Source of the DNA: Deltaproteobacteria bacterium
GTDB lineage: Bacteria > Myxococcota > XYA12-FULL-58-9
Direction of reading: 5' to 3'
DNA: 33,894 bases
NCBI GenBank assembly: GCA_016218825.1
Contig: JACRCV010000076.1
Coordinates: forward strand, 1-33,894
Shown here in pieces: positions 1-33,894 of the stretch. A program made the position numbers and the translations under genes. Every line of letters starts with the position of its first letter. Position 1 is the first letter of the stretch. Under the pieces are notes generated by a model. The model ran no database searches. It worked only from the letters and a program-made list of their open reading frames with translations, and was not told the DNA's origin.

Positions 1-30
1 CAACTCACCGACCATCGCACTCGCATTGCC

Positions 31-792
31 CGGTTCATCCCCACGTGCGTGGGGACCGGCGCGAGCCTACGCGTACCTCCCTAGTCGATCCCGGTTCATC
101 CCCACGTGCGTGGGGAACGGACCCCGAGCTTGCCAGCTCGTGTTGACGTTGCCGGTTCATCCCCACGTGCGTGGGGAACGGACTGGTGCTCTAGGTATTG
201 CTGTTCGATGTAGCGGTTCATCCCCACGTGCGTGGGGAACGGCTGGTCGGCGGTTGCGTGGCAACGTGAGACGCCGGTTCATCCCCACGTGCGTGGGGAA
301 CGGCCAACACCGATCCAAGGGGTCGAGGCGGGAGACGGTTCATCCCCACGTGCGTGGGGAACGGGGTGAAGGCCTACGGCAGCGCATCGGTGGAGGCGGT
401 TCATCCCCACGTGCGTGGGGAACGGCCGACCCCGACCAGCCCAGCGGCCTCTACGCCGGGGTTCATCCCCACGTGCGTGGGGAACGGATTGGGAGCTCCG
501 GCACCCGGGGCAACGGTTCCGGTTCATCCCCACGTGCGTGGGGAACGGGTACGTGATCCAAGAATTGCAGCGAGGTTTCGCGGTTCATCCCCACGTGCGT
601 GGGGAACGGGCAGAAGCCGAGCCGGAGATCCTGAAAGAAACCGGTTCATCCCCACGTGCGTGGGGAACGGCGCACCAACTCAGTCAGCGCGCGCACGTCG
701 GCCGGTTCATCCCCACGTGCGTGGGGAACGGACACAGGTGGCGCCGTCGAGCTGCTCCTGCAACGGTTCATCCCCACGTGCGTGGGGAACGG
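31..792 (-). CRISPR. Type I-E CRISPR array, 13 repeats and 12 spacers
   Basis: Thirteen 29-bp repeats begin at 31, 92, 153, 214, 275, 336, 397, 459, 520, 581, 642, 703 and 764. Spacers are 32 bp except the one at 426-458, which is 33 bp. On the minus strand the repeat runs GTTCCCC...GGGGATGAACC, the type I-E form, with a CCCCAC/GTGGGG hairpin around GCAC for Cas6e processing. By that orientation the array is transcribed on the minus strand, in the same direction as the cas genes, with its leader at 793-874. The repeat at 31 differs by one base (GGGGACCGG on the plus strand), and the one at 459 begins with G instead of C. Only 30 bases precede the first repeat, so the window may start inside a further spacer. 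No spacer was seen to match elsewhere in the window. Confidence 0.98.
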
Positions 793-874
793 TCTTGTTC
801 GAGTCCTAGGTTAAGACACAGCTATTTTGACATTCCAAGTTCCACCAAATTGTCAAAGACCATAACGCACCGCG
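793..874 (-). promoter_or_regulatory. CRISPR leader with candidate promoter
   Basis: This 82-bp stretch between the cas2 stop and the leader-proximal repeat is clearly more AT-rich than its surroundings, as expected of a leader. Read on the minus strand it holds TTGACA (856-851) and, 18 bp later, TGTCAA (832-827). The two form a 6-bp inverted repeat. TTGACA is a good -35 box, but no convincing -10 follows at the right distance, so the promoter call is tentative. No clear IHF consensus was seen. Confidence 0.6.
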
Positions 875-1183
<309 letters not shown>

Positions 1184-2095
1184 TCACTCCCTGTGCCCGC
1201 CATCGCCTTGGACCGCGTCTTCCGGAATCGCTGGTGGGATCTGCTCGGGAGCCATCTCCGGTGGCTGCAGCTCACCGGCTGCCAGCACCTCCTCGATGAG
1301 CGGGATGAGCCGTTCGAGCAGCTTCGACTGCCTGAATACGTCCCGGCACCCGAGACGCACTTCGCGCTCCGGCTCTTGCGGGTTCCGCGCCGCGACGCGA
1401 AACGCGAGCGGTACGACCGCCTCGAACTTCACGATGTCCGCGATGTCGTAGACGAACGAGAGCGGCTTGCCGGAGTGGATGAAGCCAACCGCGGGGGCAT
1501 AGCCGGCAGCAAGCACCGCTGCCTCCGTGATCCCGTACAGACATGACGTCGCCGCGCTCAGACATCGGTTCGCGACGTCGGCGGTGTTCCAGGCGTTGGG
1601 GTCATAGTCCCGCCGTACCCACCGCACCCTGTGCTGCCGCGCCAGCGCTTCATAGGTCTTCCTGACGCGCGCGCCCTCGATCCCCCGGAGCTGGTCGATG
1701 CTGCGCCGCTCCGGCGGAGCCTCGCCAAATCGCATGGCGTACATCTTCCGCACGACCTTGAGGCGAGCGCTGTCGTCGAGCGCGAGCTTCGCTTGATAGA
1801 GAAGCCTGTCTGATCGGGCCCCGCCCGGCTGACCGGAGGCGTAGAGCCTCACGCCGCCCTCACCCACCCAGACCAGGAGACACCCTACCCGGCTCGCTAG
1901 GGCAACGGCGGCGTGACTGACGCGGATCCCCGGCTCCAAGAGCAGGCAGGCTACGCCCCCCACGGGAATGTGGACCCGGACGCCCGTCTTGTCGACGAGC
2001 ACGAATGCCCCGTCCAGGACGTCCAGATGCCCTCGCTCGAGGAAGAGCAGGGAGACCCGCTCCTTCATAGAGATGGGCTTTGGCGGCTCGATCAC
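1184..2095 (-). CDS. cas1: CRISPR-associated endonuclease/integrase Cas1, type I-E
   Basis: A 303-residue Cas1 very close to the E. coli I-E protein (305 aa). Blocks such as SHAAVALAS, ASGQPGGARSD, LYQAKLALD and AATSCLYGITEAA are recognisable. Catalytic metal ligands are visible: E140 in LRGIEGAR, H207 in GFIHSGKPL, and D217/D220 in FVYDIADIVKFE. I chose the GTG at 2095 because it gives an N-terminus (MIEPPKPISMKERV) collinear with the family and starts 1 bp after the cas6e stop. The reading frame stays open much further upstream, but that part is antisense-like sequence inside cas6e. Cas1 and Cas2 integrate prespacers at the leader end of the array. Confidence 0.97.
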   Translation of the reverse strand: MIEPPKPISMKERVSLLFLERGHLDVLDGAFVLVDKTGVRVHIPVGGVACLLLEPGIRVSHAAVALASRVGCLLVWVGEGGVRLYASGQPGGARSDRLLYQAKLALDDSARLKVVRKMYAMRFGEAPPERRSIDQLRGIEGARVRKTYEALARQHRVRWVRRDYDPNAWNTADVANRCLSAATSCLYGITEAAVLAAGYAPAVGFIHSGKPLSFVYDIADIVKFEAVVPLAFRVAARNPQEPEREVRLGCRDVFRQSKLLERLIPLIEEVLAAGELQPPEMAPEQIPPAIPEDAVQGDGGHRE

Positions 2096-2096
2096 G

Positions 2097-2834
2097 TCAC
2101 GCCCGTTGCAGAAGCATGAGCCCGCAACCGAAGGCCTTCTGCGGGCCAAAGCCGAGCGCGACCTTCGCCAGGAACAGCGCAGGGTCGCGGACCACGAGGA
2201 CGCCCTCGAAGTCCACGGTGCTGAAGCGGATCGGCGCCTCGCCCTTGCGATGCAGGCGGTGCTGACGATAGCCGTCCACGCGCAGCGCGGCTCGCTCGAC
2301 CTCCTCGACGAGGCCGTCTTCGCCGACGACTTCGGTCGGTCCACGCGCCAGATCGAAGCCGGCCTTGGCTGCTTGACGCGCGAGCCACCGCTCCCCCTCG
2401 CGTTGCAGGGCGAGCACCACGTCGAAGGGCTCTCCTGCTCCATGTTGCTTCCTCGCATCCATCACCACGTCGCAGCGCTTGCCCGGCGTGCCATCGGCGC
2501 CTGTCCCACGCTTCACCGTGGGGCTCGCCCGCAGGCTGAACCGCAGCCTGTCACCCGCGCAGAGCCTCGGTGCAAACGGCTTGGGGTCCTCCAAGTGCCA
2601 CAGCCCTGCACCGTCATCGCGCGGCGGCGACTTCGACAGCACGAAGAAACTAACGCGGCCGGGACCGCGACTGCCCCCTACGTCCTGACGAAACAGGAAG
2701 TCGCGGGTTTGCTCCGGCGCTCGGCTGAACAGACGCCACAGCGCCTGATGAGCGCCCTCCGGGGTCGCGACTTGGCGCCAGAACTCGGGGCGCGCCGCGG
2801 CGTCGGCGCGTAGCTCAATCCGACTCAGGAACAT
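2097..2834 (-). CDS. cas6e: CRISPR pre-crRNA endoribonuclease Cas6e (Cse3)
   Basis: A 245-residue Cas6e. It cuts pre-crRNA at the base of the repeat hairpin and stays bound to the crRNA 3' handle within Cascade. The N-terminus (MFLSRIELR) and a histidine at residue 29 in EGAHQALWRLF match the family's catalytic His region. The C-terminus carries the Gly-rich GFGPQKAFGCGLMLL segment typical of Cas6e. A DFEGVLVVRDP segment precedes it, as in other members. The ATG at 2834 lies inside the end of cas5e (20-bp overlap), suggesting translational coupling. Its presumed substrate, the CCCCAC/GTGGGG stem, is present in the array. Confidence 0.95.
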   Translation of the reverse strand: MFLSRIELRADAAARPEFWRQVATPEGAHQALWRLFSRAPEQTRDFLFRQDVGGSRGPGRVSFFVLSKSPPRDDGAGLWHLEDPKPFAPRLCAGDRLRFSLRASPTVKRGTGADGTPGKRCDVVMDARKQHGAGEPFDVVLALQREGERWLARQAAKAGFDLARGPTEVVGEDGLVEEVERAALRVDGYRQHRLHRKGEAPIRFSTVDFEGVLVVRDPALFLAKVALGFGPQKAFGCGLMLLQRA

Positions 2835-3612
2835 CGCTCGCCTCCTCGCTCGTGGTCTCGCTGAGCACGTGCTCGTCGCGGGTCAGGAACTGCCAACGGG
2901 TGCGGCTCAGCACCCGGTCGCGACGGACCTCCCCCCGCTCCGCCGTGAGCCCCGGCCACTCCCCCTCCCAGCGATACACGCGCTCACTCGACCCCCGCGC
3001 CAGCCGGTCGGCGCAATGAGCGTCGAGGCTGAAGCGGAGCTGCCGCAGCGCCGCGACCGGGCTGTCGGCTTCGACGAGCGCCGGCTCGAAGGGGAGAGCC
3101 AAAGGAGCCGCCTTCCTGCCGGCGTAGGGCGTAAAGACCGGCCGACGTAGGGCCTCGGCCAGTGACTCGACGGTCCACGGGCCATCCCCGTGCTTCAACC
3201 ACACGCAGACCGCGAAGATCGCGTCGGTGCGGTACTGGCGCTGGCTCAGTTGGGTGTCCAGTGCATGCGGCGTCCCGTCTTTGTCGAACGTCGCGCTCAG
3301 CTCCTCTCGGCGGGTGGCGATCGGCACGCCCTGGCGCTTGCGGAACGCCTTCCTCCGAGTCTCGTCCGGGGCCTGAGCCGTGTGGTAGTCGACGAGCAGC
3401 GCTCCGGGCGCGTCCGTGCGTGTGGCCACGCCGAGCGCGCGCTCGAGCTCGGCCTGCTCATCGGCCTGGTCCCTGCGAATCCCGAGACAGCCGGCGACGA
3501 GGCCCAGGATCATGGATCGAGTCGGCGCTGTGAGGCTCGGCCGGCGCTCTCCCACGGCAACGTCGCCGAAGGAAGCGAGCGGTGCATACAGGCGAAAACC
3601 AACGAAATGCAT
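2815..3612 (-). CDS. cas5e: Cascade subunit Cas5e (CasD)
   Basis: A 265-residue Cas5e, the RAMP protein that caps the 5' handle of the crRNA and contacts the large subunit. The N-terminus MHFVGFRLYAPLASFGDVAV, the PTRSMILGLVAGCLGIRR helix, the TQLSQRQYRTDAIF block and PVFTPYAGRKAAPLALP are all typical of the type I-E family. Its length is slightly above the E. coli protein because of an acidic tail (SEEASDVPESD). The ATG at 3612 is 3 bp from the cas7e stop, and the 3' end overlaps cas6e, so it sits in the middle of the operon. Confidence 0.95.
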   Translation of the reverse strand: MHFVGFRLYAPLASFGDVAVGERRPSLTAPTRSMILGLVAGCLGIRRDQADEQAELERALGVATRTDAPGALLVDYHTAQAPDETRRKAFRKRQGVPIATRREELSATFDKDGTPHALDTQLSQRQYRTDAIFAVCVWLKHGDGPWTVESLAEALRRPVFTPYAGRKAAPLALPFEPALVEADSPVAALRQLRFSLDAHCADRLARGSSERVYRWEGEWPGLTAERGEVRRDRVLSRTRWQFLTRDEHVLSETTSEEASDVPESD

Positions 3613-3615
3613 GGC

Positions 3616-4662
3616 TCAGGCCTCTGCCACGAAGCTGACGAGCTCGGCCAGCGTGCCCTGGTTCTTGGTCGTGTCGAAGTGACAGGACGCGGGGGCGCTG
3701 CCGTAGACCTTGTCGAAGCTCGCCTTGGTGTCGCCGAGCCGCTGGATGGCCTCGACCAGCATCGCGTCGCCTTTGACCGGCTCGAGGAACGCCACCGCCA
3801 GCGAGCGCGGCTGGAAGTCGCCCTTCTCCGCGAGCACGTAGCTCGCGAGAGAACGCGACGCGAAGCTGTTCTGCTTGCCGGTTGGCGCTACTGTCAGGCA
3901 GGCCTTGGTGAACGCCGCGACCGTCTTGTTCTTGAGCGCCTCGTCGTTGCCGAGGTTCTCGGCGAGCAGGGCGCGATCGATGCAGACATAGTGGTAGAGC
4001 ACCGCCGAAGCGAACTCCTGGGTTCCCACGTGGCCGGCGCCCGTATCCTCCTTCGCGTTCAGGTCGTCGACCGCCGTGAAGTAATCGTCCTCGATTACGA
4101 CCTTGTGCACCGACAGCGCGTGGGCTACCTGGGCGGCGGCTTCGACATTGAAGCCGGGCTTCGCGGCCAACATGCGACCGAACAGCGCGATGTCGGCGGC
4201 GCCGGCCGCGGTCGCCACGAGCGAAGCGAGCTCATCCTCGCTGGGCTCCCGCTTCTCTTTGCCAAGGCGAATCCCAAGCTCTTTGAGCGAAGCGAGCTCG
4301 CTCGGCGTCACATGGACCAGGGTCTCGGTCTGGCGCTGTGCCTCCTCGTCGCCTTTGGTCTTGAGCGTGCCGAAGACCGCGGCGACTTGCTTGGCAACGG
4401 TGCCTGCCTTCGCCGCGTCCATGCCCTTGACCAGCTCCGCGTGAACGACGTTGCCGAAGTCCTTGGTGCGCGTGCCGATGTGGCCCTTGAGGTCGGCGGT
4501 GAAGCCTTCGGACGTCCGCCATGCCCGCTTGAGGCTCTGGGAGGAGACCCGCAGACGCTGGGTGCCGCCGAACAACGCGGTCTTCGGGCGGCCGAGATCG
4601 TCGCGGTTGAGATTGGACGGCGCATAAACGGTCAAGAAGTGAAGCTGCAAGAAACGGGACAT
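3616..4662 (-). CDS. cas7e: Cascade backbone subunit Cas7e (CasC)
   Basis: A 348-residue Cas7e, the protein that polymerises along the crRNA to form the Cascade backbone (six copies in E. coli). Typical motifs are LHFLTVYAPSNLNRDDLGRPK, which binds RNA at the N-terminus, then FGGTQRLRVSSQSLKRAWR, ALFGRMLA and GAGHVGTQEFASAVLYHY. The ending FDKVYGSAPASCHFDTTKN...LVSFV is also family-like. The ATG at 4662 is preceded by a GAGAGG-like ribosome site. A 39-bp gap separates it from cse2, the only noticeable gap between Cascade genes here. Confidence 0.96.
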   Translation of the reverse strand: MSRFLQLHFLTVYAPSNLNRDDLGRPKTALFGGTQRLRVSSQSLKRAWRTSEGFTADLKGHIGTRTKDFGNVVHAELVKGMDAAKAGTVAKQVAAVFGTLKTKGDEEAQRQTETLVHVTPSELASLKELGIRLGKEKREPSEDELASLVATAAGAADIALFGRMLAAKPGFNVEAAAQVAHALSVHKVVIEDDYFTAVDDLNAKEDTGAGHVGTQEFASAVLYHYVCIDRALLAENLGNDEALKNKTVAAFTKACLTVAPTGKQNSFASRSLASYVLAEKGDFQPRSLAVAFLEPVKGDAMLVEAIQRLGDTKASFDKVYGSAPASCHFDTTKNQGTLAELVSFVAEA

Positions 4663-4701
4663 GGGTGCCTCTCGATCAGGGGTTAGGGAATCTGTTCGAT
4701 T

Positions 4702-5214
4702 TCACTCGCGGGCGTTCGCCGGCTCCGGTTGAGCCTCGTAGTAGTCGAGCGCCCACCGTTGTTTCGTCTTGTCGTTCCACCACCAGAGGTCGGTCGCCAG
4801 CCGGTCGACCGACGCCCTGCCGCCGAGTTGGCGCAGCACACGGACGAGCGCGACGAGCCGCTCGTCCCAATCAGTCGTGTTGCTGCGGAGGAGGTGACGG
4901 AAGCGCACGTCGCTGACGACCGCCTTGTCGCCCTGCGGCGCGGCCATCTGCTTGCCAAGGCTCCCCGCGTCCGGGTCGTCCTTGTCGACGTGCGCGAGCA
5001 CCGCGGCGATCAAGCCGAGCTTGTTCAGTTCAATCTCCGCTTGTGGGTTGCCTTTTCTGCGACGCAGCAGGTGAAACGGGGCGCAGAACGCGGCCTCGGC
5101 CACGGTTCCGCACCGTGCGAGCTCGGCTCTGCCGCCGCGGTTTTCCTGCAACTGTTTCCACCAGGATTGCCAAATGGACGGCTGTCGCGCGGACTCGGGG
5201 TCCGACATTGTCAT
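4702..5214 (-). CDS. cse2: Cascade small subunit Cse2 (CasB, Cas11e)
   Basis: A 170-residue Cse2, present as a dimer in Cascade, where it stabilises the R-loop. The region after the start (IWQSWWKQLQENRGGRAELARC) and the later RFRHLLRSNTTDWDERLVALVRVLRQL, then LATDLWWW, match the family's all-helical pattern. I placed the start at the ATG at 5214, whose ATGA overlaps the cse1 stop; a second in-frame ATG lies 6 bp downstream. The open frame upstream of 5214 runs inside cse1 and is not expected to be translated. The acidic-aromatic tail after WWW is slightly variable among relatives. Confidence 0.94.
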   Translation of the reverse strand: MTMSDPESARQPSIWQSWWKQLQENRGGRAELARCGTVAEAAFCAPFHLLRRRKGNPQAEIELNKLGLIAAVLAHVDKDDPDAGSLGKQMAAPQGDKAVVSDVRFRHLLRSNTTDWDERLVALVRVLRQLGGRASVDRLATDLWWWNDKTKQRWALDYYEAQPEPANARE

Positions 5215-6833
5215 GGCTTCGCCTCCTTCTTCTTGGACCTTCGTTTGGGGGTCGTCCCGGGCAACTCCGCCGGAGCCAAACCCACACACTTCAAGAGTGA
5301 CTTGTTGTCGGGTCTCGTGAAGCGAACCGCGCTCTGCCTGGCGCGCACTGCTCGTGCCAGGCCTGCGGGCCCCTCCGACACGTCCAAGGGGCACAGAGCA
5401 TCAAACAGGCGCACGGCCTCGCCGTGTAGGATGGACAGAAACCGGCGCTTCTCGTTGGCCCGGTCGTCCGCCGAGTCCTTTTCGATGGCGGCCGCCACTC
5501 CGCGCACCGCGGCGTGGAACGCGGATTCGGTCGCGGCCCAGAACGCCACGTCGACCCTGGCCTCGACCTCGCCGGACTGGTCGCCCGGTCGGTCTTTCCA
5601 AGCGGACTTCGTCTGTTGCAGGAGCGTCTTTCTGACCGCGTCGCTGGCCTCGACGAGCCCTGTCGCGTCCGCCCGCAATTGCTCGAGAACGCTGCGTGAG
5701 ACGTGAAGCAGTGGGACGTCGGCCTCCACGAACCGCAACGGCTTCATGTTGTCCATGGCGTAGCCACGCGCGGCGACCCTGTAGCAGGGTGCACAGCGCC
5801 CGCGCTCCTGTTGCATGAAGGAGTCGACGACCTTGGGCGGCAACAGGCGCTCGCTGCCGATGGTAAGCAATGGCCAATCCCGGTACGGCAGGCCGGCCCT
5901 GCTTCCCTTTTTCGGGTTCGGAGGCTCGCCCTCCTTCCCCACGGTGTATGGAGTCAGCGGGTGCCGGTATGGTCCGTCATAGCTCGTCCCGTCTGGCCTG
6001 CTTTGAAACGCTCGGACAACCGGCACGTCACGATCGCCGTAGATCGCACACGTGCCCTTCCGTTCGGGCTCGATCACCAACCGGAAACGCCGCGGTAGTG
6101 CCCAGTAGTGCTGCAGCGGATGGACATCGGGCGGAAACGTGCTGGGTTTGCCCTTCTCGCTTGTCCGGGTCTGCCCCATCCACGGGATTCGGTCTTCCAT
6201 CGCGGTCTTCTTCGGGTCGCCGGGCAGACTATCGAGGTCGAGCTGGAGCAGCACATTGCACCAGACCGTGCCCCAGAGGCTCTCGTCCTGAACCGTGACC
6301 GAGAGCGGCCCGCCGCCGCGTAGCGACGTGCACTGCCCTCGGCCTCCGCTCGGCGCGAAGGCCTGAAGGGTCAGAATCGCGGCGGCCGCCGCAGGGAGTC
6401 CCAACTCTTCGAAGCCGCCATCCTTTGCGAAGAGCGAGGTGTCGCCGGCCATGCCGCGATCGATGAGCAGGCCTTCGATGGGCTTCTCCTCGACCTTCTT
6501 GTCAGTATGAACGGTCAGGTCTTGCATGAACCTCGGCCCGTCCCCGTCGAGGAAGAAGGCATCCCGCTCCACGAGCATCTTCTTCCGCAGGAGCTCCGGC
6601 GCGCAGCCCTGCTTGTACACCTGCTCCCACTCGTCCGAATTCTTGGGTGTGAAGACTGTCTGAACGAGGCCAATCAGGAACTCGAGCAGCGCCGCGTCGA
6701 AGTCAGGCCGCGGGCTCTCGACGCGCAGCGGCGCGTCACCTGTCTCTGCCACTTGCCAGGGCGCGATCCGCTCGACCTTCCCGGACGCCCGGCGCACCGG
6801 GATCCACGGCTCTTCGATGAGATTGTAGGCCAT
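5211..6833 (-). CDS. cse1: Cascade large subunit Cse1 (CasA, Cas8e)
   Basis: A 540-residue Cas8e, which recognises the PAM and recruits Cas3. The N-terminal MAYNLIEEPWIPVRR corresponds to the family's conserved NLIxxxWIPV opening. Also present are PDFDAALLEFLIGLVQTVF and a FMQDL segment, as in characterised Cse1 proteins. It is about 40 residues longer than the E. coli protein. I chose the ATG at 6833, 1 bp after the cas3 stop, because the protein starts exactly at the conserved motif; upstream in-frame sequence lies within cas3. It overlaps cse2 by 4 bp. The C-terminus is basic (KRRSKKKEAKP). Confidence 0.95.
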   Translation of the reverse strand: MAYNLIEEPWIPVRRASGKVERIAPWQVAETGDAPLRVESPRPDFDAALLEFLIGLVQTVFTPKNSDEWEQVYKQGCAPELLRKKMLVERDAFFLDGDGPRFMQDLTVHTDKKVEEKPIEGLLIDRGMAGDTSLFAKDGGFEELGLPAAAAAILTLQAFAPSGGRGQCTSLRGGGPLSVTVQDESLWGTVWCNVLLQLDLDSLPGDPKKTAMEDRIPWMGQTRTSEKGKPSTFPPDVHPLQHYWALPRRFRLVIEPERKGTCAIYGDRDVPVVRAFQSRPDGTSYDGPYRHPLTPYTVGKEGEPPNPKKGSRAGLPYRDWPLLTIGSERLLPPKVVDSFMQQERGRCAPCYRVAARGYAMDNMKPLRFVEADVPLLHVSRSVLEQLRADATGLVEASDAVRKTLLQQTKSAWKDRPGDQSGEVEARVDVAFWAATESAFHAAVRGVAAAIEKDSADDRANEKRRFLSILHGEAVRLFDALCPLDVSEGPAGLARAVRARQSAVRFTRPDNKSLLKCVGLAPAELPGTTPKRRSKKKEAKP

Positions 6834-6834
6834 G

Positions 6835-9636
6835 CTACAAGCCTTTCTCCAACCGGAAGTCGAGACCCCGGCCGGGTGTGAACACGATCGTGACCGGCGC
6901 TTGCCGATCGTCGCCACGGGCAGCGACCCCGCGCCCGTGCCACTCCTCGTGAACCGCATGCATCTCGATAGGTGCCACGTGCGCGGGCGGCTCTGCGCCA
7001 AGCTGCGCCAGCCGGGCTCGCAATGGGTCCTCCTCATCGGGTCTGCCCGCGCAGGCCAAGGCGGTCCGTACCGAGACCTCCCCCAGGCGCCAGCGCACTC
7101 CCTGAGAGACCGAGGTCGCCGCCGACCACGGGCAGACCTCACCTGCGATCGAGCGGACGAGCCGAAGCGTCACGGTCGGTTCCCCGAGCCGCGTGGGCAC
7201 GAACTCGTCGTCCGCCCACGTGGCGCCCGTGCGCAGGTAGCCCTGATCGAGATTGATCTTGTTGTGCTCAGCCATCGCCTTGTTGCGCAGCGCCTCCCCC
7301 TCGGCGTTGAGCTCGCGCCGTTCGAGGGCCAACACCTCCGGGACCGAGTCGCCGTCCTCCGGCCCGTACACCGCTTCGACGAGCTCCCGGGCCTTCGCCG
7401 GCAGCTCGAGCCTTCCCAGGTCATGGAGCACTCGCTGCGTGCGCCAAAGGACGGACGGACGGCCATAGACGGCGACCGTGCCTTTGAAGGTGCCGCCGGG
7501 CCAGCCTTCTTCGGGGCGCTCGTTCCAAGCTGGGCCCAGCACGTGGAGGACGGCGTCGCCACGTTCCCCGCGCGCGTGGCGATGGAGGCGTCCAGCCCTC
7601 TGGATCAACCGATCGATGGGCGCCAAGTCGGAGACCATCTCGTCGAAGTCGAGGTCCAGGGACTGCTCGAGCACTTGCGTCGCGACGACGATCCGTCCCT
7701 CGCGGCCGATGGCGTCGCTCGTCGGGCCGAACCGGCCCACGATGTCGCGCTCGATCTCCAATCGGTCGCCCATCGGGAACCGCGCGTGGAAGAGTTGCAC
7801 GCGATCACGCCCGAGTTCTCGAGCCAGCCGATCGTAGGCTTCGAGCGCGTCGCGAACGGTGTTTCGGATCCAGGCCACCGCTTTCCCGGCCCTCGCTTGG
7901 TCGACACACCAACCGGCAACCGCGTCGATGGCGTCGAAGAAGCTGACGCCCAGAATCCGCTCGCATCCGCTACATGCATCGACCGGGACCACGTCGACCC
8001 CCGACCGGTCGGCGCGCACCAGGGCAGGATAGGCGTCGCCGTCGATCGCCGCGTCCCGGGCTCCGAGGCCCTGCCGGAATGCCTGCACGAGCTGGCGCCG
8101 ACCCGCCATGGGCAACGTCGCGCTGAGGAGCACCGCAGAGCCGCCGCAGGCCGCTTGCAGTCGGAGCAGCTCCATCAAGACGCCGTTCATGTAAACGTCG
8201 CAGGCATGGACCTCGTCGACGACGAGGACATGACGGTGAAGCCCGAGGAGGCGCAGGCTGTTGTGCTTGGCCTGGAGGGCTCCCACCAAGGCCTGGTCAA
8301 CCGTGCCAACACCCGCGTCAGCGAGCAGCGCCTTCTTCCGGCTGTCACCGAGCCAGCTACGCGCCAGCGCGGAGGCGGTGGGCTCTTCGGGGCCGTAGGT
8401 CGAGCCAGCCTGCCGCTCGAGCGTTTCCGCGCCGATACCGGTCGTTCTCCCTGAGAGCTTCGGGCCGGAGTGAGCGAGAACGAAGGACGCCGGCGGGGTC
8501 GGCTCGAACAAGCGGTCGACCAGCGGCTCGACGCGGGAGCACATCGCATTGGCTGTCGCCATGGTGGGCAACGCGAAGTAGAAGCCGTCCGCCTTGCCGG
8601 CATCGAAGAGCCGCGCGACCAACGTCAGCGCCGCCTCCGTCTTGCCGCTGCCGGTGAGGTCTTCCAAGAGGAAGAGCTGCGGACCCTCGCCCAGTCTCAC
8701 GGAGGAGGCCTCGACCTGCAGCGGACTCGGCCGCTCGATCTTCTCGAACAGGCGCCCGAATCCTCCGAATGAGCGCACCTGCGGCGCCACGAGGCCGGCG
8801 GTCCTCACCGCGTCGTGGGCATGTTTCAAGGCGGTGCTCCAATAGCTTCGGAGGTCCCGCACTGCGGGGTCGAACGGAAACCAATCTCGGTTGGACCCCA
8901 CCCAGTCGCAAAGCGTGGCGTACCCAGCTAGCCACCACGAAGATCTCCTCCATGAATCCTCGCTGATTGGCGCCGCAATCGGGAGGCGAGACACGACGGC
9001 AGGCGCGAGGACCGCGCGCGCCTCGGCAACGAACTCGACCGCGTCCAACCAGGCCCCGTTCGCGCGTCGCAAGAAGAAATGGTCGTTGAGGCTTGCCGCG
9101 GTGCTGCCAGTCATCTCGGGCGGTCTGCCGTGGTGCCCGGTCACTGCCGCGAGCCACGACCACAACGCCTTCTTGACGAGAAGCGCATCCGGCGTGGTCC
9201 CGTCAGCGTCGGTGACGTCGACTCGAACGATCGGGGCATGCTTCTCGCTCCTCGGATCGGCGAGCTCGCTCCATAGCATGTATCCGAGGCTGTCGTGGCG
9301 CGGATGATTGGCGATGCAGGCCGGCGCCCGACCCAGTCGGGCGGCGATGTCGCGTCGCTGATACTGGAAGCCGTCACCGAACTTTCCGAGGTCGTGGAGC
9401 GCGAGTAGGAAAGCAATGACGGATTCCAGGTCGCTACGTTTCATCTCAGCGACGCGCGCGAAGGCATCCAACCACCCGGGTCGCGCCTCGGCGAGGGCGA
9501 CGCCGACCGCAGCCACATCGAGGCAGTGGCAGGCGAGCGGGTGATAGAGGCCCGCGTCGTCGGCCTTGCCCCAATACCTGAAGAAGCCGGGCGCCGTTCC
9601 GACGGCCTCGTGTTCTATGGCTCTCAGATCGCTCAA
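6835..9636 (-). CDS. cas3: CRISPR-associated helicase-nuclease Cas3, type I-E
   Basis: A 933-residue Cas3, the enzyme that degrades DNA after Cascade binds a target. The N-terminal HD nuclease domain has HPLACHCLD, the HD pair H81-D82 in ALHDLGKF, HPRHDS and GHHGRPPE. The SF2 helicase core has Walker A LTGSGKTE (residues 327-334), the DEVH box (474-477), LLSATLP, and QRAGRLHRH as motif VI. Order and length are those of a complete type I Cas3. The start is a TTG at 9636 that overlaps the upstream exonuclease stop (TTGA), with a GAAGGG-like ribosome site. The HD-proximal FFRYWGK matches the family N-terminus, so an upstream start is not needed. Confidence 0.96.
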   Translation of the reverse strand: MSDLRAIEHEAVGTAPGFFRYWGKADDAGLYHPLACHCLDVAAVGVALAEARPGWLDAFARVAEMKRSDLESVIAFLLALHDLGKFGDGFQYQRRDIAARLGRAPACIANHPRHDSLGYMLWSELADPRSEKHAPIVRVDVTDADGTTPDALLVKKALWSWLAAVTGHHGRPPEMTGSTAASLNDHFFLRRANGAWLDAVEFVAEARAVLAPAVVSRLPIAAPISEDSWRRSSWWLAGYATLCDWVGSNRDWFPFDPAVRDLRSYWSTALKHAHDAVRTAGLVAPQVRSFGGFGRLFEKIERPSPLQVEASSVRLGEGPQLFLLEDLTGSGKTEAALTLVARLFDAGKADGFYFALPTMATANAMCSRVEPLVDRLFEPTPPASFVLAHSGPKLSGRTTGIGAETLERQAGSTYGPEEPTASALARSWLGDSRKKALLADAGVGTVDQALVGALQAKHNSLRLLGLHRHVLVVDEVHACDVYMNGVLMELLRLQAACGGSAVLLSATLPMAGRRQLVQAFRQGLGARDAAIDGDAYPALVRADRSGVDVVPVDACSGCERILGVSFFDAIDAVAGWCVDQARAGKAVAWIRNTVRDALEAYDRLARELGRDRVQLFHARFPMGDRLEIERDIVGRFGPTSDAIGREGRIVVATQVLEQSLDLDFDEMVSDLAPIDRLIQRAGRLHRHARGERGDAVLHVLGPAWNERPEEGWPGGTFKGTVAVYGRPSVLWRTQRVLHDLGRLELPAKARELVEAVYGPEDGDSVPEVLALERRELNAEGEALRNKAMAEHNKINLDQGYLRTGATWADDEFVPTRLGEPTVTLRLVRSIAGEVCPWSAATSVSQGVRWRLGEVSVRTALACAGRPDEEDPLRARLAQLGAEPPAHVAPIEMHAVHEEWHGRGVAARGDDRQAPVTIVFTPGRGLDFRLEKGL

Positions 9637-10316
9637 GTTCGCGCCCTTCGGCCGGTCGGTTTCACCCGTGCGCGCGGTGAGCCGGCAGCCCGCATCAGGT
9701 CAGCGGGGCTCATCTCGTGTCGCAGCGCAGCTGTGACGATGCCGGCGCAAGCCTCGGCGTCGGAAGCGGCGTCATGGTGGCTCAACGTCAATCCGAGGTG
9801 ACGGCACACATCCGGCAATCTCGTTGGACGTACGCCCCACACCACGCGAGCGAGCTTCATCGTACAGACGAACTCGAGCCTGGGTGCCTTGAGCCTCGCC
9901 ACTGCGCAGCAAGCGTGCAGTACTGAGCGGTCGAACGCCGCGCTGTGTGCTGCGACGAAATCCGCACCGTCGAGTAGCCACCGAACTTGGCGCCACACCG
10001 TGCCGAAGGTCGGTTCGCCGGACACCTGCGGCCACGAGATGCCGTGCACGTACGTGAAGACGAAGTCGCGCCGTGGCGGTCGGATGAGGCGATGCTCGCG
10101 AGCGACAACCGTCGAGCCCTCGACGCGAACCAGACCGATCGCGCAGGCGCTGTCTCGCCCTTGGTCCGCGGTTTCAAAATCCATTGCGACAAAACACGGC
10201 TTGACGGCGGCGTGAGCCGGCTCCCGTCTGCAAGGAGCGGCACCACGCGTTTGCCCGCCGGTCGCGGGCCCCCGTTCAATCGCATGCGCAAGAAGACCCA
10301 CCCCACCTCCCAACAC
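9633..10316 (-). CDS. DnaQ-like 3'-5' exonuclease (DEDDh), first gene of the cas operon
   Basis: A DnaQ/epsilon-type exonuclease of up to 227 residues. Motif I is AMDFETAD (D and E ligands), motif II AHSAAFDRSVL and motif III HHDAASDAEAC (DEDDh type). The IGLVRVEG, HGISWPQV and CTMKLAR segments place it with bacterial stand-alone DnaQ-like exonucleases rather than polymerase subunits. The start is uncertain. The GTG at 10316 gives a 43-residue extension; GTG at 10301 follows a GGAGG; the ATG at 10184 would cut into motif I. The stop overlaps the cas3 start by 4 bp, so the two are probably translationally coupled. In some type I-E systems such a domain is fused to Cas2, and host DnaQ-like nucleases trim prespacers in E. 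coli. A role in spacer trimming is inferred here. Confidence 0.88.
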   Translation of the reverse strand: MLGGGVGLLAHAIERGPATGGQTRGAAPCRREPAHAAVKPCFVAMDFETADQGRDSACAIGLVRVEGSTVVAREHRLIRPPRRDFVFTYVHGISWPQVSGEPTFGTVWRQVRWLLDGADFVAAHSAAFDRSVLHACCAVARLKAPRLEFVCTMKLARVVWGVRPTRLPDVCRHLGLTLSHHDAASDAEACAGIVTAALRHEMSPADLMRAAGSPRARVKPTGRRART

Positions 10317-10348
10317 GCGAGATCCCTACTCCACCACTCCGACATCCT

Positions 10349-10363
10349 AGATCTGGCCGATCT
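10349..10363. promoter_or_regulatory. Short inverted repeat upstream of the exonuclease-cas operon
   Basis: AGATC and GATCT flank TGGCC here, 33 bp upstream of the furthest exonuclease start. The position would suit an operator for the cas operon promoter. I could not find a convincing -35/-10 pair on the minus strand nearby. A TATAAT on the plus strand at 10431-10436 lacks a good -35. The function is a guess from position and symmetry. Confidence 0.25.
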
Positions 10364-10602
10364 GAGCAACCCAAGGCGTAGCCAAGCCTTTTCGCGTGAT
10401 CGCGCACCAAGAGGAATTCTGCAACGTACCTATAATGAGGACACCTCAGCCCACCCAAAAAGGAGCATCAGCGCAGCCCGCGCCCGCAAGCCCGAGGTGG
10501 CGAGGCGACGGTGGGGCCTCATCGAAGGCTCAGGGCTGACGGTCGGCACGACACGGTGGCCGCGGCACCGCCTCTCGAGATCTCGCCGTCCGAGCCGAGG
10601 TA

Positions 10603-11041
10603 CCCGGGCGAGGACGCTCAGGCTGCGCGGTCACTGCTCCCGGCCGCGGCTCGATCGCTGCTCGACCGTTCGGGACTCGACGCTGTGCACCGCTTGTCAG
10701 GAGCACTCGGCGAAAAGTGGAACAGCCCGCGCTCGCAAGCCCGACGGACCCCGGGCGAGGACGCTCAGGCTGCGCGGTCACTGCTCCCGGCCGCGGCTCG
10801 ATCGCTGCTCGACCGTTCGGGACTCGACGCTGTGCACCGCTTGTCAGGAGCACTCGGCGAAGAGCGCAACAGCCCGCGCCCGCAAGCCCGAGGTACCCGG
10901 GCGAGGACGCTCAGGCTGCGCGGATGCCAGCCGAGGCCGCGATTCGAGCGCTGCCCGGCAGCCCAGTGCTCGGCGCCGGGCACTGCTCGACATCAGGAAC
11001 ACTCGGCGAAGACAACAGCAGCCCCGCGCCCGTAAGCCCGC
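10603..11041. repeat. Tandem repeat of about 147 bp, three copies
   Basis: Three units start with CCCGGGCGAGGACGCTCAGG at 10603, 10750 and 10896. The first 112 bp of units 1 and 2 are identical (10603-10714 and 10750-10861), so that duplication is recent. Unit 3 diverges in the middle but keeps the ends, including ACTCGGCGAA and a CCGCGCCCG.AAGCCCG tail. The same tail also occurs at 10484-10500 before unit 1. The gene-free interval 10317-11097 is otherwise unremarkable. Frames stay open through the repeats on both strands, but the translations are low-complexity, Arg/Ala/Ser-rich and unlike any protein I know, so I treat this as non-coding. Its role is unknown. Confidence 0.9.
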
Positions 11042-11097
11042 CACGAGGCACACGTCCAGAGGGGACGAGGGACCTGGCATTTCCAAAGACCGCGTTG

Positions 11098-11490
11098 CTA
11101 CCACACCCGGTCGACACCGTAGGCGTCCAACGCCGCGTCACCGCTGACGACCGCCATCGCCTCGCAAAGAGCCTGCGCGGCCAGCAGCCGGTCGAAGGGG
11201 TCACGGTGATGAAACGGCAGCTCCGCCACGCGCCAGACGTGCTCGGGATCAATCGGCAACATGGCGATGCCGTTGTCGCGGAGCTGCTTCGATATGATCT
11301 CTCTGAGCGATCCGCGCAGCGCGAGCTTGCCGAGACTGTGCTTGACGCCGATCTCCCAGAGCGACACGACGCTCAAGAACAGCTCGCTGCCCTCATCGAG
11401 AAAAACCCGCCGCGACCGAGCGCTCGCCACCGCGTCGTCGCTGATGAGCCAAAGGAACGCCTGCGTGTCGAGAAGATAACGCACCCTCAA
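11098..11490 (-). CDS. VapC-like PIN-domain toxin
   Basis: A 130-residue PIN-domain ribonuclease toxin of the Sll0205-like group. The acidic motifs are visible: LLDTQAFLWL at the N-terminus, SLWEIGVKHSLGKL in the middle, and HHRDPFDRLLAAQAL followed by VSGDAALDAYGV at the C-terminus. Such toxins cleave RNA and are held inactive by the cognate antitoxin. The start is a TTG at 11490 overlapping the antitoxin stop (TTGA); GTG at 11484 is an alternative giving VRYLLDTQ. The antitoxin gene precedes it, the usual order. The pair lies between the tandem repeats and the MazEF pair. Confidence 0.9.
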   Translation of the reverse strand: MRVRYLLDTQAFLWLISDDAVASARSRRVFLDEGSELFLSVVSLWEIGVKHSLGKLALRGSLREIISKQLRDNGIAMLPIDPEHVWRVAELPFHHRDPFDRLLAAQALCEAMAVVSGDAALDAYGVDRVW

Positions 11491-11714
11491 CGCTCGTACG
11501 GCTCGAAGTCGGCGAGCGGCGCATCGAAATCGGCGGCAACCGTGATGAGCCCCTTCGCGCCGCCAAGCTGCCGCCGCCTCGGAGCCTCGTCCACCAACAC
11601 CAGCTTCACCAACGGAACATCACCCTTCGAGATCACAACCTCCCCGCCCGCCTGCACCTCCCGAATCAAACGGGACAGGTGAGTCTTCGCCTGGTGAATG
11701 TTCACACGATGCAT
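11487..11714 (-). CDS. Phd/YefM-type antitoxin
   Basis: A 75-residue antitoxin. The N-terminal VNIHQAKTHLSRLIREVQAG and the following GGEVVISKGDVPLVKLV are the standard Phd/YefM DNA-binding fold. The C-terminal part, DAPLADFEPYER, would wrap the toxin. I chose the ATG at 11714, directly in front of the conserved segment; a GTG at codon 4 is also possible. The gene overlaps the PIN toxin by 4 bp. A doubled GACTAAGTC motif immediately upstream is the likely operator for autoregulation by the toxin-antitoxin complex. Confidence 0.9.
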   Translation of the reverse strand: MHRVNIHQAKTHLSRLIREVQAGGEVVISKGDVPLVKLVLVDEAPRRRQLGGAKGLITVAADFDAPLADFEPYER

Positions 11715-11723
11715 AGCCAGATG

Positions 11724-11750
11724 ATGACTAAGTCCATTGACTAAGTCAAT
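11724..11750. promoter_or_regulatory. Operator/promoter candidate of the Phd-PIN pair
   Basis: TGACTAAGTC occurs twice, at 11725-11734 and 11738-11747, with a 13-bp period. The second copy sits in the near-palindrome ATTGACTAAGTCAAT (11736-11750). On the minus strand the palindrome supplies a TTGACT -35 box, with CATCAT 17 bp later as a weak -10, just ahead of the antitoxin ATG at 11714. Paired palindromes over the promoter are usual for Phd/YefM operators. Confidence 0.6.
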
Positions 11751-11824
11751 CAAGGCACGTCGCCATGGCCGGCGGTCACCCACCGGGCTTCCCGCTTGAC
11801 CGAGGGGCGCTGCATGGATTACAT

Positions 11825-11834
11825 TGTAATTACA
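11825..11834. promoter_or_regulatory. Palindrome upstream of mazE, operator candidate
   Basis: TGTAATTACA is a perfect 10-bp palindrome in a short AT-rich patch, 14 bp before the mazE GTG. It overlaps the expected transcription start region and precedes the GGAGG ribosome site at 11839-11843. AbrB-type antitoxins of this kind bind such palindromes in their own promoters. Confidence 0.5.
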
Positions 11835-11848
11835 CATCGGAGGTCGGC

Positions 11849-12088
11849 GTGCGCGCACAGCTCGTTCGGATCGGTAACTCGAGGGGCGTACGGTTGCCGA
11901 AGACCGTCATCGAAGAAGCGAAGCTCGGTCGGAACCTGGACATCACCGTCGAGCGCGGCGCCGTGGTCATTCGCAGCCGGGCGCAGGCTCGACAAGGCTG
12001 GGCAACGGATGCGCAGGCCTGTCGGGCGGCCGAGGCGGATCGTTTTGATGATTGGGACGCCGCGATGCTCGACGGAGAGTGGCGGTGA
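11849..12088 (+). CDS. mazE: MazE-type antitoxin (AbrB/SpoVT fold)
   Basis: A 79-residue antitoxin with the swapped-hairpin N-terminal domain: VRAQLVRIGNSRGVRLPKTVIEEAKL, then LDITVERGAVVIRSR. The acidic-aromatic C-terminus (DRFDDWDAAMLDGEW) resembles the MazF-binding tail. The start is a GTG at 11849, preceded by GGAGG with 5-6 bp spacing. Longer in-frame starts fall in the palindromic promoter region and are unlikely. Its stop overlaps the toxin start by 4 bp (GTGA), a typical MazEF arrangement. It is divergent from the Phd-PIN pair. Confidence 0.92.
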   Translation: MRAQLVRIGNSRGVRLPKTVIEEAKLGRNLDITVERGAVVIRSRAQARQGWATDAQACRAAEADRFDDWDAAMLDGEWR

Positions 12089-12399
12089 ACCGATTCGAGG
12101 TTTGGCTCGTGAACCTCGACCCGACAATCGGGAGCGAGATCCGAAAGACCAGGCCGGCGATCATCGTCTCGCCGGACGAGCTCAATCAACATCTGAACAC
12201 GGTCATCGTTGTGCCGCTCACGACCGGCCGCCCGTATTCCTTTCGGGTCGCGACCCGCGTTCGCGGCAAGCAAGGGGTGGCGGCGTTGGACCAGATCCGG
12301 ACCGTCGACAAACGCAGACTCGCGCGCCGCGTAGGCGCCCTGGATCCTACGACCGCAAAAGACGTCCTGGCCGGCATTGCCGAGCTCTTCGCGCCTTGA
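12085..12399 (+). CDS. mazF: MazF/PemK-type endoribonuclease toxin
   Basis: A 104-residue MazF-family toxin, expected to cut RNA at short sequence motifs. RFEVWLVNLDPTIGSEIRKTRPAIIVS is the family's signature N-terminal strand-loop region. VIVVPLTT, GVAALDQIRTVDKRRLARRVG and the final LAGIAELF helix follow in order. The GTG start at 12085 overlaps the antitoxin stop. Upstream in-frame starts lie inside mazE. It converges on obgE, with only 21 bp between the two stops. Confidence 0.93.
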   Translation: MNRFEVWLVNLDPTIGSEIRKTRPAIIVSPDELNQHLNTVIVVPLTTGRPYSFRVATRVRGKQGVAALDQIRTVDKRRLARRVGALDPTTAKDVLAGIAELFAP

Positions 12400-12404
12400 G
12401 CGAC

Positions 12405-12418
12405 CGCCGCCTTCGGCG
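12405..12418. terminator. Short hairpin between convergent mazF and obgE
   Basis: CGCCG and CGGCG flank a CCTT loop in the 21-bp gap between the convergent stops. The stem is only 5 bp and no T-run follows on either strand, so it is a weak terminator candidate. Confidence 0.3.
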
Positions 12419-12420
12419 CC

Positions 12421-13467
12421 CTAACCGTCCTTCGGCTTCGCCTTCGCCAGCTTCTTGCGCTCTTTGCTGACCGCCTCGCCGAGATGCTTCACCAACGCCT
12501 CGACGCCCTCGCCGGTCGCGGCCGAAATGGCAAAGAACGGCAGCTTGTGCCGCTTCGCGAGCTTCTCCAACCGCGGCCTCGCGGCGGCCACGAAGTCGAG
12601 GTCCATGCGGTTCAACACCAACACCCGCGGCACGTCGGCGAGCGCCGCGTTGTAGAGCCGCATCTCCTTCTCGATCGCCTTGAAGTCCTTGATGACGTCG
12701 CGGTCCTCTTGGTCGGGCTCCACCGTCACCATGTGGACGATGCGCCGCACTCTTTCGATGTGGCGCAAGAAGCGCGCGCCGAGCCCCACGCCCTGGTGCG
12801 CCCCCACCACCAGGCCGGGCACGTCCGCGACCACGTAGTGCTGATAGGCGCCGAGCCGCACCACGCCCAGGTTCGGGGCGAGGGTCGTGAACGGGTAGTT
12901 CGCGATCTTCGGGCGCGCCGCCGAGATCCGGGCGATGAGCGACGACTTGCCGACGTTCGGAAAGCCGACCAAGCCGACGTCAGCCAGGAGCTTCAGCTCC
13001 AGGCGCAGCTCGAGCTCCGTCCCCGGCTCGCCGGGCTGCGCGAACTTCGGCGCCTGATGCGTCGAGGTCTTGAAGTGCTCGTTGCCCTTGCCGCCGCGGC
13101 CGCCCTTGGCGACCACCACCTCCGCGGCGTCGGCGTCGAGATCCGCGAGCAGCTCGCCGGTCTCGGTGTTGTAGACCATCGTGCCCACCGGCACCCGGAG
13201 CACGATGTCGTCGGAGTCGCGGCCCGCCATCTGCCGGCCGCGGCCGGGCTCGCCGTTCTTCGCCTCGTGGCGGCGCTGGAACTTGTAGTCGAGCAGCGTC
13301 GACATCTGGCCGTCGGCGCGCACGATGACGTCGCCGCCCTTGCCGCCGTCGCCGCCGTCCGGCCCACCGTAGGGGATGAACTTCTCGCGCCGAAACGACA
13401 CACACCCAGGGCCGCCATCTCCGGAGCGCGCCTGGATGGTCACCTCGTCGACGAACTTGTGACGCAA
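12421..13467 (-). CDS. obgE: GTPase Obg/CgtA
   Basis: A 348-residue Obg GTPase, acting in large ribosomal subunit maturation. The Gly-rich Obg fold fills roughly residues 1-160 (FVDEVTIQARSGDGGPGC, GGPDGGDGGKGG, GGRGGKGNEHF). The G domain has GFPNVGKSS, TTLAPNLG in switch I, DVPGLV, and NRMD in place of the usual NKxD. The switch II region reads VVGAHQGVGLG, where most members have IEGAHEGAGLG. No C-terminal OCT domain is present; the protein ends in a Lys-rich tail. The start is a TTG at 13467, 1 bp after the rpmA stop. The rplU-rpmA-obgE order is widespread. Confidence 0.97.
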   Translation of the reverse strand: MRHKFVDEVTIQARSGDGGPGCVSFRREKFIPYGGPDGGDGGKGGDVIVRADGQMSTLLDYKFQRRHEAKNGEPGRGRQMAGRDSDDIVLRVPVGTMVYNTETGELLADLDADAAEVVVAKGGRGGKGNEHFKTSTHQAPKFAQPGEPGTELELRLELKLLADVGLVGFPNVGKSSLIARISAARPKIANYPFTTLAPNLGVVRLGAYQHYVVADVPGLVVGAHQGVGLGARFLRHIERVRRIVHMVTVEPDQEDRDVIKDFKAIEKEMRLYNAALADVPRVLVLNRMDLDFVAAARPRLEKLAKRHKLPFFAISAATGEGVEALVKHLGEAVSKERKKLAKAKPKDG

Positions 13468-13468
13468 G

Positions 13469-13750
13469 CTACGCGGTCGGCTTTTGGTGTTCCGGCTTCG
13501 CCTGCGGATAGATGATCGCCAGCGTCCGGTTGTTGTGCTTCTCGTAGCGGACGATGCCGTCCTGCTTCGCGAACAGCGTGAAGTCGCGCCCCCGACCGAC
13601 GAAGCGGCCAGGGTGGATCACGGTGCCCACCTGACGCACGAGGATGTTGCCGGCCTTCACCCACATGCCGTCGTGGCGCTTGAGGCCGCGAAACTTCGGC
13701 TGCGAGTCACGTCCGTTGCGGCTGGAGCCCTGACCTTTGGTATGAGCCAT
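13469..13750 (-). CDS. rpmA: 50S ribosomal protein L27
   Basis: A 93-residue L27. It begins [19 protein letters not shown], where the first residues after Met normally reach toward the peptidyl transferase centre. [18 protein letters not shown] and [16 protein letters not shown] are diagnostic. There is no N-terminal cleavage extension of the kind seen in Firmicutes. The ATG at 13750 lies 3 bp after the rplU stop. It is co-transcribed with rplU and obgE. Confidence 0.98.
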
Positions 13751-13753
13751 GAC

Positions 13754-14062
13754 TTACCCCTGGATCCCGACGATCTCGATCTCGGTGTACGGCTGCCGAT
13801 GCCCGAGCATGCGCCGATAGCCTTTGGTCGTGGCCTTGAACACGTCGACCTTGCGCGACTTGTCCTGCGCGACGATCTTCGCGGTCACCACCGCGCCCGC
13901 GACCTTCGGCCGGCCGATCTTCGGGTCGCCGTCGCCGCCGATGAGCAAGACGTCGTCGAGCTTGATCTCGCCGCCGACCTCGCCGTCGAGCTTCTCGACC
14001 TTGAGGCGCTCGCCCTTCTCGACGCGGTGCTGTTTGCTGCCGGTTCGAATCACTGCGTACAT
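13754..14062 (-). CDS. rplU: 50S ribosomal protein L21
   Basis: A 102-residue L21, beginning MYAVIRTGSKQHRVEKGERL. The C-terminal GYRRMLGHRQPYTEIEIVGI matches the family's rRNA-binding end. I chose the ATG at 14062, although a GTG lies immediately upstream, because GAGGAGGT (14075-14068) is 5 bp from the ATG. The gene leads the L21-L27-Obg operon and has a clear sigma-70-type promoter at 14120-14149. Confidence 0.97.
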   Translation of the reverse strand: MYAVIRTGSKQHRVEKGERLKVEKLDGEVGGEIKLDDVLLIGGDGDPKIGRPKVAGAVVTAKIVAQDKSRKVDVFKATTKGYRRMLGHRQPYTEIEIVGIQG

Positions 14063-14119
14063 CACACACCTCCTCGGGGATCGGGAGCGTGCCCTACCCA
14101 GGAGCTAGGAAGAGGCGGA

Positions 14120-14149
14120 CTTTTAGAGGAAAGACGGGCGACCTGTCAA
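14120..14149 (-). promoter_or_regulatory. Promoter of the rplU-rpmA-obgE operon
   Basis: On the minus strand TTGACA (14149-14144) is followed after 18 bp by TAAAAG (14125-14120), a good -35 and an acceptable -10. The position, about 60 bp before the rplU start, and the strong ribosome site downstream fit a highly expressed ribosomal operon. Confidence 0.7.
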
Positions 14150-14153
14150 GTGA

Positions 14154-15152
14154 TCAACGCGACTCGCCGACGAACCCGTGAGGCAGCAGGGCGATGACCT
14201 CGCGGCGCACCTCGTCGGGCGTCTTGCCGCTGGTGTCGACGACCAGGTCGTAGCTCGCGGTGTCGCGGTAGTCGACGCCGTAGAGCGACAGGAACCGGTC
14301 GCGATCGACGTCGTCACGTGCCGCGATCTCGTCGAAGCGCCGCGCCACGTCCTCGGCGCCCGGCAGCTCGAGGCCCGAGAGCGCCTGCACGCACTCGGCC
14401 ATGCCGAGCGCCGGGTCGTGCGGCACCACGCGGTCGAGGGCGTCCTTCGCTTGCGGAGACAGCTCGCGGTTCACGAAGCGCAGCGCCTGCTCGCGCGGCG
14501 CGCAGCCGAGATACACCGTGACGATGTTTTGGCGGCCGAGACGGCGCAGGAACTGGCCCAGGTGCCCCGCGAGGCGGCTGTCGAGTGCGGCCAAGCGCGT
14601 CGTGCCTCCGGCTTCGGTCGGCGTCGAGCCGGAGGCGATCGCTTGGCAGGCGGCATAGTCGATCTGGCGATCGACGTCCGGCATCGTTTTCAACATCCGC
14701 CCCATCTCTTCGACCGTGACGCCCCGCGCCGCCGCCATCTTGCGCACCGAGGCCTTGCCGACCGAGGTCGCCTCGCCCCCCATCGCCGCCGCCAACGCCG
14801 TCGCCAGCGTGCCCTTGCCGGTCGCCTGGTCGCCGCCGATCAACACGACCGGCGAGTCGGAGAACATCGCCTGCAGCGCCTCGATCGCCTCGGGCCCGGC
14901 CACCTTAGTAAAGGCGGCCTCGAAGCGCGTCCGCTCCAGCTTCTCCCCCATGCCGGCCGGGCTCATCATTCTGGTCATGCCCGCCGCGCCCCGCGCCCGT
15001 TTCGGGATCGTGCCGCCGGAGGAGGGTGGCGGCGGCTCGCGCAGAGGCTTCTTGCCCGTCTTTTTCGGGGACCCGTCGTTCGGGGGTCGCACCTCGAGCG
15101 CGCCGCTCTGCTCGGTGCGTACACGTTCCCCTTTGGCGACCAGGCGGTCCAT
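14154..15152 (-). CDS. Cytidylate kinase-like protein
   Basis: A 332-residue protein whose central and C-terminal parts resemble the cytidylate kinase-like family. A P-loop lies in LIGGDQATGKGTLATALAAA, followed by SVGKASVRKMAAARGVTVEEMGRML, an IDYAACQAIASG segment, DSRLAGHL and a final YGVDYRDTASYDLVVDTSGK. The N-terminal ~100 residues are Lys/Pro/Arg-rich and probably disordered (KKTGKKPLREPPPPSSGG). The start is uncertain: ATG at 15152 is used, a GTG at 15209 extends it, and an internal Met near the kinase domain is possible. The actual substrate is unknown; a true CMP kinase is shorter. Its 3' end abuts the rplU promoter. Confidence 0.7.
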   Translation of the reverse strand: MDRLVAKGERVRTEQSGALEVRPPNDGSPKKTGKKPLREPPPPSSGGTIPKRARGAAGMTRMMSPAGMGEKLERTRFEAAFTKVAGPEAIEALQAMFSDSPVVLIGGDQATGKGTLATALAAAMGGEATSVGKASVRKMAAARGVTVEEMGRMLKTMPDVDRQIDYAACQAIASGSTPTEAGGTTRLAALDSRLAGHLGQFLRRLGRQNIVTVYLGCAPREQALRFVNRELSPQAKDALDRVVPHDPALGMAECVQALSGLELPGAEDVARRFDEIAARDDVDRDRFLSLYGVDYRDTASYDLVVDTSGKTPDEVRREVIALLPHGFVGESR

Positions 15153-15232
15153 GGTGCCATTATCGCACGGTTCTCCGGATCGTTGCTGCGGGTTCTCAAC
15201 CCCCGGCACCGTGGTATGGTGCGAAGGTGTAA

Positions 15233-15270
15233 TCTTCTCGCGGCGGGCGGTCCCCCGTGAACGGTGACGC
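15233..15270 (-). repeat. Dispersed palindromic element, copy 1 (truncated)
   Basis: Read on the minus strand, this matches the left end of the element family found also near 19.0, 24.8, 27.6 and 33.8 kb: CACCGTTCACGGGGGACC, then GCCCGCCGCGAGAAGA. Only about 38 bp are present. It lies between the divergent kinase-like gene and the envelope-protein gene. Confidence 0.75.
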
Positions 15271-15309
15271 GAAGGTTTCTCGGGCTCGAGGCACTGCGCA
15301 TGCGTAGGA
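15269..15309 (+). promoter_or_regulatory. Shared upstream motif, copy A (ECF module)
   Basis: A 41-bp sequence beginning GCGAAGGTTT and containing CGGGCTCG, CACTGCG and TAGGA. It matches 17916-17956 at 33 of 41 positions. This copy overlaps the start of the envelope-protein gene that precedes the sigma factor; the other copy precedes the Cys-rich lipoprotein. That is what an ECF-dependent promoter serving its own module could look like. I cannot assign the -35 and -10 elements with confidence, and the overlap with the ATG at 15300 would require a nearly leaderless transcript. Confidence 0.45.
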
Positions 15310-16298
15310 CCGCGTCAGCGGCGCTGGCGATTGGCTTGGCGTGGGCGGCGAACACCGCCCTGGGAGCGTCTTACGTCGTGCCCCTCGTCGTTCAGACCGA
15401 GGACCAGGCTTTGCGCCCCGAGATCTGCGCCCTGTTCACCGCGCTCAGCCTCGCGACCGGCTTCGACGTGCAAGACGGGACCGGCCACGACCGGCCGTGG
15501 ACCGCGGCAGCGACCGCGAACGACGGCGCCCTGCGCGTGGCCCTCAAGAGCCCCGAAGGCCGCCTGCGGGCCGAGAAGACCCTCGCCGCCCGTGACGCCT
15601 GCGCCGACACCATCGAAGTCCTGACCATCCTCCTCGCCGCACACCTGCCGCTGTTCGCCGCCGAGACCAACGCCGCGCCCGCCCCCGCCGCCTCGAGACC
15701 CGAAGCCGCGCCCCGCCCCGCCGCCCTCGATGCCCCCGCAAGCGCGATCCCGCCTGCGCCCCCGCCGGCGTTGCAGACCGTGCGGTTGTCGCTCGCACCC
15801 ACCCTGGTCGTGCCCGGCTCGCGACCACGCGGGCTCGCGACCTTGGGCGCCGAGGCGCGAATCGAACCGCTCGGCGTCGGGCTCGCTGTGGGGCTCTTTG
15901 GCGGCGTGAGGGTCGGGCTGGGCTACAACCGCCAGGCGCTTCACCCCGGCACCCTGACGATCACCGAGCTCGCCCCGGCCCTCATAGGCGGCGTCGAGAT
16001 GTGGCGCGCCGGCCATTTCACCCTTCGCGGCGGCGCCAGCGTCGGTGTGCGGGTCACCGACGGCGCGGTCAGCGGGCTCGCCCAGGACGGCTCGGCGAGG
16101 CTCACCGCCGCCGAGCTCGGCGTGCTCTTCGAAGCGGTCTTCGAAGTCGCACACCCGCTGGCGCTCGCCGCCGGAGTCTCGGCGGGGCGCCTGTTGCCGC
16201 GTCCGGGGTTCGCGGTGGCCGGCAAGGGCCGGGTGTTCTCGACCCCCGAGGTGCTCGGGGCCGCGCACCTCGGGCTCTTGTGGAGCCCGTGGTCGTGA
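15300..16298 (+). CDS. Predicted periplasmic or outer-membrane protein of an ECF module
   Basis: A 332-residue protein with a signal peptide (MRRTASAALAIGLAWAANTA, cleavage probably after LGA). A region to about residue 125 resembles no family I know. A Pro/Ala-rich linker follows (PPAPPPALQ and neighbours). The C-terminal half is Gly-rich with alternating hydrophobic strands (VGLAVGLFGGVRVGLGY, FTLRGGASVGVRV, LALAAGVSAGRLLP), compatible with an outer-membrane beta-barrel. I chose the ATG at 15300 to give a clean signal peptide; a start at 15264 would precede it. It overlaps the sigma-factor GTG by 4 bp, so the two are in one operon. Its function is unknown. Confidence 0.75.
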   Translation: MRRTASAALAIGLAWAANTALGASYVVPLVVQTEDQALRPEICALFTALSLATGFDVQDGTGHDRPWTAAATANDGALRVALKSPEGRLRAEKTLAARDACADTIEVLTILLAAHLPLFAAETNAAPAPAASRPEAAPRPAALDAPASAIPPAPPPALQTVRLSLAPTLVVPGSRPRGLATLGAEARIEPLGVGLAVGLFGGVRVGLGYNRQALHPGTLTITELAPALIGGVEMWRAGHFTLRGGASVGVRVTDGAVSGLAQDGSARLTAAELGVLFEAVFEVAHPLALAAGVSAGRLLPRPGFAVAGKGRVFSTPEVLGAAHLGLLWSPWS

Positions 16299-16855
16299 GC
16301 AGGACAGCGTCGGCACCGCTCGAGCTCGCGGCCGTGGTGCGCGACCACTACGACTTCGTGTGCTCCATCACCCACCGGCTGGCCGGGCCGGGCCTCGACG
16401 TCGACGACCTGGTGCAGGAGGTGTTCGTGGTGGTGCACCGCCGCCTCGACTCGGTGCGCGAGCCCGAACGGCTGCGGGCCTGGTTGTACGGCGTCTGCCG
16501 GCGGGTGGTGGCGGGCGAGCGGCGCAAGATCCGAGTGCGCGCCGCGCTTCGCGCCCTGTGGGGCGGACCCACGCCGCCACCGGCAGTCGCGACCCCGGAG
16601 CGCGAGGCCTCGCAGACCGAGCTCGAGCGCCGTCTGTACGCGGCGCTCTTGGAGCTGTCGCCGCGCCGGCGCGAGGTCCTGATTCTGTTCGCGCTCGAAG
16701 AGATGAGCGGCAAGGAGATCGCAGCGCTGCTCGACATCCCCGAGGCGACGGTCTGGACGCGGCTGCACGCGGCGCGCAAGGACCTCCTCCAGCGCCTGAA
16801 CCAAGGCGGCGACCAGAACCAGTCGGTGCGGGAGTATCTGCAATGGAACAACTAG
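16295..16855 (+). CDS. ECF-type RNA polymerase sigma factor (sigma-70 family)
   Basis: A 186-residue ECF sigma factor. Region 2 runs through VRDHYDFVCSITHRLAGPG and DVDDLVQEVFVVVHRRLDSV, then LRAWLYGVCRRVVAGERRK, the usual -10-binding helix region. After a Pro-rich linker, region 4 contains LLELSPRRREVLILFALEEM and GKEIAALLDIPEATVWTRLHAARK, the -35-binding helix-turn-helix. The GTG at 16295 overlaps the preceding stop by 4 bp. Its 3' end overlaps the downstream FecR-like gene by 13 bp. I infer that it controls the genes with the shared motif at 15269 and 17916. Confidence 0.93.
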   Translation: MSRTASAPLELAAVVRDHYDFVCSITHRLAGPGLDVDDLVQEVFVVVHRRLDSVREPERLRAWLYGVCRRVVAGERRKIRVRAALRALWGGPTPPPAVATPEREASQTELERRLYAALLELSPRRREVLILFALEEMSGKEIAALLDIPEATVWTRLHAARKDLLQRLNQGGDQNQSVREYLQWNN

Positions 16856-17898
16856 AACCGAGCGCCAACGACAACGCCGAGCTCGTGAAGCTCGCGGCGC
16901 GGCTGCGCGAGCTCAGCCCCAAGCGAGCCTTCGCCCCGCCGCGGATCGACGCGATCCTCGCCGTAGCCAACCACCGGAGCACCACCCGGACGCTGCACCG
17001 CCGCTGGGCGTTCGCGACCGCGACCCTGGCCGCCGCTTCCATTCTTCTGATCTTGGCAACGAGACCGGACCTCGACCGCTCCAATTCCCACACCGACGAT
17101 CTCGCGAGCCGCGCGCCCGCCACATCGGCCCATGACATCGTGCTCGTGAACCCGTCGGCCGAGTCGGTGCTCTTCGACCTCGGGCCAAAGGTCGGACGCC
17201 TCCTCGCCCGCCCGCAGTCCCGGTTCGCGTACGACCCCGAGCGCCGCTGCGTGACGCTCGCGAGCGGCACGGTCGTGCTCCACATCTTCCCGAACAACGA
17301 GGGTTTTCGGGTGGTCACCGCCGGCGTCGAGGTGGAGGTCAAGGGCACGCTGTTCTCGGTGGCGGCGGAGTCCGACGCGGTCGTGGTGTGGCGCGGCACG
17401 GTGCAGAAGCGACGCCTGGGCGGCGGGGCGCCGGAGCTCATCGCCGGCAGCGGGCAACACCGCGACCTGACGGCGCAAGATCTCGAGCGTCTCGGGGTCG
17501 CGGTCTTGGGCGAAGGCGGAGCGGACGCGACCCGGCGGGCAGCGGCGCGGACGGAGGTGCGATCTCGGCCGATCGCGACCGGCGCGGAGGAGGGCGCAAA
17601 CGAGGCGACCGACGTCGAGCGCGACTTGGTGTTGCAGGCGCAAGCCGCGGTGGCCGAGGGTCGTCTCGCCGACGCGCGCCGGCTCCTGGAAGAACATCGC
17701 GCTCGGTTCCCGGACGGCGTGCTCGCCGAGGAGGCCGAGCTGCTCCTGTTTCGCACCTGCCTGATGCTCAGCGACGCCGCGGCGGCGCTTCATCACGGTG
17801 AAGAATTTCTGTCGAAGTTCGCGGGGTCCGGGAGCGCCGCCGACGTCGCGGCGATGCTCCGCAAGGTCCGGGAGGGGGATCTGTCGGGCGGCCGGTGA
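16843..17898 (+). CDS. FecR-like membrane protein with C-terminal TPR-like helices
   Basis: A 351-residue protein, the likely partner of the ECF sigma factor. An N-terminal cytoplasmic part of about 60 residues (LVKLAARLRELSPKRAF) could bind the sigma factor. One membrane span lies near WAFATATLAAASILLILAT. A FecR domain follows, with LASGTVVLHIFPNNEG, VTAGVEVEVKGTLFSV and VVVWRGTVQKR. The C-terminus is helical and TPR-like (AQAAVAEGRLADARRLLEEH, then RFPDGVLAEEAELLL). The ATG at 16843 gives a 13-bp overlap with the sigma gene. Whether it is an inhibitor or an activator cannot be told from sequence. Confidence 0.82.
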   Translation: MEQLEPSANDNAELVKLAARLRELSPKRAFAPPRIDAILAVANHRSTTRTLHRRWAFATATLAAASILLILATRPDLDRSNSHTDDLASRAPATSAHDIVLVNPSAESVLFDLGPKVGRLLARPQSRFAYDPERRCVTLASGTVVLHIFPNNEGFRVVTAGVEVEVKGTLFSVAAESDAVVVWRGTVQKRRLGGGAPELIAGSGQHRDLTAQDLERLGVAVLGEGGADATRRAAARTEVRSRPIATGAEEGANEATDVERDLVLQAQAAVAEGRLADARRLLEEHRARFPDGVLAEEAELLLFRTCLMLSDAAAALHHGEEFLSKFAGSGSAADVAAMLRKVREGDLSGGR

Positions 17899-17915
17899 TC
17901 TTTCGTTGGCGACCA

Positions 17916-17956
17916 GCGAAGGTTTGCCGGGCTCGCGTCACTGCGGCGGCATAGGA
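17916..17956 (+). promoter_or_regulatory. Shared upstream motif, copy B (ECF module)
   Basis: A second copy of the 41-bp motif, 33/41 identical to 15269-15309, ending in CATAGGA. It lies 20 bp before the ATG at 17976 of the Cys-rich lipoprotein gene, a plausible promoter position. CGTC within it resembles a common ECF -10 core. Confidence 0.5.
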
Positions 17957-17975
17957 TTCAATGAAGGAGCGCACG

Positions 17976-19007
17976 ATGACGAGAGCGATGCGGCTGTGGA
18001 CGGTGGTCTTCGCGTGGCACATGAGCGCCTGTGGCGAGGCGGTGCGCGTCATCGGCGACGCGAACCGCGGCACCCAGACGGGGATGCTGGGGGCGGCGTG
18101 CCACCAGGACGGCACCTGCGACGACGGCTGGGCTTGCGTCGAGAGCACCTGCGGCGTGGCCTGCACCTTCGGGATGGATCAAACGTGCAACGACCTCGCC
18201 GTCGCCTCGGCGCTCTGGGGCGCCTGCAACGAGGACGGCACCTGTCGCTGCAATCCGGGCTTCGCGCCGAGCGCCACCACCGGGCGCTGCAGCCCGACCC
18301 CGGAGACGGCGGTGATCGGCGACGCCTGTGAGAGCGACGCCGAGTGCGGCGCCGGCTTCGTTTGCTGGCACGATCGCTGGGGTCTGGCGTGGCTGCCGGA
18401 GGGCTACTGTCTGTTGGGGACGGCCTATGGGGGTCCGGCGATGTTCACCGACGCGATGCCGTGCCCGGCGGGGAGCATCTGGTCGCCCATCCCGATCCTG
18501 CAGGCGCCGGGCACGTGCCTCGACGTCTGCGCCGCTCCGGCCGACTGCCGTGAAGGTTACCTGTGCGACGTGGTCGAGCTCTTCCCCGGTGAGGCCGGCT
18601 CGCCGGTGAGCGCCGCGCCGGTGTGCTGGCCGCCGGTGCCGGCGCCGATGCCGGCGTCGATGAAGGGCTACGAGCTCTACAGCCGCGAGGTCGGCGCCGG
18701 CCGCTGGTTCTACACTTTGATCACCGGCACCAATCGCCTGAAGACCTGCGAGGAGATCGTGTCGACCGGCGGGCGCGACCTCACCACCGACGGCTGGGTC
18801 CGGGTCACGGTGCTCGAGACCGAATCCGCGGAGGCCTGGATGGACTACTTGCCGCTCGGCAGCGACGTCGTGTGGCTCGCCGGTCCGAGCTGGGAGGCGG
18901 CGCCGGGTGAGAGCTGCGGCACGTCGTTGCCGCCGGCCGAGGTCGTCGCCGCGGTGCGAAGCTACTGCGAGGCGCGGGGCATCAACCTGGGCGTCGTCGG
19001 CGGGTAG
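17976..19007 (+). CDS. Cys-rich predicted lipoprotein of unknown function
   Basis: A 343-residue secreted protein. The N-terminus (MTRAMRLWTVVFAWHMSACG) has a short hydrophobic stretch and a lipobox-like MSAC, so lipid attachment at Cys is likely. The following 200 residues are Cys-rich in EGF-like spacings (CHQDGTCDDGWACVEST, CNEDGTCRCNPGF, CESDAECGAGFVC, CAAPADCREGYLC), a pattern common in myxobacterial surface proteins. The last 130 residues lack most Cys and resemble no family I know. I chose the ATG at 17976 because AAGGAG lies 7 bp upstream; an ATG at 17961 would precede the ribosome site. The shared ECF-module motif lies just upstream. Confidence 0.75.
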   Translation: MTRAMRLWTVVFAWHMSACGEAVRVIGDANRGTQTGMLGAACHQDGTCDDGWACVESTCGVACTFGMDQTCNDLAVASALWGACNEDGTCRCNPGFAPSATTGRCSPTPETAVIGDACESDAECGAGFVCWHDRWGLAWLPEGYCLLGTAYGGPAMFTDAMPCPAGSIWSPIPILQAPGTCLDVCAAPADCREGYLCDVVELFPGEAGSPVSAAPVCWPPVPAPMPASMKGYELYSREVGAGRWFYTLITGTNRLKTCEEIVSTGGRDLTTDGWVRVTVLETESAEAWMDYLPLGSDVVWLAGPSWEAAPGESCGTSLPPAEVVAAVRSYCEARGINLGVVGG

Positions 19008-19019
19008 CGCGGGCGTAAG

Positions 19020-19082
19020 CGTTCACGGGGTCATCACGATGGCTCTCGTAACCGGCCGTAGACGCGAAGTCCCCCGTGAACG
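19020..19082. repeat. Dispersed palindromic element, copy 2 (internal deletion form)
   Basis: CGTTCACGGGG (19020-19030) and CCCCGTGAACG (19072-19082) form a perfect 11-bp inverted repeat around a 41-bp core. On the minus strand it reads GTTACCGTTCACGGGGGAC, then CGCGTCTACGGCCGGTTACG and AGAGCCATCGTGATGACCCC. So it has the left end seen in copies 3-5 joined to the right part seen in copies 3 and 5, without the middle. It sits between two convergent genes and could also act as a bidirectional transcription stop. Confidence 0.85.
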
Positions 19083-19094
19083 GTAACGCGCGAT

Positions 19095-19397
19095 CTACGG
19101 GCTGCCGACGTACCGCGCGGTGAGGGGGTCGACGATCTCGAACTTGCCGAGCAGCGCCGGGAGCGCGGCGAGGTCTTGGATCGGCACCGGTGTGACGAGG
19201 CGGTACATGCTGCCGAACTTCTCCACCGCGCCGGTCACGTAGACGAGCGGCGCCGGCGCCGGCACCACCGGGTTGACCTGGCCGTCGCGATGGACCTCGT
19301 AGAGCATCACCTCGGTCGGATTGATCTGGACGAAGAAGCGGTCGACGCCGGTCACCTGCCAGTCCAACATCCCCACCGCCAGCACCTGGAGCATCAT
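19095..19397 (-). CDS. Small protein of unknown function (100 aa), end of an operon
   Basis: A 100-residue protein starting MMLQVLAVGMLDWQVTGVDR. It has no signal peptide or transmembrane segment and no motif I recognise. Hydrophobic and polar residues alternate (FFVQINPTEVMLYEVHRDG, YVTGAVEKFGSMYRLVTPVP), suggesting a small beta fold. The ATG at 19397 overlaps the stop of the upstream DUF3626-like gene (ATGA), so the two are probably co-translated and may act together, perhaps as partner or immunity-like protein. That last point is a guess from arrangement only. Confidence 0.7.
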   Translation of the reverse strand: MMLQVLAVGMLDWQVTGVDRFFVQINPTEVMLYEVHRDGQVNPVVPAPAPLVYVTGAVEKFGSMYRLVTPVPIQDLAALPALLGKFEIVDPLTARYVGSP

Positions 19398-21757
19398 GGC
19401 GCCGCCGGCTCCGCGGCCACGACCTCGTAGCCGATGAGCTTGGCGCCGTCGTGCCAGCCCAACACCTTGATGCCGTTGTTGCGCATGAACCGGCGCAGCT
19501 TGTCCTCGTACGGGGTGTTCTTCAGCTGCAGGCTCATCACGACGCGGTCGACGTCGCGGTTGAACTGCATGACGCCGTGGACCTGGGCCTCGATGTAGCC
19601 CCAGCTGGCGCTCCCGCCCTTCGGGGTGCCGAGCGCCGCGTCCACGAGCTCGCGCACGTGGCCATCGTCGATGGCGCCGCTCGCGAGGACGTGCGCCGCG
19701 TCGAACGCCGTGCCGGTCGCCTCCGGCCCGGCGCCCGAGGAGTTGCCGGCGGTGAAGGTGATGCGGGCGTTCACCTCGGGCTTCAGCACGAAGTAGCAGC
19801 TGCCGTAGCTGATCGCGGCGCCGGTCGCCGAGCCGCGGGCGTTGGAGCCGCCGTACTTCGGGCGCTGGCCGGCGAGGTAGGGCTGCAGCTGGTTGATGGC
19901 GTCCACCAGCTCCGCGGGCGACGTCATGCTCCGGGTGCGCTCGGCCACGGTGCGGAGGTCGGCCACGGTCACCGAGTACGGCCGCTCCGGGAAGTAGCGA
20001 CTGATGACGGTGCGCAGCTTGCCGGCCAATTCGGGGGCGAGAAACGAGCTGTCGTTCAGGCCGCCGCCCCTGAGGAAGCCGAGGAGCCGCTCGAGGTGCG
20101 CGGGTGATTGGCCCAGTCGTCTGAGGTTGTCGGCGGCCGCGTAGATCGCAGTGACTCGGATGGCGCCGTCGGTGGTCACGAGCAGGCCGCGGGTCACCAG
20201 GTCGGTGAGCACCGCCTGGGTGTCGGCCGGCAAGCCGGCGAGCGGCAAGCTGCCCTGCCGGTCGACCGCGTACGTGGCCCGCTCCAACGCCAGGCAGGTC
20301 TCTTGGGCCTTCTGGTAGGCCTCGGAGTGCCGCCGCCAGGTGGGCTCGATGCCCGCATAGGTGAGCCGGCCGTCGGTGACCGTGATGACGCCGGCGCTCG
20401 CGAGTGAGTCGACCAACCCTCTGACGTAGTCGCCGGCCTCGGCGAGCTTCACCTCGGTCTTGCCGCGGAGGCATCTGATCAGATCCTGGAGCTTGCGTTC
20501 CTGGGTCGCGAGCGGGTCGAGGATCTTCCGCTCGGCCTCGTAGCATGCCCGGAGTGTCGCCTTGGTCACCCGCCCGTCCGGGGCGCTCAGGACGCCGGCC
20601 TCGATCTTGGCGCGCAACAGCTCGCGGACCGCCGGCTCGAGCTCCGCGACCGACAGCGACAGGCTCGCCATCTTGTCGGGAGTCAGCAGGCCGTTGACGA
20701 CCGCCAGCTCGCGGGCCCGCTTCTCCGCGTCGCCGCTCGCCGCGCTGCGCGCCGCCTCGAGCGTCGGGATGTCGATGCTGCCGTCTCTTGGTGACAGCTT
20801 CGCCGCCGCGAGCCACTCGCTCACCATCGTGCGCCAGGTCTCGGCCAACGCCGACAGCTTGATGGCGCCGTTCGGCCCGAGGCCCATCCCGGTCATGAGG
20901 TCGTTGACCAACGTTGGATCGATGACCTTGCCCCGGGCCTCGAACATCTCGGCGAGGTCGGTCTTGGCGTCGCCGCCGCCGTTGAGGCCGGGGATCTGGT
21001 CGATGCGCGCCGCCTCGTCCCGCAAGTCGGTCGGCAGGTTGGCGAACGGCTGCTTCTCGAAGCCGCTCATGAAGATGGTCTGCTCCCATTGGTAGCGCGA
21101 GCCGCCGGCGTACGCCGAGCTCGATCCCGAAGTGATGCCGACCTCGAACTGGGTGCGGTAGCGGTCGTCGGCGAGGAAGGCGTCGATCAGGTGCTGGTCG
21201 CGGCTGACGGCGATCTTGTAGTTGGCGTCGTCGGCGCTGGTGGTCTTTCCCAGCGCCTTGTCGGGCGAGAAGTTGATGGTGACCGGCGAGCTCCGGAAGT
21301 GGGCGAGCACTCGGTCGACGATCTCCGCCGAATAGCCGAGCCGCGTGAGTCGACTGACCAGCGCGCTCTTGGCCGCATCGGAGCGCTGTTTGGCGAGGGT
21401 GCGCATCTTGGTGACGACCTCGCGCTGCGTGGCGTCGAGGGTGTCGAGCTGACCCTTGAGCGCCGCCTCGGTCGGCGGGCGGGTGGCGGTGCTGAGGACC
21501 CCGGCGAGCGGGCCGGAGACCGGGACGCCGCCGGCGGTCGGGCGACCGGGATCGACGCTGTCGCCGCGAACCTTGCCGGCGATGGCTTGGAGCGCCGCGG
21601 CCCCCTCGGGGCTGAGCGCCAGCTCGCCGTGCGCGATGCGGTCCTTGGCTGCGTCGACCTCGGCCTCGGTGAGGACGCCCTTGTCGGCGTCGGTGTCGAT
21701 GATCCGGGCGGTGTTTTGCTCGGCACCGGCGGTGAGGTTATTGATCGGGATGCCCAT
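19394..21757 (-). CDS. DUF3626-like protein with a large repetitive insertion
   Basis: A 787-residue protein. An EF-hand-like acidic stretch (DTDADKGVLTEAE) lies at residues 21-33. Residues about 190-245 (LADDRYRTQFEVGITSGSSS, YQWEQTIFMSGF) and 630-775 (RPKYGGSNARG, ISYGSCYFVL, GYIEAQVHGVMQFNRDVDRV, VLGWHDG) resemble the two halves of DUF3626 as I recall it. Between them about 385 residues carry at least five degenerate units of the form G-[LV]-[LIV]-x3-DG-x-[IVL]. There is no signal peptide. The ATG at 21757 follows GGAG. It lies 18 bp after the upstream 403-residue gene. Biochemical function is unknown. Confidence 0.65.
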   Translation of the reverse strand: MGIPINNLTAGAEQNTARIIDTDADKGVLTEAEVDAAKDRIAHGELALSPEGAAALQAIAGKVRGDSVDPGRPTAGGVPVSGPLAGVLSTATRPPTEAALKGQLDTLDATQREVVTKMRTLAKQRSDAAKSALVSRLTRLGYSAEIVDRVLAHFRSSPVTINFSPDKALGKTTSADDANYKIAVSRDQHLIDAFLADDRYRTQFEVGITSGSSSAYAGGSRYQWEQTIFMSGFEKQPFANLPTDLRDEAARIDQIPGLNGGGDAKTDLAEMFEARGKVIDPTLVNDLMTGMGLGPNGAIKLSALAETWRTMVSEWLAAAKLSPRDGSIDIPTLEAARSAASGDAEKRARELAVVNGLLTPDKMASLSLSVAELEPAVRELLRAKIEAGVLSAPDGRVTKATLRACYEAERKILDPLATQERKLQDLIRCLRGKTEVKLAEAGDYVRGLVDSLASAGVITVTDGRLTYAGIEPTWRRHSEAYQKAQETCLALERATYAVDRQGSLPLAGLPADTQAVLTDLVTRGLLVTTDGAIRVTAIYAAADNLRRLGQSPAHLERLLGFLRGGGLNDSSFLAPELAGKLRTVISRYFPERPYSVTVADLRTVAERTRSMTSPAELVDAINQLQPYLAGQRPKYGGSNARGSATGAAISYGSCYFVLKPEVNARITFTAGNSSGAGPEATGTAFDAAHVLASGAIDDGHVRELVDAALGTPKGGSASWGYIEAQVHGVMQFNRDVDRVVMSLQLKNTPYEDKLRRFMRNNGIKVLGWHDGAKLIGYEVVAAEPAAP

Positions 21758-21775
21758 GGTTGCTCCGCGGTGCCT

Positions 21776-22987
21776 CTACGGCGCTTTGCTGTAGAGCACC
21801 TCGATGCGCGCGACGCGGATGCGAGGACTGCCGCTGATGTCGATGACGCCGTCCTGCGGCACGGTGTCGTCGAGGGGGATGAGCTTGGTCTCGCCGGAGC
21901 CGATCCAGGTGGGCGGCGTCGAGCGCGTCTGGCCGTCGGCGGTGCGCCAGCGCGCGAAGCCGGAGTCGGGCGACCCTTGATCGGTCCACTGCACCAGGAT
22001 CGCCGCCACCTTGCGCCCGGGCGTGAGGCCGAGGCGGAAGCCGCCGGGCGGCGGCGCGACGTAGGTCTGGCCCTCGAAGTCGATGGCGCCGGCATCGGTC
22101 CGCGCCGCGGTGTACACGGTCCGGCGCTCGCCGTGCCGCGGCAGGGTCTGCGGCTGCACGTAGCTGATGGTCATCGGCGCGCCGGTCGTCTCCCACGGCT
22201 GGGTGTTGGCGCGGACCAGGGTGAGGCGCAACCAACAGCCGCGCGGCAGCTCGCCGTCCGGCAGCTGTTGGCCGTTGCCCTCGTAGACGTTGTCGGTCTC
22301 GGGGGTCCCGGGGTGGTTCACGTCCCAGGCGTCTTTGAGGTGCGGGTCTACGAACTTCTTGCCGATGTTGTGGACGGTCTTCGGCCGGCCGTGCTCGGTG
22401 TAGCCCTCGGGGTAGATCACGTCGACCTGCACCTTGAGCGGGTTCTCGATCCAGGGCTCGTTCTTCTCGTTGGTCTTCAGATCATAGGCGTGGCGATTCG
22501 GCCAGACGCTCTCCGCCTTCATCGGGGCGAACGGCGCGCCGCCGCCCTTCGGGCGGGCCGCGAGCAGCAGGTCGCCGATGCGGCGGGTGTCGGCGTAGCG
22601 CAGCTCGACGACGTGCATCCGGCCTGCCGGGAGCGGCAGCCAGATCTCCTGGCCGTTCGTCACCGCCCGGCCGCCGAGCTCGAAGCGGGTCGCGGTCGTC
22701 GACTGCCGCCGGCTGTCGGCCGGGCGCGCGAAGATCGCGCCGTCCTTCGGGGCACCCGCCGGGCCGGCGGGTGGGGCGGCGCTCGACAAGGCCCCGGCGC
22801 TCGTCGAGGGGGTCAGGCCGGAGACCAAGGCCGGCGGCACGCCGGCTCCCGAGTAGGCGCCGCTGGTCGGCGGCAGCCCGGGGGTCGAAAACGTGGGGGT
22901 GGCGGTGACCGGCAGCTCCGGCCCACCGGCCTCGAACCACGTCACCGCGCCCGAAGCGGCCTCGGCACGCGTTAAGGGCGGCGTCAT
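21776..22987 (-). CDS. Protein of unknown function (403 aa), first gene of the DUF3626-like operon
   Basis: A 403-residue protein without a signal peptide. The first ~100 residues are Pro/Ala/Gly-rich (APPAGPAGAPKDG). The rest looks like an all-beta protein with repeated strand patterns: IWLPLPAGRMHVVELRYADT, CWLRLTLVRANTQPW, FRLGLTPGRKVAAILVQW and IRVARIEVLYS. No family was recognised. I chose the ATG at 22987 because GAGGAG lies 5 bp upstream; the frame stays open further but crosses the divergent TPR gene's promoter region. It is followed closely by the DUF3626-like gene. Confidence 0.72.
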   Translation of the reverse strand: MTPPLTRAEAASGAVTWFEAGGPELPVTATPTFSTPGLPPTSGAYSGAGVPPALVSGLTPSTSAGALSSAAPPAGPAGAPKDGAIFARPADSRRQSTTATRFELGGRAVTNGQEIWLPLPAGRMHVVELRYADTRRIGDLLLAARPKGGGAPFAPMKAESVWPNRHAYDLKTNEKNEPWIENPLKVQVDVIYPEGYTEHGRPKTVHNIGKKFVDPHLKDAWDVNHPGTPETDNVYEGNGQQLPDGELPRGCWLRLTLVRANTQPWETTGAPMTISYVQPQTLPRHGERRTVYTAARTDAGAIDFEGQTYVAPPPGGFRLGLTPGRKVAAILVQWTDQGSPDSGFARWRTADGQTRSTPPTWIGSGETKLIPLDDTVPQDGVIDISGSPRIRVARIEVLYSKAP

Positions 22988-23072
22988 CTTGCTCCTCTGT
23001 TCTCGAGTGCGACAGCCTATTGCCAAGCTCGATTGTAACCGACTAGACAGGCCGTTCACAAGGAAGCCTTCG

Positions 23073-23879
23073 ATGTCGGCCGCTCCCGATCTGCAAACCC
23101 TCGTCGACGCCGCGCTCAACGCGGCGAATCGAGGCGACAGCCGACGGGCGGTGCAGGCGGCCGAGGCGGCGGTGGCGGCGCTGCAGGAGGCTTGGCAGGC
23201 GCCGCGACCCGGGGTGCCGCCGGTGGTCGCGAGCGCGGTCGTCGGCACCAGCCTCTTGAACCTCGGCGACCTGCTCCTCGCCTTCGGGGCGAAGCCCCAG
23301 GCCCGCGCCTGCCTCGAGCAAGCGGTGGCGCTCTTGGAGCGCGCCTACACCCCCGACGCCGTCGAGCTCGGCGCCGCCCTGGTGCGCCTCGGAGAGATGC
23401 TGGCGGCCGACGGCGAGGCGGTCGCGGCCGAGCCGGTGTTGCAGCGCGCCCTCGCGATCTTCACGCTCGCCGGCGGCAGCGACGACTTGCGGGTGGCGCA
23501 CGTCTTCGGGGTGCTGTCGATCGCGGCGCTGACGCTCGGCCGGCCGGAGGAAGCGGCGGCGTTCGCCGGTCGGGCGCTGGCGATCCTCGGCGACGCGGTC
23601 GATGCCGGTCTCGAGGTCGCGCACCTCTGGAACACGGTCGGCGCGGCCACGGCGCTGGCCGGTCGGCCGCGGGAGGCCGCCGCGGCGTGGCGGCGGGCGC
23701 TGCAGCTCGCGGCGGCGGTCACCGGTGAGGAGGCGGCGGCGCTCGGCCGGATGGCTATCGCGAGCCTGCAGCAGCTGGCAGCAGCGGACCGGGGTATGGA
23801 CGAAGCGGAGCTCCTGGCGCATCGCCGGCGTCTGGGCTTGGCGCCGGGGACGGCCGGGTCGCCGCCGCCAGGTCGCTGA
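23073..23879 (+). CDS. TPR-repeat protein
   Basis: A 268-residue, Ala-rich, all-helical protein made of tetratricopeptide-like repeats: LVDAALNAANRGDSRRAVQA, SLLNLGDLLLAFGAKPQARA, ALVRLGEMLAADGEAVAAEP and VLSIAALTLGRPEEAAAFAG are successive units. The two-helix period of about 40 residues is that of Kinesin-light-chain-like TPRs. Such proteins are scaffolds; no enzyme domain is present. The ATG at 23073 is preceded by AAGGAA. The gene is divergent from the 403-residue gene (85-bp gap), and its 3' end overlaps the convergent gene by 125 bp. Confidence 0.82.
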   Translation: MSAAPDLQTLVDAALNAANRGDSRRAVQAAEAAVAALQEAWQAPRPGVPPVVASAVVGTSLLNLGDLLLAFGAKPQARACLEQAVALLERAYTPDAVELGAALVRLGEMLAADGEAVAAEPVLQRALAIFTLAGGSDDLRVAHVFGVLSIAALTLGRPEEAAAFAGRALAILGDAVDAGLEVAHLWNTVGAATALAGRPREAAAAWRRALQLAAAVTGEEAAALGRMAIASLQQLAAADRGMDEAELLAHRRRLGLAPGTAGSPPPGR

Positions 23880-24753
23880 AGAACGCGCCGACCTCGCGCG
23901 CCGCGCGGCTCACGGCGTCGATGGCGGGCTCGACGACGCGACAGGCCGCGTCGTAGGCCGTGAAGACGCCGCCGATCAAAGTGCGCAGCGAGCGGTGCCG
24001 CACGAAGACCCCGAAGGACCCGAACAGCCCGGTCACCCAGATCGGGACACACAACATCAAGCCGGCCGAGCCGTCGTCGGCGACCCCGGCGCTCAGCAGG
24101 CCGGGGATGTAGAAGCCGAGGGTCCGGGTGTGCAGCACCGGATCACGGCTGGTCGCGTAGAGGTAGCCGGCGGCCGCGCCCCACTTGGCGCCGCCGTGGG
24201 CGGTGGGCGGCTCGCCGGCGGTGTGCTTGATGCCGGTGGAGTAGCCGCCGTACACGAAGGGCACCGACACCCCGAGACCCACCGAGGCATCGACGGTGGT
24301 GGCGCCGCCTCGCTCCCGGCCGCCGCGCAGCGCGAACGCCGGTCCGATCTCGAGCACCCCCGGTAGGCCGTACTTGACGCCGACCGTCACCGTCACCGCG
24401 CTGCCGGGGTTGAGGGGGTTGGAGGCGGCGTGGCCGGCCCTCATCAGCTCGCGCCCGATCTTGCCGAGCGCGAGGCGCCGCCCGGGATCGATGACCGGCG
24501 CGCGTTTGCGATCGAGCACCACCTGGCGGCAGAGATCTCGACCCAATTCTTGCGTGAGCAGACGCCCCTCGGCACGCAACGCCTCGGGGTCCACGACCCC
24601 GGGCTCCCGGCCCTGAACGAGCCCCGAAGTCTCCGCCACCTCGTCGACCGCCTCCGGTCGACCGGCGCAACTATTGGTATTTATTGGTGGAACGAGGGGA
24701 TCGTGCCCGACGGTCGCTCGGGGCGCGACGGCGCAGACACGCTCCGTCTTCAT
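23755..24753 (-). CDS. Hypothetical protein (up to 332 aa)
   Basis: No family was recognised. The middle of the protein is Gly-rich with alternating hydrophobic segments (VTVTVGVKYGLPGVLEIGPA, VGLGVSVPFVYGGYSTGIKH, GAAAGYLYATSRDPVLHTR, LMLCVPIWVTGLFGSFGVFV), which could be strands of a barrel or a lipid-exposed fold. The C-terminal 40 residues are Pro/Ala-rich and overlap the convergent TPR gene. The start is doubtful. The ATG at 24753 has no ribosome site and abuts a dispersed repeat, and codons around 24665-24699 are unusually AT-rich, like a promoter. A GTG at 24639 behind a GGAGG would give 294 residues. Confidence 0.6.
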   Translation of the reverse strand: MKTERVCAVAPRATVGHDPLVPPINTNSCAGRPEAVDEVAETSGLVQGREPGVVDPEALRAEGRLLTQELGRDLCRQVVLDRKRAPVIDPGRRLALGKIGRELMRAGHAASNPLNPGSAVTVTVGVKYGLPGVLEIGPAFALRGGRERGGATTVDASVGLGVSVPFVYGGYSTGIKHTAGEPPTAHGGAKWGAAAGYLYATSRDPVLHTRTLGFYIPGLLSAGVADDGSAGLMLCVPIWVTGLFGSFGVFVRHRSLRTLIGGVFTAYDAACRVVEPAIDAVSRAAREVGAFFSDLAAATRPSPAPSPDAGDAPGAPLRPYPGPLLPAAAGSR

Positions 24754-24758
24754 GGCGG

Positions 24759-24868
24759 GTTACCGTTCACGGGCGACCGCCCGCCGCGAGAAGATCCTCG
24801 GCGAAAACAAGGCGTTGTGGCGCGGCTCTGCGTCCCCCGTGTATTACGAGAGCCATCGTGATGACCCC
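24759..24868 (+). repeat. Dispersed palindromic element, copy 3
   Basis: About 110 bp. It reads GTTACCGTTCACGGG, then CGCCCGCCGCGAGAAGATCC, GGCGAAAACAAGGCGTTGTG and GCGTCCCCCGTG, then ACGAGAGCCATCGTGATGAC up to 24868. It therefore carries both the module seen in copies 1, 4 and 5 and the right end seen in copy 2. It lies between the hypothetical gene (23755-24753) and the downstream end of the subtilase gene. Confidence 0.85.
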
Positions 24869-24974
24869 AAGAACGCCTACCATGGCGGCACTCTCCCTTT
24901 GGAGGAGTATCGGTCCCCGGGTCGGCCGGTTGCGGCTTGTCTCGGGCGGGCCGCCATCCCCAGCCCGAGAGCGG

Positions 24975-27395
24975 CTAGCGGCGGATCCGACGTCGCCGGC
25001 CGATGCCGGCCAGGGCCAGGAGCGCGCCGATGAGGGACGGCGGCGTCGCGGTGCAGGACCAGCGGCTCTTGCCGTTGCATTCGGGGTCGCAGGCGCAATC
25101 TTTGTCGCAGGAGTAGGTTTCGTCACAGGCGCAGACGCCGGCGTTGGGATCGGTCGCGGCGCTGGGCGGCGGATCGGTCTTGGGCGGGGTGTCGGTGCCG
25201 CACAGGCCCCACTCGTTGCAGACGTCGCCGTTGCAGTCGTCCGCCGACTCGCACTGCGCCCAGCAGGAGCCGGTGCCGTCGGCCTCCGGCCAGCAAGAGT
25301 AGCCGGGGCGGCAGTCGCTCCTGCGCTCGCACTGCGGCAGGCAGGCGTCGAAGCGGCCGAGCGGCACACAGTGGCTGCCGGCGGCGCAGTCGGCGGCGGC
25401 GTAGCAGTCGATCACGCAGTAGCCGTCCGGCATCCAGTCGATGCACCAGCCGTTCTTCGCGCACTGGACGTCGGCGGTGCAGGCGGCGCCCGGGCCGTTT
25501 GGGCCGTCGTGGACGCACTCGCCGGACTTCGGGTCGCAGGTCTCGCCGGGGTTGCAGCCGTTGACGGTGCACGACGGCAGGCAGACCGGCGGCTGGCCGT
25601 CGGGGGACAGGCAGTCGTAGCCGGCGCGGCAGTCGGCGATCGAGGCGCAGCTCGCCAGGCAGTAGCCGCCGTTGCCGGTCGAGAAGCAGGTGGCGTTGCC
25701 GGGGCAGGCGTCGGTGCAGGTGGTGGAGCAGTAGCCGCCGGTGAAGCCCATGGTCTCGCCGAAGCACAGGCCGCCGATGCCGCACTGGAAGTCCTGGGTG
25801 CAGATGACGCCGACCGGGGTGACGGTGGGGGCGCACGACGGATCGGCGCTGTCCGAAAGCCAGTCGCAGTCGTTGTCGGCGCCGTCGTCGCAGAGCTCGG
25901 GGACCGGCTGGCAGACGTCGCCGCCCGCGGCTTGCTGCACCGCCCGCATCGCGTTGACCCGGCCGTAGCCGTAGTGCGCCTCGAAGCCGTGGGCGTCGTA
26001 GGTCACGCTGCCGACCTTGTCGGCGGTCTCGAACAGGATCGACTGCACCTGGGCGCGGGAGAGCGACAGGTTGACGCTGTAGACGAGCGCGGCGACGCCG
26101 GCGGCCACCGGGGTCGCGGCGCTGGTGCCGCTGAACTGCATGAAGTAGTCGCCGGCGGCGTAGCCGTTTTGGCCGCGGATGTCGGTCGACACCGCGGCGG
26201 CGGGCGCGGTCAGGTCGAGCTCGGCGCCCCAGTTGGAGTAGTCCTCCCGCAGGTCGAAGTAGTTGCTGGCGCCGATGCCGAGCACCAGCGGGTGGCTCGC
26301 GAGCTCGTAGCTCTCGTTCATGCGGCCGTCGTTGCCGGCGGCGAACAGGATGACGCTGCCGGCGCCGTCGCGGCCGGTCTCGGCGACGGTGTGGATCGCG
26401 AGGTCGAGGTCGGAGGGCACGCCGGCGGCGCCCTCGGGGCCCCAGGAGTTCGACAGCACCTGGGCGCCGTGGTCCGAGGCCCAGTAGAACGCGTCGCTGT
26501 CGATGCCCATGCGGCTGAAGCCGCTCTCGCTCATGATCCTGAGCGGCATCAACGAGCAATCGGGGCAGACGCCGGCGATGCCGATCTCGTTGTCGCCGGT
26601 GGCGGCGGCGATGCCGGCGGTGTTGGTGCCGTGGGCGTCGGTAGGGTCGGGGGTCGGGTCGTCGTCGTTGTCGATCAGGTCTCTCGGGCTCACGATCTTG
26701 CCGGCGAGGTCGGGGTGCAACATGTCGGTGCCGGAGTCGATGATCGCGATCGCGACGCCGGCAGCACCACGGATGAGCTCGAAGGCGCCCTGCGAGCCGA
26801 TGTTCTCGTGGTGCCATTGATCGGCGAACAGCGGGTCATTGGGGATGTAGAGCGGCCGCAAGCGGATGATGAAGTCGGGGTGCGCGAAGCGGGCGGCGCG
26901 CGATTCTTGGAGCCGCAGCGCCGCGGCGACGGTGGCGCGCGGCGAGGCGCAGAGCACCTCGTAGAGGCCGAGCTCGGGGCGCAGGACGCGGGCGGCGACG
27001 CCGCCGGCGGCCTTGACCCGGCGGTTGACCTCGGCGGCGGAGAGGGTCTTGTCGAACTGGGCGCGGATCTTCTCGTCGGCGATGTAGACCGAGGTCTCGC
27101 CCTGCGGGTGGTAGACCGGGAGCAGGGTCGCGGCGGCGAGGGCGCGGGCGTCAGAGCGCAACGCCGCCGGGTCGGTGGCGTGCCCGACCAGCCAGAGGTC
27201 GCCGAACATGTGGGTGAAGGTCACGTCGGGGTGCTTGGCCTCGAGGCGGGAGAGCAGGGCGCGGCTCGAGACTCGGAAGGCGACGGCGTTGGTGTCTTCT
27301 TCGAGGGTGACCTTGCCGTGGGTCGAATAGTAGGCGGGCGGAAGGTAGGACGCGGAGAGCATCGCAGCGAGCAACAACATCATCGGGAGCTCCAT
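24975..27395 (-). CDS. Secreted subtilisin-like serine protease with Cys-rich C-terminus and MYXO-CTERM-like tail
   Basis: An 806-residue secreted S8 protease. A signal peptide (MELPMMLLLAAMLSA) is followed by an inhibitor-like propeptide up to about residue 190. The catalytic domain has D220 in AIIDSGTD, H255 in DAHGTNTAG, the oxyanion N355 in FAAGND and S425 in FSGTSAATPVAAG. After the domain, CQPVPELCDDGADNDCDW...C is a MopE-type metal-binding motif (residues 495-521). Cys-rich EGF-like units and a Pro-rich linker follow. The C-terminus has a Cys, a hydrophobic span (LIGALLALAGIG) and an Arg cluster, as in MYXO-CTERM sorting signals. It is probably surface-attached or secreted. The ATG at 27395 is the only start giving the signal peptide. 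Confidence 0.95.
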   Translation of the reverse strand: MELPMMLLLAAMLSASYLPPAYYSTHGKVTLEEDTNAVAFRVSSRALLSRLEAKHPDVTFTHMFGDLWLVGHATDPAALRSDARALAAATLLPVYHPQGETSVYIADEKIRAQFDKTLSAAEVNRRVKAAGGVAARVLRPELGLYEVLCASPRATVAAALRLQESRAARFAHPDFIIRLRPLYIPNDPLFADQWHHENIGSQGAFELIRGAAGVAIAIIDSGTDMLHPDLAGKIVSPRDLIDNDDDPTPDPTDAHGTNTAGIAAATGDNEIGIAGVCPDCSLMPLRIMSESGFSRMGIDSDAFYWASDHGAQVLSNSWGPEGAAGVPSDLDLAIHTVAETGRDGAGSVILFAAGNDGRMNESYELASHPLVLGIGASNYFDLREDYSNWGAELDLTAPAAAVSTDIRGQNGYAAGDYFMQFSGTSAATPVAAGVAALVYSVNLSLSRAQVQSILFETADKVGSVTYDAHGFEAHYGYGRVNAMRAVQQAAGGDVCQPVPELCDDGADNDCDWLSDSADPSCAPTVTPVGVICTQDFQCGIGGLCFGETMGFTGGYCSTTCTDACPGNATCFSTGNGGYCLASCASIADCRAGYDCLSPDGQPPVCLPSCTVNGCNPGETCDPKSGECVHDGPNGPGAACTADVQCAKNGWCIDWMPDGYCVIDCYAAADCAAGSHCVPLGRFDACLPQCERRSDCRPGYSCWPEADGTGSCWAQCESADDCNGDVCNEWGLCGTDTPPKTDPPPSAATDPNAGVCACDETYSCDKDCACDPECNGKSRWSCTATPPSLIGALLALAGIGRRRRIRR

Positions 27396-27767
27396 CTACC
27401 AGCGCGCGCGGCGCTTCGAACAACCTATTGCCGTGCCGCTTCTGGCTTCGCGGCGGTCAACGAGTGGGCGGGCGCCGATGTGCAACGTCGGTGCCAAGGC
27501 CGGTCGGATGCGGCTTTGCCGGGTGTCGGCCAACACCCTGTGATCCGCGCCACAACGCCTTGTTTTCGGCGAGGTTCTCGCGGCGGGCGGTCCCCCGTGA
27601 ACGGTAACAAGGTGGTATGGGTGCGGGCTCCGGCGCTCGCGTGGGGCGGGGGTTTGCAGATCTGCGAGCCCGCGGCGGTGCGGGATTCGCGTTCGTGCGA
27701 ATGGTGCTGAAACGCTGGCTTTCGAGTGGCAATCCGAGGTGAACAGCGACTTCGGGCACATCGGCGA
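27396..27767. other. Intergenic region containing repeat copy 4
   Basis: A 372-bp interval between the subtilase start and the regulator stop. I see no convincing gene. It holds repeat copy 4 (27544-27608) and, at 27507-27523, GGATGCGGCTTTGCCGG. That matches GGATCCGGCTTTGCCGG, the minus-strand reading of copy 5 at 33857-33873, at 16 of 17 positions, so a longer degenerate element may be present. A clear subtilase promoter was not found. Confidence 0.6.
27544..27608 (-). repeat. Dispersed palindromic element, copy 4
   Basis: On the minus strand it reads GTTACCGTTCACGGGGGACC, then GCCCGCCGCGAGAACCTCGC, CGAAAACAAGGCGTTGTGGC and GCGGA. It matches the left module of copies 3 and 5 with a 3-bp deletion (AGAAGATCC becomes AGAACC). 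The right half is lost or diverged. Confidence 0.85.
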
Positions 27768-29098
<1,331 letters not shown>

Positions 29099-29102
<4 letters not shown>

Positions 29103-31234
29103 GACATGACCTCCTTCTCGGCGCCGAGCGCGGCCACCCCCGGCAGCCGCACCACGAACACCGTGCCCTCGTCGCTCGAGGCCTCGAGCTGCAGGCGCCC
29201 GGCGAGCTCGCCCTCGACGATGGCGCGGCTGACGAACAACCCGAGCCCGGTGCCGCGCTTCGGCCCTTTGGTGGTGAAGAAGGGCTCGAACAGCCGCGAC
29301 TGCAAGGCCTGCGGGATGCCGCCGCCGCTGTCCGTGACCCGTACGACCACCGCGCCGCGCTCGGCCGCGGTCTCGAAGCCGAGCTCGCCGCCGTCCGGCA
29401 TCGCGTCGAGCGCGTTGATCCCCAGGTTCAACAGCACCTGCACCACGCGGTCCTCTTTGGCGCGGACCCCGGGGAGGTCGGGGGCGAGCTGTTTGCGGAT
29501 CTGAACCCGCCGCGCCCGCGGGTCGTGGGACAAGAGGCGCACCACGTCGGTGACCACGTCGTTCACCGACACCCGCGCCAGCTCGTCGCGCCGCCTTCTG
29601 GTGAAGTCGACCAGGTCGCGCAACAGCGCGCTCATCCGCACCACCTCTTTCTCGACGACGTCGAGGGTCTGGCGGATGCGCTGCGGATCGGTCACCTCGC
29701 CGGCGAGCTTGAGCTGGGATTGAATCGCGGCGAGCGGGTTGCCGATCTCGTGCGCCACCCCGGCGGCGAGCAGGCCGAAGGCCGCCATGCGCTCGTGATG
29801 GACCAAGGTCGCCTGCCCTTGCTTCTCGGCGGTGATGACGCGCGCGATCTCGACCACCGACTCGATGCGTCCGGCGGCGCGTGACACCGGGTAGGTCTCG
29901 ACCTGCAAGATCTCGGGGCCGTGCGCGCTCCGGCGCGGCCGCTCGACGGTCATCGGCTTGCCGCTCGCCAGGGTCTCGAGGATCGGATGGTCGGGTGACA
30001 ATGGCGCCTGCTCTTCCACCGCGGCGTCGTAGCGCCGGCCGACGAGATCGGCGCCGTAGGCGGTGAGGGCGGCGCGGTTGGCCTTCGAGATCTGGCCGTC
30101 TTGCCCCACGACCACGACCCGCTGGTCGATGGAGTCGAGCAACAGGTTGGTGAAGTCCTGGCTCTGCTGCAGCTCGCGGGTGCGCGCCGCGATGCGCTCC
30201 TCGAGCCGGCCGTACGAGTCGACGAGCGCGACGCTCATCCGATTGAACGCGGTCGCGAGCTCGACGACCTCGGCCGGTCCGCTCTGCGGCACGCTCTCGC
30301 CCAGCGAGCCGGCGGCGACCCGGGTCGCCGCCGCCGCCACCCGTCGCAGGTGACGCGCCAGGCGCGCGGCGGTGAGCACCATCGCCACGGTCAAGAGCAC
30401 CGCGAGCAGCGCGCCGAAGGTCACCGCCTGCCACTTGAGGCGCTCGAGGCCCGCGAGCGCCGCGGTGAGCGGCACCTCGACGAGCACGCCCCAGCCGCCG
30501 ATCCCCGCCGGCGCGTACGCCGCGACCGCTTCGGTGCCCGAGGGGAGCGCGTACTCGGCCATGAAGCCGCTGGTCCAGTCGCGATCGTCGGCGTCGCCGA
30601 GCGTCCTCGCCGAGCGCGTCGGCTCGAGCTCGTCGGCCGAGCTCCAGATCACCTGGCGCCGCGCGTCCACGAGGTACATGACGCCGAAGGGCGCGAGCTC
30701 GGTCTGCATCGCGATCAGCGGGTGGTGGCGCTCGAACGGGAAGCTCACGCACAGGCGGGCGGCGCCGTCGGCGTCGCGCAGCGCCGGCACCGAGACCACC
30801 ATCTCCGGCTCGGTGTCGTTCATCAGCACGCCGACCGGGCCGGGCGCCTCGGACACCGCCGCGGCGCAAAGGGCGTGTGGCAGCACATCGGCAGCCGTGC
30901 GGCCGCGGTCGACGAGGGCGCGCGACCGGCCCCCGGTGTCGACGAGCTCCCACAGGGTCGCGGTGGAGTCCGCGCCCGGGATGGTCGCGAGGTCGTCGGG
31001 CCCGTCGAGGGCGTGGGCGACCGCCTGGGCTTCGCGGAGCTTGTCGTTGATCGAGCGGCGCACGTCGGCGGCCGCCATCCCCGCGACGTGGTGCACGTCG
31101 CGCAGCACCGCCTCGGTCCAGAACTGCCGCGAGCGGGCATAGCCCCACAGGTTCGAGATCACGAGCGGCACGAACGAGAACAAGAGCAAGAGCGCCAACA
31201 GCTGGCGCGCCAGTGTCGAGGTGGGGCGACTCAA
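29099..31234 (-). CDS. Membrane sensor histidine kinase, partner of the NtrC-type regulator
   Basis: A 711-residue NtrB-like sensor kinase. Transmembrane span 1 is at residues 9-27 (LARQLLALLLLFSFVPLVI), followed by a periplasmic sensor domain of about 230 residues, and span 2 near 268-292 (LLAVLLTVAMVL). A HAMP segment (RLARHLRRVAAAATRVAAGS) and a PAS domain follow. The phospho-accepting His is about H495 in GVAHEIGNPLAAI. The ATPase domain has LGINALDAMPDGG, VTDSGGGIP and GTGLGLFVSR. The start is uncertain: TTG at 31234 places span 1 at the N-terminus, and earlier in-frame codons precede it. It overlaps the regulator. The ligand is unknown. Confidence 0.92.
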
Positions 31235-31383
31235 GGCCTCACTATGACAACCGAATAGGGCGGGTGCAACCTCGGCTGGTGAGGGGTAGACACGTTTATC
31301 CGAGGCGTCGCCGACGTCCAGGACAGCGCGTTGGTCGCGGGCCGTCACCGAACGAGGGGGGGTCGAGGCCTCGGACAAACGTG

Positions 31384-31399
31384 GGCGCCTCACGGCGCC
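31384..31399 (-). terminator. Hairpin just after the CC-peptide gene
   Basis: GGCGCC-TCAC-GGCGCC forms a perfect 6-bp stem 4 bp downstream of the peptide stop at 31404. On the minus strand the stem is preceded by TTTT and followed by CACGTTTGT, so it is a partial intrinsic terminator or an RNA-stabilising hairpin. It could limit read-through from the peptide gene into the kinase. Confidence 0.5.
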
Positions 31400-31403
31400 A
31401 AAA

Positions 31404-31499
31404 TCACTTGCAGCAGGTGATCTTGCAGCAAGTCGTGTCCGGGACGTTCACCGGCTTCTCGACCGGCGTCGCCACGGGCTTCGAAAACAGTTTCTTCAT
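31404..31499 (-). CDS. 31-residue CC-motif peptide, sigma-54-controlled
   Basis: A short gene encoding MKKLFSKPVATPVEKPVN, then VPDTTCCKITCCK. The core has four Cys in two CC pairs, in a repeated TCCK arrangement with codons TGCTGCAAG twice. It has no transmembrane span. The ATG at 31499 is preceded by AAGGAGGTGATT, a near-perfect Shine-Dalgarno. A sigma-54 promoter lies 43-60 bp upstream and a hairpin follows the stop. Charged leader, Pro-rich middle and Cys-rich end would fit a RiPP precursor, a metal-binding peptide, a redox sensor or a secreted signal; I cannot choose. No modifying enzyme is visible nearby. The gene is just upstream of the kinase-regulator pair. Confidence 0.7.
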   Translation of the reverse strand: MKKLFSKPVATPVEKPVNVPDTTCCKITCCK

Positions 31500-31541
31500 A
31501 ATCACCTCCTTGAATTCTTTCTCCCCACCGCCGGGCCTCGT

Positions 31542-31559
31542 TAGCAAGGTCCGTTCCAA
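31542..31559 (-). promoter_or_regulatory. Sigma-54 (-24/-12) promoter of the CC-peptide gene
   Basis: On the minus strand TTGGAACGGACCTTGCTA has GG and GC separated by exactly 10 bases. It matches the YTGGCAC-N5-TTGCW consensus with one mismatch in the -24 block (GGAAC for GGCAC). The start of transcription would lie near 31533, leaving a short leader before the strong ribosome site at 31503-31514. An NtrC-type activator gene is encoded in the same gene cluster. Confidence 0.75.
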
Positions 31560-31596
31560 TCGCCGGACGGGATGAGGCCTCGCGCCTGCGGGTCTG

Positions 31597-31638
31597 GTCA
31601 ACGCCTCGATAACAGGGGGGGAAATGCGTTGGGTTGAC
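31597..31638. promoter_or_regulatory. Inverted-repeat candidate enhancer site
   Basis: GTCAACGC (31597-31604) faces GCGTTG (31626-31631), which is followed by GGTTGAC (31632-31638), about 40-80 bp upstream of the sigma-54 promoter. NtrC-type activators bind such inverted repeats upstream of their promoters. The assignment rests on symmetry and position only. Confidence 0.35.
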
Positions 31639-31724
31639 GGCTAGGCAGCAGGGCGACCCGCGGCGGCGGGGGGGGGTGGGTTCGCAGGGTCGCGAACGGG
31701 GGCTCATCAGGCGCGCCAGCGGGC

Positions 31725-33236
31725 CTACGGGCAGCCGCCGGTATTCGCGCCACCCCAGCAGAAGTTGCAGCCGGTCGCGGTGCAGCCTGGCGTCGCACAG
31801 CCGCCGGTGCCGCAATCATAGGCGTCCGGCGCACCGCAGCCGCAGTCGCAGGTAAGGTCCACCCAGTAGCTCTCGGGGCAGCTCCACGCCGCGGGCAGGC
31901 AGCTGATGGTGTTGGCCCCGTCGTGGCAGATCTCGCAGGCGTCGCTGACGCAGCCCGGGGTCGTGCAGCTGCCGGCGAGACATTCGTGGTCGACGGCGCC
32001 GCAGCCGCAGTCGCAGTAGTAGTCGTCCCACGCGGCCTGGCCGCAGGTGTAGGTAGCCGGCATGCAGCTGTTGGTGCTCGCGCCGTCGTGGCAAACGTCG
32101 CAGACGTTGGCGAGGCAGCCCGGGGTCGTGCAACCGCCGGTAGCGCAGCCCCTGTCGGCGGCGCCGCAGCCGCAGTCGCAGTAGTAGTCGTCCCACGCGG
32201 CCTGGCCGCAGGTATAGGCGGGCGGCACACAGCTGTTGGTGCTCGCGCCGTCGTGGCAGACGTCGCAGCTGCTGGCGAGGCAGCCCGGGGTCGTGCAGCT
32301 GCCGCCATAGCAGCCTTTGTCGTCGACGCCACACCCGCAGTCGCAGGAGTAGTCCTGCCAGGCGTCCTCGCCGCAGGTGTAGGCGACGGGTGCGCAGACG
32401 GCAATGGCGCCGCCGGTCGTGTGACAGAGGTCGCAACCGTCGTCCCTGCAACCCGGGGTTGTGCAGCCGCCGATGCAGCTCGGGTCGACGATGCCACAGC
32501 CGCAATCACAGCTGAAGTCTTGGAACTCGGCCTGGGAGCAGAGCCAGCCGCCTGGGGTGCAGGCGATCACACTCGGGCCGTCGTGGCAGACGTCGCAGAC
32601 GTTGCTCACGCAGCCTGGGGTCGTGCAGCTCCCGAGGTAACACTCATAGTCCTCGACGCCGCAGCCGCAGTCGCACGCGCCGTCGCCCCACAACCCACTG
32701 CCGCAGGTCCAGCCGCTCGGCCGAGGCGGTGGCGGACAGCTCGCGATGGCGGCGCCATTGGCGTCGTAGCAGTACTGACAGCCCGCGGCGCCGCAGCCGG
32801 CCGCGGCGCAGCCGTCGGTGCAGTCGGGATCGATGCGGCCGCAGCCACAGTCACAGCCGTCGTCGGTCCCGTAGTAGCTGGCGCTGCACCGCCACACCGG
32901 GTTGCTCGCCGCGTCGCCGCCATCGTTGTCACCCCCGGCGGCCGGATCGCCGGCGCCATCGTGGTCGCCCCCGGCGACCGGATCGCCGGCGCCATTGTGG
33001 TCGCTCTCGGAAACCGGGTCGGCGCCGCCGTTGTGGTCGCTCCCGGAAACCGGGTCGGCGCCGCCGTTGTGGTCGCTCCCGGAAACCGGGTCGGCGCTGC
33101 CGTTGTGGTCGCCGCCGGCGGCCGGATCGCCGCCGCCCCCCGAGCCGGAGTATCTCCCGCCCTCGTCCGTAGGGCTGCCGCAGCCGGCAACCGCTACCAG
33201 CACGACCGCGACGCACGGCGACACAGACTTGAACAT
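31725..33236 (-). CDS. Large lipoprotein with seven 10-Cys repeats
   Basis: A 503-residue surface lipoprotein. The signal peptide ends in the lipobox VAGC (Cys 19). Residues 37-105 contain about six Asp/Gly-rich 12-residue repeats (such as SGSDHNGGADPV), with 36-bp DNA periodicity, probably a flexible stalk. Residues 115-503 hold seven units of about 55 residues with 10 Cys each, of the form (W/Y)xC...CDCGCG..D..C...C.TPGC...C..CHDG....C. That is about 70 Cys in all. Units 5 and 6 are the most alike (YTCGQAAWDDYYCDCGCGA). Such arrays could form disulphides or bind metals. No family was recognised. The ATG at 33236 is preceded by GGGGGG. It has a good promoter at 33259. Confidence 0.85.
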   Translation of the reverse strand: MFKSVSPCVAVVLVAVAGCGSPTDEGGRYSGSGGGGDPAAGGDHNGSADPVSGSDHNGGADPVSGSDHNGGADPVSESDHNGAGDPVAGGDHDGAGDPAAGGDNDGGDAASNPVWRCSASYYGTDDGCDCGCGRIDPDCTDGCAAAGCGAAGCQYCYDANGAAIASCPPPPRPSGWTCGSGLWGDGACDCGCGVEDYECYLGSCTTPGCVSNVCDVCHDGPSVIACTPGGWLCSQAEFQDFSCDCGCGIVDPSCIGGCTTPGCRDDGCDLCHTTGGAIAVCAPVAYTCGEDAWQDYSCDCGCGVDDKGCYGGSCTTPGCLASSCDVCHDGASTNSCVPPAYTCGQAAWDDYYCDCGCGAADRGCATGGCTTPGCLANVCDVCHDGASTNSCMPATYTCGQAAWDDYYCDCGCGAVDHECLAGSCTTPGCVSDACEICHDGANTISCLPAAWSCPESYWVDLTCDCGCGAPDAYDCGTGGCATPGCTATGCNFCWGGANTGGCP

Positions 33237-33258
33237 CGGAACCCCCCTGGACCGGAGC

Positions 33259-33288
33259 ATTATAGGCCGGTGATGGTCGGCGCCACAA
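33259..33288 (-). promoter_or_regulatory. Promoter of the Cys-repeat lipoprotein
   Basis: On the minus strand TTGTGG (33288-33283) is followed after 18 bp by TATAAT (33264-33259), a perfect -10. The distance to the ATG at 33236 is about 20 bp, so the transcript leader would be short. Confidence 0.65.
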
Positions 33289-33325
33289 CCCGCACCGCGG
33301 CGTGGTGGCGCCGGGCGACCAGGCT

Positions 33326-33730
33326 TCAACGCATTGCGCCCTCGGGCGCCACTACCAGGCCCGGGAACTTCTCCCGAAGCCGCTTGTCGAACGACACAAC
33401 TGGAGTCCCCAACATCTCGGCAAGCGCGACGTACAACGTGTCGTATGCAGGGTGCTTCTTGGAAACGGCCAGCTCAACCGCACGGGCCCAAAGGGCGTCG
33501 CCCGGCCATGCCTTGTCGATCAACGCCTCCGCATCTTCCAGCGCCGCCAGAGCCGTTGCCATGGGAACGTTCCGGTGGCGCACCCACTTGGAAAACGCGT
33601 TGGCGAGCTCGGCGCGAAGCAGGTCGGGTACATCGATCCGATCAGCCGCAGCCAAGACCTGTACTGCGGTCTCCCGTTCACCGGTCACGCCAAGCAGGGC
33701 GTATAGGAACACCATCGCGTCCACTATCAT
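33326..33730 (-). CDS. Solitary PIN-domain toxin-like protein
   Basis: A 134-residue PIN-domain protein. The N-terminal MIVDAMVFLYALLG carries the first catalytic Asp at residue 4. Further acidic residues occur at RAELANAF, HPAYDTLYVALAE and the final VVSFDKRLREKFPGL, as in VapC toxins. The ATG at 33730 directly precedes the conserved VDAM. No antitoxin gene is seen in the 164 bp upstream, which are mostly occupied by repeat copy 5. The antitoxin may be lost, unrecognised or encoded beyond the window. Alternatively this is a domesticated PIN nuclease. Confidence 0.82.
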   Translation of the reverse strand: MIVDAMVFLYALLGVTGERETAVQVLAAADRIDVPDLLRAELANAFSKWVRHRNVPMATALAALEDAEALIDKAWPGDALWARAVELAVSKKHPAYDTLYVALAEMLGTPVVSFDKRLREKFPGLVVAPEGAMR

Positions 33731-33753
33731 GGTGACCGGTCTCTTCTTCCGGC

Positions 33754-33894
33754 GTTACCGTTCACGGGGGACCGCCCGCCGCGAGAAGATCCTCGGCGAA
33801 AACCAGGCGTTGTGGCGCGGCTCTGCGTCCCCCGTGAGCCCCACGCTCAGGACCGGCAAAGCCGGATCCTTCGCGTCTACGGCCAGTTACGAGA
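33754..33894 (+). repeat. Dispersed palindromic element, copy 5 (runs off the window)
   Basis: The most complete copy. It begins GTTACCGTTCACGGGGGACC. TCACGGGGGAC at 33762-33772 and GTCCCCCGTGA at 33827-33837 are perfect 11-bp inverted ends of a 76-bp module. Then follow CGGCAAAGCCGGATCC and CGCGTCTACGGCCAGTTACG, the start of the right module seen in copies 2 and 3. The window ends inside that module (ACGAGA). Confidence 0.88.

Follow-up and report, generated by a model that had tools for sequence, protein, structure and literature searches.

The window, that is, the whole stretch of 33,894 nucleotides that was analysed, belongs to a Deltaproteobacteria bacterium of the Myxococcota (GenBank assembly GCA_016218825.1, contig JACRCV010000076.1). 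It harbored a gene of only 31 codons, whose product ended in two CC pairs, followed by a sensor kinase gene and then by an NtrC-type regulator gene; this order, proposed in a first-pass annotation, was confirmed by domain matches. The features were the following:

24975-27395, minus strand: subtilase-family (S8) protease (Pfam Peptidase_S8, 1e-47), a putative regulon member downstream of the second promoter
27481-27497, minus strand: second sigma-54 promoter, TTGGCACCGACGTTGCA, ranked second in the window (18.2 bits)
27686-27701, unstranded: second TTCGC-N6-GCGAA palindrome, 204 bp upstream of the second sigma-54 promoter
27768-29117, minus strand: NtrC-type sigma-54-dependent response regulator, start approximate, overlapping the kinase stop
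29099-31258, minus strand: membrane sensor histidine kinase (HAMP, PAS, HisKA, HATPase), start approximate
31384-31399, minus strand: hairpin GGCGCC-GTGA-GGCGCC, 3′ of the peptide stop, weak and without U-run
31404-31499, minus strand: peptide gene, MKKLFSKPVATPVEKPVNVPDTTCCKITCCK, 31 codons and TGA, read as an open reading frame with a paralog at 74% identity
31500-31511, minus strand: Shine-Dalgarno sequence, AAGGAGGTGATT, immediately 5′ of the ATG
31543-31559, minus strand: sigma-54 (-24/-12) promoter, TTGGAACGGACCTTGCT, best-scoring site of the window (19.0 bits)
31681-31696, unstranded: TTCGC-N6-GCGAA, proposed enhancer and candidate regulator-binding palindrome, one of two in the window

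Directly upstream of the peptide gene (31725-33236, minus strand) was placed a gene encoding a secreted lipoprotein-like Cys-rich protein with CDCGCG...CTTPGC...CHDGA repeat units and no Pfam match. At the other end of the window (1-10316), a CRISPR array with the repeats 'TTCATCCCCACG...GTGGGGAACGG' was followed on the minus strand by genes reading as a type I-E set (Cas1-, Cas6e/5e/7e-, Cse- and Cas3-like) and by an exonuclease-like ORF.

Judged by sequence comparison, the peptide gene is genuine and conserved. Its Shine-Dalgarno sequence was near-perfect, as had been claimed, and the CC...CC ending recurred both in the same genome and in relatives, where the first-pass annotation had asked whether it would be conserved. 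The paralog, MKKLFPKPVTTPVEAPRPVPESTCCKISCCK, was found on another contig of the window genome (G000:C68:7148-7240) with 74% identity and an E value of 8.5e-10. The two copies differed by seven synonymous and eight non-synonymous codons, corresponding, by the Nei-Gojobori method, to a pN of 0.17 and a pS of 0.48 (dN ~0.19, dS ~0.77, dN/dS ~0.25). Two more copies, MNSVLNHKPKNVQVQQPTPAPQGTGCCKISCCK and MKILKRPLSNVTVEPAQPTPAGGKTGCCKISCCK, were carried by a distant member of the Myxococcota (G016), both of whose peptide contigs matched JACRCW01, 'Deltaproteobacteria bacterium NC_groundwater_1656_Pr3_B-0.1um_70_40'. These two, the window copy and the C68 copy were the only four matches to a CCKI[ST]CC DNA pattern among 195 Myxococcota genomes, in which the reversed control pattern gave none. 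The strict CCKI[ST]CCK pattern retrieved 86 stretches from 84,980 genomes, in which the two G016 copies were genuine and the remaining stretches that were examined resembled chance frames. No significant match was obtained for the peptides in Pfam or NCBIfam.

The -24/-12 site with exact GG-N10-GC spacing noted earlier was confirmed upstream of this gene. It reads TTGGAACG-GACC-TTGCT, its GC lying 44 nt upstream of the ATG, and ranked first among 67,756 window positions with an approximate sigma-54 matrix built on the published consensus YTGGCACG-N4-TTGCW. With the same matrix, no site of at least 18 bits was observed in 379,174 positions of the other fetched loci. The second-best site of the window was placed past the kinase/regulator pair and 5′ of the subtilase gene. 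The hairpin described right after the stop does exist; however, the terminator role was not sustained, since the structure was no stronger than those of shuffled sequences (z -0.86) and was not followed by a U-run. A dispersed repeat starting CACGGGGGACCGCCCGCCGCG was also observed in four copies (0.05 expected) at 15239-15259, 24768-24788, 27579-27599 and 33763-33783, one of which, upstream of the subtilase gene, separates the palindrome from the sigma-54 promoter.

An enhancer palindrome had also been suggested upstream of the peptide gene. The candidate lying within 31384-31638 was weak (82%) and overlapped the promoter, but a better one, the perfect TTCGC-N6-GCGAA at 31681-31696, was found just outside this interval. 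Exactly two such palindromes occur in the window versus 0.12 expected, a number reached by none of 100 shuffles, with one 137 bp ahead of the best sigma-54 site and the other 204 bp ahead of the second best. This arrangement was also encountered in G002, a genome of the same family, which was the only one of the 12 genomes tested with a full-length kinase ortholog (60% identity, on the same contig as a peptide gene and its partner enzyme gene, described below) and whose regulator was 83% identical to that of the window. The orthologous two-component system of G002 lies between two near-perfect sigma-54 sites (21 bits). The second of them precedes an operon encoding a c-type-haem protein, plastocyanin-like and cupredoxin proteins, a polyferredoxin, a COX2-cytochrome c and a lipoprotein with a HAHILK motif. 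Contig C12 of the window genome carried the same copper-protein operon, with matched genes 61-85% identical to those of G002 and a sigma-54 site of its own. In G002, the peptide and its partner enzyme gene were likewise preceded by a further sigma-54 site, itself preceded by TTCGC-N6-GCGAA. Considering six sigma-54 promoter upstream regions from the window, G002 and C12, the TCGC-N6-GCGA dyad was present in five and the full TTCGC-N6-GCGAA in three, versus maxima of three and two, respectively, for the best shared dyads of each type in 400 shuffle sets.

The regulator is predicted to bind TTCGC-N6-GCGAA, and the earlier proposal that the neighbouring NtrC-type protein could activate the peptide promoter gained support from the palindrome shared with the G002 promoters, the 83%-identical regulator and the presence of rpoN in the window genome. 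The -24/-12 promoter, the NtrC-type activator, the upstream palindrome and rpoN are together the elements expected under putative sigma-54/NtrC control; the activator motif of the window regulator reads GAFTSA, not GAFTGA. A kinase/regulator pair is also encoded on contig C146 of G016, but it was rejected as orthologous to the window pair, with only 38% (catalytic part) and 42% identity. Since the G016 regulator is that divergent and the G016 peptide promoter lacks the palindrome, the similar layout may be convergent.

What defines the peptide family is that its genes usually lie beside those of one subfamily of GMC (glucose-methanol-choline) flavin oxidoreductases; a tie to copper is also predicted. 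At its start, a GMC-type FAD oxidoreductase frame (L024:7240-8745) overlaps the C68 paralog; the encoded enzyme matched Pfam PF05199 and PF00732 above cut-off, as expected of a GMC oxidoreductase. In G016, the peptide gene on contig C163 is followed by a DMT transporter gene and then by a gene for a GMC enzyme 49% identical to that of C68. A profile of these two enzymes retrieved more GMC members from the 195 Myxococcota genomes, with short Cys genes alongside in G008, G002 and others, such as MKLLQTKKLKNVKVEKKSRKGEVRCCGVIRCCGVIRCCGVIRQ in G008 and MKLLQKVRLKNIKVMTALNKSLKVRHCQIRCCK in G002. In one family, genes of only 12 codons, MKKK[IL]K[VI]RHCG[IL], lie by the GMC genes (for example, MKKKIKVRHCGI); a phylum-wide search with this pattern gave matches in only six genomes, all of them no more than ~110 bp from a GMC gene, and the control gave none. 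Three GMC paralogs occur in G838, each with its own HCG-repeat precursor on the opposite strand. Next to the GMC enzymes of G019 and G016:C43, no recognisable precursor was found. With the GMC profile, no match was obtained in 398 Pseudomonadota genomes, in a search run without positive control, and only distant GMC proteins were encoded on plasmids, with at most 28% identity among the matches listed.

The precursors range from 12 to 51 residues, and their Cys cores comprise CCKI[ST]CCK, RCCGVI in three repeats, HCG repeats and the 12-residue form. An N-[VI]-x-V segment near the N-terminus is common to most of the longer members, the window copy having no more than a degenerate form of it, and the Cys cores that follow it vary. 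Modified ribosomal peptides are built in this way, with a common N-terminal segment joined to a variable Cys part. The family has both a short precursor with conserved leader and variable core and a candidate modifying enzyme encoded nearby or in trans; the window copy has such an enzyme in trans only, on C68. Neither a RiPP recognition domain nor a transporter was constant across the family loci, the DMT transporter being present only at G016:C163. Regarding the enzymes, the catalytic His of the HE-x-G motif was invariant in all 12 compared, and the second active-site position was His in nine and Pro in those of G000, G016 and G019, the three nearest the window. GMC enzymes mostly act on alcohols, taking hydride from an OH-bearing carbon. 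The GMC enzyme HMFO also oxidises primary thiols (PMC7414962), and oxidation of Cys thiols is therefore chemically plausible; the enzyme paired with the peptides may possibly convert them to thiocarbonyl-type ligands.

Two further observations concern these loci. In G101 (L133, 4106-5575, minus strand), the GMC frame is extended in frame at its N-terminus by a segment starting MKGLLHRKLSGLRGRTRCAWRVDL, a precursor-like fusion that may be an upstream start only. Ahead of their 12-codon genes, L133, L137, L138, L140 and L141 encode a protein of ~180-196 aa with Cys motifs. In L133 its gene follows one for a sigma-70-region-2 protein, and in L141 a similar ORF takes that place; the two may form a separate regulator pair in that family.

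The link to copper is suggested by neighbouring genes. A CusA-type RND pump was encoded within ~6 kb of the GMC gene in eight of 16 loci, a raw count in which several loci come from one family and are not independent. Further neighbours included CusB/HMBD, YHS and cupredoxin proteins, NosL on both sides of the GMC gene in G019, a BIM1-like protein and a thioredoxin in G008, a COX2-cytochrome c in G002, and HMA and DUF305 proteins in G838. The window itself has no clear copper gene. The HAHILK lipoprotein was found in three of 195 genomes, G000, G002 and G016, which are also the three that encode a CCK-ending peptide. Members of this lipoprotein family (L026, 10098-10994; L136, 9907-10818; L200, 9379-10290) had no Pfam match and were placed each time in a cupredoxin/cytochrome locus.

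Taken together, the gene, its family, the enzyme pairing, the promoter, the shared palindrome and the copper neighbourhoods are well supported at the sequence level, and we favour, with a confidence slightly better than even, the reading that the window peptide is an orphan RiPP-like precursor, induced through NtrC and sigma-54, whose Cys core is modified in trans by the GMC enzyme to give a copper ligand. In this mechanism, the membrane kinase would sense an envelope or copper/respiratory signal and phosphorylate the NtrC-type regulator, which would bind the palindrome at 31681-31696 and activate sigma-54 polymerase at 31543-31559. The resulting transcript would include the peptide gene and probably, via read-through, those of the kinase and regulator, and the same regulator may also activate the subtilase promoter and the C12 copper-protein electron-transfer operon. 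The Cys core CCKITCCK would then be oxidatively modified by the GMC enzyme whose gene adjoins the C68 paralog, and the modified peptide, acting as a thiol-based copper ligand, would buffer or deliver copper. Both the modification by the GMC enzyme and the copper binding of the product are predictions, and since the window copy is not linked to a GMC gene, action in trans is an assumption. The locus had been regarded as a self-contained circuit, a description that no longer fits, because the enzyme and the co-regulated operon lie on other contigs. From the original list of signal, metal buffer, redox sensor or RiPP, the last and the metal buffer are now favoured; the GMC partner and the copper neighbourhood had not been foreseen. 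In G001, from the genus of the window genome and 86% complete, no peptide, GMC enzyme, full-length kinase ortholog or HAHILK lipoprotein was found, and the whole module therefore looks accessory.

Other explanations were weighed against this one. The peptide could be an unmodified metallothionein-like chelator binding copper directly, with the GMC enzyme acting elsewhere in copper or redox metabolism. The CC-x3-CC arrangement alone can chelate Cu(I) by established thiol chemistry, the copper-gene neighbours would fit, and two peptide copies have no adjoining enzyme gene. However, the tight association with one GMC subfamily recurs, G838 alone contributing three independent pairs, and the N-terminal segment is conserved as in a recognition leader; both make this somewhat unlikely, and single-Cys cores (RHCGI) would be poor chelators unless modified. 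Alternatively, the product could be a modified signal or antimicrobial peptide that has no relation to copper, is processed by the subtilase and is sensed by the kinase; this would agree with the RiPP-like architecture, the co-regulated protease and the kinase gene adjoining the peptide gene. This is regarded as distinctly improbable, considering that copper neighbours recur, that no conserved exporter is present at the family loci and that the subtilase was not seen at the other ones.

It was also considered that the peptide is a regulatory leader, a nascent-chain copper sensor or attenuator like CruR/CutF, whose translation would control the gene that follows it, for the kinase in the window or for the GMC enzyme at C68. 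Copper-sensing uORFs are known (PMC9426467), and the window resembles them in having a small Cys ORF at the head of a copper-related operon, ahead of a hairpin and a downstream gene; in addition, a hairpin-like repeat separates the 12-residue ORFs from the GMC gene behind them. CruR/CutF uORFs are exported DUF2946 products with CXXC and RAPP motifs, encoded on the same strand upstream of the regulated gene (PMC9426467, PMC9973294), whereas the peptides described here had CC pairs, no RAPP motif and no Pfam match, DUF2946 included, and the window hairpin was not significant. A sensor of this kind is disfavoured, and we consider it improbable, because the G016:C146 copy stands alone with its own strong terminator and no downstream gene on its strand, and all three G838 precursors are divergent from the enzyme gene. 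Finally, a chance ORF might lie beside a genuine sigma-54 promoter of the kinase operon, since the G002 kinase has such a promoter with no intervening peptide; given the 74%-identical paralog with excess synonymous change, the CCKI[ST]CCK core conserved in another family and the near-perfect Shine-Dalgarno sequence, conservation refutes this for practical purposes and its probability is very small.

Several known systems resemble parts of the module. As in ZraSR-ZraP, a sigma-54-dependent two-component system adjoins a small metal-related target, and the window kinase and regulator matched the ZraS and ZraR models with scores below their cut-offs; ZraP, however, is periplasmic and larger than the Cys peptide of 31 residues that is the target here. 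Mycofactocin (MftA/MftG) similarly joins a short ribosomal precursor to a GMC-family enzyme in one gene set, and MftG models were the nearest NCBIfam matches of the partner enzyme; however, the scores (55 and 68 bits) remained far below the cut-off of 387, no radical SAM gene was noted at the family loci, and the peptide core presumably lacks the mycofactocin end. Methanobactins are also copper-tied ribosomal peptides with a short leader and a Cys core, but no MbnB/MbnC was noted at the family loci, and we take the CCKI[ST]CCK and HCG cores not to be methanobactin cores. The bufferins are copper-chelating RiPPs modified by MNIO enzymes, for which many precursor genes are unlinked to the enzyme gene (PMC12452194). 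Small Cys precursors, an oxidative modifying enzyme, a copper-stress context and unlinked precursors, as in the window, would be common to both. The bufferin enzyme, in contrast, is a multinuclear iron MNIO (DUF692), and the bufferin precursors have a known domain; here the partner is a GMC flavoprotein and the peptide had no Pfam or NCBIfam match; the bufferin survey contains no mention of GMC enzymes (PMC12452194).

In the open-access literature searched, no system joining GMC enzymes with RiPPs, copper or precursor peptides was found. A copper-linked modified peptide is of a known kind, and the enzyme family and its precursors appear to be new. We tentatively propose, at a little short of even confidence, a new class in Myxococcota in which ribosomal copper-binding peptides would be made from Cys precursors of 12-51 residues by a GMC flavoenzyme, with precursors in trans and one of them under a dedicated NtrC/sigma-54 copper-respiration circuit. 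If this is true, GMC flavoproteins would join the peptide-modifying enzyme families, the 12-codon gene would be among the shortest precursor genes proposed, and these bacteria would handle copper by a route that relies on neither methanobactin nor MNIO chemistry. Selection acts on genes this small, and annotation may miss them.
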